Virus record (IMG/VR): IMGVR_UViG_3300008050_008918
Location: 1-51,725 of that record
Reading direction: 5' to 3' (one strand)
DNA: 51,725 nucleotides
Origin: a virus
This document shows positions 1-51,725 of the stretch, one piece after another. Numbering within the stretch: the first letter of the stretch is position 1; each line of letters opens with the position of its first letter. The position numbers and the translations under genes were made by a program. Below the pieces are notes generated by a model. The model worked only from the letters and a program-made list of their open reading frames with translations, did no database searches and was not told the origin of the DNA.

Positions 1-1
1 A

Positions 2-181
2 AGCCCCAGCGCCGGTCAAATTATGGGATTAGCATCAGATGGAACGACAGTTGTATGCGGAGGTAAAGACAGTAAAATACACACCTCAACAGACAACGGC
101 TCTACATGGACATTGCAGTATACGCTGGCAAACTATGTCGATGAGCTTGTTATAGAATACAACAAGATCAAACCTTTCTAA
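2..181 (+). CDS. C-terminal end of an Asp-box (BNR-repeat) protein, partial
   Basis: The reading frame is open from the left edge and ends with TAA at 179-181, giving the last 59 residues of a larger protein. It contains the segment STDNGSTW, a textbook Asp-box (S-x-D-x-G-x-x-W), the turn motif of sialidase-like beta-propellers. Just before it, GTTVVCGGKDSKIHTS looks like the strand-turn-strand of a propeller blade. In phages such propellers occur in tail fibres, adhesins and other virion-associated proteins. The start and the other blades lie outside the window, so the role (glycan binding, sialidase or structural) cannot be told. The Asp-box is clear; a receptor-binding role is inference. 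Confidence 0.75.
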   Translation, partial: SPSAGQIMGLASDGTTVVCGGKDSKIHTSTDNGSTWTLQYTLANYVDELVIEYNKIKPF

Positions 182-225
182 ATATAACAGAATGAAACCA
201 ACAGAACAAGAGGAGATGATAGTAA

Positions 226-414
226 ATGAAAGTCGGTGATATGGTCGTTGCTCTGTATGATGAACAACGCGGTCTGACCGCCATCGGTCTTGTACTGTCC
301 GTTGAGCCCGCGGGCTTCACCTACAGTGATGTAAGGGTGCTGTGGGCAACCCCGTCGAATCCGATTGGTTGGTGGAGAGATGATCAATTAAGGGTAATAA
401 GTCAAGCTAGCTGA
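226..414 (+). CDS. small conserved-type phage protein, SH3-like
   Basis: This encodes a 62-residue protein. The ATG follows a strong ribosome site (GAGGAGATG, about 10 bases upstream), which supports the start. The sequence alternates short beta-strand-like segments: KVGDMVVAL, AIGLVLSVE, VRVLWA and then WWRDDQLRVIS. The pattern of a GD-x-V opening, a glycine-valine middle strand and a late V-W/W-x3-L end is typical of small SH3/KOW-like barrels common in T4-like phages. The protein at 6963-7229 has a similar layout. No catalytic motif is visible and the function is unknown. Confidence 0.75.
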   Translation: MKVGDMVVALYDEQRGLTAIGLVLSVEPAGFTYSDVRVLWATPSNPIGWWRDDQLRVISQAS

Positions 415-456
415 CTATTTAGGGAGAGCATTCGTGGCTCACTGGGGGTCATATGA

Positions 457-690
457 ATGAGATTCGTAGGAAAGCTGGAGCACCTAACTCCAAAGATTTT
501 AAAAAAAAGACGAGGAAAACTTTCATACTATAGAGTGACTGTAATAACCGCTGATGGAAAGGTAGAGGGATTAGCTCTTACTCCAATGGAATATACAAAG
601 GCTAGGAAACGCGCTCGCCGCGGACCCCTTCACAGAAGCCCCACATTCCTCATGAGACTTTATGCAGCATTTGTGGTACTATTTAGTTAA
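457..690 (+). CDS. small basic hypothetical protein
   Basis: This is a 77-residue protein rich in Lys and Arg, with clusters KILKKRRGK and KARKRARRG. It starts at ATG 457 with GGGGG about seven bases upstream. The C-terminal 17 residues are hydrophobic (MRLYAAFVVLFS) and could be an amphipathic or membrane-touching end. I do not recognise a family. The basic middle could bind nucleic acid, but that is a guess from composition. It sits in the same direction as, and 35 bases before, phoH. An alternative ATG at 453 is in another frame. Confidence 0.6.
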   Translation: MRFVGKLEHLTPKILKKRRGKLSYYRVTVITADGKVEGLALTPMEYTKARKRARRGPLHRSPTFLMRLYAAFVVLFS

Positions 691-725
691 AAACAAAAGA
701 TAGAGATATTTATAGTTGAGTCAAC

Positions 726-2078
726 ATGGCTATTAAAAAAATTCAAGTACTAGACACTAGCGTCCTATTAACGGACGCCGCCGCGCTTACCTCTTTCGGA
801 TCTAGCGATATTATATTACCGCTTAAGGTCTTGGAAGAAATTGATAAGCACAAGAAGCGCCAAGACACTGTTGGCTCTAACGCCCGCCGTGTCATCCGGA
901 TGCTCGATGCCTACCGCGAGAAGAAAAGTCTTCTTAAGGGCGTTCGGATCGGACGCGGAAAGGGAATACTTTATGTCAAGGGCTATCAATCAAGCAACAT
1001 GCCGATTTTACCACAAGACCTTGACCCGCGAATCCCTGATCACATTATTATTGCATGCGCCTTAGCTGAACAACAGCGCAATCCGAAATCTCATGTTTAT
1101 CTGGTATCAAACGATATTAACATGAGGGTTATCAGCGACTCCGTTGGGCTTCGTTGTACAGATTATAAATCTAATCAGGTTGTTGAAGATCGCGACAAGC
1201 TCTATTCTGGCTTTGCTGAACACTTGGTTGATGAAGAGGTTGTTGATCGCTTCTACTCCGGCGAAGAAGTTTTTCTAGATCAAGAAACAAAGAAGATTGA
1301 GTTTAATCAAAACCAATATATTATGTTAGTATCTTCAACCAACGAAAAGAAAACAGCTTTATGTAAGTACGTGGGCAACACTCACCCGCTCAAACCAGTT
1401 GTGAGATATAAAAATGGAGTCTGGAACGTCCAAGCACGCAACAAGGAGCAAGCTTTTGCTCTAGATATGCTTATGAATCCAGACATTCCCATTATTACGT
1501 TGGTAGGTAAAGCAGGTTCAGGCAAGACTCTGTGCGCTATTGCAGCCGGCATCGAGCAAACCATCGGAATGTATGAAGGCGGGGGTCGCAAAGAGTGTCC
1601 CTACAAGAAGCTAATTGTTTCTCGCCCAGTGCAGCCGCTAGGAAAGGACATCGGGTTCCTCCCGGGCACCATGGAAGAGAAGATGATCCCATGGCTTGCA
1701 CCCATTCAAGACAACTTGCAGTTCCTAATGGGCAACGATCGCCTCATGCTTGAACAATACATTGAGCAAGGAAAGATCGAGATCGAAGCATTAACTTACA
1801 TTCGGGGGCGTTCAATTTCCAATGCCTTTATAATTATTGATGAAGCACAGAACCTTTCGGTGCATGAGCTTAAGACAATCATTACCCGCGTCGGCGAGGA
1901 TTCTAAGATTGTGTTAACTGGTGACATCGAGCAAATCGACAATATGCATATTGACGAAACAACAAATGGCTTAGCGTACGCCGTTGAGAGGTTCAAATCT
2001 CACGCTGTCGCTGGTCACATTACGCTCAAAAAGGGCGAGAGATCTAAGGTTGCTACATTGGCAGCAAAGATTTTATAA
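726..2078 (+). CDS. phoH: PhoH-family ATPase with N-terminal PIN domain
   Basis: This 450-residue protein has the PIN-PhoH (PhoH2) layout. Residues 1 to about 140 are a PIN-type ribonuclease domain: DTSVLL near the N terminus, LKVLEEID, and VSNDINMR with the late acidic residue. Residues about 230-450 are a PhoH P-loop ATPase, with Walker A GKAGSGKT near residue 260 and Walker B FIIIDEAQ near 370, followed by the typical TRVGEDSKIVLTGD. Family members with both domains act as ATP-dependent RNA helicase/nucleases in bacteria. PhoH genes are frequent in marine phages, but their phage function is not settled. The length is normal for the fused form. The next gene has its own promoter directly downstream. 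Confidence 0.93.
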   Translation: MAIKKIQVLDTSVLLTDAAALTSFGSSDIILPLKVLEEIDKHKKRQDTVGSNARRVIRMLDAYREKKSLLKGVRIGRGKGILYVKGYQSSNMPILPQDLDPRIPDHIIIACALAEQQRNPKSHVYLVSNDINMRVISDSVGLRCTDYKSNQVVEDRDKLYSGFAEHLVDEEVVDRFYSGEEVFLDQETKKIEFNQNQYIMLVSSTNEKKTALCKYVGNTHPLKPVVRYKNGVWNVQARNKEQAFALDMLMNPDIPIITLVGKAGSGKTLCAIAAGIEQTIGMYEGGGRKECPYKKLIVSRPVQPLGKDIGFLPGTMEEKMIPWLAPIQDNLQFLMGNDRLMLEQYIEQGKIEIEALTYIRGRSISNAFIIIDEAQNLSVHELKTIITRVGEDSKIVLTGDIEQIDNMHIDETTNGLAYAVERFKSHAVAGHITLKKGERSKVATLAAKIL

Positions 2079-2086
2079 AAAAACAC

Positions 2087-2115
2087 TTGACAACCGCATT
2101 CGAAGCGGTTATAAT
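2087..2115 (+). promoter_or_regulatory. perfect-consensus sigma70 promoter with dyad in the spacer
   Basis: The -35 box TTGACA (2087-2092) and -10 box TATAAT (2110-2115) both match the sigma70 consensus exactly and are 17 bases apart. The spacer carries an inverted repeat: AACCGC (2092-2097) and GCGGTT (2105-2110) around a 7-base loop that includes the palindrome TTCGAA. Transcription should start near 2122, followed by a ribosome site (TAGGAG) and ATG 2140. The dyad could be an operator or a hairpin; which one is inference. Confidence 0.85.
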
Positions 2116-2139
2116 AATATATATTTAGGAGAATAGTAT

Positions 2140-2532
2140 ATGGCTGAAGTTAAATGGCTAACAAATGGTATGGTAGACAGCGCAGGGAGCAATGAATTCC
2201 CGGCAGAGGCACAACAGCACGCGAATGCTGATCTGGTGGCTCCCGTCGAGGCGGTCAATCCAATGAAGGAGTGGCTTGTTGAATATGTCGGAAATATTTT
2301 GAAGCCGGCTGATGGAAATGTGACGATAGAAATGATTATTCACGCTTTCGGAGTTGAATTTCCAGAGATGCTTCTTGCAATTGCAGAAGAAAACTGGATG
2401 CGCGGATATTCTCAAGCGCTCCACGACGCCGAAAAAGGAATGGAGTTGTTGAAAGACGGTACCGTGGAAGTCACGCCTCCCGATACTGACACAGGCACTA
2501 CTACAACAGAAGATGACACACAAGCAGGATGA
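2140..2532 (+). CDS. acidic hypothetical protein behind a strong promoter
   Basis: This is a 130-residue acidic protein, started by ATG 2140 with a clear TAGGAG site. The middle (MKEWLVEYVGNILKP to EMIIHAFGVEFPEMLLAIAEENWMRGYSQAL, with a gap between) looks alpha-helical. The last 25 residues are a low-complexity Asp/Thr tail (DTDTGTTTTEDDTQ), probably disordered. I do not recognise the family. It is the first gene after the consensus sigma70 promoter at 2087-2115, so it is likely made strongly by host polymerase. Its end overlaps the metalloprotease gene by 20 bases, suggesting coupled translation. Confidence 0.75.
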   Translation: MAEVKWLTNGMVDSAGSNEFPAEAQQHANADLVAPVEAVNPMKEWLVEYVGNILKPADGNVTIEMIIHAFGVEFPEMLLAIAEENWMRGYSQALHDAEKGMELLKDGTVEVTPPDTDTGTTTTEDDTQAG

Positions 2533-3289
2533 TGGTTTAAGAGAGTATATAAGAAACTCTCAAGGGTCTGACTTCATTAATGAAATGAAGGCTGCACAAA
2601 CCAAGCTTCATAATCATATTGACATTTATATTAAGAATGCCTTGCCGAAAGGATTTGATTTAGAAGGAGTGCTGACCAAAATCGAACAAGTAATCCCACA
2701 GTCTTTAATGGCTGACATCGATGCTATCATTATCGGAGAATTCGAAATGCTCAAGTCGAGAGATATGGATGCCGTATATGAAGACGGCGCCATCTACATG
2801 ACAAATGATCAGAACGGAGAAGAGGATATGTTTGACGATGTTGTTCACGAAGTGGCTCACGCCGTTGAGAAGAACTTCGGAGGGGAGATTTTTGGCGATG
2901 GGCAGATAGAAACAGAGTTCATTAACAAACGAAGAGTTTTATACAGCACCCTAAACGCCCATGGTCACACAAATTTACAGATATATGATTACATCAACCC
3001 AGAATATGATAAAAAGTTTGATAAATTCTTATATAAAACTGTAGGATATGATAAACTAAGGCATATGGTCGGCGGTCTGTATCTGTCGCCATACGCTGCA
3101 ACCTCTTTGTCCGAATACTGGGCAAATGGTTTCGAAGCACTTTTTTCGGGTGAAGATCCGAAGTACATTAAACAAATATGTCCAACCCTCTACAGTAAAC
3201 TGATAGAGGTTATACAAGCAGGAGACTTCCAGCCTGCGGACGATATACAAACAGAGGAAGAACAAGGATGGATAAATAATGGCTATTGA
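2513..3289 (+). CDS. lethal-factor-like (ATLF) zinc metalloprotease
   Basis: This 258-residue protein carries the zincin motif H112-E113-V-A-H116 in VVHEVAHAVE. Further on, SPYAATSLSEYWANGF places Y194 seven residues before E201. In anthrax lethal factor the zinc ligands are H686, H690 and E735, and Y728 sits seven residues before E735 in a similar Y-x6-E-(F/Y)-(F/W)-A setting. All these elements are therefore present with the same local spacing. No signal peptide is visible, so action inside the cell or packaging in the virion are both possible. The substrate is unknown. It overlaps the genes on both sides and shares their transcript. Catalytic activity is likely from the motifs; the cellular role is inference. 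Confidence 0.78.
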   Translation: MTHKQDDGLREYIRNSQGSDFINEMKAAQTKLHNHIDIYIKNALPKGFDLEGVLTKIEQVIPQSLMADIDAIIIGEFEMLKSRDMDAVYEDGAIYMTNDQNGEEDMFDDVVHEVAHAVEKNFGGEIFGDGQIETEFINKRRVLYSTLNAHGHTNLQIYDYINPEYDKKFDKFLYKTVGYDKLRHMVGGLYLSPYAATSLSEYWANGFEALFSGEDPKYIKQICPTLYSKLIEVIQAGDFQPADDIQTEEEQGWINNGY

Positions 3290-3644
3290 TTACGCCTATG
3301 ATATTAACGTTAGTGATGACAAAAAGCATGTTACATTAACTGTGGAACTGCCCGAGCGCAAGCTCGCACGCGACCCAATCTTGGAGATGACCGATTCTAA
3401 TGCAGTCGACATCATCAAAGAGAACGGATTTGCAACTTATGTGCTTGTGCGCCCAGCAGGTCGCTTGACCAATTGGGTCAGTCGCGAAGGTGTCGGCGGA
3501 AATCGCTCCGGTGAATGGATCTTTGAGAAGTCTACTACTAAGAAGACTACTGCGAAGAAGACCGTTGCGAAGAAGGCTACTGCTACCGGCACTACTAAGA
3601 CCGCCAAGACCACTAAGACAAAAACTACCAAGACCAATAGCTGA
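3279..3644 (+). CDS. hypothetical protein with histone H1-like basic tail
   Basis: This 121-residue protein has two parts. Residues 1 to about 85 form a folded-looking domain (VTLTVELPERKL, AVDIIKENGFATYVLV, TNWVSREGVGGNRSGEW). Residues about 86-121 are almost only Lys, Thr and Ala (units such as TKKTTAKKTVAKKATA). Such tails occur in histone H1, in bacterial Hc1/AlgP-like proteins and in some phage DNA-binding proteins, where they bind DNA non-specifically. Binding here is inferred from composition. The tail's DNA is itself repetitive (AAG ACT/AAG GCT units), so its length may vary between relatives. The start overlaps the metalloprotease gene by 11 bases. Confidence 0.75.
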   Translation: MAIDYAYDINVSDDKKHVTLTVELPERKLARDPILEMTDSNAVDIIKENGFATYVLVRPAGRLTNWVSREGVGGNRSGEWIFEKSTTKKTTAKKTVAKKATATGTTKTAKTTKTKTTKTNS

Positions 3645-3651
3645 GGCTACT

Positions 3652-4413
3652 ATGAGTCACATCTCGTTCTCTGAACTTAAGAACTGGAATACGTGCGCCT
3701 TTTACCACAAGCTTGTCCATGTTGATAAGCTTGATGGTTTCAGGGGCAACGAATTTACTGCTTTCGGAACAGCAATTCACACAATTTGTGAGAACAAGTT
3801 GTTGCACTTGACTGCAGACGAAGATCTCTTTATCCAAGAACTGCGAAACAACATCGCAAGTCTTGACGATGATATCGAGATTGATAAGAAACTGGTAGTT
3901 GACATGGCAAGTCAAGGGAAGGCAATCCTTCCGGAGATTAACGATGCTGTAGAAGATTATTTTGGAGAGTTTGAAGTTGTTTCAACCGAAGAGAGGCTCA
4001 TGGTGCCTATCGAGGGCTATGATGAATATAACTTCAAGGGCTTCATTGACGCGGTGATCAAGACCGAAGACGGCAAACACCACATTGTCGATTGGAAGTC
4101 TTGTTCGTGGGGCTGGAATGCCCAACGTCGTAGCGAGCCAATGACCACGTATCAGCTAACGCTGTACAAACACTTTTATGCTTTGAAGCATAATATCGAT
4201 CCAAAAATGATTGAGACACACTTTGCTCTTCTCAAGCGAACGGCTAAGAAGAACAGGGTAGAAATCTTTAGAGTTACCAGCGGTCCCAGAAAGACCGAAA
4301 ATGCTCTAGGGCTTTTGAATAGAGCATTACAAAACATTATCAAGGGCAACCATATTAAGAATCGCCTATCGTGCAAACGATGTTCGTTTCACAAGACTAA
4401 GGATTGTCCATGA
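3652..4413 (+). CDS. PD-(D/E)XK nuclease, Cas4/AddB-like with likely Fe-S cysteines
   Basis: I start this 253-residue protein at ATG 3652 (MSHISFSELKNW), because the longer frame from 3490 only reads through the Lys-rich tail of the previous gene. RecB-type nuclease motifs appear in order: H43 in GTAIH, D133 in GFIDAV, D147-x-K149 in VDWKS, and Q168 in TTYQLTLYKHF. Cysteines at 15, 241, 244 and 252 (one early, then C-x2-C-x7-C at the end) match the pattern that holds a 4Fe-4S cluster in Cas4 and AddB nucleases. T4-like phages often carry such nucleases for DNA processing or recombination. The precise role is unknown; the family assignment is firm. Confidence 0.88.
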   Translation: MSHISFSELKNWNTCAFYHKLVHVDKLDGFRGNEFTAFGTAIHTICENKLLHLTADEDLFIQELRNNIASLDDDIEIDKKLVVDMASQGKAILPEINDAVEDYFGEFEVVSTEERLMVPIEGYDEYNFKGFIDAVIKTEDGKHHIVDWKSCSWGWNAQRRSEPMTTYQLTLYKHFYALKHNIDPKMIETHFALLKRTAKKNRVEIFRVTSGPRKTENALGLLNRALQNIIKGNHIKNRLSCKRCSFHKTKDCP

Positions 4414-4427
4414 GAGGAAAAAACTAA

Positions 4428-5702
4428 GTGAGAAAAATCAAAGTATTGACAATCTCTGACCACCCTCTGTCACCTTCGGGTGTGGGTACTCAGACTAAAT
4501 ATGTCATCGAGGCGCTGCTAAAGTCTGGCAAATTTGAAGTTGTCAGTTTAGGCGGCGCAATCAAACATCCGGATCACCGTCCACAAAAGACGGAACAGTA
4601 TGGCGATCTGTGGAAGATCTATCCAGTCGATGGCTATGGCACTCCCGATGCTGTGCGCTCAGTGTTGCGCACCGAGCGACCGGATATTCTGTGGTTCATG
4701 ACCGACCCGCGGTTCTTCCCGTGGCTGTGGATGATCGAGCAGGAAGTTCGACCACTAGTTCCAATGGTTTATTACCATGTCTGGGACAACACTCCGTATC
4801 CAATGTTTAACAAGCGATACTATGATTCAAACGACAAGATCGTTACCATCTCAAAGGTTACTGATGATATTGTACGAAATGTTGCTCCGGATGTTGAGTG
4901 TGAGTATCTGCCGCATGCTGTTGACGCGTCAATCTTCGCTCCAATGGCACAAGACGCCATGCTCGCATTTAAGAACTCATTCTTTCGCGTTCCCGAGGGC
5001 GAAGAGGACACGAAGGTTACCTTTTTCTGGAACAACCGCAATGCTCGTCGTAAACAGACGGGCAGTTTGCTTTGGTGGTTTAAGGAATTCCTAGATGATG
5101 TTGGGCACGATAATGCCCGCATAGTAATGCATACAGATCCCCGGGATCAGCACGGGCAAGATATTATTGCTATCATGGAGCAAACTGGTCTCACTGAAGG
5201 GCAGGTTCTTCTTTCTACGATGAAGATTCCGCCGGAAAAGTTGGCGCAGATGTATAACATTGCCGACTGTACCGTTAATATCAGCGATGCCGAGGGCTTC
5301 GGTCTGGCAACGTTAGAGTCGCTTTCTTGTGGCACCCCCATCATCGTCAACATGACCGGTGGTCTTCAAGAGCAGGTTACCGATGGAACGAACTGGTTTG
5401 GCATCGGGATTGAGCCCTCATCGAAAGCTGTTATCGGTTCTCAAGAGGTGCCATATATTTATGAAGACCGAATCAGCAAGGACGATTTTATTAATGCCTT
5501 GAAGAAGATTTATGAGATGTCTTCTGCTGAACGCTCAAAGATTGGGCTAGCCGGCAGAGACTACGCATTGAAAAACTATAATTTTCAAGGGTTTAACGAT
5601 CGCTGGGTTGCCTTGTTAGAACAGGTTTATGAAGAGCACGGCTCTTGGAACCACCCAGAAGGTCGAAAGAATTACAAAGGATGGGAGCATGTTGAGCTAT
5701 GA
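4428..5702 (+). CDS. GT4-type glycosyltransferase
   Basis: This 424-residue protein starts at GTG 4428 after GAGGAAA. It has a GT-B fold layout. The N-terminal half opens with KIKVLTISDHPLSPSGVGTQ, where the glycine-rich loop contacts the nucleotide sugar. The C-terminal half has IADCTVNISDAEGFGLATLE, giving the E-x7-E pair at about E289/E297 typical of retaining GT4 enzymes, then GTPIIVNMTGGLQEQV. It has no membrane segment and should be cytosolic. It is the first gene of the glycan block and overlaps the next gene in an ATGA. The sugar donor and acceptor cannot be read from the sequence. Confidence 0.9.
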   Translation: MRKIKVLTISDHPLSPSGVGTQTKYVIEALLKSGKFEVVSLGGAIKHPDHRPQKTEQYGDLWKIYPVDGYGTPDAVRSVLRTERPDILWFMTDPRFFPWLWMIEQEVRPLVPMVYYHVWDNTPYPMFNKRYYDSNDKIVTISKVTDDIVRNVAPDVECEYLPHAVDASIFAPMAQDAMLAFKNSFFRVPEGEEDTKVTFFWNNRNARRKQTGSLLWWFKEFLDDVGHDNARIVMHTDPRDQHGQDIIAIMEQTGLTEGQVLLSTMKIPPEKLAQMYNIADCTVNISDAEGFGLATLESLSCGTPIIVNMTGGLQEQVTDGTNWFGIGIEPSSKAVIGSQEVPYIYEDRISKDDFINALKKIYEMSSAERSKIGLAGRDYALKNYNFQGFNDRWVALLEQVYEEHGSWNHPEGRKNYKGWEHVEL

Positions 5703-6979
5703 GTGACAATCGCCAAAAGGTTATCGTAATCGGTCCCGCACTTACCTTGTCGGGCTATGGAGAGCAGACGCGATTTGCCCTCAGAGCTTTACGTTCACAG
5801 GAAGACCAATACGACATTTATCTACACACGACCAGTTGGGGACAAACCGGCTGGATTCATGATGATAACGAAGAAAGAGAGTGGATTGATAACGCTCTCC
5901 ATAAGACAGTAAAGTATAATCAGCAAGGCGGTCAGTATGATATGTCGCTGCAGATTACTATCCCGAACGAGTGGAAGAAGGTTGCACCGATTAATGTCGG
6001 CTACACTGCTGGCATTGAAACCACAGCCGTAGCTCCACAGTGGATTGAGAAGTCTCGCGAGATGGATCGTATCATTGTTGTTTCCAATCACTCGAAAGAG
6101 GTCTTCGAAAATACGAAATATGGCATTATGGATCAGCAGACAAAGCAGCAGACAGGTGTGGCACAAGTCGAAATCCCCATCATTGCGATAAACTATCCGG
6201 TCAAGGATATCGAACCGGTTGATTTGGGCTTGGAACTAAGCACAGATTTTAACTTTGTGTGTGTAGCTCAGTGGGGTCCGCGCAAGAATGTACAGAACAC
6301 GCTGAACTGGTTTATCCAAGAATTTCATGATGACGAAGATGTTGGTTTGGTGTTGAAGGTCTTCCACATGAATACCTCAAATATGGATCGCGTCTTTGTC
6401 CTGAAGCAGCTAGCCGGTATGTTGGAGGAATATCCCGATCGCAAGTGCAAGATTCACCTGCTTCATGGGCATATGTCAGAGCAAGAGCTTCACAGTCTCT
6501 ACCTGCATCCCAAGATTAAGGGGCTGCTGACTCTGACCCACGGCGAAGGCTTCGGGCTTCCAATCTTCGAAGCGGCATATAGCGGCTTGCCTGTTATTGC
6601 TCCAGCATGGAGTGGGCAAGTAGATTTCCTATCAGCCCCGAGCAGCAGCAAGAAAAGCAACAAGATGCGCCCACACTTTCTTAGGGTCGACTATAACATG
6701 GTTGATGTTCCTGATGAAACGGTGTGGGAAGGCGTAATCCAGAAAGGCTCTCAGTGGTGTGACCCGCAGGAGAAGAGCGCCAAGAAGCAGATGCGGGATC
6801 TTTATAACAACCACAGTCGCCACTTGGGGCAGGCGTCTAGACTCAAGAAGCATCTTCTCAAAACCTTTACGCCCGAAAAACTGTATACAGATTTCTGCGC
6901 AGCATTCGCTAGCGAACAGAATATAGACATCGACGCATGGCTTACAGAGCTTGAGGCTGGCGTTGAAGAACACGAATAA
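5699..6979 (+). CDS. GT4-type glycosyltransferase
   Basis: This 426-residue GT-B enzyme begins VIVIGPALTLSGYGEQTRFA, the same N-terminal glycine loop style as its neighbour. The family signature near the C-terminal third is THGEGFGLPIFEAAYSGLPV, with the E-x7-E pair at about E283/E291, followed by IAPAWSGQVDF. The middle has WGPRKNVQNTLNWF, where Rossmann half 2 begins. The last 90 residues are charged and helical. The start ATG overlaps the previous stop by four bases, so the two transferases are probably translated together and may act in succession. Donor and acceptor are unknown. Confidence 0.9.
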   Translation: MSDNRQKVIVIGPALTLSGYGEQTRFALRALRSQEDQYDIYLHTTSWGQTGWIHDDNEEREWIDNALHKTVKYNQQGGQYDMSLQITIPNEWKKVAPINVGYTAGIETTAVAPQWIEKSREMDRIIVVSNHSKEVFENTKYGIMDQQTKQQTGVAQVEIPIIAINYPVKDIEPVDLGLELSTDFNFVCVAQWGPRKNVQNTLNWFIQEFHDDEDVGLVLKVFHMNTSNMDRVFVLKQLAGMLEEYPDRKCKIHLLHGHMSEQELHSLYLHPKIKGLLTLTHGEGFGLPIFEAAYSGLPVIAPAWSGQVDFLSAPSSSKKSNKMRPHFLRVDYNMVDVPDETVWEGVIQKGSQWCDPQEKSAKKQMRDLYNNHSRHLGQASRLKKHLLKTFTPEKLYTDFCAAFASEQNIDIDAWLTELEAGVEEHE

Positions 6980-7229
6980 CAAATACAACGTTGGGCAGTT
7001 TGTTCGATGGTATGAGGCTTATGCTGAAGGCTTCTTGGGAAGAGATGCTGGCTTTGGAGTTATAACCGAAGTTCGCATCCACCATATCTATACCGATCAC
7101 ATTTCATATGCTGTCCTGCGAAATAAGCATGGCGATGTTATGTGGTTTGAAGAAGGACACGTAGAGTCCAACGAAGAGTTTAAGGAAAGGATGAATGAGC
7201 AAAAAGCCAACAATAGCGTTTGTAGCTGA
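6963..7229 (+). CDS. small phage protein, SH3-like
   Basis: This is an 88-residue protein read from TTG 6963, chosen because GAGG lies six bases upstream; TTG 6951 in the same frame would add four residues. It overlaps the preceding glycosyltransferase by 17 bases. It contains VGQFVRWYEAYAEGF, GFGVITEVR, SYAVLRNKHGDVMWFEEGHVE: a V-G opening, a G-x-G-V-I strand and an aromatic/acidic end. This is the layout of small SH3/KOW-like barrels, also seen at 226-414. The function is unknown. It is the only small non-enzyme inside this part of the glycan block. Confidence 0.7.
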   Translation: MKNTNNKYNVGQFVRWYEAYAEGFLGRDAGFGVITEVRIHHIYTDHISYAVLRNKHGDVMWFEEGHVESNEEFKERMNEQKANNSVCS

Positions 7230-8046
7230 TTACTTCGCTGACGAGATCCCCGGCGGTGGGGAAGTTAACAACGACGAACTTATTAAACTTCTCCAAAATG
7301 ATTATCACGTCATGAAGGTCAAGAGCCGGAACTTAGATCCTGCCATAATCGCGAACAACTTGGTGGATTTCTTTATTGTTTCCAACTTCTTAGAGCTTTC
7401 TTACCAGAGCTACACCTACTTGCTGGAAAGGGCAAACTACATCATCTATGAGCATGATCATAAATATGTAAAGAGCAGAAACCCGGCGCAATATGAGGAT
7501 TATAAAGCTCCCCAGTCGGATATCGTTAATTATGATTTTTACAAGAACGCAAAAGCGGTCTTATGCCAGTCAGAATTCCACGCCGGCATTGTCCGAAAGA
7601 ATTTAAACTTAGATACGATTAAGAGTTTGGGTGGCAACCTGTGGTCTGAAGAAAGCTTAGACCTTATGAGTACCTTGGCATGTCAAGAGAAAGCAGATGT
7701 GTGCGCCATCATGCAAACGGACAACTGGCACAAGAATACCGCCGGCGCTGTGAGATATTGTAGAGCAAAGCAAATCAAATATGCGCTCATCGCCCCCGCC
7801 GCGTATCATGAATTTTTAACAAACCTATCAGCCTGTAAGAGATTGATATTTTTCCCACAGACTCCCGAGACACTTTCTAGGATTGCAGTCGAGGCGCGCA
7901 TGATGGGAATGGCTGTTCTTACAAATCAAAATATCGGCGCCACCAAAGAGCCATGGTTTTCCCTCAAAGGCGAAGAACTGATTAACTTGATGCGCGCTAA
8001 GAGAGAGGAAATCTCACAAACAGTTAAGGAGATAATGAATGGGTAA
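7195..8046 (+). CDS. short GT-B glycosyltransferase-like protein
   Basis: This 283-residue protein starts at ATG 7195 after AAGGAAAGG. It opens TIAFVADYFADEIPGGGEV, a glycosyltransferase-like N terminus with a GGGE loop. Near the C terminus it has FFPQTPETLSRIAVEARMMG, giving the GT4 E-x7-E pair at E225/E233, followed by AVLTNQNIGA. It is much shorter than usual GT4 enzymes (about 350-420 residues), mainly in the linker and end helices. It may be a compact transferase or a non-catalytic partner. It overlaps the previous gene by 35 bases and the next by 8. Glycosyltransferase relationship is likely; activity is less sure. Confidence 0.78.
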   Translation: MSKKPTIAFVADYFADEIPGGGEVNNDELIKLLQNDYHVMKVKSRNLDPAIIANNLVDFFIVSNFLELSYQSYTYLLERANYIIYEHDHKYVKSRNPAQYEDYKAPQSDIVNYDFYKNAKAVLCQSEFHAGIVRKNLNLDTIKSLGGNLWSEESLDLMSTLACQEKADVCAIMQTDNWHKNTAGAVRYCRAKQIKYALIAPAAYHEFLTNLSACKRLIFFPQTPETLSRIAVEARMMGMAVLTNQNIGATKEPWFSLKGEELINLMRAKREEISQTVKEIMNG

Positions 8047-9487
8047 CCACTTCAAGATCGTTATCCCGTTTTACAATGTAGAAAAGTGGATTAAGATTTG
8101 CCTTCGTTCTGTGAAGGCACAGACATATGACAACTTTCAATGTATTTTGTTGGATGACATGTCAACAGACGGCACTGCCGAAATTGTACGCGAGGAAATC
8201 GGAGACGATCCTCGCTTTATCTTTGTGCAGTGTCAAGAGAAGGCATACGCTCTCAAAAACATTTATGATGGTATTAAGCTTTCCGAACCAGATGCCGAAG
8301 ACATCATTGTAACTCTTGACGGTGATGATTGGCTGTCCCGCAAAGACGTCTTACACACTTTGAATCAGATATACCAAAACGCTGATTGTCGAATGACTTA
8401 TGGAAGCTACGCCGAATACCCCGGCGGCAAGAAAGGAAAGTTTGCTAAACAGATCCCTCCGACATGGATTCAGCAGAGTATATTACGACGAGCGCCATGG
8501 CAAGCTTCCCACTTGCGTACGTTTAAACACGACCTTTGGCGCCGTATTGATGTAAAGGATCTGCAAGACACAGATGGCAACTTTTACAGAATGGCATGGG
8601 ACTTGGCTTTCATGTTCCCGATGCTGGAAATGGCAGGTCCGAAGAGCCACTATGTCTCAGAACCTCTGTACGTTTATAATGTGGCAAACCCACTGAACGA
8701 CCACAAGATTGACAACGAACTTCAAATCCGCACAGAGGCGGAGATCCGCCAAAAGCCCCCGTACGCTACGCTATCGCCGACCGAAGGCACGTATCCTTCG
8801 ACATGCATTATCTCACCCGAGAAGCGTTTTGTATACACATTTATACCCAAGGTCGCTTGCAGTAGTCTCAAGATGGCTCTTGCTTCTCAGTTCGGGGTCA
8901 ACGTTGACATTAGTGCTGAAGCCCGGCAGGACGTCTTTAGTGACCTGCAATCGTTCGAAGCAATGCATGCTGCCAACTGGCCAATTGCGCCGAAACATGC
9001 GATGCTAACTGCACAATCGTGGGATTATCTAAAGTTTGCCATAGTTCGCAATCCATGGGATCGCCTCGTCTCTTGCTATAAAAATAAGATTCTGGCTTCT
9101 GGGGACACAAACGACTTCTATGAAAACGGTGTTCACCGAATGCTGGTAAAGAATTATGGAGACTTGTTTTTCTCCGATATGACCTTCGAACAGTTTGCCG
9201 AAGCAGTCTGTATGATCCCTGATAAATTCGCAGAAGACCATTTCCGCTCACAGCATACTTTTATCAGCCACCGCGGTAAGGTGTTCGTAGATCACATCGG
9301 CAAGCTTGAGAACATTGAGAGGGAGTGGGAATATCTTTGTGCGAATATCAACATCAAGAATGAGCTTCAAAACATTAACGTTTCCTCGAACTCCGCTTCC
9401 TACAAAGATTACTATACTGATGATCTCCGAGATCGGGTAGCGATAAGATACAGTAAAGACATCGAGTTACTTGACTATGAATACTAA
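8039..9487 (+). CDS. fused GT2 glycosyltransferase and sulfotransferase
   Basis: This 482-residue protein joins two enzymes. Residues 1 to about 240 are a GT2 (GT-A fold) glycosyltransferase: FKIVIPFYNVEKWI, LLDDMSTDGT, and the metal-binding DGDDW at D94-D97. Residues about 260-480 are a PAPS-dependent carbohydrate sulfotransferase of the HNK-1/Sulfotransfer_2 type. FIPKVACSSLK is the 5'-phosphosulfate loop and FAIVRNPWDRLVSCYKNK is the 3'-phosphate-binding motif near residue 333. The fusion suggests that one sugar is added and that it, or a nearby sugar, is then sulfated. The enzyme would need PAPS from the host; no PAPS-making gene is visible here. It overlaps the neighbouring genes at both ends. 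Confidence 0.9.
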   Translation: MGNHFKIVIPFYNVEKWIKICLRSVKAQTYDNFQCILLDDMSTDGTAEIVREEIGDDPRFIFVQCQEKAYALKNIYDGIKLSEPDAEDIIVTLDGDDWLSRKDVLHTLNQIYQNADCRMTYGSYAEYPGGKKGKFAKQIPPTWIQQSILRRAPWQASHLRTFKHDLWRRIDVKDLQDTDGNFYRMAWDLAFMFPMLEMAGPKSHYVSEPLYVYNVANPLNDHKIDNELQIRTEAEIRQKPPYATLSPTEGTYPSTCIISPEKRFVYTFIPKVACSSLKMALASQFGVNVDISAEARQDVFSDLQSFEAMHAANWPIAPKHAMLTAQSWDYLKFAIVRNPWDRLVSCYKNKILASGDTNDFYENGVHRMLVKNYGDLFFSDMTFEQFAEAVCMIPDKFAEDHFRSQHTFISHRGKVFVDHIGKLENIEREWEYLCANINIKNELQNINVSSNSASYKDYYTDDLRDRVAIRYSKDIELLDYEY

Positions 9488-10211
9488 GTGGTTGTTTATT
9501 CACATCCCCAAGACCGGCGGCACATTTTTTAAAAATGCAGTAATCGATGCCGGCATATTGAGCGGAACCCGGCAGATTCAAAATGAGGCGCATTCCTTTC
9601 CTTATCGCTTTAAGGTGAATATGTGGGATCCATCAAGTACGTTTTATGTGCGGAACCCTGACCTAAAACAACTTTGGTACCACAGGCAGTACTCACCGAA
9701 GTACATACGAGAGAAGGACTATATAGATTACGTTACGATCGTAAGAAACCCATTTGACTTATTTCACTCTTATTGGAGCGCAGCAGGGTGTTCTCCGTCA
9801 CATAAATACGGCGCTCTTCCGGAGAATCCTGTTGGTTGGGCAAACTGCAATCACATAATGCAGACAGCCACTTTCCACGATTTTGTAGAACATTATCTTG
9901 ATCCAGAGAAAGACTGGCATATTCCGCCTTTTAAAAGAAACTTATTTGCACAGATATACACGAAGCAGGGAAAGCTAATACCGAATATGGGAAATATATT
10001 AAGGTTTGAGAATCTTGAACATGATATGGAGGCGTGGTGCAGGCGCAATAACATCAAATGTGTTTCTGGCGATGCCTTGTCCTATGTCAACAAGAACGCT
10101 AACCCGAACCGCGTCAGCTATAAAGACGAATATACAACGCTGCAGATTTATAAGCTTGAGCAGTTGTGGGAAGAACAGCTAAAAACATTTAACTATAAAC
10201 ACAGTGATTAA
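9477..10211 (+). CDS. sulfotransferase family protein
   Basis: This 244-residue protein starts at ATG 9477 (MNTKWLFIHIPKTGG); an in-frame TTG at 9471 is less likely. FIHIPKTGGTFF is the 5'-phosphosulfate-binding loop and VTIVRNPFDLFHSYW near residue 87 is the 3'-phosphate-binding motif. These place it in the carbohydrate sulfotransferase superfamily that uses PAPS. It has no membrane anchor, unlike Golgi relatives. It directly follows a GT2-sulfotransferase fusion with an 11-base overlap, so two different positions of the glycan could be sulfated. The acceptor is unknown. Confidence 0.88.
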   Translation: MNTKWLFIHIPKTGGTFFKNAVIDAGILSGTRQIQNEAHSFPYRFKVNMWDPSSTFYVRNPDLKQLWYHRQYSPKYIREKDYIDYVTIVRNPFDLFHSYWSAAGCSPSHKYGALPENPVGWANCNHIMQTATFHDFVEHYLDPEKDWHIPPFKRNLFAQIYTKQGKLIPNMGNILRFENLEHDMEAWCRRNNIKCVSGDALSYVNKNANPNRVSYKDEYTTLQIYKLEQLWEEQLKTFNYKHSD

Positions 10212-10213
10212 TC

Positions 10214-11128
10214 ATGAGTTTTAAAATTTACTTTATGCCATCTCGCGGCATGGATAATATGAGCCAGAACGAGCTTTTTGATCGCGCCCGCATGCAGACC
10301 CCGGGGAACAAGGGGGTCTGGAAAGACATGTCGGCAACCACAGATATTAATGATGCAGATTATTACATAATCTTAGAAGCAACTGACTCCGCCACGCCCG
10401 ACCCGACTCGGACGCTCTATTTCAGCCGAGAGCCCCGAGGCGTAGGCTTGGGGATGGGACCGATGGATCCTCGAATCCGTCATTTTTCGTTTCTGACCGG
10501 TGATTCATATTTTTCAACTTTCTGGTATTGTGAGAGAGCAGGGTATACAAAAACTTATGATGAACTAATTAGACTGAAGCCGCAAGAGAAATCTAAAGGC
10601 ATGTCCTGCACCGTATCCGAAAAGACGTGGCTCCCGGGAATGCGCGACAGAGTGGAATTTGTAAAAGCTTTCCAGAAATCTCACGGCAATAAGTTTGACC
10701 TCTTTGGTCGCATCAGAAGATTACCCGAATTAACAGATTTTGTACTTGAAATTGAAGACGATGACAAGTATAATACACTAGAGACCTATAAATATTGCTT
10801 GGCATTCGACAATGGAACTTACCCAAATTATTTCGCAACACAGTTCACAGATACATTACTATCTTGGACTTTGCCTGTTTACAATGTTGCACCCGGAATC
10901 TCAAACACTCATGAGTTCTTTCCTGAAGGGTCATATATTCCCTTCGATGCTCGCGACCACAACGAAATCGAGCGCATCGTGAATCTGATTGAGAACGACA
11001 GCTTTGAAGATCACATTCCGGCTATGACTGAAGCCCGAGATTTGATCTTGAACAAATATAATCTATGGAACACAATCTATGAAGCGGTTACAACCGGTAA
11101 AAATACATGGTATGGAAATGAAGGATAG
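10214..11128 (+). CDS. GT10 (alpha-1,3-fucosyltransferase)-like glycosyltransferase
   Basis: This 304-residue protein has the donor-binding end of GT10 enzymes. After TLYFSREPRGVG comes the core YKYCLAFDNGTYPNYFATQF and then TDTLLSWTLPVYN (residues about 195-224), followed by FFPEGSYIPFDARD. GT10 members typically show Y-K-F-x-L-A-F-E-N, then a short loop, then a TEK-like motif and VPVV. Here ATQF stands where the TEK motif usually is, so donor contacts may differ. GT10 enzymes use GDP-fucose. This window makes GDP-4-keto-6-deoxymannose (gmd) and probably GDP-perosamine, so the donor could be another GDP-6-deoxy sugar; that is inference. It is likely soluble and cytosolic. Confidence 0.82.
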   Translation: MSFKIYFMPSRGMDNMSQNELFDRARMQTPGNKGVWKDMSATTDINDADYYIILEATDSATPDPTRTLYFSREPRGVGLGMGPMDPRIRHFSFLTGDSYFSTFWYCERAGYTKTYDELIRLKPQEKSKGMSCTVSEKTWLPGMRDRVEFVKAFQKSHGNKFDLFGRIRRLPELTDFVLEIEDDDKYNTLETYKYCLAFDNGTYPNYFATQFTDTLLSWTLPVYNVAPGISNTHEFFPEGSYIPFDARDHNEIERIVNLIENDSFEDHIPAMTEARDLILNKYNLWNTIYEAVTTGKNTWYGNEG

Positions 11129-11936
11129 GACTGAAAAAAGCGGATGCCTGCTGTGTGGTTACAAACGCCACAAGGTGATCCACAAGTTTAAGTCTCTGCC
11201 AGCATCCCGCCGCGGCAAACAGAAGCTTGATATCGTAAAATGTTCAAACCGAGAGTGCGGGCTTGTTGCCTCACACCCCCCTGTGCCCAATGACCATTGG
11301 GCTGACAAGTACGCAGGAGATTATTGGAGAGACTACCAAACCAGCATTGGTGAACGTCGCATTGACGAGCGCTTTGAAGAGTTTGAAATGATCTCCGCGG
11401 AACGCATTCGGTATCTGGAGAGCTTCTATCGACTGCTTCCACCCGGGCTGCGTTTTAAACCCACCGGTCGCTTTCTGGATGTCGGCTGTTCGATGGGGTT
11501 CTTGGTGAAAGCCGCTGAGCAAGCCGGATTTAAGAACGCATATGGCATTGACCCGAACCAGCAAGACATTGATGAGGGCAGAGAGAGGTATGGAGTTTCC
11601 ATAGAGAAGCGCGCCATCGAGAAATACGGCGAAAACTCATTCGACGTCATCATGTGCTTTAACACTATCGAGCATGTCCCTCGCCCAGAACTGCTGGTGG
11701 AAGAGATGGTAAAAAGATTAGCTCCGAAGGGCTGTCTTGTACTTGGTACTCACGACATCGAGTGTGAAAACTATATTAATGAAGGCGTAAAGTGGAAACA
11801 CATTAAGCCCGCTGAGCATTTATATTACTTCAGCAAAGACACTCTGTCTCAACTATGCGAAAGGTATGGGCTGCGAGCCTTCTGGAACGCGAAACCCATT
11901 GAGAATTCCATCGTAACATATTTTATTAGAGGTTGA
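11112..11936 (+). CDS. SAM-dependent methyltransferase with N-terminal zinc ribbon
   Basis: This is read from ATG 11112 as 274 residues; ATG 11118 is equally possible, and an upstream ATG at 11079 would overlap the previous gene further. The N terminus has CLLCG and then CSNREC, a four-cysteine zinc-binding set seen in sugar C-methyltransferase-like and related proteins. The SAM pocket is RFLDVGCSMGFLVKAAEQ (near residue 120), followed by YGIDPN and the post-II motif FDVIMCFNTIEHV. The class I fold is clear. In this context it probably methylates a sugar or a glycan substituent, but the substrate cannot be read. The gene lies 1 base before the next one. Confidence 0.85.
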   Translation: MEMKDRTEKSGCLLCGYKRHKVIHKFKSLPASRRGKQKLDIVKCSNRECGLVASHPPVPNDHWADKYAGDYWRDYQTSIGERRIDERFEEFEMISAERIRYLESFYRLLPPGLRFKPTGRFLDVGCSMGFLVKAAEQAGFKNAYGIDPNQQDIDEGRERYGVSIEKRAIEKYGENSFDVIMCFNTIEHVPRPELLVEEMVKRLAPKGCLVLGTHDIECENYINEGVKWKHIKPAEHLYYFSKDTLSQLCERYGLRAFWNAKPIENSIVTYFIRG

Positions 11937-11980
11937 CATGTCAAATGATTTAAACGTATACGTTTTTACATCAAATGATT
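11933..11980 (+). repeat. 10-bp direct repeats flanking a 14-bp palindrome, next to a 12-bp palindrome
   Basis: The stop/start junction is a perfect palindrome TTGACATGTCAA (11933-11944). It is followed by TCAAATGATT at 11941-11950 and again at 11971-11980, exactly 30 bases apart (about three helix turns). Between the copies lies a perfect 14-base palindrome AAACGTATACGTTT (11952-11965). The array covers the first codons of the gene at 11938. It looks like a protein-binding or RNA-fold site, but it could be chance in an AT-rich start region. Confidence 0.6.
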
Positions 11981-12705
11981 ACTTACATATCTTAAGACCA
12001 TTCAGTTTCTTGTTAAACAAGTTTTGGTCTCCCAACCAAAAGGTTATAATCGTAGGATTCGAGCATCCTGAGTTCGACCTCCCTTCAAACTATGAGTTTG
12101 TCTCATTGGGAGAACAGCGCGGTCTCAAATACTGGACAAACGATCACATCGATTATTTCCAAGGCATTGAGGATCAGTATTTTGTACACATGTTGGAAAA
12201 TGAGTTCTTTCTGAGACCATTCGAAACTCAGATTTACGACGATTTGGTTAGCCGCCTTCACCCGAAGATTGGTCGAGTTGATTTGACGCCCGGTCCATCT
12301 CAGCGGAGCAATAATTTGCTTGAAAATCGCGGAGAGTATGATATAATCGAGTTAACACAAGATGCTAGCTATCGGCTTGCTTTGCGATTCAACATCTGGA
12401 ATAAGGATTACCTTATGAAATATCTTATCCCGAACGAGGATTGCTGGGAGTACGAGGTCAAGGGCATTGAGCGCTCCAAGAACGACGGCTACCAAATTAT
12501 GGCTACAGACCGAAAGTATGTTATGCATATTATGGACGGTGTTGCTATGACCGGCGGCAAGCGCCCAAACATTTTAGATTTACGCGCCCGTATCCATCCG
12601 GAGCGGAGTTCATTTCAGCTTCCTTTAGACGAGGCTACCATCGAAGAAATGATGGATTGCAATATCATTGTTTCGAAAGGTCAATATCATGAGGTAATCC
12701 TGTGA
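11938..12705 (+). CDS. glycosyltransferase-like protein of unfamiliar family
   Basis: This 255-residue protein starts at ATG 11938, one base after the previous stop. It opens LNVYVFTSNDYLHILRPF and continues KVIIVGFEHPEF, a pattern of alternating strands like the start of a GT-A domain. Later YFVHMLENEFFLRPFE contains an acidic motif where a metal-binding DxD would be expected. I cannot assign a CAZy family. The first codons hold an unusual repeat/palindrome array (separate entry). Its position between enzymes of the glycan block supports a role there. Confidence in the gene is high; in the function it is low. Confidence 0.75.
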   Translation: MSNDLNVYVFTSNDYLHILRPFSFLLNKFWSPNQKVIIVGFEHPEFDLPSNYEFVSLGEQRGLKYWTNDHIDYFQGIEDQYFVHMLENEFFLRPFETQIYDDLVSRLHPKIGRVDLTPGPSQRSNNLLENRGEYDIIELTQDASYRLALRFNIWNKDYLMKYLIPNEDCWEYEVKGIERSKNDGYQIMATDRKYVMHIMDGVAMTGGKRPNILDLRARIHPERSSFQLPLDEATIEEMMDCNIIVSKGQYHEVIL

Positions 12706-13598
12706 GAATTTGCTATTTCAACACTCACGCAACGCTTGGAGAGAAGCATGCTGACATTTGCTTCAACTCCTTGGCAGAGCAAAGTGTCGATTACAAGTTC
12801 GATGTGATGTACATCTACAACACTCATCCTCAAACCCTCTCTAACGAGAAGCTACTCGCTCTTATCACCAAATACAGGCTTCGACACCACTTTGATAAGA
12901 TCGAGATTCTGCCCAAGAGCGACGGAAAGACTCTTGGGCAGGATATGCTTTATCTAACTTCGCATTGTAGTGAAGTCAAGCCGGAGCGTGTATTAATGCT
13001 CAAGTCTGATTATGGCATTTCTGTTAACTTCATGAGAGCCATGGACGCCATTGACTCGGTTACCGACTCTAACACTCGTTTCATCTTCACTCCGCCAACT
13101 GCGAACGCAAAGGAATATGTAGAAAAGCCCGAGATTATGGAATATCTACAGCGCCCGGAGTTTGTTCCCGCAGATGATATCACTTTTTATTTTGGTAGTG
13201 ATTACGCAGATTCCCTAGGTACCGCGGAACACTCTGTAAGGGTCTTGGCAGATATCTGGCACGGTGACCCGGAGGCGCTTGGCAAGGCACTAAGGGGAGA
13301 TTTTACTACACCAACAGATCCGAGGGCACGTTTTGTATCACACACGGTTAGATCAGATTTCAATTGTCATTATATGGATGGCGACACATTCGGCAACCTT
13401 AGCTTCGAAGGTTCTGACCCGAATCGAACGTGGAATCTTAGCTTCTGGGGAATCCAAGCAGCCCAGCGTCATCAAGGAATCCCCTTTATCGACGCCCACG
13501 GAGCCTTCGTTGCACACATCTTCCACTCAATCGTCGGACCAAACAGGAAAGACCAAAGAGAAGACGAAAACAAAACAGTTTCAGGACAAAGGTATTAA
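12702..13598 (+). CDS. glycosyltransferase-like protein of unfamiliar family
   Basis: This 298-residue protein starts at GTG 12702, overlapping the previous stop in a GTGA. The N terminus (RICYFNTHATLG, then FDVMYIYNTHPQTL) and the segment RVLMLKSDYGIS resemble a GT-A nucleotide-binding core, with SDYG in the place of a DxD motif. The C-terminal 25 residues are very polar and probably disordered. I do not recognise the family. Its place between two glycan-block genes and its coupled start suggest that it works with the product of 11938-12705. Function is inference. Confidence 0.7.
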   Translation: MRICYFNTHATLGEKHADICFNSLAEQSVDYKFDVMYIYNTHPQTLSNEKLLALITKYRLRHHFDKIEILPKSDGKTLGQDMLYLTSHCSEVKPERVLMLKSDYGISVNFMRAMDAIDSVTDSNTRFIFTPPTANAKEYVEKPEIMEYLQRPEFVPADDITFYFGSDYADSLGTAEHSVRVLADIWHGDPEALGKALRGDFTTPTDPRARFVSHTVRSDFNCHYMDGDTFGNLSFEGSDPNRTWNLSFWGIQAAQRHQGIPFIDAHGAFVAHIFHSIVGPNRKDQREDENKTVSGQRY

Positions 13599-13608
13599 GG
13601 AGAATACA

Positions 13609-13953
13609 ATGCAAGAAACAGATTTATACACACGGGTTGTTGAGTACTTTGATGCATTTTCATCGATGGATTTAGACCGCTTGGAGGCACTTTACTCTTC
13701 CAACGTTTATCTTCGTGATTGGGATGGCACATGGGTTGGCTCTCATGCGGTCCTGCGAGCGAATAAGGAGATCTTCGATAACGTCTCAGCAATAGTCATC
13801 CGCCCTATCGCCCTGCATTTTGATGCTGATGCTCGCACCTGTGCAGCAGAGATTGAAATCATGGCAGAAGGGCAAGAGAACCTTGTTGTCGTTGACATTA
13901 TTGAGTTTAGCGCCGGCGGATACATCACATCTGTTCGAGCATACAGGGGATAG
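13609..13953 (+). CDS. SnoaL/NTF2-like small protein
   Basis: This 114-residue protein starts at ATG 13609 after a strong TAAGGAGAA site; a longer frame from 13333 is unlikely because it lies inside the previous gene. The sequence LYTRVVEYFDAFSSMDLDRL, then YSSNVYLRDWDG and VVVDIIEFSAGGYITSVRAY is the typical SnoaL-like layout: one long helix, then a curved sheet ending in a strand that closes the cone. The family includes small isomerases, hydrolases and non-enzymatic binding proteins. Here it could act on a sugar intermediate, but no substrate is visible. Confidence 0.8.
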   Translation: MQETDLYTRVVEYFDAFSSMDLDRLEALYSSNVYLRDWDGTWVGSHAVLRANKEIFDNVSAIVIRPIALHFDADARTCAAEIEIMAEGQENLVVVDIIEFSAGGYITSVRAYRG

Positions 13954-13955
13954 AA

Positions 13956-14867
13956 ATGTACAACAACATCATTGCAACAGCGTTTAACAACTCCGGCGAG
14001 TACTTCATTTCCGGCAGAACTATGATAGAGCATATTTTGTGCTTCTCTGACGATGTTGTCGATCAGATTATTGTTTTTAATCTTGGTCTGACAGATGAAG
14101 AAAAAGAAATCATTAACGAGTATCCGAAGACTCAAGTGGTTGAATTTCCGGAAGAGCCTTACGAGGGCTACACTGATTGTATGACTGACGAACAAACCAG
14201 TCAAAGCCGCAATCATGTGTGGAAATGTGGAGCAGTCCGTCACGCTCAGGAATATGGAAAGAACATCCTTTGGGTCGACTCTGGCATTGCTCCGTTTACT
14301 AACGTCGGAAAAGTCTTTGAGGTCATCGCCCGAGATGGGCTGTTCTTTTCTTCAGATCAGCGATGGAGGAATGATCATCGTACCAGCGCCAACTATCACA
14401 AGGGCGTGGGGCTGACAGAAGAAGAAGCTGGGAAGTTTCAAGTATTTGCAGCCGTCCTTGGCTGGCAAGCCACTGGTCCTTACCAGCAAGTCATCGAGGA
14501 TATTTATAAAGTATCTCTTGACGCTGACGTTATCCAAAACCCAATGATGGAACAGGGGCTCAACGAGCAATCATTGTGGGGTCTGATGGCAAACAGAGCC
14601 GGCTATGAACTACAGGTAAATGATGTGTGGGACAATGATAACAGCTTGGGCAAATCTTCCCGCGGCTGGGGTCTTGGCATGCCGGATCAAATGCGCATTT
14701 ACCGCGACAGGGACAACAGTATTCTTATGCGAGTCTGGCGTAATGATGGCTTCTATGGCTCCCGGTACCGTGATAAATTAACCAGAATAATGTCGCTTGG
14801 TCCCACCAACGCCATCCTTTTATATAACAAGATTATTCAGAACACTGCTCCGGAGAAATACCGTTGA
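13956..14867 (+). CDS. glycosyltransferase-like protein (DUF1647-like appearance)
   Basis: This 303-residue protein has an N terminus IIATAFNNSGEYFISGRTMI, then IIVFNLGLTDEEKEII and, after WKCGAVRHAQEYGKNI, the motif LWVDSGIAPF. Strand, helix and an acidic D-S-G in the metal position are typical of a group of GT-A-like proteins (GT8/DUF1647-like) that is poorly studied. Further on, MMEQGLNEQSLWGLMANR resembles the acceptor-side loop. I infer a glycosyltransferase. It starts two bases after the previous gene and overlaps the next in a TTGA. Family recognition is from memory of sequence style, not a search. Confidence 0.72.
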   Translation: MYNNIIATAFNNSGEYFISGRTMIEHILCFSDDVVDQIIVFNLGLTDEEKEIINEYPKTQVVEFPEEPYEGYTDCMTDEQTSQSRNHVWKCGAVRHAQEYGKNILWVDSGIAPFTNVGKVFEVIARDGLFFSSDQRWRNDHRTSANYHKGVGLTEEEAGKFQVFAAVLGWQATGPYQQVIEDIYKVSLDADVIQNPMMEQGLNEQSLWGLMANRAGYELQVNDVWDNDNSLGKSSRGWGLGMPDQMRIYRDRDNSILMRVWRNDGFYGSRYRDKLTRIMSLGPTNAILLYNKIIQNTAPEKYR

Positions 14868-15577
14868 GTCACCTGTTCTCGATTACGTGCAAATACGATC
14901 CGAACAATCCGGTAGTGCTCTCCTGTGTTGAGAGCATCCGAAAGCACCACCCCAACTCGCCTATCCATGTAGTTGACAGCGGCTCTGAAGATAAGTCTTA
15001 TTATGAGCGGGTTGAATCACTGGGCGCCACGGTTCAAGACATTAATAACAACAGCCTTACAACTGGAAACATTTGGTACACTTATGAGAAATATCCTGAT
15101 TACGATTATTATTATTTTCTTCATGATTCTATGTTGATCAAAGACGGTCTTCTAGATCTTCTGGATCGGGACGTCGTGGCTTTACGCTATTTTCGTTCGT
15201 GGAATGGAATTGGCTGGACTCCTGCAGAGGTGCCAACCGGAGAAAATGGGTTTGTATATGAAGAAACATACAACTGGGCGAATACGCAACTTCTATCAAA
15301 GACTACTTATCGTCCAGAACTCTCGCACAAGTTTGCTGCTCTTTTTGGTCCAATGTTAATGTGTAAGCGCAGCGTGCTGGATAAACTCAAGGCTGCTGGC
15401 TTTGATAAGATTCGCCCAACAACCAAACGACAATCCGAAGCAATGGAACGCGTTTGGGGAATGGTTTTAAATATGGAAGGCTATGATTTGTCAGAGCTAT
15501 CCATTCAGGGATACTGCTATGATCCCGGTTATCAAGAAACTCATAGACTTGAGAAAATATTTTTAGGAAGACAATAA
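14864..15577 (+). CDS. GT2-like glycosyltransferase
   Basis: This 237-residue protein starts at TTG 14864, overlapping the previous stop in a TTGA; there is no better start nearby. It opens SHLFSITCKYDPNNPVVLSC and continues PIHVVDSGSEDKSYYERVES, a GT2-like core strand and helix. FLHDSMLIKDGLLDLL carries an H-D-S motif in the usual metal position. It is shorter than most GT2 enzymes. A weak start codon and overlap suggest translation depends on the upstream gene. Donor and acceptor are unknown; transferase activity is probable. Confidence 0.75.
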   Translation: MSHLFSITCKYDPNNPVVLSCVESIRKHHPNSPIHVVDSGSEDKSYYERVESLGATVQDINNNSLTTGNIWYTYEKYPDYDYYYFLHDSMLIKDGLLDLLDRDVVALRYFRSWNGIGWTPAEVPTGENGFVYEETYNWANTQLLSKTTYRPELSHKFAALFGPMLMCKRSVLDKLKAAGFDKIRPTTKRQSEAMERVWGMVLNMEGYDLSELSIQGYCYDPGYQETHRLEKIFLGRQ

Positions 15578-16965
15578 TGGTAGATAATAGTGAAATCTTA
15601 GTCATCTTTGATTTAGATGGCGTCCTCGTTGATGCTCGCGAGCTTCATTACGAGGCTTTGAACAGAGCTTTGGCTTCAGTGGACGGAAAGTACATTGTGA
15701 ATCGTGCTGAGCACCTGTCGACATACGACGGACTGCCCACATCGAAGAAGCTGAACATGCTCACAAAGAATAAAGGCTTGCCGAAGGAGTTACACAATAC
15801 CGTGTGGCAGCGCAAGCAAGAAATGACTTACAAGATCATCTCTGAGGAGATGGAGTATGACACACGCATGCGCGATGTGCTTAAACGCCTTCGCGAAGAC
15901 GGCTATCGGATTTGCTGCGCATCGAACTCTATCAGAGAGTCGGTCAAGATGATGCTTCTGAAGAAGGGGCTCTTGGAATATATTGAGTTTATTTATTCCA
16001 ATCAAGATGTCAAGGCTCCAAAACCTAGTCCCGAGATGTATCTCAAATGTATGATTAAGGCTGGCATTGGTCCCAAGTCCACCCTTATCGTGGAGGATTC
16101 TCATATCGGACGCAAGGCAGCGTTAAGCTCCGGAGCATCTCTGTGTGCCGTTCGCAATCCTGATGACGTAACCTATGAAAAGGTCAAGGGCGCCATCGAA
16201 CACAACTTTAAATCTCAAAAAATTATTACACCATGGCAAGGAGGCAAAATGAACGTATTAATTCCAATGGCGGGTGCCGGAAGTCGATTTGAAAAGGCAG
16301 GGTACACTTTCCCGAAGCCGCTTATCGATGTCAACGGCAAGCCCATGATTCAACTGGTGACGGAGAACCTTAACATTGAGGCTCGTCACATTTATATTGT
16401 ACAGAAGTCTCATTATGAGAAGTATAACCTGCAGCAATTATTAAACCTCATCTCACCAGACTGTGTGATTGTACAGGTAGATGGTATCACTGAAGGTGCG
16501 GCATGCACTACGCTGTTAGCCAAGGAGTTCATTAATAACGATGAGCCTCTGGTCATCTCAAACTCCGATCAGGTTTTCGAGTGGGACAGCAACGAGTTTA
16601 TGTACTCTATGGTAGCCGACGAGGTTGATGGCGGCATCCTCACGTTTGAGGCAACTCATCCCAAGTGGAGCTTCGCGAAACTTGGAGAGGACGGCTTTGT
16701 CACAGAAGTTGCAGAGAAGAATCCCATTAGTAATATCGCGACAGCGGGAGTTTACTATTTCCGCAAGGGTTCTGATTATGTCAAGTACGCTGAGCAGATG
16801 ATTGAACGTGATGTCCGAACTAATAACGAGTTTTATGTTTGTCCGGTATACAATCAGGCATGCGAAGACAGCCAGAAGATTAAGGTTTTCCACATTGACA
16901 GAATGTGGGGTCTCGGCACCCCCGAAGACTTGAATCATTATTTAGCGCACCACCCGAGGAAATAA
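15577..16965 (+). CDS. HAD phosphatase fused to a sugar nucleotidyltransferase
   Basis: This 462-residue protein has two domains. Residues 1 to about 215 are a HAD hydrolase of the beta-phosphoglucomutase-like group: FDLDGVLVDA (nucleophile and acid D), CCASNS, KPSPEMY and IVEDSHIGRKAA. Residues 225-462 are a nucleotidyltransferase of the glucose-1-phosphate thymidylyltransferase superfamily: MNVLIPMAGAGSRF, PKPLIDVNGKPM, VISNSDQVF and the late DRMWGLGTPEDL. The pair could remove one phosphate from a sugar and activate the sugar-1-phosphate with a nucleotide. The nucleotide and sugar cannot be told. A strong ribosome site lies exactly at the domain boundary (separate entry), so the second domain may also be made alone. 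Confidence 0.9.
   Translation: MVDNSEILVIFDLDGVLVDARELHYEALNRALASVDGKYIVNRAEHLSTYDGLPTSKKLNMLTKNKGLPKELHNTVWQRKQEMTYKIISEEMEYDTRMRDVLKRLREDGYRICCASNSIRESVKMMLLKKGLLEYIEFIYSNQDVKAPKPSPEMYLKCMIKAGIGPKSTLIVEDSHIGRKAALSSGASLCAVRNPDDVTYEKVKGAIEHNFKSQKIITPWQGGKMNVLIPMAGAGSRFEKAGYTFPKPLIDVNGKPMIQLVTENLNIEARHIYIVQKSHYEKYNLQQLLNLISPDCVIVQVDGITEGAACTTLLAKEFINNDEPLVISNSDQVFEWDSNEFMYSMVADEVDGGILTFEATHPKWSFAKLGEDGFVTEVAEKNPISNIATAGVYYFRKGSDYVKYAEQMIERDVRTNNEFYVCPVYNQACEDSQKIKVFHIDRMWGLGTPEDLNHYLAHHPRK
16238..16251 (+). promoter_or_regulatory. internal Shine-Dalgarno and ATG at the HAD/nucleotidyltransferase boundary
   Basis: AAGGAGG (16238-16244) is followed after four bases by ATG 16249, in frame with the fused gene and exactly at the first residue of the nucleotidyltransferase domain (MNVLIPMAGAG). 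Starting here would give a free 238-residue nucleotidyltransferase ending at 16965. This is one of the strongest ribosome sites in the window. Confidence 0.7.
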
Positions 16966-16968
16966 CCG

Positions 16969-17874
16969 GTGGACGAGAAGTTAAAAGAGTATCGTGACAT
17001 GCAGCGTCAGTTTTATGACGATGCCGCCGGCGGCATGCGCGTCTATAACCATGGCGGTCACAGCGACAATCCCGAATATGTGAAAACATTGCTTATGAAC
17101 ATGAATGTCGACTCTCGCTTCAACGGCGCGCGTGTGTTTGAATTCGGCTGTGGCGCTGGTCGCAATATTGTTTGGATACGACAGCATGCCCACCGCGTGT
17201 GTGAGGTTTCTGGTTGTGATATTTCTGCTCACAATGTGATCAACACAGCACTATTGGTGTGCGATCAGGCTGGCGTACACTTCGCGGATCCGCGAGCTTC
17301 CGCGGAAGCAGCAGCCGCAGCCGGGTACCCTGTGGACCAATCGGATGTGCATATTGATTATACTCACCCAGTAGAAGCCATCACCGAAACCGATCTGGAC
17401 ACGAAACTTTATGTTTCAAGCGGAATGGATGTCGGAATAGCTCCGTCAGATCATTACGATGTAGTCTTTTCAACGATTGTGTTACAGCACATTTGTGTTC
17501 ATTCTACTCGTTACAATATCAAAGAGAACATTTATCGCATCCTCAAACCCGGCGGCATATTTAGTTTTCAGATGGGGTTCGACAACCCCGAAATTGCCAC
17601 TGCAACTGCAGATAAGCAAGAAGCCGGCTTGGGCTCCACCGCCGGTACGCGCGGCATCGAGATGAACAAAGTCGCAGGACAAGCACTCTACCACGAAAAC
17701 AAAACAGATGCTAGCTCTACAAACAGCTTTAATGATGTTAGAATCACAGATCCAGCAAATGTGGTTTCAGATTTGAAAAAGATAGGCTTTGTTGACATCG
17801 AGTACAAAATCACATGGTCATGGCAAGACAACGCGCACGAATATTGGATTTGGTTTAAGGCGAAGAAGCCGTGA
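16969..17874 (+). CDS. SAM-dependent methyltransferase
   Basis: This 301-residue protein starts at GTG 16969 behind GAGGAAAT. The SAM motif I is VFEFGCGAGRNI (near residue 57), followed by SGCDIS as the acidic motif II and YDVVFSTIVLQHI. ILKPGGIFSFQMGF is the usual later strand. An insertion of about 60 residues rich in Ala (SAEAAAAAGYPVDQ) sits between motif II and the post-II strand; this is unusual and may form a substrate lid. It is the second methyltransferase of the block. The substrate is likely a sugar or glycan but is not shown by the sequence. Confidence 0.83.
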   Translation: MDEKLKEYRDMQRQFYDDAAGGMRVYNHGGHSDNPEYVKTLLMNMNVDSRFNGARVFEFGCGAGRNIVWIRQHAHRVCEVSGCDISAHNVINTALLVCDQAGVHFADPRASAEAAAAAGYPVDQSDVHIDYTHPVEAITETDLDTKLYVSSGMDVGIAPSDHYDVVFSTIVLQHICVHSTRYNIKENIYRILKPGGIFSFQMGFDNPEIATATADKQEAGLGSTAGTRGIEMNKVAGQALYHENKTDASSTNSFNDVRITDPANVVSDLKKIGFVDIEYKITWSWQDNAHEYWIWFKAKKP

Positions 17875-18491
17875 CGATTGACGCTTTCATCTTTGACTTT
17901 GACGGAGTTCTGGTCGACACCACGGCGATACAAGTGTCTTCTTTGAAAGCGGCGCTCCATGCCGTAGCCGGCGTGTTTCTCACACACCCGAACGAGTGGG
18001 AGATTATGTCTTCTACCATTACTACGAGAGCCAAGCTGCAGAAATTCGTGGCAGCCGGAAAGGTTAATGAAGAACAAATCGAAGAAATCTACACTGCGAA
18101 AAAGAAAATTGCAAACGAGATGATGTTAACTTTGAATCCAAACGACTATCGTGATAAAATAGAGATGTTCGAAAAGCTCAGAGCAATGAACAGGAAGATC
18201 GCGATTGTCACAAATGCCAATGGCGCCTCAACGCGCATGTTACTGGACCATTTGGGGTTTACAAAATATTTGGACACTTTGATTACGAACAATGACGTTA
18301 ATAACGCCAAGCCTCACCCAGAGCCCTATATCAGAGCTTTGGTTCGCTTGGGTATGGAGCCCGACCGGTGTATCATCTTTGAGGATTCAACAGTGGGGCT
18401 GCAATCTGCCCGAGCAACAGGCGCCCGTGTACAAGAAGTACAACATGTCGATGACGTGTCAATAGATTATATACTTAAGGCGGCAGAGTGA
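17871..18491 (+). CDS. HAD-family phosphatase
   Basis: This 206-residue protein starts at GTG 17871, overlapping the previous stop in a GTGA. The HAD motifs are all present: FDFDGVLVDT (D-x-D nucleophile and acid), VTNANG (motif II), KPHPEPY (motif III lysine) and IIFEDSTVGLQSA (motif IV). The helical cap fits the beta-phosphoglucomutase/phosphoglycolate phosphatase group. It is likely a sugar-phosphate phosphatase or mutase serving precursor synthesis. It is a second HAD of the same group as the N-terminal domain at 15577, but the two differ a lot in sequence. Confidence 0.85.
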   Translation: MTIDAFIFDFDGVLVDTTAIQVSSLKAALHAVAGVFLTHPNEWEIMSSTITTRAKLQKFVAAGKVNEEQIEEIYTAKKKIANEMMLTLNPNDYRDKIEMFEKLRAMNRKIAIVTNANGASTRMLLDHLGFTKYLDTLITNNDVNNAKPHPEPYIRALVRLGMEPDRCIIFEDSTVGLQSARATGARVQEVQHVDDVSIDYILKAAE

Positions 18492-19225
18492 GAGTCGCGC
18501 TGTGTTTCAATGGGCTAGCCGGCGGAAAGAACGACAAGGGGCTCCCCGTTGATTGGCAACTGGCAGTACAATATTTCAAGGACAATATTATTAACCTTCC
18601 TGCCCGGGCAGTTGATGTCTTTTTTCACACATGGAGCACCGAAGCCGAGGAAGAACTGGTTGCGCTTTACAATCCCAAAAGCTATACTGTTCAAAAACAA
18701 ATTGACTTTGATTCATTGGCGAATAAATTTAATAAGAGGGTACACTCTGATGTTCCGCGGCATTTCCACTCAATCATGAGCCGGTGGTATTCTAACCAGA
18801 AGGTCTTGGCGCTGAAGACCGCGTACGAAAAAGAGCACGGATTCAAGTACGATTACGTCATGACAACCAGATTCGATGTGGCATGGCTCCATCCTCTGGA
18901 TTTTGGTCAGTTCGATCGCGACAACATTTGGTGCGGGCGTCACGAGAAGGGCACGATTTTTGACACATTCAACGAAAAGGGCATGCCCGTCGAAGGCGTA
19001 TTAGAATATTGGCTCTTTGGAGGCTCAGAAGTCATGGACACCACAGCGGATTTGGTTCGCAAGGTACCTGAGTATATTTATGTCGGCAACTGTCGCATGT
19101 CAAACCACGACGTTATCCCGTATCATATCGAAAAAGAAAATATGCTAGATAAATTTAAGTTCAGCTTCTGGGAAATAGAAGATTTTCAGCTTATCCGGCG
19201 CCTTGAAGGAGGGTTATCCCAATGA
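18488..19225 (+). CDS. glycosyltransferase-like protein
   Basis: This 245-residue protein starts at GTG 18488, overlapping in a GTGA. It opens RVALCFNGLAGGKND and has VDVFFHTWST and YDYVMTTRFDVAW. The sequence style (R-V-A-L-C-x-x-G, then F-x-H-T-W, then R-x-D-V) occurs in a group of phage, giant-virus and bacterial proteins that are annotated as possible GT-A transferases, the R-F-D-V strand holding the metal aspartate. I infer a role in the glycan block. The start is coupled to the HAD gene. Confidence 0.72.
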   Translation: MRVALCFNGLAGGKNDKGLPVDWQLAVQYFKDNIINLPARAVDVFFHTWSTEAEEELVALYNPKSYTVQKQIDFDSLANKFNKRVHSDVPRHFHSIMSRWYSNQKVLALKTAYEKEHGFKYDYVMTTRFDVAWLHPLDFGQFDRDNIWCGRHEKGTIFDTFNEKGMPVEGVLEYWLFGGSEVMDTTADLVRKVPEYIYVGNCRMSNHDVIPYHIEKENMLDKFKFSFWEIEDFQLIRRLEGGLSQ

Positions 19226-19494
19226 AAGAATCGTCCCCAGAATCAGATCTTGTGCTGTTTCAAACGATAACCTCTGTTGTTGGCAAGTCAATAGCATTTA
19301 TCTGCTTAACAATCGTCGCCGGCATGCTGTTCTCAACATGCAAGGTGAGCGCTGGAGCAATAGAAGAGTGTGAGTCAGCTTGTTCCAAGACAGGAATCTT
19401 AGAAGTCACATCTACTAGCTGCGAGTGTATACCTCCGGAGCCGATATCCCCATTCGAGTGTTCACCCTTTGTATTGCCGAGTACCAGAAGATGA
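19222..19494 (+). CDS. small cysteine-rich membrane protein
   Basis: This 90-residue protein has one hydrophobic segment (SIAFICLTIVAGMLFSTC, residues about 23-40), followed by a polar tail with cysteines (ECESACSKTG, TSCECIPPE, FECSPF). The layout suggests an inner-membrane anchor with a disulfide-bonded periplasmic part. LFSTC is near a lipobox but not a good match, so a lipoprotein is unlikely. It is the only clear membrane protein among the glycan genes. It could hold an enzyme at the membrane or act in lysis or exclusion; none of this is shown. It overlaps both neighbours by four bases. Confidence 0.72.
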   Translation: MKESSPESDLVLFQTITSVVGKSIAFICLTIVAGMLFSTCKVSAGAIEECESACSKTGILEVTSTSCECIPPEPISPFECSPFVLPSTRR

Positions 19495-19955
19495 TTTACA
19501 TAGCTCACAGAGGCAACACAGCCGGTCCTAAGCCCGAACTGGAGAATAGCCCCGCCTATATCGACAAAGCCCTGTCAGAAGGCTTCTGCGCCGAAATAGA
19601 CGTTAGAAAGGGCAATATGCTCGACGAGTTCATTATGGGTCACGACTATGGGGAATATAAATTGCCCGTTGAATGGTTCGAAGAGCGCCGAGAACATTTG
19701 TATATCCATGCCAAAGACTTAGCGACATATACCTATTTTGTTAGCTCCCCGGGCTGGACAGTGTTCTGGCACCAAAGCGACGATTACACATTAACAAGCT
19801 CTGGGCACATCTGGGCTTACCCGGGTCAACCATTAAATGAAAAAACAATTTGTGTTATGCCCGAAAGTGTGTTATATTCTAAACAAGACTTAGAGAAATG
19901 CGCGGGTATATGTAGTGACCATGTGCAATCATATAAGCAGGAGTATGGAGCATGA
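19491..19955 (+). CDS. GDPD-like phosphodiesterase domain protein
   Basis: This 154-residue protein starts at ATG 19491, overlapping the previous stop by four bases. It has the catalytic set of glycerophosphodiester phosphodiesterases in order: H6-R7-G8 (AHRGN), E18-N19, E35-x-D37 (AEIDVR) and H51-D52 (MGHDYG). It is only about 60% of the length of common GDPD enzymes (about 240 residues), so the TIM barrel is reduced in its second half. It could cleave a phosphodiester or handle a glycerophosphate substituent on the glycan; that is inference. Activity is plausible because all motif residues remain. Confidence 0.78.
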   Translation: MIYIAHRGNTAGPKPELENSPAYIDKALSEGFCAEIDVRKGNMLDEFIMGHDYGEYKLPVEWFEERREHLYIHAKDLATYTYFVSSPGWTVFWHQSDDYTLTSSGHIWAYPGQPLNEKTICVMPESVLYSKQDLEKCAGICSDHVQSYKQEYGA

Positions 19956-21064
19956 AAGTTCCACAGTTCATGCCGTACATCGGTATGGAAGAGTACGAGG
20001 CGATTCGAAGCTGTTTTGAAGATAACTGGATTACAGAAGGTCCAAAAGCAGCAGAATTTAGCGAAAAGTTATTAGACTTGATTGGAAGCAAGTACGGAGT
20101 CTTTGCACCTAACGGCACTCTGTCTCTATATCTTGCTTTACGAGCTATGGGGATCGGTCCCGGCGATGAAGTCATAGTACCAGACTTCACTTTTATTGCT
20201 TCCGCCAACGCTGTTGAAATGGTTGGTGCCCGCCCTGTATTTGTAGACATAAATAAACACGATCTTCAGATTAACTTAGAAGATTGCGAGCGCGTGAGAA
20301 CTGAGAAGACAAAAGCAATCATGCCAGTTCACCTCTATGGCTTTGCTGTGGATATGACGGCTCTCACGGCGTACGCGAAAGAACACGACCTGCTGATCAT
20401 AGAAGACGCCGCGCAAGCTCTCGGAATCTCATGGGCTGGCAAAGGCTGTGGAAGTTTCGGCACTACAGGCTCTTTCTCGTTTTTCGCAGACAAGACTCTC
20501 ACTACTTGCGAGGGAGGGTTTGTGACAACCAACAATGAAAAGATTTATAACAAGCTGCTTTACTTGAGAAACCAAGGGCGCCTCCACCGCGGCACTTTCC
20601 AACACCCAGAGATCGGCTACAACTTTCGAATAAATGATATTCAGGCAGCAATTGGTTTATCCCAACTCAAGAAGTTGCCTGAGATTATTGAGAAGAAGCA
20701 AAAGAATTATAACCTTTATAAAGAAGCATTAGCCGACGTGGAACAAATAGAGCTTCTATCGCCGCAACCCGAAGTTGAACCATATATCCCTTTTCGTGTT
20801 ATTTTACGCACTCTTGAACAGAAAAGCAACTATTTAATGACCTTCCTATCTATAAACGATGTGGAGCCTAGGACATTCTTTTATCCGCTTCACCTGCAGC
20901 CGTGTTTTGGTCTGTGGACTGCCGATGAACGACATGATCCTAAACATTTTAAAACGACAGAGGACACATACAATCATGGCGTGTGTCTGCCATCGTTTGC
21001 AGCACTCACAGAAGATCAGATTATGTATGTCTGCGAAACAATAAAGGAATTTTACAGGAGATAA
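19952..21064 (+). CDS. DegT/DnrJ/EryC1-type sugar aminotransferase (perosamine synthase-like)
   Basis: This 370-residue PLP enzyme has the family layout: PYIGMEEYEAI and DNWITEGP near the N terminus, PNGTLSLYLALRAM, IIEDAAQALG (the aspartate that contacts the PLP ring), and SFFADKTLTTCEGG, with K181 as the Schiff-base lysine. WITEGP and the F-S-F-F-x-x-K-T-x-T-T-x-E-G-G string match GDP-perosamine synthases well. The expected reaction is transamination of GDP-4-keto-6-deoxymannose, using glutamate, to GDP-perosamine. The keto substrate is made by gmd three genes downstream. Another nucleotide-keto-sugar cannot be ruled out. The length is normal. Confidence 0.88.
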   Translation: MKVPQFMPYIGMEEYEAIRSCFEDNWITEGPKAAEFSEKLLDLIGSKYGVFAPNGTLSLYLALRAMGIGPGDEVIVPDFTFIASANAVEMVGARPVFVDINKHDLQINLEDCERVRTEKTKAIMPVHLYGFAVDMTALTAYAKEHDLLIIEDAAQALGISWAGKGCGSFGTTGSFSFFADKTLTTCEGGFVTTNNEKIYNKLLYLRNQGRLHRGTFQHPEIGYNFRINDIQAAIGLSQLKKLPEIIEKKQKNYNLYKEALADVEQIELLSPQPEVEPYIPFRVILRTLEQKSNYLMTFLSINDVEPRTFFYPLHLQPCFGLWTADERHDPKHFKTTEDTYNHGVCLPSFAALTEDQIMYVCETIKEFYRR

Positions 21065-21066
21065 TG

Positions 21067-21486
21067 ATGATACACGTTCACTCAGCCGTCGATCCGTCGA
21101 TGTTACTTTTGGTCATTAACCGCAAGGAAGATATCAGTGTTGATCGGGTCGACCTCAGTCCGGGCGACCAATACTTACAATGCGCCACAAAGCAACTATC
21201 AAAGGGCACCACGTTTGCTCCACACAAGCACAACGAACTAATCCGAACTACGGACATTACTCAGGAGGCTTGGGTTTTTCTCAAGGGTCGTGTGGCTGCT
21301 CGTTTCTGGGATGTCGATGATAAACTGATCTATGAGACAGAACTCAGAGAGGGTGACGCGGCAATTGTGTTTCGCGGCGGACACAGTTTTGAGGTTCTTG
21401 AGGACAACACCGTTTTGTATGAGTTCAAAACTGGTCCGTACTTCGGCGTAGAGAAAGACAAAACTTATATCGAGGAAGAAACATGA
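21067..21486 (+). CDS. cupin-fold protein
   Basis: This 139-residue protein starts at ATG 21067, six bases after AGGAG; ATG 21064 is in frame but too close. The cupin metal motif is seen as H53-x-H55 in APHKHNE, E67 in QEAWVFLKG, and H106 in RGGHSFEV. The domain is a single cupin and resembles cupins linked to sugar-nucleotide or O-antigen clusters (WbuC-like or isomerase-like). The reaction is unknown: isomerisation, epimerisation or metal-dependent oxidation of a sugar are possible. It lies between the aminotransferase and the dioxygenase, with overlap to the latter. Confidence 0.8.
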   Translation: MIHVHSAVDPSMLLLVINRKEDISVDRVDLSPGDQYLQCATKQLSKGTTFAPHKHNELIRTTDITQEAWVFLKGRVAARFWDVDDKLIYETELREGDAAIVFRGGHSFEVLEDNTVLYEFKTGPYFGVEKDKTYIEEET

Positions 21487-22130
21487 GAGTAGAGAAATAT
21501 GATGTTGAGAAATATCCATTGCGCGCATTGGTATGCGAGGCGCTGGGTACTGAAGATTTAGAGAATCTTCACGAACACTATAATTATGCACCGTTTACTA
21601 TGGAAAATAATTCCAACACCGTCCTTCATGACCGGTTTTATGATAAGCTGCGTACAGGTTGGCTGGAGTTCCATGGCGCCTATGATCGTTTTATCGAAGA
21701 TATTGTAGTGCCAATCTTTGGTAGCCGCGACTTTATTGTCCAGAAGACGCCCACGTTCCGAGTTCACTTGGTGGGCAACTGGGCAGTGCCAGAATTCCAT
21801 CGCGATTCGCAGCCGGGATACAATCACCCAGAGGGAGAGATCAACTTTCAGATTGCGATAACCGATATGTTCGGCACGAATGCAACATGGTGTGAATCTG
21901 TCCCGGGCTTAGGCGACTTCGCGCCAATGGAAATGAAGCAAGGCGAGTTTACGATCTTTAACGGAAACACATGTGACCACGGAAACATGATTAACGACTC
22001 GGGGCACACCCGCGTCTCATTTGATTTTAGAATTTTACCACTTAAAATATACAACCCATCAACAGCAAAGAATTCTGCTACTCGCGGAACCTCTTTCACT
22101 GTCGGCGGATACTACAAGGAGTTGAGATGA
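21483..22130 (+). CDS. StrG-like Fe(II)/2-oxoglutarate-dependent dioxygenase
   Basis: This 215-residue protein has the iron-binding facial triad: H106-R-D108 in PEFHRDSQPGYNH, and H166 in CDHGNMIND, with R177 (TRVSFDFR) as the likely 2-oxoglutarate contact. The string from FHRDS through GEINFQIAITDMFG to SFDFRILP resembles the StrG-like proteins of the streptomycin cluster and their relatives in polysaccharide clusters. It probably hydroxylates or desaturates a sugar, aminosugar or substituent. The phage location and ATGA overlap with gmd suggest it acts on the glycan made by this block. The substrate is not known. Confidence 0.82.
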   Translation: MRVEKYDVEKYPLRALVCEALGTEDLENLHEHYNYAPFTMENNSNTVLHDRFYDKLRTGWLEFHGAYDRFIEDIVVPIFGSRDFIVQKTPTFRVHLVGNWAVPEFHRDSQPGYNHPEGEINFQIAITDMFGTNATWCESVPGLGDFAPMEMKQGEFTIFNGNTCDHGNMINDSGHTRVSFDFRILPLKIYNPSTAKNSATRGTSFTVGGYYKELR

Positions 22131-23098
22131 GCAAAAAGAAAGCACTAATTACGGGCATCGCCGGACAGGACGGAAGCTATCTGTCCGAGCTTTTACTTGA
22201 GAAGGACTACGAGGTCCACGGGATCATCCGTCGTTCATCTGTCGCAGAGAATCAGGACAGCCGCCTCCGGCACTTGACCGGTCAGATTACGACACATTAC
22301 GGAGATTTATTAGATTACCCGTCGTTGTCAAGAATCATGAAGTCTGTCCAACCCGACGAGATTTACAACTTGGGAGCAATGAGTCACGTAAGGGTGAGCT
22401 ACGATATGCCATCGTTTACTATCCAGACGAACGCCCTCGGCGTCTTGAATATGCTGGAAGTCTATCGCACAACGGTACCCCACTCCGGCTTCTACCAAGC
22501 GAGTTCATCGGAGATGTTCGGAAACTCGGTTGATGCCGATGGAGTACAACGCCTTACGACACCCATGAATCCTGTCAGTCCTTACGGCTGCGCAAAGGTC
22601 ATGGGATACAACTTGGTGCGCCACTACCGGCATGCCTATCAGCTACACGCATGCAACGGGATCCTGTTTAATCATGAGTCCCCACGCCGCGGCACTAACT
22701 TCGTCACCAATAAGGTCGTGAAGACGGCTGTGGAGATCAAGAAGGGGCTCAAAGACAAGCTTGAGCTTGGAAACTTAGATTCGTATCGTGACTGGGGACA
22801 CTCGAAAGATTATGTCCGCGCGATGCACATGATCCTAAATCACCCAACTGCAGAAGAGTTTATTGTTGCAACCGGCGAAACCCACTCTGTAAGGGATCTG
22901 GTAGAAACCGTGTTTGCTAAGTTAGAGCTAAACTATGAGGACTACGTTGTACAGAACCCCAAGTACATGCGACCAGAAGAACTTAAATATCTCAAGGGCG
23001 ACTCATCGAAGTCCCGAGAGATCTTGGGCTGGGAACCCGAATACACTTTCTCATCTATGTTAGATGAGATGATTGAAAGATGGCAAAGAGAACTATAA
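22127..23098 (+). CDS. gmd: GDP-mannose 4,6-dehydratase
   Basis: This 323-residue extended short-chain dehydrogenase starts ALITGIAGQDGSYLSELLLE, the NAD(P) loop in exactly the Gmd form. GIIRRSS binds the cofactor phosphate. The active site is S128-E129 (SSSEMFG) with Y153-x3-K157 (SPYGCAK), and FNHESPRRG and RDWGHSKDYV are Gmd signatures. It turns GDP-D-mannose into GDP-4-keto-6-deoxy-D-mannose, the parent of GDP-fucose, GDP-rhamnose and GDP-perosamine. No GDP-fucose synthase is visible, but a perosamine-synthase-like aminotransferase is. The length is slightly below the usual 345-375. It ends the glycan block; the next gene has its own ribosome site after ten bases. Confidence 0.96.
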   Translation: MSKKKALITGIAGQDGSYLSELLLEKDYEVHGIIRRSSVAENQDSRLRHLTGQITTHYGDLLDYPSLSRIMKSVQPDEIYNLGAMSHVRVSYDMPSFTIQTNALGVLNMLEVYRTTVPHSGFYQASSSEMFGNSVDADGVQRLTTPMNPVSPYGCAKVMGYNLVRHYRHAYQLHACNGILFNHESPRRGTNFVTNKVVKTAVEIKKGLKDKLELGNLDSYRDWGHSKDYVRAMHMILNHPTAEEFIVATGETHSVRDLVETVFAKLELNYEDYVVQNPKYMRPEELKYLKGDSSKSREILGWEPEYTFSSMLDEMIERWQREL

Positions 23099-23108
23099 GG
23101 AGAACTAC

Positions 23109-23330
23109 ATGTCTACTATTACAAAAAATCAAACATTAAACTTATCGGACCAAGCCTTGGGCGCGGTCATGCTAGCGTTGCAAAATTCGCTTCTAACACA
23201 GACGGATATTGTCCCGGTCTTGAGGGGATTTAACTTTGTTTTTGATGACGCCGCTGGTCTGGTGGTTACAAACCCGCCGATCCTCCGCGCTGACGCAGGA
23301 CCAGAAGAGGATAGCGCGGTCGAAGGCTAG
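23109..23330 (+). CDS. small hypothetical phage protein
   Basis: This 73-residue protein starts at ATG 23109 after ATAAGGAGAA, which favours this start over a longer frame from 23073 that lies inside gmd. It has LSDQALGAVMLALQNSLLTQ, a helix, then VLRGFNFVFDDAAGLVVTN, two strands, and an acidic end. Small proteins of this type sit near structural genes in T4-like phages; I know no function. It begins the short set of genes that leads to the late sigma factor. Confidence 0.75.
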   Translation: MSTITKNQTLNLSDQALGAVMLALQNSLLTQTDIVPVLRGFNFVFDDAAGLVVTNPPILRADAGPEEDSAVEG

Positions 23331-23336
23331 CCGGCT

Positions 23337-23618
23337 ATGCCGAGATATACGTACCGCTGCGAACAGTGTGAATCCATAACAGAAGCTGTCCACTCGATGA
23401 AGGAGTGTCTGACAGAGTGTGAGAAGTGTGAAGGATCAGCCCCGCTGATCCGTGTTCCCGCTATCACCTACGTTAAGCTCAAAGCCGCCCGCGACCAGAG
23501 CGTTCACTCTTCTGAGCCAGTTGGCGCACTGGTAGAGGAGCATATTCGCGAAGCCAAAGAAGAACTCTCAAAGAACAAGAAGGCGCTCCGCACGAAAGAT
23601 TACGAGGAAAAAAAATGA
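23337..23618 (+). CDS. FmdB-like zinc-ribbon protein
   Basis: This 93-residue protein opens PRYTYRCEQCESITEAVHSM, the classic start of the FmdB/putative regulatory zinc-ribbon family. C8-x2-C11 forms the first knuckle and C28-x2-C31 the second, with an extra C24. SAPLIRVPAITYVKL follows, as usual. The C-terminal half is charged and helical. Family members are thought to be regulators or assembly helpers, and occur in many large phages; the target here is unknown. It overlaps the next gene by four bases. Confidence 0.85.
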   Translation: MPRYTYRCEQCESITEAVHSMKECLTECEKCEGSAPLIRVPAITYVKLKAARDQSVHSSEPVGALVEEHIREAKEELSKNKKALRTKDYEEKK

Positions 23619-23971
23619 CAACACTACAAACTATCATAGTCTTATTGACCGTTTCGGTTTCGCTTAACGTGCTAGCTGTCTGGTACATTCGCAATGTTTT
23701 AACTAAATTACTTTTTGTTTCCAACAACTTAGGAGAAGTGAATGAGGTGTTGACGAAATTCACAGAACATGTGGACGCAGTACATTCTCTAGAGACTTAT
23801 TACGGCGACCAAACACTACAAGGCTTATTAAGCCATGCCCGACTGGTCACTGAAATGCTGGGCGAGTTCGATGAAATATATACAATTGCAGAAGGTTATG
23901 AAAACCTAGGAGAAGAAGTTGAAGAAGTTGAAAATGAAGAAGGAGAAGTAGCGCATGGCGAAACGTCGTAG
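23615..23971 (+). CDS. membrane-anchored hypothetical protein
   Basis: This 118-residue protein has one N-terminal membrane helix (LQTIIVLLTVSVSLNVLAVW, residues about 4-25) followed by a basic residue and then a long helical, cytoplasmic or periplasmic part. The end is very acidic (GEEVEEVENEEGEVAHGE). I do not recognise a family beyond its style, which is common for small T4-like phage proteins next to the late sigma gene. The start ATGA overlaps the FmdB gene. The role is unknown. Confidence 0.75.
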   Translation: MTTLQTIIVLLTVSVSLNVLAVWYIRNVLTKLLFVSNNLGEVNEVLTKFTEHVDAVHSLETYYGDQTLQGLLSHARLVTEMLGEFDEIYTIAEGYENLGEEVEEVENEEGEVAHGETS

Positions 23972-24641
23972 GAAGACATCCTATTTTACGAAAGTCCACG
24001 AACAGGCGATAATCGATTACAACAATAGCACAGATTATGACGAAAGAGAATATTTGTACAACACCTATATTGGTCCAGTTTTTAGCGAAATGGTCGACAA
24101 GATTGTTTTCACTTACAGATTTACAGTATTGCCCAATATCGATGTACTCAGAGATGAATGTAAAATATGGCTAACAACAGTAATCCAAAAGTTTGATCCG
24201 TCGAAGGGCTCTAAAGCCTTTTCTTATTTTTCGGTAATCACAAAAAACTGGTTCATTGCTAAAATAAAGAAAAACTCGAAGGCAAGGCGCACCGAGATTC
24301 CGATCGACGATGCCATGATCAGGCAGAATCTTGATGAAAAACTCATAATTGATCACGGCTACTACGCGAAGCGCACCCAACTAGAATTTTGGGAGAAACT
24401 TTGGGTAGAAATGGACTCTTGGGACCACGAAAATCTTAAGACTAATGAAAAAAAGGTTTTAGAGGCAATAAAGATCCTGTTAGATAACCCGGATTCAATT
24501 GAAATTTTCAATAAGAAAGCTATTTATTTATACATTCGGGAAATCACCGGTCTTAATACAAAGCAGATCGTTAATAACCTCAATAAAATGAGGGTAAAAT
24601 ACAGAGCTTTTAAGAAAGACTGGAATGAGGGCAAGCTGTGA
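23955..24641 (+). CDS. gp55: late-transcription sigma factor (T4 gp55-like)
   Basis: This 228-residue protein resembles the gp55 sigma-like factor of T4-type phages. The basic N terminus (MAKRRRKTSYFTKVHEQAI) leads to a region 2-like segment FDPSKGSKAFSYFSVITKNW (residues about 79-98), which is a sigma region 2 hallmark in this family, followed by FIAKIKKNSKARR. In T4, gp55 replaces sigma70 on host RNA polymerase at late promoters, with a sliding-clamp coactivator. It is likely to drive the structural genes that follow directly. It overlaps the previous gene by 17 bases and the next by four. Confidence 0.87.
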   Translation: MAKRRRKTSYFTKVHEQAIIDYNNSTDYDEREYLYNTYIGPVFSEMVDKIVFTYRFTVLPNIDVLRDECKIWLTTVIQKFDPSKGSKAFSYFSVITKNWFIAKIKKNSKARRTEIPIDDAMIRQNLDEKLIIDHGYYAKRTQLEFWEKLWVEMDSWDHENLKTNEKKVLEAIKILLDNPDSIEIFNKKAIYLYIREITGLNTKQIVNNLNKMRVKYRAFKKDWNEGKL

Positions 24642-24934
24642 GCAAAAAACAAGAAATCGACGATTATTTGAAGGAAGCTATCGACAATATCCGAGACGAT
24701 CGAGATATAACGAAAGAGCTTCTTGACGATGTTGTACAGTTTCTCGCGCAGGGAGACTCAACTCATCGCGAAGTCGGTCTCACTGCTGCAAAATATGTTG
24801 AAACGCTACAGCGCTCCAACGAGCAGTTAGTCAAGATCTCTGGGCTCTTGTTAAAACAGAAGACATCAGACGATTCCGCTTCATTAACCGATATGGATAA
24901 GGATAAGTTATACGATCTTATAAAGGAGTCCTAA
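24638..24934 (+). CDS. small helical hypothetical protein
   Basis: This 98-residue protein starts at GTG 24638, overlapping the sigma gene in a GTGA. It is charged and almost all helical (QEIDDYLKEAIDNIRDD, ELLDDVVQFLAQGDSTHREV, LQRSNEQLVKISGLLLKQK). Its size and helical character recall small conserved proteins of T4-like phages found near structural or packaging genes, including small terminase subunits, but I see no motif that proves this. Function unknown. Confidence 0.65.
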   Translation: MSKKQEIDDYLKEAIDNIRDDRDITKELLDDVVQFLAQGDSTHREVGLTAAKYVETLQRSNEQLVKISGLLLKQKTSDDSASLTDMDKDKLYDLIKES

Positions 24935-24938
24935 TGAC

Positions 24939-27900
24939 ATGGCAAAGAAAGGTCCGTTTAAAGACTTAGCTTGGGGCAGACTCAACTCGGGTAAGACAAG
25001 CAAGACAAAAGTTAAAAGATCCAACGCCTCACATCAGCGTACCGGTCTAATGTCGCAGCTTAAGCAGGTTGCTGAAGAGTCTGCAATTCCGAAAAACAAG
25101 CCGACCGGCGCCCAAAAGGGCATCGTGTTGCACGTATATAAGACAGATCCTGCTGCAGCCGGCGGCTCAAGCTGGATGACCTCTTGGTATGATGAAATCT
25201 TGGGAGTGCCTAAGCCCGAAACAGTTAAGATGAAAGTTAGGATTCCCACTTTACATGCAGGAATCCCGGCGCCCGAGGAATATGGCTGCGGCTCTAGCTC
25301 TGGGAAACACTGGTTCTGGATCAACATGCATCCAACGTACTATGCCTCGTCTCAAGATATTGAGATGCCAGAATGCGGCGACGTGGTAATGGTTGACAAT
25401 GAATCAGAAACAGTTACAGCCACGGTTGTTACCCGGGAGAATAACCCCATCAAGAAAGGCGGCTCATGCCCGCCTTCTGAAGCTTTCCCTCCCACCACAG
25501 ACACAACCGCTGAAGGCGCCGAAGGCGATGCCATGGGCGGAGAAGAGGTTTCTGCTCTTCCGGTTAATCCGTTTGGGCTCCCAGCAGATTGTGATTTTGA
25601 TTGTATGGTCGACTTTATGTCGAGCATCTCTACTCTCCCGCCGCTAGCCCCCGGTCGCAACCCGGATGGTTCCTTAAATCCGATTGCATCCCCTTTTGAT
25701 AAGAAGGGCATTTTTATTGGTAGGGATTCTCTATCAAGCGGTGACATGCCAACTCCCCTGATGTCTCTCGTTCGAGCGCTCTGGGCAGATTTGAAATATG
25801 TGGTGTTTGAATGTGTTGAACAAACCTCCGGCAAAACATATAAAGTAGACAGAGATTTATTAAACATATATGCTAGAATGTTCGCAATGGGCGGCATTCA
25901 AGTTTATGTTTCTGGCACCCCTTACCCGGGTCAAGCATCAAAGTTTGTAGAATATATGGTTGACACCGCAACAGACATCGGCGCAAAAGGAATGGTCATG
26001 GCTCCCTCTTGGGGATACCTGTCGCCGGGAAATAAAAATAAATATGCCCGTCAAGCACAGTATCTAACGAATTCAATGATGCGCGCAGCAAAGGCAGCAC
26101 ACATACAGTTGGGCTTCACAAATCCATGGATACCTAGCGCAGAGTACACCGTTGCAACAGTCGACGGCGAAGAGGGCTCTGTATCGATTCGCTATAAAGA
26201 TTCCTTCCCGTATTCTTGTTTTACTAATGTCGATTGGTCGATTTGCCAAGTCTTATCTCGCAACGGTCGATCGGCGGTGGAAGTAAATGAATCCACCGGC
26301 GAAGTCACGCTACTCTCCCACCGCGGTTCGAACGCCATGGAGGAAGCTGATTTTGTGCAAGCGCTAAGAGATTATATAGATATGGGATTCAAAAATATTG
26401 TTCCAGCGTTTGGGGCTATGGGTCACGGATATGAAGATTATAGAGTATCGCGACAAAAGCCCCCGGGACGCATGCGCGAAGAGTTAGATTTTTTGGCTGC
26501 AACACAAGTGCCGTCAGTTATTGGCGAAGTGGCTGACAGTCCAACCGCTTCAAGTTTTTTACCCGCTGCTGGAATGGCGCAGGGTGGGTTCACTGTTCAG
26601 GACTGGGGGAGTGGCTATTTCGGGCTTGAACTCCGCTGTGATGATGACGATCCGGATGTCCGCTGCTTGCCGCCCGAAGAAACCCCATGGGAAACTCTTA
26701 GCGAGGTGATCGACACCGCTTCCGATGCAGCCGATGTATTAGAGGACGCCACCGGCATGTCTGAATTTGGAGACATTGGGGATGCATTAGATACTGCCTC
26801 AGACGCAGTGGATAAGGCAGAAGAAGTAACCAGCCAGATCTGGCCAACATTCCCTCCGGAAGATCCCATAGTAAAAGCTAGGGTTGTAAATTCGGTTATG
26901 TGGTGGGACTGGCTAAACGCAGAAAAACACACTCCCTGTTGGAAGAGCACACGTTGGGAAGTTATTAAACATTTTCACAGATATAGCCCTATCGCCATGG
27001 AGCGCGCCATGGAAGGCGGCGCCGATGTCGATGGAAATTTTGATGTGTTCACGAAGAAGATTCAAAAAGCCATTGAAGCCATTGAAGCATATAACAGGAT
27101 AGCTGAACAAAACCCTTCTATGCAAAAGACCAATCTTGAAGCATACATGCTAGCTGTCCAAACTGCCCCGGTCGCGACAACATTCGAAGACGGGTCTACT
27201 ATGGAATCGTTTGGGCAAGCGGCATCTGCTGTCGCTCAAAGTTCCGGTACCGAGTTGGGTTACGACGGAGAAGGCAGCACATCCGGTACAACCACCGAGG
27301 ATTATATTGATGACTATGCAGACGAGGATGCTTTTTTCGGGTCAGATCCTGTAGAAGAAGAAACCTTTCTGGAACGCTCCATGCGCGAAGCAGCAGAACG
27401 AGAAGCCGCGGCATCTGGTGCCTCATCGGGCGCCACGGGCACAACACAAGCCGCTTCCTTAGATGCTTACCCTCCTTTCCCTTATATTAAATTTGATGCT
27501 CCTGTCACCGGCGGCGACACCGGCGGTTATTACCCCGCACACGGAGATGGTAGCACTAGACCTCGCAACTACGCAGTCGCAAACCGTACCCCGGCAAATA
27601 TCAATTTCGTTGTTATTCATACTACTGCTGGCTCTAGTCAGTTGGCTGGTGGAGAAGTGTTCTGTCGAGCCCCTTCTGGCACCTTTGGTGTGTCAACTCA
27701 CTATGGTGTCAACACCGGCGGCTGGGTTTACCAGTTTGTAAAAGAAAAAGATATAGCCCATGGCAACGGAGGCTCAACCAGTAATGGCGACCCGCCGGCA
27801 TCACAGGGAAACGTACGCTCCGTTGCCGGCGGACAGGACAAACAGCCCTCCGGACCAAACGCTAATGGCATCAGTATTGAGATTACGGGCAATCCGAAAG

Positions 27901-28970
27901 AAGAAGCCAACCAACCCGGCAAGTGGTATACAGAAGAAGTATACAGCAACCTTGCTCTCTTGGTCGCAAACATCTGCAAGAGAAATCAGATTACTGTTGC
28001 CAGAACACACATTTTTGGTCATGACGAAATGACAATGAGAAAGTCCGACCCGGGCTCACTCTTGCAAAATCCATACCCACAAGGTATTTCATATCCGTAC
28101 GGCGGCATTGATAGCGCCGGCACAAACCATGGTCCGAAAGGCGGAGAAGGCTACCCCGGCGCTGGCTTTCGGATCAACTCATATTCACCCAACAGCGCCG
28201 GCGTTGAAACCTTTGATTGGACAAAATTCATGGGCTTAGTCGAGGGCTTTTTTAATGGATCCGGCACTCCCCTACCTCCGAACTCAAGCTTTCCTGCAGG
28301 CGCCCCGGGCGCTAGCGGTGGAGGTGCCGGCTCAATGCCCGGCGCCCCTGCCGGCTGTGCTGGCGGCGCTGGCGGTGCCCCGGGCTCTGCTGGCGGCGGA
28401 ACAACACCCCCCGGCACTCCGCTCTCTGCGGCAGAGATCGCTCAACTTGGCGCATTCCAAGGCTCCTGGCCATCAGGCGGCTCCCCGGGCGTCACATCAG
28501 ATATGGGACAGAGGAATGCTCCCGCGTTGCCTCAGCCCAATGATTCCGGTAGAACCCACGGCAGTTCTGCCCATGGGGGTACAGATATTGTTTCTTTCGA
28601 GCCCTCCTCCCGCGGTCGGGATGGAACTATCCCTCTGTTTTCTATAGCCGCCGGAACGGTGACTCAAGCTTCCAGTTGTGCTATAACTGTTGAACACGCC
28701 AACGGGCTCAAAACGAGATATGTGCATTGTCACACAGTAGATGTTGCCAGCGGTGCTCAGGTCACCCAAGGTCAAGTTATTGGCACTATGGGCAACAAGT
28801 GCGGCTCTGCTGGTGTCCACTTGCACTTCGAAGCATATGTTAATGGCACGGTGCAAGATCCGATGTCAGCTTTGGGTCTTCAGTGTAACGCATTAGCCAA
28901 GAGCAATAGTTCACAGGGAATTCATTGCCACCCGGGTAACCAGAACTTGGACGGCAACGGACCTTTCTAG
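24939..28970 (+). CDS. giant tail hub protein with amidase and M23 peptidase domains
   Basis: This 1343-residue protein starts at ATG 24939 after AAAGGAG. Residues about 60-170 look like an OB-fold, as at the start of T4 gp5 (KGIVLHVYKTD, CGDVVMVDN). Residues about 250-555 may be a TIM-barrel glycosidase-like domain. Residues about 885-1095 are an Amidase_2 domain with zinc ligands H894, H1028 and D1037 and the K-x-D signature (RKSDPG). After a Gly/Ala/Pro linker, residues about 1200-1325 are an M23 endopeptidase: H1212-x3-D1216 and H1294-L-H1296. It should cut peptidoglycan at the stem-glycan bond and at cross-links during injection. It heads the baseplate block. The barrel assignment is the least sure part. 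Confidence 0.88.
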   Translation: MAKKGPFKDLAWGRLNSGKTSKTKVKRSNASHQRTGLMSQLKQVAEESAIPKNKPTGAQKGIVLHVYKTDPAAAGGSSWMTSWYDEILGVPKPETVKMKVRIPTLHAGIPAPEEYGCGSSSGKHWFWINMHPTYYASSQDIEMPECGDVVMVDNESETVTATVVTRENNPIKKGGSCPPSEAFPPTTDTTAEGAEGDAMGGEEVSALPVNPFGLPADCDFDCMVDFMSSISTLPPLAPGRNPDGSLNPIASPFDKKGIFIGRDSLSSGDMPTPLMSLVRALWADLKYVVFECVEQTSGKTYKVDRDLLNIYARMFAMGGIQVYVSGTPYPGQASKFVEYMVDTATDIGAKGMVMAPSWGYLSPGNKNKYARQAQYLTNSMMRAAKAAHIQLGFTNPWIPSAEYTVATVDGEEGSVSIRYKDSFPYSCFTNVDWSICQVLSRNGRSAVEVNESTGEVTLLSHRGSNAMEEADFVQALRDYIDMGFKNIVPAFGAMGHGYEDYRVSRQKPPGRMREELDFLAATQVPSVIGEVADSPTASSFLPAAGMAQGGFTVQDWGSGYFGLELRCDDDDPDVRCLPPEETPWETLSEVIDTASDAADVLEDATGMSEFGDIGDALDTASDAVDKAEEVTSQIWPTFPPEDPIVKARVVNSVMWWDWLNAEKHTPCWKSTRWEVIKHFHRYSPIAMERAMEGGADVDGNFDVFTKKIQKAIEAIEAYNRIAEQNPSMQKTNLEAYMLAVQTAPVATTFEDGSTMESFGQAASAVAQSSGTELGYDGEGSTSGTTTEDYIDDYADEDAFFGSDPVEEETFLERSMREAAEREAAASGASSGATGTTQAASLDAYPPFPYIKFDAPVTGGDTGGYYPAHGDGSTRPRNYAVANRTPANINFVVIHTTAGSSQLAGGEVFCRAPSGTFGVSTHYGVNTGGWVYQFVKEKDIAHGNGGSTSNGDPPASQGNVRSVAGGQDKQPSGPNANGISIEITGNPKEEANQPGKWYTEEVYSNLALLVANICKRNQITVARTHIFGHDEMTMRKSDPGSLLQNPYPQGISYPYGGIDSAGTNHGPKGGEGYPGAGFRINSYSPNSAGVETFDWTKFMGLVEGFFNGSGTPLPPNSSFPAGAPGASGGGAGSMPGAPAGCAGGAGGAPGSAGGGTTPPGTPLSAAEIAQLGAFQGSWPSGGSPGVTSDMGQRNAPALPQPNDSGRTHGSSAHGGTDIVSFEPSSRGRDGTIPLFSIAAGTVTQASSCAITVEHANGLKTRYVHCHTVDVASGAQVTQGQVIGTMGNKCGSAGVHLHFEAYVNGTVQDPMSALGLQCNALAKSNSSQGIHCHPGNQNLDGNGPF

Positions 28971-28991
28971 AAAACCAGAAAAGGATAATAA

Positions 28992-29924
28992 ATGGGTAAG
29001 AAAAAAGCAGTAGATACATCGGGATTGCACCCGACAGCCAGAGCCGCAAATGCCGAAAGTTCTGTATTTAAAAGCAGAGGTATTGGTCGAGGCATCGGCG
29101 GAACAAAAGTCGCAGACCCCAATCCGCGTTTTGTGCAATCAGAAACCGAAAAGGTTCTTTCTGGTACGTCTAATGCAAATATTGTTATAGGTCGCGACCG
29201 CCCGGGCAGTCGCCTTAGTGGATATGGCGGCTCTGGCGACACACATTGTGGCTCAATTGATCTGGTTGCCGGTCGAATGGCAAACCATGCCGCCTCCTCA
29301 ACAGCCGATGGCGAACCAATGAGCGCAGATCCGAACTTTAAACTTGACGCAGCTAGAATTTATATGAGCCAGAAGACGGATGTTGACGCAAACTTCGGCT
29401 TAGCTGATGGTAATGTCGGCAACGCCTCGGCAAAGTCTGCGATTGGTCTCAAGGCAGATGGCATCCGGATTGTTGCGAGAGAAGGTATTAAACTTGTTAC
29501 GAAAACAGATATGAAAAACTCGCAAGGTGGTACCGTTGATGCGATCAACGGAATCGACCTTATTGCAGGCAATGATGATGAAAAACTCCAGCCCATCCCC
29601 CTCGGCGGCAATTTGGAGGAAGCACTAGTTAGGCTTACAGATCATGTAGACAAACTAATCGGCATTATGGATAACTTCTTGATGTACCAGTCAAAGTATA
29701 ATGTTGCATTGGCAACTCACTTTCATCATTCGCCATTTTTCGGCGCACCAACCTCTCCATCCCCGCCGGCAATGTCCAGCGGAGTTCAGTGCGTTATTGA
29801 TTGTTTGGCAGACACAAAAAGATCTTTATTGACTCAACGAGCAAACCTAATCATGTTTAAGAACACTTATTTCACTGTAGCCGGAGGAAAATACATTAAT
29901 AGTCGTTATAACAACACTAACTGA
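28992..29924 (+). CDS. baseplate hub/spike-like structural protein
   Basis: This 310-residue protein starts at ATG 28992 after AAAAGGATAATAA. The N-terminal part is rich in glycine (RGIGRGIGGTKV, then IVIGRDRPGSRLSGYGGSGD). The middle repeats short strand-turn units (CGSIDLVAGRM, ARIYMSQKTDVDANFGLADG, AIGLKADGIRIVAREGIKLV, INGIDLIAGNDD), as in the beta-helix of gp5-type spikes. The end is helical and contains ATHFHHSPFF. Position directly after the cell-wall-cleaving hub protein supports a role as spike or hub partner. No enzyme motif is seen. Confidence 0.72.
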   Translation: MGKKKAVDTSGLHPTARAANAESSVFKSRGIGRGIGGTKVADPNPRFVQSETEKVLSGTSNANIVIGRDRPGSRLSGYGGSGDTHCGSIDLVAGRMANHAASSTADGEPMSADPNFKLDAARIYMSQKTDVDANFGLADGNVGNASAKSAIGLKADGIRIVAREGIKLVTKTDMKNSQGGTVDAINGIDLIAGNDDEKLQPIPLGGNLEEALVRLTDHVDKLIGIMDNFLMYQSKYNVALATHFHHSPFFGAPTSPSPPAMSSGVQCVIDCLADTKRSLLTQRANLIMFKNTYFTVAGGKYINSRYNNTN

Positions 29925-29935
29925 TGTGACACAAT

Positions 29936-32900
29936 ATGCCCACAACTGACACTACAATGTCTGCCGCGGCAGATACAGCGATGGATGCCGCGGAGGTCTC
30001 CGATGTTTCAATAGAAGACATGTTCTTCGATGATGCGCAGACTATTAGAACTTCTATCGGAATAGCCGGAGTGGGAGAAAGGGTTGGTTTATCAGAACCG
30101 CCAATGCAGCGCTTCACCGATGAGGAGCTTGCGGATTGTCCCGTTGAAGAATGCGTAACTGCTCAATGGGATGCGGGCACTCCGGAAGCCGGCTCATTCG
30201 AATTAAGCGAGCTTGGCACACACTTCTTTGATTTGGAGCCGAAAGAATTTGATGGCGAGCCCGGCAACGAAACAATGAAGGTCCGGAAGTTTATGACTCC
30301 CACATCCCAAGTTGTTGCCGAGGTAGAGCATCTTACAATTGTGTCTTTGATGGACGAAGGTATCGGACCAAAGAGCAAGTGGTGCAAAGTAAAGATTAGA
30401 GACATTGAGCGCTCAACAGATTTCTATAATGTGACAGGCTATGTTCTCAGACAGCACTTACAGCGTCTAGAATTTGGAGTAAAATGTTGGGAAGGTCCAA
30501 CAACCCTGCCTTCTCCGAAATATGTAGCACACAGAAATCGCAAGAAACCAAAGTGGAAGCTGGGAGTGCCGTGGTATACTAGGCTAGCCTGCGAGCCATG
30601 GCTAGACGAAAAAGAACTTAAATATAAAACCATGGTGAATACCGGTCACAAGAACCGTGAAGTTATGGACATGCTTGTTGATGATGCTATTCGAATCGGC
30701 ATTAAGCAGTTAATGGTTTATTATGACCGGTTGCCAAAGAACTATGATGTTCGTACTCTGGATAACGGAGTAGCTCATTTACAACAAGACTTATATCAAT
30801 TTGCGAAAGTAGAGAAGACTTTTGTTTCTCCTCGCCCGGGCGACAGCGTGAAGGCGCTGGTAACGGTAAACTTGTCACACCTGCTGGCAGTCCCGCGAAT
30901 GGTCCGGACTTTTACTACAGCAACAGAAACCCGTACAGGTCACAGAACAGTTATATACCAGTCTAATTCCATGGAGTCAAAGCTTAAGAAAATAGCATCG
31001 ACAATGGAAAAGATCCAGACGCATGTTGACATGTTTCAGGGTACCATCCGCGGCTCACAAAGGTTTTCTTCGCAAAAGCAGGCGAAGAATATTCGCAAGT
31101 TTGTTCCAGCGCTGCAGAAGCTCTTTAATAATAATGGCTATAAGCTGAGAAAAGACCACGAAGATCTTATTGAGATTGGCACTGATGATAAATTTAATCC
31201 GACACATGTGATTGTTTACCCGGATGATACGGGCATCGGCATGCCACAGACAATAGCCTTTAACTCTTATGCTTCTCAGCTTCCAGTGTCTTCAGACCGT
31301 TTAATGCATTACATTTTGCAAGGTAACAACATGTTTAGTGACGCGAAGGTGCCTGCGATGCAGTCCTTATCGCCTCCATGGATGTCTTATCTTACCAAAT
31401 ATACATATCCAGCACTAGAGATCAGACCTACTCCCCCCAGCGGTCTTGGTCTCGGGAACCTTCCAAACTTTTCTGATTTGGGGAACATTGCGAATCAATT
31501 CAATTCGTTGCCGATCAAGGGTCCGAAAGACTTGGCGTTCGAAAATCTCAAACTTACAGACCCAGATTTCTTAGCGAACATGGCGCTTGCCCGCGTAGAT
31601 GTAGTGCTACCTTCGGGAGACAATCTTGTTGCAAATTTGCCAGACATCCTTGACAAGATTCATACGTTGGATGATGTTTACTCAGAACTGCTACAGAAGA
31701 TTTCGATTCCCAAACTTATCGAACAGGCTATGGCAAAACTCATGGCAGAGTTGGGGCTGGACAACATTTATGCCGCGCTCCTGCAGGCAGCTTTGGGGCA
31801 GTTTTCTGTTGATGCGCTCACTAAACAGTTTTTAATGCAGCTTCCGGATGATATTTTTACTGACCTGCTTGAGCAGCTTCTCGATTCTTTGGATGTATCA
31901 TGCGATGACTTGATTAATCTTATTGTAAACATGGGTATCCAGACAAGTCATATTCAAGGGATTATCGATCAGGTCGGCGATGAGCTTTCTGCTTTGCAAG
32001 ACCAGCTAGATACGTTTAACTCTTTGCTCCCCGCGGTCTGTGACAGCACCGAGGCTGAAGCCGATACTTCTCTTGACGAGGACTTGGAAGAAACAGGCGA
32101 TTCTATTCAAGATTCTCTAGAAAACATTTTAACTAACTTAACATGTGATGACTTAAAGTTATTGATTAAGAATATTGCCTTTAACGGTGTTCCCACTTTC
32201 GACTTTGAGCCTCCAACAATTGACCTCTCTTGTTATGTGAAAGAGATTGAGTTGGCAATGGGCACCATCCTGCTGCCGTTCATGATCCCTCTCACCGGTT
32301 TCCCCATCGATATCACTCGCCTAGGCGAAATTGATTGGTCCGGTCTCCTCCCCGGAGTACCCGATATCAACATTATGACACCGGATGGCGAATTCATTAA
32401 CATCGGCGCCGGGGGGCTTGGTGACTGGGCTGACTTCGGCATCGGCGACCTCCCCGGCTTCTCTATGCCCGAAGGGGGCTTCACTCCCGCTGTCGCAGCG
32501 CCCGATCTTAATTTTCCACAGTTGGCTCCCGGTCCTTTAGATGCACCGGGTGGCATCCAACTGCCAAACATTAAACTTGCTGAGGCATTATCTGATCTAG
32601 AATTCCCGGGCGGCATCGAGGTCATAATTGAAACTATCGGCGGTCTTCCGACCGGAGCAATCCCGGGACTAAGCCTGAGCGACTTGGGACCAACCGGCAC
32701 CGCAACCATTCCCGACTTGGCAGATATTAAATTTGGAGAACTTCTCGACGATTGGCGCCGCATTTTCGTTGAAGTTTTTAGCGGTTTCTTGCTGGGCAGT
32801 TTTCCGTTTGCCATCGCCGGCGGTGGTGGTGCGTTCAACAGCATCAGAAAGCGTATGGAAGGTTTTGACTGGGGCTCTGAAGGTGCTAGCATGGATATCC

Positions 32901-35900
32901 CAAGCCCCGGTTTGCCGATTCCCAACTCTACTTTGCCCAATATCCCTGAATGGGTCAAAACCCCGCAGATTCCGGATGCTAGCTGCGGCTTGTCTGCTTC
33001 TGTCACTGAAACTGAGGGCGTAGGTTGGCAGACAATAGCCACCATGCCGAGAGAGTGGTGGGATTCTTCACTCGCCGGCTCTGACGCCGACACTGTAGTA
33101 AAGCTTCCAGATTTTGATTCCCTATTGACCCAAATCGACGCGCTTGAATCAGAAACCCGAGACGCACTGGGCTCTGTTCGCGATGCTATTGAGATGGTGG
33201 CTAACTTTGACTTATCTGCAGGCTTTGATCCTTGCGCGTTCTTTGAAAAGTGCAATGCTCTGTATGACGCGCTGGATTCAATCAACTTTGAGCCGGAATC
33301 AGGCGAATATTCTGTAGGCGGTGATTACAGCATACACATTTCCGACATTCTTATTCCTACAGCAGTATTCAGACCATCTGTTGGCTGCGGCACCTTCCAG
33401 CTTTACGGGCTTCCAGATTTCGGTCTCGGAGGCATGAGCCTGCCGATTCCAATCGCTGGTCCAAACGGCGACGAAACATTCGACATTTTTGATCTTGGGC
33501 AGTTGCTCGAAAAGCTACCAGAAATCCCTAACTTCCCAGATGTTCTGCCAGAGGTACCAGCCACAGATATAGGTATGGACGCTTCCATACTTTGCGATAA
33601 GCCAGACTTGTTTGTCCAATTGGCAGACTTGATGTGTGGTGATATCCCGACTGTTCCTGTAGCACTCGGACAACTTGACGGCATTGTCAAGGGTCTTGAA
33701 TTCGATGAAGCTGGCACACCCGGCACCGCCAGCGGCGTACCGGCAAAGAAAATTTTGTTGGCTTTACTCAGATTTATTATTGATAAGCTTGGCTTCGATC
33801 CGATGATCGCGCAACTTTCTGATATTCTCAAAGAAGCAATGTCTGCCGGCACTTTGACGGTTGACATGCTCAAAGAAATCCCAGCAATCAACGCGAAGTT
33901 TGATACTTTGATTGCGTCTGCTCCTTCGATGCCAACCTTCAACCCACCAGCGCTCGGCGGTTTGGGCGGCGGTGGCATGCCCTCTGCACCTTCTCTCGGC
34001 GCCGGAGGCGCTCCGGCGGATACCGGCGGCGCCTCTCCGTTGGCAGAAGGGTCATCTGCTCCAGCATTAGAGGCACCTCCCACAAGTCTTCCCGGCGGCG
34101 GCATGCCCGGTGGCTCACCCGGCGGCAGCGGCGCCGGCGGAGGTTCTGTTGCTTCGATGGCAGAGAAGTTTACAATTCCAACTATTACTTTGCCGGACAA
34201 TATTCCAACCGGTGACCTCATGGGCACCATGTTCTCTGGAATGCAGGCTAGCGTTAAAGACGGGATCGAACGCGCCATTGTTGAGATGGGCAAATCTGTT
34301 ATTCGTTCTCTTTTGGACAGCGCCGATGACGGCTCGTTCGGAGATCTGAATATTGGAGAGATGCTGGCTGATGCCATCGGCGCTGCCATGGCTCTAGATG
34401 TTATTAACTCTGCGTTTGAGAACATGGGAGTTGATGAGAACGGAAAGATCATCACCACTACGGAAACAACGGTTGAAATTGAAATGGGCTGCGGCGAGCC
34501 GTACGAGTTTAATTTAGAAGAAGATGACGATCCTTGCGCGCCCGCGGACTTCGTTGCAGCCGTCAGCGCAAAGCTGACAAAGAGCGAAACGATCGCCCTT
34601 CTTAACGGGTTTGTTAGCCCTCGCGCTTGCGGCTTCATCGAGGATGTGATTAGAGATAGTTGCCCGGCATATGCTGTTGCATTTAGCGATTGTAGTAAGG
34701 TGGCAGAAACGTTTGAAACGATCGCCTTTTATATCCCAGAACACAAGAAGCAGTCTCCTATTATGCCGTTAGCCAGAGACTTGCGAAACTTGTGCTGTGG
34801 AATCGAGAAGGGCTTAAAAGACACCGATGAAGCAGACGCCGACGCAGCCGATACCGATCCTGATGCCGAGGATGATGATCAGACGCGAAGGAACGAACAG
34901 GTCGCGGCACTGGCAGCATTAGCAATGCAGAAAATGCAGTTACCAGAAGGTTTTCCTTTTACTGGCGATGGTCACGGTGGCACGATCGTTCCGGATGTTT
35001 GGCCATGTGAAGAAACCTGCCCAACAGAAGAGCCAAGCAAACCATCTCTGTTCCCGCCAGACAATGAAATCCCAACGCTAGACTTCATGAATAAGATGGC
35101 AACAGATCTTATGTATGAACCACTGAACTATGCGTTTAAGATGGAAGCTTCTCAATACCCAGAGATGTTAATTTCCGGAACAGTTCAAAACACTCCTGTC
35201 CGGTTTTGGGAAGCAGCAAACACTCATATGCAGGGCGGCGATGGCGGCATTAGTCGCTTTGCAGAACAGTTGTGGAATGGCGGCGCGGTGTTGTGCAAAT
35301 CAGACGGCTCGCTGTGGGGAGAGTCCAGCTATGACAACAAGCTGGGTATTATACGAGAAGCTTTAGCTAGCGCCGATCCCAATTCCGATGATCTGGAAGA
35401 CATCTATGTATTGCAGCAACAAAACTCAGGCTCAGTTGTCCCGGTTCTTTATGACTCACTGCAACAATACGATTATGTTAGAAACGTCTGGGATACAGAC
35501 TCCCAGACATACGCTTGGTACTTCCAGTACGGCGGCGATGCAGAGACCCCCACTGGAGATGAATGGCCAACCGTTACATGGAAGATGAATCCTGTTTCCG
35601 CCAAGCAACTCAACGATAGCCAAAGCCCCCCAGCCTCGACCACAACCTCGGTGCCCTCAACACACCAGACTCCCTTGGGTAAGGATTGTGATGAATACTC
35701 CGCCACCACATCAGAAGACATGGACTCTGGTGGCGTGGAACTTGAAGAAGGGCTGCCATTAAAATATCAGCTATTCCGACAGTTTATGCGCGACAAGTTT
35801 CTCAAACACCCCCGTCTTCTTGACGGCATCGATGTGGCTTCATTGGAGTCTTGGGCGAACTTGGGATTAGACAACAAGGGCGCCGGCACAGGATTTGGTT

Positions 35901-38545
35901 TCAAGGAAATCTACCAACAGGTTATTAATCAGACGATTCAAGGCGCCGGCATCCAGATTACGTTCACCGACTTGTTCGACACAGAAACATTAAAGTTGCT
36001 AGAAATCGAACCGACGAGTATGTCGCCCGTGAGTGACTGCGGCGAGAAGCCAAAGAGTGTTTTAGATCTAGAGGAGTCGGGCAAGAAGCCAACGAAAGAC
36101 GCTTTCATGAAATCATGTAAGTCTCCAGAAAAAGAGAAAGAAACAGGCAAAAATGCACTTAAACAAGCCGGCTTGGTGGGTTGTGTTGAAATGACTGTTC
36201 GCGCATATGTTATCGATACTATGCTTCGATCAATCTTTCCGCTTTCTGAATATGATTTGGTGGACTTTGACGGAGTGTTCTTACAGCAAATTGCTGACAA
36301 GATCCACCGCGAGATGAAAATGCTTGACCCTCGCTACGAAACTACTTTCATGGATCAGACGAAAGAACTGCTTCGATCAATGTGTGAGGCTGCAAAATGC
36401 AAGGACGAGCCGCTAACCGACCCGTTGACCGGCGAAGAACTTGAAGACTGCGACAACATCGATGCCCTCATGTACTTTATCAAAAAGCACCTTACTAGTG
36501 TTGCGGAGATCCTTGATGGCAAATTTGGAAGCTCAACTCCCAATGTGTCCAAGCGCGCCCAAAAGTCATGGCTCACGACCTTACCAATACCAGAATATCC
36601 GATTCCCGATAACATGGACGTTTCTGGAATGATGTCGCAGGCAGACCTGTATTATACGATTTTAAACAACCCACGCCCCGAAGTCTCGCTTGAGGGCTTC
36701 ACCACATATTATACCAATTCTGTTGCTGCTACGACAGATTCAAGCGAGAGTGGTTCTGCAGAAGGTTCAGGCTCCACAGTCGAGGTACCGGCAACATACA
36801 CAGAGATGGATATTGTTTCTGCTAACTCCGGAGACTTCATCGACCCTGCTTTACCAGACAACCTTCCTTTGCCTAGGCTTTTTACCTTCTCGGAAACAAA
36901 CTACAGTAGTACGGATTTGGAATATGTTGGTAAGGAGGTGGTTTTGTTTGATCCCTCTGCGGCAACGGACGATAGCGAAGAGCCAGATGATGACGATGCG
37001 CTGGTCTCGACGGTGACACTTGAGGCTTCTTGGCAGCAAGTTGAAGATCCTGTCGAATCATTCTTGGGCACAAACCCGTACAACAACTTATATTATAGTC
37101 TGTCAAAGAACTGGTACCACCCAGATCACGGCAGTTATCCGACTCCGGAGGAATTCCCAGCAACAACCGACATTGAGGGCGGTCTCTATCTGGAGAAGTT
37201 TATTAAAATCGGAGACGAATATTGGAATCCCGACAACCTGCAGGATTGGTTTGAGCGACTGATTGAGGCAGCAACGAAAGAAACGCCTGATGCCATGGCG
37301 ATTGCGGGCTTAGCGACATACGCACTAGCAGAAGCACATTATGGTCTTAGGCTCTGCTATATGTTTCCAACGAATGGCAACACCGGCTCAAAGGTCGTAG
37401 AGAATGCAGATATATATGCCCTGTTAAACAGCATGTTCGGCACTTCTATGGGTGTTCTTCCCGATGTTGGAAGAATGCAGGGCTCGTTCCTTCAGCCTGA
37501 AGCAGTTATTTTTAATCAAGAGATTAATTTTGAAATCCCTTCGCCCCTTTCTACCGCCACAGAAGGCAGTGAAACAGACTCGGAGACCTCGACTGAAGAA
37601 GAATCTGATGACTCTTCTGGAGGTTCGACTGTTTCCGCATCCGCTATTCAGGCTGAACAAGTGCAATTCTTTAACCTTTCAATACCATTAGTTGAGGCTA
37701 CTATTTCTGCCGGGTCTCCTATTACTGCTGTACTAAGCGAAATTGTTGATGATCCCGGCTCCGCAATCGACATGGCAGTGGATTACTATGAAGATGGCAC
37801 CGTGCCTTCTGCCGCAGACATCGCGGAATACAAGACTCCATGGACAAATGCAACCGCAGCTTTGGACGAGAAGCTTAAAGACTTACAAAAGAAGCTCAGG
37901 AAGCATGACGATTGGCAATTTATTTTCCGTCAGTGCATGCACTCTAACGAGATAGTCCAGAACTTGTGGAATTATTGTGCAATGATGACAACAGTAAGCG
38001 TCCCGGGAATTGAAATGTCCTTTTCCGAAACCAAGTCAGAACTGCGGAAACTTTTCTGGATTTTGTATCACGATATTGGTACTGGAGGAGATGGGTTCTC
38101 GTTCGACGCGTCAAGCCAATCGACCAGCATGGAAGTCGCCACTGTCAACACAGACACTGATGGCGGCGGCTTACCTTTGCCTGTAAAAATGGCGATGATG
38201 ACAATTCCTATGCTTTTTAAGGGAATTGCCGAAACAATAGATCCGAATATCATGATTGCGAAACTAATTAGAATAGCGGCAGACGGAGATCAAGGAAAGA
38301 TTCCCAAATTCCCATCGACATTGATGGCTTTGCCTTTCAACTTGATTCCACCACCACCCTTTGGTCCCGGTATCGGACCCCCGATCACGCCGATCGGACT
38401 GGCGTACTTGGCGCTAGGGGCTTTAACCCCCATGGAGAAACAAAACATGAGAATGGCAAAGGCGGCAAACCCACCACCCGCTCCACCCGATGCAACAGGG
38501 ACAGACGCAGATTGCAACACATCAGATGAGGAGGCAGACGAATAA
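29936..38545 (+). CDS. giant 2869-residue tail/baseplate structural protein
   Basis: This uninterrupted frame gives 2869 residues, starting at ATG 29936 (no clear ribosome site). I do not recognise its family. The N terminus (to about 40) is Ala/Asp/Thr-rich; residues about 100-500 look globular; residues about 500-760 are helical (PDDIFTDLLEQLLDSLD). Residues about 770-1410 are Pro/Gly-rich with many short motifs such as GLPDFGLGG, IPNFPDVLPEVP and GGGMPGGSPGGSGAGGGS, probably extended. The rest mixes helical domains with acidic Ser/Thr linkers and ends in PPPPFGPGIGPPITPIG. It sits between the spike gene and gp25, so a baseplate or tail-tip role is likely. It could also be a long fibre or scaffold protein. 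Confidence 0.85.
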   Translation: MPTTDTTMSAAADTAMDAAEVSDVSIEDMFFDDAQTIRTSIGIAGVGERVGLSEPPMQRFTDEELADCPVEECVTAQWDAGTPEAGSFELSELGTHFFDLEPKEFDGEPGNETMKVRKFMTPTSQVVAEVEHLTIVSLMDEGIGPKSKWCKVKIRDIERSTDFYNVTGYVLRQHLQRLEFGVKCWEGPTTLPSPKYVAHRNRKKPKWKLGVPWYTRLACEPWLDEKELKYKTMVNTGHKNREVMDMLVDDAIRIGIKQLMVYYDRLPKNYDVRTLDNGVAHLQQDLYQFAKVEKTFVSPRPGDSVKALVTVNLSHLLAVPRMVRTFTTATETRTGHRTVIYQSNSMESKLKKIASTMEKIQTHVDMFQGTIRGSQRFSSQKQAKNIRKFVPALQKLFNNNGYKLRKDHEDLIEIGTDDKFNPTHVIVYPDDTGIGMPQTIAFNSYASQLPVSSDRLMHYILQGNNMFSDAKVPAMQSLSPPWMSYLTKYTYPALEIRPTPPSGLGLGNLPNFSDLGNIANQFNSLPIKGPKDLAFENLKLTDPDFLANMALARVDVVLPSGDNLVANLPDILDKIHTLDDVYSELLQKISIPKLIEQAMAKLMAELGLDNIYAALLQAALGQFSVDALTKQFLMQLPDDIFTDLLEQLLDSLDVSCDDLINLIVNMGIQTSHIQGIIDQVGDELSALQDQLDTFNSLLPAVCDSTEAEADTSLDEDLEETGDSIQDSLENILTNLTCDDLKLLIKNIAFNGVPTFDFEPPTIDLSCYVKEIELAMGTILLPFMIPLTGFPIDITRLGEIDWSGLLPGVPDINIMTPDGEFINIGAGGLGDWADFGIGDLPGFSMPEGGFTPAVAAPDLNFPQLAPGPLDAPGGIQLPNIKLAEALSDLEFPGGIEVIIETIGGLPTGAIPGLSLSDLGPTGTATIPDLADIKFGELLDDWRRIFVEVFSGFLLGSFPFAIAGGGGAFNSIRKRMEGFDWGSEGASMDIPSPGLPIPNSTLPNIPEWVKTPQIPDASCGLSASVTETEGVGWQTIATMPREWWDSSLAGSDADTVVKLPDFDSLLTQIDALESETRDALGSVRDAIEMVANFDLSAGFDPCAFFEKCNALYDALDSINFEPESGEYSVGGDYSIHISDILIPTAVFRPSVGCGTFQLYGLPDFGLGGMSLPIPIAGPNGDETFDIFDLGQLLEKLPEIPNFPDVLPEVPATDIGMDASILCDKPDLFVQLADLMCGDIPTVPVALGQLDGIVKGLEFDEAGTPGTASGVPAKKILLALLRFIIDKLGFDPMIAQLSDILKEAMSAGTLTVDMLKEIPAINAKFDTLIASAPSMPTFNPPALGGLGGGGMPSAPSLGAGGAPADTGGASPLAEGSSAPALEAPPTSLPGGGMPGGSPGGSGAGGGSVASMAEKFTIPTITLPDNIPTGDLMGTMFSGMQASVKDGIERAIVEMGKSVIRSLLDSADDGSFGDLNIGEMLADAIGAAMALDVINSAFENMGVDENGKIITTTETTVEIEMGCGEPYEFNLEEDDDPCAPADFVAAVSAKLTKSETIALLNGFVSPRACGFIEDVIRDSCPAYAVAFSDCSKVAETFETIAFYIPEHKKQSPIMPLARDLRNLCCGIEKGLKDTDEADADAADTDPDAEDDDQTRRNEQVAALAALAMQKMQLPEGFPFTGDGHGGTIVPDVWPCEETCPTEEPSKPSLFPPDNEIPTLDFMNKMATDLMYEPLNYAFKMEASQYPEMLISGTVQNTPVRFWEAANTHMQGGDGGISRFAEQLWNGGAVLCKSDGSLWGESSYDNKLGIIREALASADPNSDDLEDIYVLQQQNSGSVVPVLYDSLQQYDYVRNVWDTDSQTYAWYFQYGGDAETPTGDEWPTVTWKMNPVSAKQLNDSQSPPASTTTSVPSTHQTPLGKDCDEYSATTSEDMDSGGVELEEGLPLKYQLFRQFMRDKFLKHPRLLDGIDVASLESWANLGLDNKGAGTGFGFKEIYQQVINQTIQGAGIQITFTDLFDTETLKLLEIEPTSMSPVSDCGEKPKSVLDLEESGKKPTKDAFMKSCKSPEKEKETGKNALKQAGLVGCVEMTVRAYVIDTMLRSIFPLSEYDLVDFDGVFLQQIADKIHREMKMLDPRYETTFMDQTKELLRSMCEAAKCKDEPLTDPLTGEELEDCDNIDALMYFIKKHLTSVAEILDGKFGSSTPNVSKRAQKSWLTTLPIPEYPIPDNMDVSGMMSQADLYYTILNNPRPEVSLEGFTTYYTNSVAATTDSSESGSAEGSGSTVEVPATYTEMDIVSANSGDFIDPALPDNLPLPRLFTFSETNYSSTDLEYVGKEVVLFDPSAATDDSEEPDDDDALVSTVTLEASWQQVEDPVESFLGTNPYNNLYYSLSKNWYHPDHGSYPTPEEFPATTDIEGGLYLEKFIKIGDEYWNPDNLQDWFERLIEAATKETPDAMAIAGLATYALAEAHYGLRLCYMFPTNGNTGSKVVENADIYALLNSMFGTSMGVLPDVGRMQGSFLQPEAVIFNQEINFEIPSPLSTATEGSETDSETSTEEESDDSSGGSTVSASAIQAEQVQFFNLSIPLVEATISAGSPITAVLSEIVDDPGSAIDMAVDYYEDGTVPSAADIAEYKTPWTNATAALDEKLKDLQKKLRKHDDWQFIFRQCMHSNEIVQNLWNYCAMMTTVSVPGIEMSFSETKSELRKLFWILYHDIGTGGDGFSFDASSQSTSMEVATVNTDTDGGGLPLPVKMAMMTIPMLFKGIAETIDPNIMIAKLIRIAADGDQGKIPKFPSTLMALPFNLIPPPPFGPGIGPPITPIGLAYLALGALTPMEKQNMRMAKAANPPPAPPDATGTDADCNTSDEEADE

Positions 38546-38934
38546 TGGCACAAGGACTTTCACCAACAGCCCCGCTAGCGACAGATGATCGCGACGGCAT
38601 TAAACTTAATAAAGAGTATATGGATTTGGTACAGCAAAATCTTAAGTCAGTATTATTAACCTCCCCGGGCGAACGGATCATGGATCCGCATTTCGGAGTC
38701 GGCTGCCGAAGGTTTATTTTCGAACAGGATCACCCGTCTGTATATGCAGATCTGTCAGCCCGAATTCATAATCAGGTGGCGAAATATTTGCCATACATTG
38801 AACTACAGGATGTAGACTTTCGTTCTCAGGGCATGGGCATGCCGGAGATTGCTGACAACGTTGTTAAAATTCGGATTGTTTTTATGGTGAAGCCTCTGAA
38901 CAAAACAGGGGTTCTGGATCTTGACGTAAGTTAG
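38545..38934 (+). CDS. gp25: gp25-like baseplate wedge protein
   Basis: This 129-residue protein overlaps the previous stop by one base (TAATG). The segment VLLTSPGERIMDPHFGVGCR, followed by RFIFEQ, is the hallmark of the GPW/gp25 family. Later YIELQDVDFRSQG and VKIRIVFMV complete the fold. In T4, gp25 sits in the inner baseplate with gp6 and gp53 and connects baseplate to sheath; its contractile-injection relatives do the same. The gp6-like gene follows 38 bases downstream, the usual order. This strongly supports a contractile tail. Length is typical. Confidence 0.95.
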   Translation: MAQGLSPTAPLATDDRDGIKLNKEYMDLVQQNLKSVLLTSPGERIMDPHFGVGCRRFIFEQDHPSVYADLSARIHNQVAKYLPYIELQDVDFRSQGMGMPEIADNVVKIRIVFMVKPLNKTGVLDLDVS

Positions 38935-38972
38935 GAAAGTAACTACTTATTATTTGCAGGAGATATATTTAG

Positions 38973-40790
38973 ATGGCGAGAATAGATGACGAGAGCAAAA
39001 AGGTTCCGATTAGATATACGGCGAGAGACTTTGGAAGTATTAGGGCTGAGCTAGTAGACTACGCCAAACGGTATTATCCAGAAACCTTTAAAGACTTCAG
39101 TGATGCCTCCTTCGGGGCAATGATTGTTGATATGGTCGCGTACGTCGGCGACGTTCTCTCTTTCTATCTGGACTATTCTGTCAACGAATCCTTTTTAGAT
39201 ACCGCATTAGAATACAACAACGTGGTGAAACTCAGTCGCCAGTTGGGTTACAAATTCCGCGGCAAACCAAGCACGTACGGAGTCGTTACCCTTTATTGTC
39301 TTTGTCCCGCGAATGTGACCGGGCTAGGACCAGACACTGCCTACTTGCCTATTGCGCTTAAGGGCAGTCAGTTCGTAGCAACCACCGGCGATGGGTTTAT
39401 CTTGACCGAGGATGTCGATTTTGCAAAGTCTTCGAACGAGGTTGTGGTTGGACGAGTCGATGAACACGGCACACCAACACACTATGTCCTCCGCGCCAAA
39501 GGTGGAATCGTTTCGGGGAAAATCACTGTTCAGCAAGTGCCCGTCGACGGATTCCAAAAGTTTAGAAAAGTTGAACTAGTTGGCTCTAACATTGCAGAGA
39601 TTCTGCGCGTACGCGATGCCGAGGGTCATGATTATTACGAAGTTGATTATTTGTCGCAAGACTCTGTTTATAAAGAGGTGCCCAACTTGGGAGCCTTTCG
39701 CAACAATGTATCTGCGATTCTTAAACCCTTCGCCGTCCCGCGCCGCTTTGTTGTAGAGAGAGATGTAACCCGCACAAGCATTGTTTTTGGGTACGGATCC
39801 GAATCTGAGCTTAAAGCCGGCGCTGTTACCGGAGATTTGATTGACCCAGCGAACGTGGTGATGGATCTTCATGCAAGAAACTACATCACAGACGTAGGTT
39901 TTGATCCAACAAACCTTATTCGTAGCGACAAGTTTGGAGTTGGACCATCGAACACAACTCTTACCGTTATGTATCGTTACAACTCAAACTCAAACTCAAA
40001 TGCTGGACCGGGCTCTATCTCGATGATTACCAACATGAAGCTTAAATTTGCCAACCGCTTCACTCTCGACGATGTTAAAATTAAGGAGGTGCGCGGCTCG
40101 ATCGAATGCAACAATGATGAACGCATTGTCGGTGACGTCACCCTCCCGGGCACCGAGGAGCTTCGGCGTTTAACTATCGACAACTATGCTACCCAGAATC
40201 GTGCCGTGACGAAGAAAGATTATCAGGCGCTTATTTATTCGATGCATCCAAAGTATGGAGCTATCGCACGTTGCAATGTCGTACAAGACAAAGACTCTTT
40301 CAAGAGAAACTTGAATATTTATATCGTTTCAGAAGATGAGAAGAAAAAACTGGTACCAGCCAACGATGCCTTGAAAAACAATTTGAAAGTTTGGCTAAAT
40401 GATAATAGAATGATTAATGACACAATCGATATTTTGGACGCAAAAGTTGTAAATTTCGGAATCGACTATTCTATTGTCACCGAGGCTGGAAAAAACAAAT
40501 ATGATGTTCTCCAGCGCTGTTCTCGCGTATTGAGAAAGCGATATCGCCGCAAACATGATATTGGAGAACCATTGGAAATTACAGAAATCTATCGAATATT
40601 GTCTAAGCTTGACGGAGTAGCTGATGTCGTAGACGTTAATATTCTTAAGAAGGTGGGAGACAAATATTCAGACATTCGTTTTGATTTTGTGGCACAGACT
40701 ACACCAGATGGTCGGTTCGTAGCCACCCCGGTGAATGTCGTTTTGGAATGCAAATATCTGTACGAAGATATCAAAGGGGTTACAGTCTAA
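38973..40790 (+). CDS. gp6: gp6/J-like baseplate wedge protein
   Basis: This 605-residue protein starts at ATG 38973 with AGGAG ten bases upstream. The N terminus has VPIRYTARDFGSIRAELVDY, then FKDFSDASFGAMIVDMVAYV and GDVLSFYLDYSVNESFLDTA, typical of the gp6 wedge of T4-like phages and its J relatives. The C-terminal half has TKKDYQALIYSMHPKYGAIA, and ends with DVVDVNILKKVGD. gp6 forms the iris-like ring of the baseplate and with gp25 makes the trifurcation unit. A short (AACTCA)x3 repeat in it codes for Asn-Ser-Asn-Ser (39981-39998). Confidence 0.93.
   Translation: MARIDDESKKVPIRYTARDFGSIRAELVDYAKRYYPETFKDFSDASFGAMIVDMVAYVGDVLSFYLDYSVNESFLDTALEYNNVVKLSRQLGYKFRGKPSTYGVVTLYCLCPANVTGLGPDTAYLPIALKGSQFVATTGDGFILTEDVDFAKSSNEVVVGRVDEHGTPTHYVLRAKGGIVSGKITVQQVPVDGFQKFRKVELVGSNIAEILRVRDAEGHDYYEVDYLSQDSVYKEVPNLGAFRNNVSAILKPFAVPRRFVVERDVTRTSIVFGYGSESELKAGAVTGDLIDPANVVMDLHARNYITDVGFDPTNLIRSDKFGVGPSNTTLTVMYRYNSNSNSNAGPGSISMITNMKLKFANRFTLDDVKIKEVRGSIECNNDERIVGDVTLPGTEELRRLTIDNYATQNRAVTKKDYQALIYSMHPKYGAIARCNVVQDKDSFKRNLNIYIVSEDEKKKLVPANDALKNNLKVWLNDNRMINDTIDILDAKVVNFGIDYSIVTEAGKNKYDVLQRCSRVLRKRYRRKHDIGEPLEITEIYRILSKLDGVADVVDVNILKKVGDKYSDIRFDFVAQTTPDGRFVATPVNVVLECKYLYEDIKGVTV
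39981..39998 (+). repeat. (AACTCA)x3 hexanucleotide repeat
   Basis: Three tandem copies of AACTCA lie inside the gp6-like gene and code for repeated Asn-Ser. As the unit is six bases, copy changes would keep the frame. It probably encodes a flexible loop. Confidence 0.7.
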
Positions 40791-42301
40791 TGGGCATTAA
40801 GAGGTACGGAGCAACTCAGGATACTACAATTACAAACGCCTTCAAGCAAGGCTTGGGCACCAACGCGACTGGCTCCAACATGGGCGCCTCCGATAGCATG
40901 GAAATCTTCCATATTTACGGTCAATCTCAAATGACATCTTCCGAGAACTCCCGCATTTTGGTGCAGTTCTCCACGGATAATATTACAACAGACCGATCCG
41001 CCGGCTCCCTTCCAGACAGCGGCAGCGTTTCCTTTTATCTTCGCCTCTTTAATGCAGTTCACCCGTTTACGGTGCCAACAGATTTTACTTTAATGGTTCA
41101 GCCAGTCTCTAAAAGTTGGGACGAGGGAACCGGTATCGATTCAGATTCGTATTCCGATTATGGATACTGCAACTGGGTCGCAGCAGCAAGCTCTTCCGCT
41201 GATGGCATTACTTCTTGGGAGAACGAAGGCGGAGATTATCACAGCGATTTACAATATTCTGCTAGCTTTAGTGCCGGCACAGAAGACCTGCTTGTAGACA
41301 TCACAGGCTTGGTAGAGTATTGGCTTGACGGCACATGGGACAACTACGGCGTCGGAGTTCTGCTTTCTTCCAGCCACGAAGTCGCTTCCGGCTCCCTATA
41401 TACTAAGAAATTCTTCTGCAGAGGCAGTCAATACTTTTATAAACGTCCGGTCATCGAGGCACGCTGGAACTCGGCAGACAAGGATGACCGCGCAAACTTC
41501 TTTTATAGTAGCTCGCTTGCAGATGCTGATGACAACCTGAATACAGTATATCTATACAACTACGTTCGCGGTCGACTCAAAGATCTGCCGCAAGTCAGCG
41601 CCTCGCATGGCGAAGCCGGCGGAACAGGCAGTGTATATGTCCACCTATACTCGGGCTCAGCAGACAACACAAAGCCAGATACAAACTCGGTTATCCAAGT
41701 GTCCCTGAATGATTCCATGTTGACTGCTACTGCTGCCACAGGCGGCTGGGTCTCAACAGGAGTTTACAGTGCCTCTGTGTGCCTTACAGCCGCAGCCACA
41801 CCCGTCGAAAAGGTGTTTGACGTTTGGCACACCGGAGAAGTCGACGATACCCAGTGGCACACTGGTTCCATTTACCCGCAGTTATTGGAAGCAGTATCTT
41901 ATAACCCGACCCCAACTCACGTAACTAAGGTTACAAATCTTAAAGCGATTTATCATCCGGATGAAAACGCACGTTTCCGCCTTTTCGTTCGCGAAAAAGG
42001 GTGGAATCCATCTATTTATTCCAAGGCAACCGCCACAATTCCAAATTTGAGTATTGATAGCGGCTCGTATAAGATTTATAGGATTGCAGATGATTACGAG
42101 GTTATCCCTCATGGCACCGGCAGTACCATGGAAACACAGCTATCGTTCGACGTGTCGGGCAACTACTTTGATTTAGACATGGAACTGTTAGAGCCGGGTT
42201 ATGGATATGCTGTACAGTTTGCATATTATAATGGAGCCCTTGATTCCTATGTGGAACAGCCAGAGATCTTCAAATTCAGAGTAGAGAAACATGAGTCTTA
42301 A
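40790..42301 (+). CDS. virion structural protein (tail/baseplate)
   Basis: This 503-residue protein starts at ATG 40790, overlapping the gp6 stop by one base; a longer frame from 40748 is less likely. The N-terminal half has a carbohydrate-binding-module-like look (DTTITNAF, SENSRILVQFSTDNI, SGSVSFYLRLFNA, DLLVDITGLVEYWLDG, GVGVLLSS), like DNRLRE-type beta-sandwiches: strand-rich domains with a V-x-D-I-T/x-x-V motif and G-V-L-L near the end. The C-terminal half has fibronectin-like strands (YGYAVQFAYYNGALDSYV). No enzyme motif is seen. Between gp6 and another tail protein, it is probably part of the baseplate rim or a fibre attachment. It overlaps the next gene by 11 bases. Confidence 0.78.
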   Translation: MGIKRYGATQDTTITNAFKQGLGTNATGSNMGASDSMEIFHIYGQSQMTSSENSRILVQFSTDNITTDRSAGSLPDSGSVSFYLRLFNAVHPFTVPTDFTLMVQPVSKSWDEGTGIDSDSYSDYGYCNWVAAASSSADGITSWENEGGDYHSDLQYSASFSAGTEDLLVDITGLVEYWLDGTWDNYGVGVLLSSSHEVASGSLYTKKFFCRGSQYFYKRPVIEARWNSADKDDRANFFYSSSLADADDNLNTVYLYNYVRGRLKDLPQVSASHGEAGGTGSVYVHLYSGSADNTKPDTNSVIQVSLNDSMLTATAATGGWVSTGVYSASVCLTAAATPVEKVFDVWHTGEVDDTQWHTGSIYPQLLEAVSYNPTPTHVTKVTNLKAIYHPDENARFRLFVREKGWNPSIYSKATATIPNLSIDSGSYKIYRIADDYEVIPHGTGSTMETQLSFDVSGNYFDLDMELLEPGYGYAVQFAYYNGALDSYVEQPEIFKFRVEKHES

Positions 42302-45300
42302 AGATTTATTTGAGAGCACAAAAGTAACGAAATCCGGTAGCGCCGACGAGACAGCTTATGAAGTCGAATCTGAAGCGTACAGGGAGGCGTTTACCGTTGA
42401 TAAAGATACCTTTATCCCTCCGGTAGATTTCGCTACAGCTTCAAACTTTGCGAGATACGGCTCAGCCGAAAGATACTATGAAGATAGTATCGTACGTATT
42501 CACGATGAATACCCATATGATGGTTCAAGGGCTGAGATCCTAGAGTTCCGCAACTCATCTTCCTACTTGGACCAGTGGATTTTCGACAATAGATATCCAC
42601 GTTCAACTGGCTACATCTCTCTCGGTACAACCTCTGGCAGTGGCGACTGGCTTACAATGGTTACCGGCTCTACGGCAACTACTGAAGGTGCTACATCGGG
42701 AGATGTTTGCGGTGGCTACGGCATGCCCGATACATCCACCACCGGCAATATTTTAGAATACATTGAGATTAAAGCAGGACCGAACACAGGCTCGGTGGAT
42801 CGCACTTTCGAGGAGCAATCAAATACCCTCAAGAAGCAGTTCACCTATTCCAACGTTTATAATTCAGGCTCCGCACGCGAATATAACATGGAGTTCAACC
42901 TTAAGACCGGCGTAACTGTCGAGTTCTGGTTACTCAAAAACGATTTTTATACCACCAAGACCGAACGCGAAGTAGTCTTCGATCTTTGGAACAACGAGAA
43001 CTCATCATCTGCCGGCTATGGTCGCTTGATGATCGAGCTTTCGGGAACAAACGTTACTGATGAATCGGTAATCCGCCTTACTGCCCAATCCGGAACATCT
43101 GGGTTTGTTAACGAGGGAATCGCTACGATTTCGACAAGCGACGTCGCTGACGGAATATGGAAGCATTACGCGATTACACTCAAAAACTCACCAGATGATG
43201 ACGGAGTTAACGCAAAGCTTTATGTTAACGGTCAAGCCAGCGGCTCTGCCCTTCTAGGTTCTGATGCTCTCGGGCGTGTTACGGGCTCTTTGGTTGCCAA
43301 TATTGGCGCCCTCGCTGCCCCGCCCTCCGGTGCAACAGGCTATTATGATACCACAACGATCGCCAAAGGCGGCGCCAAGCTATCAGCTTCATTAGATGAC
43401 TTCCGTTACTGGAAACTGGAGCGTGATGCCCGCCAGATCGGTCGGAACTGGTTCACTCAGGTCCGCGGCGGCTCAAATACAGATGACGCCAACGTTGGCT
43501 TGGGAATCTACTACAAGTTTAATGAAGGCATCATGGACGATGCCACCCGCGACAATACAATTTTAGATTATTCTGGTCGTATTTCTAATGGTTGGTGGCG
43601 CGGCGGAGTATCATCGGTGCGGAACACGGGCTCCGCTTTAGTTCTCGGCAGTCACTCGGGTCAAGAATACCATGATCCAATTATCTATTCAAAGCATCCA
43701 GAAATAGAAATACTTAAAGCTGATATGATTCCCTCCGGAGCGATCCACGACAAGTACAACAATTCCATGTTGCATGCGAATTTCCCAAGCTGGATAGCCG
43801 AAGAGGACGGAGAGTCTACCACCTCAACCATGGTGAAGTTTACTCAGATCATTGGTAGCTATCTTGATAAGCTACATCTTCAGATCGAGTCGATTCCGAA
43901 GATTAAAGAAAGATACGGCTCATCTTACTCTCAAAATCCTTATAGCGCTGTCTACAAGCCTGTGCCTTTTGCCGACAAGCTGGTTTCACAATTCGGAATT
44001 GCAACCCCAGAGTTGCTTCAAGAAGCCGAAATGATTGAGAATTTCTTGAATCGCAACGAGAAGATGGAGTACGGTGAGAAGATTGCAGACATTAGAAATC
44101 AGATTTATAGCAATATTTACGCTAACTTGCTTCACATTTTTAAGACGAAGGGTACCGAAAAATCTCTCCGCAACATGCTTCGGTGCTTTGGCATTGACGA
44201 TGAGCTTGTAAAGATTAATGTATACTCGGACAACTCTGATTTCACGTTTAAAGACAATCGCCGAAGCACAACAAATAAGACAAACTATGTCAGCTTTTCT
44301 GAGACAGACCGATTTGATAGCACAGTCTATCAGGCAGTCTCCATGTCCGTTAATGGCATCTACGACAACCCGAATGCAAGAGCATATCTGACAGGTTCTA
44401 CCGCATTCGGAGAGTTCAACGCACAGACTATTGAAGCAGAGATTTACTTTCCGATCAAACACGGAAAGGATGATCCCGCTCGCTGGTACCAAGATTCTTT
44501 CGTCACCGCTTCTCTGTTCGGTGCAAAAGGCACTCTTGAAAGCCAGACCGACATGCGCTTCCCCGAGACAGACAATGTGGACCTTAAGGTCTTCGCGATT
44601 AAAGATGAATTAGAGTCTACTCGCGCCCAGTTTATGATGAAATCTGACACTCTTGGAACGTTAACTTCATCATATTACGAGGATGTATACGACGATACGC
44701 GATGGAACTTTGCGGTCAGAGTGAAGCCCTCAAAGAGCCCATGGGTCGATCACATCAGCGGCTCCACTGTCGACGAAACTCAAACATTTGATGTGGAATT
44801 CTACGGGGTCAACGTATTCACAGACGTCATCCAACACGAGTTCCTGTCGACAACCACCGTTTCTGAGACAGTTGGAAAGGCATTCCTGTCTTCATCCAAG
44901 CGCTGCTATGTCGGCGCTTTACGTGACCACTTTACTAGCTCAACAAACACCTTATATCAAACTAATGTTGATGTGGGTAACCTCCGATATTGGATGAGCG
45001 AAATCTCAGATGAAGTGGTCCTTTCTCACGCAATGGACCAAAGCAGCTTCGGAGTATCGAGTCCTTATAAGGGAGTGTTCCTCTACGAAAGCTCAATGAG
45101 CGGCACATTTGTCCCTCAGATTGAGACTCTCGCACTTCACTGGAACTTCGACAATGTTACGGGCTCTGGCGTCAGCCCTTCTGTCTTAGAAAACACATAC
45201 GACGCACAGTTTATTGTTCAAGATGTTTCGTCTGGCTCCGCGGAGAACGCAGATCGTTACGGCACGGACTTCGGCTCACAAGTTAAAATGCAACACTTGG

Positions 45301-48300
45301 GTATCGGCGATTTCTTCTTGGAGAACAAGACGAATGTTGTAAATACCCGTTACATTCCGACAGCCAAGCTGGTTCTGCCAGAATATCTACACAGCAGTGA
45401 CATGGTAGAGATCCGCAAGCGCGATGACGATTTCTTCTCTAGAGAAACGCGCCCATCAAAAGTTGTGTATTCTATTGAGAAGAGCATGTATCAGACAATC
45501 TCGGAAGAGATGGTCAAGATGTTCGCCACAATCAAGGATTTCGACAACTTGATTGGCGAGCCCGTAAACAAGTATCGCGCAGAATATAAGGATCTCGGCA
45601 AGCTTCGTCAACTATTCTTTGAGAAGATGCCAAACTCTCCAGATCTCGACAAGTACGTAGATTATTACAAATGGATTGACAGCGCGATTAGCAGGTTCTT
45701 AGAGCAGCTTATGCCCGCATCCGCCATGGCATCCGATGGCTTGCGGAACATGGTCGAGAGCCACGTACTAGAAAGAAGCAAGTACCAGACGAAGTATCCT
45801 TCAATGGAATTCCAAGGGGATCCTCCAATCGGCGCCGTTGAGGGTATTAATAAACTTTTATACGATTACCAACGCGGCAGCGCACCATTAGCACCAATAT
45901 CGTTCCTTCAAAATAGCGCTAGCGCCGAAATGATGGATCAGGATGAGAACTGTCTCTGGTGGAACAAGAGAGCAGAGCGAGAGCACCCGATTCTGGCTTC
46001 GACGGCAATGTCTGCCAGCGATCCCGGCTTGATGCTCTCGGGCACTCTTACTTCTCGAATTGCCATCTTCAGCGCTAGCGCCCAGACCTTTAACAGAGAG
46101 TGGACAACTCCTTATAAGTACTCAGTTGCACAATCAAAGCTAATCCACGGCGGTGTGAACTTCGATGATAACAAGAATCTAGGATATGTGTATCCTGCGA
46201 CTGTTCCGTTCTCTCCGCGCCCCTTGGACTACGAGATTTTTGGCGGCTATCCGCTTGGGTACCTGCTGGCGAAGGACATGGATCTTGACGCATCCCCTGC
46301 CAAGAGTATGCCCAACTGCGATATGCGGACATCATCTTCTTATGGTGACATCGTTAAGCGCGAGGGCTATAAGGTTATTGATGGCTGGGAGACTTTCAAA
46401 TCAAACACCGGCGGAGAAGTTGCCACACCCTCATGGGGCTCCGCTTCCTATACGACATTCCGCGGCAACTTGGTCATGCCATTCAACGTTATTTCCTCCA
46501 GTCACCACGATGTCTGCGAAGGATATACACAGCTTATTGATCAAGATCTAACAGTATTCCAAGGCTCAGGCGTCGGACACTCTGATGATGCCGGCACGTA
46601 CATCAACCACCGCGGAGGACCATTCTTTGATCCTCCCGCAACGAGCGCTACAAAGATGGGCGGCTTGGGACAAGGCGTCAACTTAGTTAACCTTCATACC
46701 GACACATACGGCGAAGACAAAGAAACCCCAATGCAGGGACCGTTCACTGAAAAGTATGTCGGCGGTCGCAAGTTCCGACATGCAGACATTAATGATGGTA
46801 CTGACACCCTCGCCACCCGCGAAGAAGGATATCTTCTTTTAGTCAGTACCGCCATGAGCTATTCAAGCGGTGTTATTAACGCTGACTCTGGCGCTATAGG
46901 CTTAACTGGTCCGGACTATCCTTATCCTCACGGACCTTATCCTTTCCGCGCCAGCGAAGCTTCGCAGTGGCGCCCCATCGGTGGTCGTTACTTCCGCGAT
47001 GAAACAGCCAAGCGCCCCGTTAACATCCGTAACATTCAGACTCAGACTGCTTCAGTTGGCTATCAGAACGTGGGCACCCACCGCCATGATACAGTTAACA
47101 ACTCCGGCGATGACGAGAGCTTGTGGACATTCGAGAGCGATGTACAAGTTGCAACTGGTTCTGCAAGAACAATCATCGGCAACTACCGACATAACTATGA
47201 AGTCGTTCACACAGTCGGGCGCTCAAATCAGAAGCCGTTCTTAAGAGACAACCAATCCGTTCGCAACATTACGCAGACCGGCTCTGCTTATGAAATCGGC
47301 TCCACACCCGCTAGCCCTGATGGGACTGGCGGCAGATGGCAACTCTGGGATTCGGGTAGTCCGTTGTCAGCCAGTCAATGGTATTTGAATGGTATGGTTT
47401 CTTCGTCGATTCCGTCCGATCCTGTTCTCTTGCCGACCACTACGCATGTTGAAACAATCTTGACCATGCCCCACCGCGTTCATACTGATATCGACGAGGA
47501 CACAGGCATTACCACGTATGATTGGCATGACAACCTCGCCCATCCTAGTTTTGACCAAGCCTATGACGGCGAGAGACAGACCCACTTTAAGCTTATTCCC
47601 AAACTTCACAGAACCGACTTTGGTGATGGCGAGGAAGAGCACTCATATCTTTATACAAACTTTAAGATTCAAAACAGAGAATCTTCCAGCACTAACCTTA
47701 ATACCATTTTCGCAAACAGATTCTCTGCTCCCGGCGGTCCAAGAAACCAATCCAAGGGCTTCCTCGACTTAGCAGCAGAAGAATATTCTGTATACAATGC
47801 TTACCCGTGGCGTAACCTTGAGGTCTTAGGGTCTTCAAGCGGAGAATATCACAGCATTAAAGCCGACATTCATTCTTCATCCGTTCATCCGCGCTTGGGT
47901 CTGCAGTCCCTTCGTCGTATGCCATCAGGCAGGTTCGGAGTAGAGTGGGGAACGAACGAAGATACAGAGATTATTGCCGCAGGACCGAATACCCCAGATC
48001 AACAACATGATTACGGAGTAACACCTTCATGGCACAAGGTCCACAGAAACGGAAGACTTGAACACAGACTTGTCTCATCGGTCCCCCGCCGGCGATCTAT
48101 AGCTATTGTACACCGAGCCGGCACTGCTCCCCCCACGGCAACCCAGACCCTCATCTTGACTGACGCCCCCGGCTCGACATATTATTACAAATTCGTTGCC
48201 GGTGAACACGGAGCAAATAATGTTTCTACTGCCGGCACCAACGGGGATCCTTATCTTATTGGGATTTATGAATCCGGTTCCGCCGCGGCAAACGCACAAG

Positions 48301-51300
48301 CTCAGACAGAGAACATCGGAAACGTTATTGACCAGACAACCACTTTTACTGTCTCGGCTGTTTCTAATGTTGGTTCCACCTACTACTATCTCGACCTTAC
48401 TTTTGTAACAACGTCTGAAACCGTTGATGCAATAAACGAAATTGACTATTCTAATGAAACTGAAGCCTCTAATGGCTTTGGTACGTGGCTTGGCGCTACT
48501 TGGGCGTGGATTAGCACAGTCGATGGAGATACTTATGGCGCCCGCTGGGGATCGTATACGGAGGAATTAACAGAGAAAACAGTTTACGACAACGACTACG
48601 TAACACGCCCAATCCCGCAGAACGATTACCAATACGCTTGGATCTCTGCATCGTTGGCGCCATCGAGTTCAAACTCAACATATCATAACCTTGGTCATAG
48701 CTACCACATGGACGGGTTTAACCACCCGACACCATCCGGCTCTCGACCAGTTGACCCGATTATCTTTATCAGCGCAAGTGAAGCTGGCAGTGCGTTGGGT
48801 ACGGCTGGTACACATGGTACAAATGCAGATAGAGGCTTCCGTTATTTTGGTATTGCCTCCACTGCCGGAGATGACGTTGGCTACAACGATATGCAGCATA
48901 TCCCCAATGTTCACAGGCTGAATCTGAACATTCGTGAATCACAAAACACATGGTTAACAGACGGCTCTGGTGCAGTAGCACTTGGCTTCTACGCTTCCGG
49001 CGGTATTTTACCAGCAGACGAATCATATCCCATCGGACATGATACAAGCAACAGTCGAGGCGGTTTTGCGTATGCTTCTCATATTGCCAACTTACATAAC
49101 TATGTGAACACCGCGATTCAGTATGCGACCGGCAGTAGAATCAACACCCAAAACGCCGGCGATGGTATCAACGCCAATTCCGGTACTCCCGACAATGACA
49201 GAATATATTTGCAGGGCTCATTTGTAGAAGACAATGACGGTCGACAGCTTTGGAAGAATGAGCCGATCCGCTGGGACTTGCTTCCTAATTATTGGTCAGG
49301 CTCCGCTGGTGCTTACTCGCATGCTGTTGGGAATGCGTATTCTCTTAATCAATCTGTTGCTGGCATCTTTAACTCGTTGATGTGGAAGCGCAACGGACCA
49401 TACGGATATCCGACTTGGAAGCAGATTCGCGGCGGCGAGCACATTCTTGCACAGACGATGCGTAAGAACAACCGCTACGTCTTGGTCGATCCGCAATCCG
49501 ACAGAATCGTAAACCCTCCACCCGGTCGAGCAACCGGTCGTATTATCAGCACTAGAGGGATGATCGGAACAGACGCAGTAGCTGCATCCCGCCGAATGGG
49601 ACATATCAACACGGCAGAGCGTAAACACAATCACTACTACGTGCCAGTTGCTGACCGCAGCGCCAAGAGCCTTATCATGGCACTTCAGATTGGCTCTTTC
49701 TCGGCTATAACAGATTCTACGACTGCAACCACCGGAAACCGCACCATCGGCGCCGATTTCACCGTTCCGGTTACTTTGCCAACAGTCACATATTCTATCA
49801 TTCCTGACAATATGTTATATGTCAATGCAACATATCAGAACAACCTTAGATATTTCCCAATCAGTGCCCTGAACACAGATATTGGCATTCGTGATTACAA
49901 ATCAGATCGAACAGCATACGATGATCTATATGAAATGTATACTGAAATGACCGACCTTGATGGCAACGACGCTTACACATTAGCCGATTTGGTTTATCGA
50001 CAAACAATCTTCCCGAAAGCGGAGAACATCGGTAGACAAGATACTCGCCAGCGCGCCCGCTTTAGCGTGGGATACTGGGCAGCAGACGAAGATGCCGAAC
50101 TTGCCCCGCCGACCGATGACACTCATTTAGAACCATATTACGATCCAACCGGTCGCAGAACCTTCTTCGATCACCCTGACCCTGATCAAACCCACGGCGT
50201 ATGGGAATTCTATCGCGGCACCAACGCGTCCGCTAAGAGGATATATTACCACGCCAGCGATTGGAAAGTTTATTCTGCGTACGCCGATGATTTAACTGCC
50301 AACCCCGACAAAGAAAAAGTAGACAATGCAAAGAAGCTTCGCAACCATGCAACGCTTGCGGTGTCAGCCAGTATCTGGCCAATGGACGGCGCCGCTTCAA
50401 TCGAGAGCTTAACAGGGAATGACGGAACTTTAGGGTCCGCGCAATATCGAGCTTCTGCTTCTGCTGATGTACATAACAGCGCATTCGGCATGTATGCACT
50501 CGAAGCTGCAGCCCGAACTCACGGCGCGCCCGGTATTCTACAAAACCAATACACATGGTTCCACAACGGACTGAAGATAGGCTACGAGCCCATCACCATC
50601 GCAGACACAAATCGCGATGCTGTTATTTCTTCATCTTGCCTCGCAAAAGCTGGATACATAGAGATCTCGAAAAATGTCGGGATATTCCGCACTGACGAGA
50701 ACGACACGGCAATTTCTGAACGTTACCTTGAATTCCCAGCCGCAGGCATGGCATTCGGACCTTCTTACTCGCGCCCACACATGATGGTCGGTCGCGATAG
50801 TTACTGCTCCCCATCGGCAGGAAAAGCAGCATACAGTCGCAGATTCCTGTTTGCCGGCGAAACTAGCGCACTCACAGGCGCAGCATCATTCGGCAAGGGA
50901 GATGGTCTTACTCCGTTCTTCGTTGGTCTTGATGGCAATGCCGCAACAGTACCCTTCACCGCATCTATCGCGCCAACTAGCAGAGATATCGGCGACAGAG
51001 CAATTTCGCAACTAACCAGATCTATCGGACACCAAGTCGAGGGATTGTATGTTAGTGATTGGCAATGGAAGGCTCCATTGCAATCCGGAAAATCACCGTT
51101 TTATGCCAACTATGCTGATTGGTTTGAGGAGCTTCGTGGGAAGTCTCAAGACAGGCAAGTGCTCCCAGAGTATCGTATTAGTGATCGCATGCGACATTTT
51201 GTTCTTGATAAACAAGGTCGTTTTACTTCGAAGGATAATGAATGGCTCTCGATTCAAGGGAACCCAAGTTCTTCAGCCGGCTCGCTGACAAGCTCCGCAG

Positions 51301-51725
51301 ACACTACGGGCATCGGAAGCACGATTACGGCATCATTTATGACCGACTATGCGGTAACTACAAAACCCGGACTGTTCGACGCTATTAAATCGAAGCATGC
51401 CGGCATTGCAGAGCCTTACGAATTAACATTAACCTGTGACGCAATTCTTAAGTTCTTACCATATCAGGGGTTCTATCCACAACTACGCACCGTTGATTTG
51501 TGTAAGCAGTTTATCGACAGCTATGACGAACATGTGATCTTTGAGTCAGATTTGGGCATTAATGACTTACCTTCATCCTTCGTCCGGACAGACTCTTCTG
51601 GCTCGATTGTTTCACCAGAGACCGACGTTGAATGGTTCGGCTTCAACCCGTGGTCACCGACAAGCTACGGCGTACCGGGCGGCGCCGCTGCTGCCACAGC
51701 AACATTAACGTTTGACACAACTGAT
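42291..51725 (+). CDS. giant LamG-containing tail protein, partial (at least 3145 residues)
   Basis: The frame from ATG 42291 (MSLKDLFESTKV) stays open to the right edge, giving at least 3145 residues without a stop. Residues about 200-380 are a LamG/concanavalin-like sandwich (VTVEFWLLKNDF, WKHYAITLKN, KLYVNGQ). Residues about 550-650 form a helical segment (EMIENFLNRNEKMEYGEKIA, then LLHIFKTKGTEKSLRNMLRC). The rest is strand-rich with many Gly/Ser turns (TGSA, SGS). It follows a gp6-like gene, so it could fill the place of T4 gp7-type wedge proteins or be a long fibre; I cannot decide. The carbohydrate-binding fold suggests contact with glycans, but that is inference. The end is outside the window. 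Confidence 0.87.
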   Translation, partial: MSLKDLFESTKVTKSGSADETAYEVESEAYREAFTVDKDTFIPPVDFATASNFARYGSAERYYEDSIVRIHDEYPYDGSRAEILEFRNSSSYLDQWIFDNRYPRSTGYISLGTTSGSGDWLTMVTGSTATTEGATSGDVCGGYGMPDTSTTGNILEYIEIKAGPNTGSVDRTFEEQSNTLKKQFTYSNVYNSGSAREYNMEFNLKTGVTVEFWLLKNDFYTTKTEREVVFDLWNNENSSSAGYGRLMIELSGTNVTDESVIRLTAQSGTSGFVNEGIATISTSDVADGIWKHYAITLKNSPDDDGVNAKLYVNGQASGSALLGSDALGRVTGSLVANIGALAAPPSGATGYYDTTTIAKGGAKLSASLDDFRYWKLERDARQIGRNWFTQVRGGSNTDDANVGLGIYYKFNEGIMDDATRDNTILDYSGRISNGWWRGGVSSVRNTGSALVLGSHSGQEYHDPIIYSKHPEIEILKADMIPSGAIHDKYNNSMLHANFPSWIAEEDGESTTSTMVKFTQIIGSYLDKLHLQIESIPKIKERYGSSYSQNPYSAVYKPVPFADKLVSQFGIATPELLQEAEMIENFLNRNEKMEYGEKIADIRNQIYSNIYANLLHIFKTKGTEKSLRNMLRCFGIDDELVKINVYSDNSDFTFKDNRRSTTNKTNYVSFSETDRFDSTVYQAVSMSVNGIYDNPNARAYLTGSTAFGEFNAQTIEAEIYFPIKHGKDDPARWYQDSFVTASLFGAKGTLESQTDMRFPETDNVDLKVFAIKDELESTRAQFMMKSDTLGTLTSSYYEDVYDDTRWNFAVRVKPSKSPWVDHISGSTVDETQTFDVEFYGVNVFTDVIQHEFLSTTTVSETVGKAFLSSSKRCYVGALRDHFTSSTNTLYQTNVDVGNLRYWMSEISDEVVLSHAMDQSSFGVSSPYKGVFLYESSMSGTFVPQIETLALHWNFDNVTGSGVSPSVLENTYDAQFIVQDVSSGSAENADRYGTDFGSQVKMQHLGIGDFFLENKTNVVNTRYIPTAKLVLPEYLHSSDMVEIRKRDDDFFSRETRPSKVVYSIEKSMYQTISEEMVKMFATIKDFDNLIGEPVNKYRAEYKDLGKLRQLFFEKMPNSPDLDKYVDYYKWIDSAISRFLEQLMPASAMASDGLRNMVESHVLERSKYQTKYPSMEFQGDPPIGAVEGINKLLYDYQRGSAPLAPISFLQNSASAEMMDQDENCLWWNKRAEREHPILASTAMSASDPGLMLSGTLTSRIAIFSASAQTFNREWTTPYKYSVAQSKLIHGGVNFDDNKNLGYVYPATVPFSPRPLDYEIFGGYPLGYLLAKDMDLDASPAKSMPNCDMRTSSSYGDIVKREGYKVIDGWETFKSNTGGEVATPSWGSASYTTFRGNLVMPFNVISSSHHDVCEGYTQLIDQDLTVFQGSGVGHSDDAGTYINHRGGPFFDPPATSATKMGGLGQGVNLVNLHTDTYGEDKETPMQGPFTEKYVGGRKFRHADINDGTDTLATREEGYLLLVSTAMSYSSGVINADSGAIGLTGPDYPYPHGPYPFRASEASQWRPIGGRYFRDETAKRPVNIRNIQTQTASVGYQNVGTHRHDTVNNSGDDESLWTFESDVQVATGSARTIIGNYRHNYEVVHTVGRSNQKPFLRDNQSVRNITQTGSAYEIGSTPASPDGTGGRWQLWDSGSPLSASQWYLNGMVSSSIPSDPVLLPTTTHVETILTMPHRVHTDIDEDTGITTYDWHDNLAHPSFDQAYDGERQTHFKLIPKLHRTDFGDGEEEHSYLYTNFKIQNRESSSTNLNTIFANRFSAPGGPRNQSKGFLDLAAEEYSVYNAYPWRNLEVLGSSSGEYHSIKADIHSSSVHPRLGLQSLRRMPSGRFGVEWGTNEDTEIIAAGPNTPDQQHDYGVTPSWHKVHRNGRLEHRLVSSVPRRRSIAIVHRAGTAPPTATQTLILTDAPGSTYYYKFVAGEHGANNVSTAGTNGDPYLIGIYESGSAAANAQAQTENIGNVIDQTTTFTVSAVSNVGSTYYYLDLTFVTTSETVDAINEIDYSNETEASNGFGTWLGATWAWISTVDGDTYGARWGSYTEELTEKTVYDNDYVTRPIPQNDYQYAWISASLAPSSSNSTYHNLGHSYHMDGFNHPTPSGSRPVDPIIFISASEAGSALGTAGTHGTNADRGFRYFGIASTAGDDVGYNDMQHIPNVHRLNLNIRESQNTWLTDGSGAVALGFYASGGILPADESYPIGHDTSNSRGGFAYASHIANLHNYVNTAIQYATGSRINTQNAGDGINANSGTPDNDRIYLQGSFVEDNDGRQLWKNEPIRWDLLPNYWSGSAGAYSHAVGNAYSLNQSVAGIFNSLMWKRNGPYGYPTWKQIRGGEHILAQTMRKNNRYVLVDPQSDRIVNPPPGRATGRIISTRGMIGTDAVAASRRMGHINTAERKHNHYYVPVADRSAKSLIMALQIGSFSAITDSTTATTGNRTIGADFTVPVTLPTVTYSIIPDNMLYVNATYQNNLRYFPISALNTDIGIRDYKSDRTAYDDLYEMYTEMTDLDGNDAYTLADLVYRQTIFPKAENIGRQDTRQRARFSVGYWAADEDAELAPPTDDTHLEPYYDPTGRRTFFDHPDPDQTHGVWEFYRGTNASAKRIYYHASDWKVYSAYADDLTANPDKEKVDNAKKLRNHATLAVSASIWPMDGAASIESLTGNDGTLGSAQYRASASADVHNSAFGMYALEAAARTHGAPGILQNQYTWFHNGLKIGYEPITIADTNRDAVISSSCLAKAGYIEISKNVGIFRTDENDTAISERYLEFPAAGMAFGPSYSRPHMMVGRDSYCSPSAGKAAYSRRFLFAGETSALTGAASFGKGDGLTPFFVGLDGNAATVPFTASIAPTSRDIGDRAISQLTRSIGHQVEGLYVSDWQWKAPLQSGKSPFYANYADWFEELRGKSQDRQVLPEYRISDRMRHFVLDKQGRFTSKDNEWLSIQGNPSSSAGSLTSSADTTGIGSTITASFMTDYAVTTKPGLFDAIKSKHAGIAEPYELTLTCDAILKFLPYQGFYPQLRTVDLCKQFIDSYDEHVIFESDLGINDLPSSFVRTDSSGSIVSPETDVEWFGFNPWSPTSYGVPGGAAAATATLTFDTTD

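Follow-up and report, generated by a model that had tools for sequence, protein, structure and literature searches.

The gene at 8039-9487 (plus strand) encodes a protein of 482 aa in which a GT2 glycosyltransferase domain (PF00535) is joined to a sulfotransferase domain of the Sulfotransfer_2 family (PF03567). The GT2 is the last member of a conserved block of four glycosyltransferases and a variable cassette begins at its 3' end; as the GT2 closes the block, the fusion sits exactly at the border between the two. The locus marks the point at which conserved glycan genes of phages give way to variable ones, and fusion at this border recurs, with different enzymes. The window, by which we mean the whole analysed stretch of 51,725 bases (IMG/VR record IMGVR_UViG_3300008050_008918), is probably a fragment of a virus genome. 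On the strength of its sister contigs (107-193 kb), which encode a large terminase and a Gp23 major capsid protein of T4 type, the virus reads as an uncultured, bacteria-infecting member of a deep-branching T4-like group. Judged by the terminase, the closest isolate is Flavobacterium phage immuto (45%), followed by Microcystis phage Mel-JY01 (43.5%); judged by the capsid protein, Mel-JY01 is again close, and so is Rhodothermus phage RM378.

Table 1. Features of the fusion gene and of the surrounding glycan locus.
Feature	Position	Strand	Basis
Core GT4 glycosyltransferase 1	4428..5702	+	PF00534 3.6e-13; collinear in related phages
Core GT4-like glycosyltransferase 2	5699..6979	+	weak Glycos_transf_1; collinear in related phages
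Core gene 5' of the fusion, probably a GT-B enzyme	7195..8046	+	inferred from a homologue's weak match
GT2 (GT-A) domain of the fusion, aa 1-245	8039..8773	+	PF00535; DGDDW; structural match
DGDDW, DxD-type metal/nucleotide-sugar motif	8318..8332	+	motif search
First sulfotransferase domain (ST1) of the fusion, aa 246-482 (PF03567 aa 256-480)	8774..9487	+	PF03567, phrog_3347
PKVACSS, 5'-phosphosulfate loop	8846..8866	+	K271 53/53, S276 47/53
His310, candidate catalytic base between the two PAPS loops	8966..8968	+	48/53; role by analogy
VRNPWDRLVS, 3'-phosphate loop	9044..9073	+	R337, N338, P339, S345 53/53
Second sulfotransferase (ST2), 244 aa from ATG 9477	9477..10211	+	PF03567 E 6.1e-8; homologues adjoin the fusion in L002, L003
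11-base overlap ATGAATACTAA, ST2 start within the end of the fusion gene	9477..9487	+	sequence
GT10 (fucosyltransferase-family) enzyme, next cassette gene	10214..11128	+	PF00852 3.7e-9
SAM methyltransferase of the cassette	11079..11936	+	PF13489 2.7e-23
HAD phosphatase-nucleotidyltransferase fusion of the cassette	15577..16965	+	PF13419, PF00483
DegT/DnrJ/EryC1 sugar aminotransferase	19952..21064	+	PF01041 5.8e-108
GDP-mannose 4,6-dehydratase, distal end of the cassette	22127..23098	+	PF16363 1.1e-113

A preliminary description, made without database searches, had proposed a GT-A transferase fused to a HNK-1-type sulfotransferase and followed by a second sulfotransferase, and this was borne out by one match to PF00535, two matches to PF03567 and the motifs in their places (Table 1). 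The GT2 half is assigned by PF00535 over the nucleotide-binding region (aa 7-130, E 6.6e-22, 78.7 bits against a Pfam cut-off of 23.3), by its DxD motif and by a predicted GT-A fold; in DGDDW, D94, D96 and D97 are invariant among 68 relatives, and G95 is kept by 66 of them. An AlphaFold2 model of the fusion, based on an alignment of 63 rows, reached a mean pLDDT of 90.3 and a pTM of 0.65, and confidence drops around aa 241-260, the linker between two confident domains. The two folds expected by the preliminary description are thus both predicted, and in the model the protein consists of two complete domains, the mutual orientation of which is uncertain. The model of the GT half (aa 1-243) matches K4 chondroitin polymerase (2z86; Z 22.8, rmsd 2.3, 221 residues aligned), and further structural matches are heparosan synthase 2 and the WrtF fucosyltransferase; such matches of a predicted fold leave the transferred sugar unfixed.

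The sulfotransferase half is a full-domain match to PF03567, which covers the HNK-1 or carbohydrate sulfotransferase 8-14 type (profile positions 3-251 of 252, E 8.8e-25, 88.7 bits against a cut-off of 22), it falls into phrog_3347 of the PHROGs (E 2.6e-19), and both PAPS loops are kept (PKxxxSS and RNPxxRxVS). Counted over 53 sulfotransferase domains from phages and bacteria, the PAPS-binding residues K271, R337, N338, P339 and S345 are invariant, so that the loss of such residues, which had been named beforehand as an argument against the assignment, is not seen; E424 is invariant as well. His310 is our candidate for the catalytic base, by analogy with the heparan sulfate 2-O- and 6-O-sulfotransferases. 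A PDB sequence search with ST1 alone gave no match, and a profile of the domain aligned its RNP loop weakly with cytosolic sulfotransferases (best E 0.012, which is marginal). ST1 is modelled at high confidence; the list of PDB structural matches was filled by the GT domain, and the structure matches in the viral library that are named sulfotransferases come from Moumouvirus, Fadolivirus and Ralstonia phage phiRSL1. Phage and bacterial rows are mixed in the tree, which gave no clear donor lineage for ST1.

The gene of ST2 was listed as an open reading frame from TTG 9471 (9471-10211, plus strand, 246 aa), and the ATG at 9477 is the better start. PF03567 spans the whole protein (33.5 bits against a cut-off of 22), which is placed in phrog_3347 like ST1, and its motifs PKTGGT (9507-9524) and VRNPFDLFHS (9741-9770) represent both loops, PKTGGT and RNP..S, which are kept in the homologues of the contigs L002 and L003, the only other viral contigs in which ST2-like genes were found. 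In the PDB, neither a sequence search with ST2 alone nor its profile found a credible match, the former giving none at all. Because the start of ST2 overlaps the fusion gene by 11 bases (ATGAATACTAA), the two genes are likely to be translationally coupled. A recent tandem duplication giving rise to ST1 and ST2 is unsupported, as they are 22% identical in the alignment and lie far apart in the tree. ST2 is the most divergent gene of the collinear block, its aa identity being 47% where most of its neighbours have about 75-88%, which hints at a changing specificity or at replacement.

The search for the same fusion in other phages, proposed together with the first reading, found it complete in L002, where the full 482 aa are 79% identical, and in L003 (75%), in both cases with the ST2 homologue directly after it as in the window. 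The genes from PhoH (726) through the HAD/NTP-transferase (15577) are collinear across the three contigs, with a nucleotide identity of about 75% across most of the shared block, from which ST2 mostly falls out of the alignment. Both halves of the fusion keep 72-82% aa identity in the three contigs and synonymous sites are saturated. The conservation of the fusion is not due to chance, since there is homology along the whole gene, synteny is conserved and the amino acids are kept in spite of the saturated synonymous sites. An assembly or frameshift artefact is excluded by the fusion being intact in three contigs of different assemblies. The protein of the HAD phosphatase-nucleotidyltransferase fusion has 96-97% identity in the three contigs, against mostly 75-88% for other genes.

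The layout of core and variable parts is seen in a wider set of related phages (L004-L008, L011, L012, L016 and L017), where the order PhoH, a small gene, the 2513 gene, a PD-(D/E)XK nuclease, two GT4 enzymes, the 7195 gene and the GT2 is largely kept and gene content 3' of the GT2 differs from phage to phage. The partners of the GT2 differ as well. A GT11 (fucosyltransferase) is a separate next gene in 27 loci and is fused to it in three (L006, L007 and L029), and a module of 430 aa is fused in eight loci (L004 at 8736-10028, L008, L020, L025, L030 and L009/L010/L033) and separate in three (L026, L032 and L063). This module matches no Pfam family, and is probably an unknown family of transferases. 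The upstream gene of the 7195 type is fused to the GT2 in four loci (L009, L010, L031 and L033). For the sulfotransferase, three loci have the fused state and none was seen in which it directly follows the GT2 as a gene of its own; all these tallies are of loci and not of events, some contigs being near-copies and the loci therefore not all independent. The GT2-sulfotransferase protein is one state of a recurrent fusion between neighbouring genes.

We think it reasonably probable that the fusion is a bifunctional enzyme with both halves working on one phage-specified glycan, that ST2 sulfates a further position on it, and that a virion protein is its likeliest carrier. The four core glycosyltransferases (4428-8773) would build a shared stem, in which the GT2 half transfers a sugar from a nucleotide-sugar donor to the growing glycan, and the variable cassette, including the fused domain, would decorate it. 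The C-terminal half would sulfate the same glycan, with PAPS made by the host as the donor, and ST2, probably through translational coupling, would act alongside. The GDP-mannose dehydratase, the DegT aminotransferase and the HAD/NTP-transferase could supply the sugar nucleotides, and the GT10 and methyltransferases could tailor the product. The weakest step is the carrier, a virion protein that would be decorated in the cytoplasm. Pfam recognised no flippase, polymerase or initiating lipid-carrier transferase in the cassette of the window, several proteins of which match no family, and only one of its listed genes, an ORF of 90 aa (19222-19494), scores as possibly membrane-spanning. As no export genes were recognised and the enzymes look soluble, a virion protein is the likeliest carrier, and its decoration in the cytoplasm is more likely than a polysaccharide exported by the phage, although use of the host machinery is also compatible.

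As APS kinase was looked for in eight related records and not found, the PAPS has to be supplied by a host able to synthesise it; PAPS reductase was not found in these records either, and the control genomes gave matches. A gene of sulfur metabolism was rejected on the same grounds. That the enzyme is fused to a glycosyltransferase, lies in a glycan cluster and is not accompanied by genes for synthesis or reduction of PAPS argues for the decoration of sugars and against a part in sulfur metabolism.

The preliminary description had suggested a phage-coded sulfated glycan, which is the most reasonable inference from two PAPS-type sulfotransferases in a phage glycan cluster; that the two halves are catalytic, that they share one glycan and that the sulfate ends on it is what we infer. 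It had also taken the fusion to imply that a sugar is added and that this sugar or a neighbour is then sulfated. As the GT2 has varied partners, fused or separate, the fusion by itself is no proof of such an order: the partner pattern supports the same pathway, and not the same sugar, for an enzyme that elsewhere is fused to GT11, to the 430-aa module and to the upstream gene. The link between the GT2 and sulfotransferase activities may, given these partners, be a loose one. That the fusion is a mere joining of adjacent operon genes, with halves that act in different steps or on different molecules, would agree with the separate and fused states of GT11 and of the 430-aa module beside the same GT2, and with the upstream gene being fused in four loci. 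However, each of the three contigs with the GT2-sulfotransferase has it intact, with both halves conserved, and recurrent fusion of the same neighbours would usually mean enzymes of one pathway, so we consider a mere joining rather improbable.

The sulfate could also end up on the host. The enzyme would then remodel a surface glycan of the cell, such as the capsule or LPS, during infection, for instance against superinfection or re-adsorption, with sulfation as part of the change. In marine bacteria, sulfated capsules are produced by means of PAPS and sulfotransferase genes (PMC11766843), and sulfotransferases close to ST1 occur together with an ABC transporter in a capsule-like gene cluster of a bacterium (L257/L258). 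The lack of recognisable genes for export and for the flippase, polymerase and initiating steps in the cassette speaks against it, although a hijacked host export would need none of these, and on the whole we find such remodelling fairly unlikely. Even less probable, and in our view very unlikely, is that the glycosyl- and sulfotransferases modify the bases of the phage DNA. Phage modification based on such enzymes is attributed to Iyer et al. 2013 in a passage of a paper on viral auxiliary genes (PMC10829341), and Flavobacterium phage immuto has DpdA and a QueF-like gene, that is, a 7-deazaguanine DNA system. On the other hand, a gene of the thymidylate synthase family (hydroxymethylase type) was not found in eight related records, and the GDP-sugar pathway and several glycosyltransferases in the cassette of the window would exceed the needs of base glucosylation.

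Returning to the proposed sulfated virion glycan, we tentatively suggest, as a doubtful extension, that in this T4-like group its stem is made by a fixed set of four enzymes, and that its decoration falls to an exchangeable enzyme, which is joined by fusion to the one that completes the stem. If true, the decorating enzyme would be a sulfotransferase in one lineage, a fucosyltransferase in another and the 430-aa enzyme in a third; particles of the sulfotransferase lineage would bear sulfated sugars, and the fast-changing ST2 would vary their pattern.

Sulfotransferases are common in phages. A profile search of the fetched viral loci, some of which overlap, gave 147 matches to sulfotransferase domains, with up to seven in one locus, and phrog_3347 ('Galactose-3-O-sulfotransferase') is a phage family that is already annotated as sulfotransferase and includes both proteins of the window. 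With these, and with glycosyltransferase-sulfotransferase fusions existing in bacteria, two sulfotransferases in one phage cluster are not exceptional, and this point is weaker than the preliminary description had it; what distinguishes ST1 from PF03567 and phrog_3347 in general is that it forms the C-terminal half of a GT2 fusion. In the 193-kb relative L005, GT2 and GT11 are unfused and have four different sulfotransferase genes next to them (9484-15633). A contig of a Bacteroidia MAG (L257/L258, 136-176 kb) has a cluster with seven or more sulfotransferase domains, some of which are fused to glycosyltransferases or to each other; no Gp23 match was found in that genome, which speaks against the contig being a T4-like phage. 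The bacterial fusions are a GT25-sulfotransferase (L086), a GT2/GT92-sulfotransferase of 957 aa and a GT2/GT92 with two sulfotransferase domains of 1131 aa (L258). As in the window, the glycosyltransferase is N-terminal to PF03567 and the gene lies within a glycan cluster, but the GT families are others and an ABC transporter is nearby. Since the GT families differ, the bacterial and phage fusions are probably independent, and a search of 295 genomes of the class of this MAG found no ORF in which the two halves of the phage fusion are matched together.

A viral contig (L197) codes for a protein of 503 aa with the same order of GT2 and sulfotransferase, but from another GT2 family (PF13704) and with a weaker match to PF03567 (E 0.0015). 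Other sulfotransferase fusions are with a methyltransferase (viral contigs L202 and L238) and with a radical SAM domain (Thiomargarita). An animal glycan enzyme described in PMC10864358 is likewise bifunctional and has a PAPS sulfotransferase domain, but its first activity is deacetylation and not the sugar transfer that we propose here. Glycosyltransferases of the mycobacteriophages Che8, Corndog and Myrna glycosylate capsid and tail tube, as cited in PMC12363180, where the passage on them mentions no sulfation, in contrast to the glycan predicted for the window. The cluster of Flavobacterium phage immuto_2-6A has a PD-(D/E)XK nuclease, two glycosyltransferases, a GT2, a sugar aminotransferase and a methyltransferase in the order of the window, but no annotated sulfotransferase. 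Each enzyme is thus of a known kind and fusions of glycosyltransferases and sulfotransferases are known in bacteria, and in the literature searched we found no earlier description of this phage pairing.

Some large genes further along the window are also worth a comment. Two ORFs, of 2869 aa (29936-38545) and 3145 aa (42291-51725, running past the right end), are without a Pfam match, and a protein of 1343 aa (24939-28970) combines an amidase (PF01510) with an M23 peptidase domain and is probably a tail-associated lysin.
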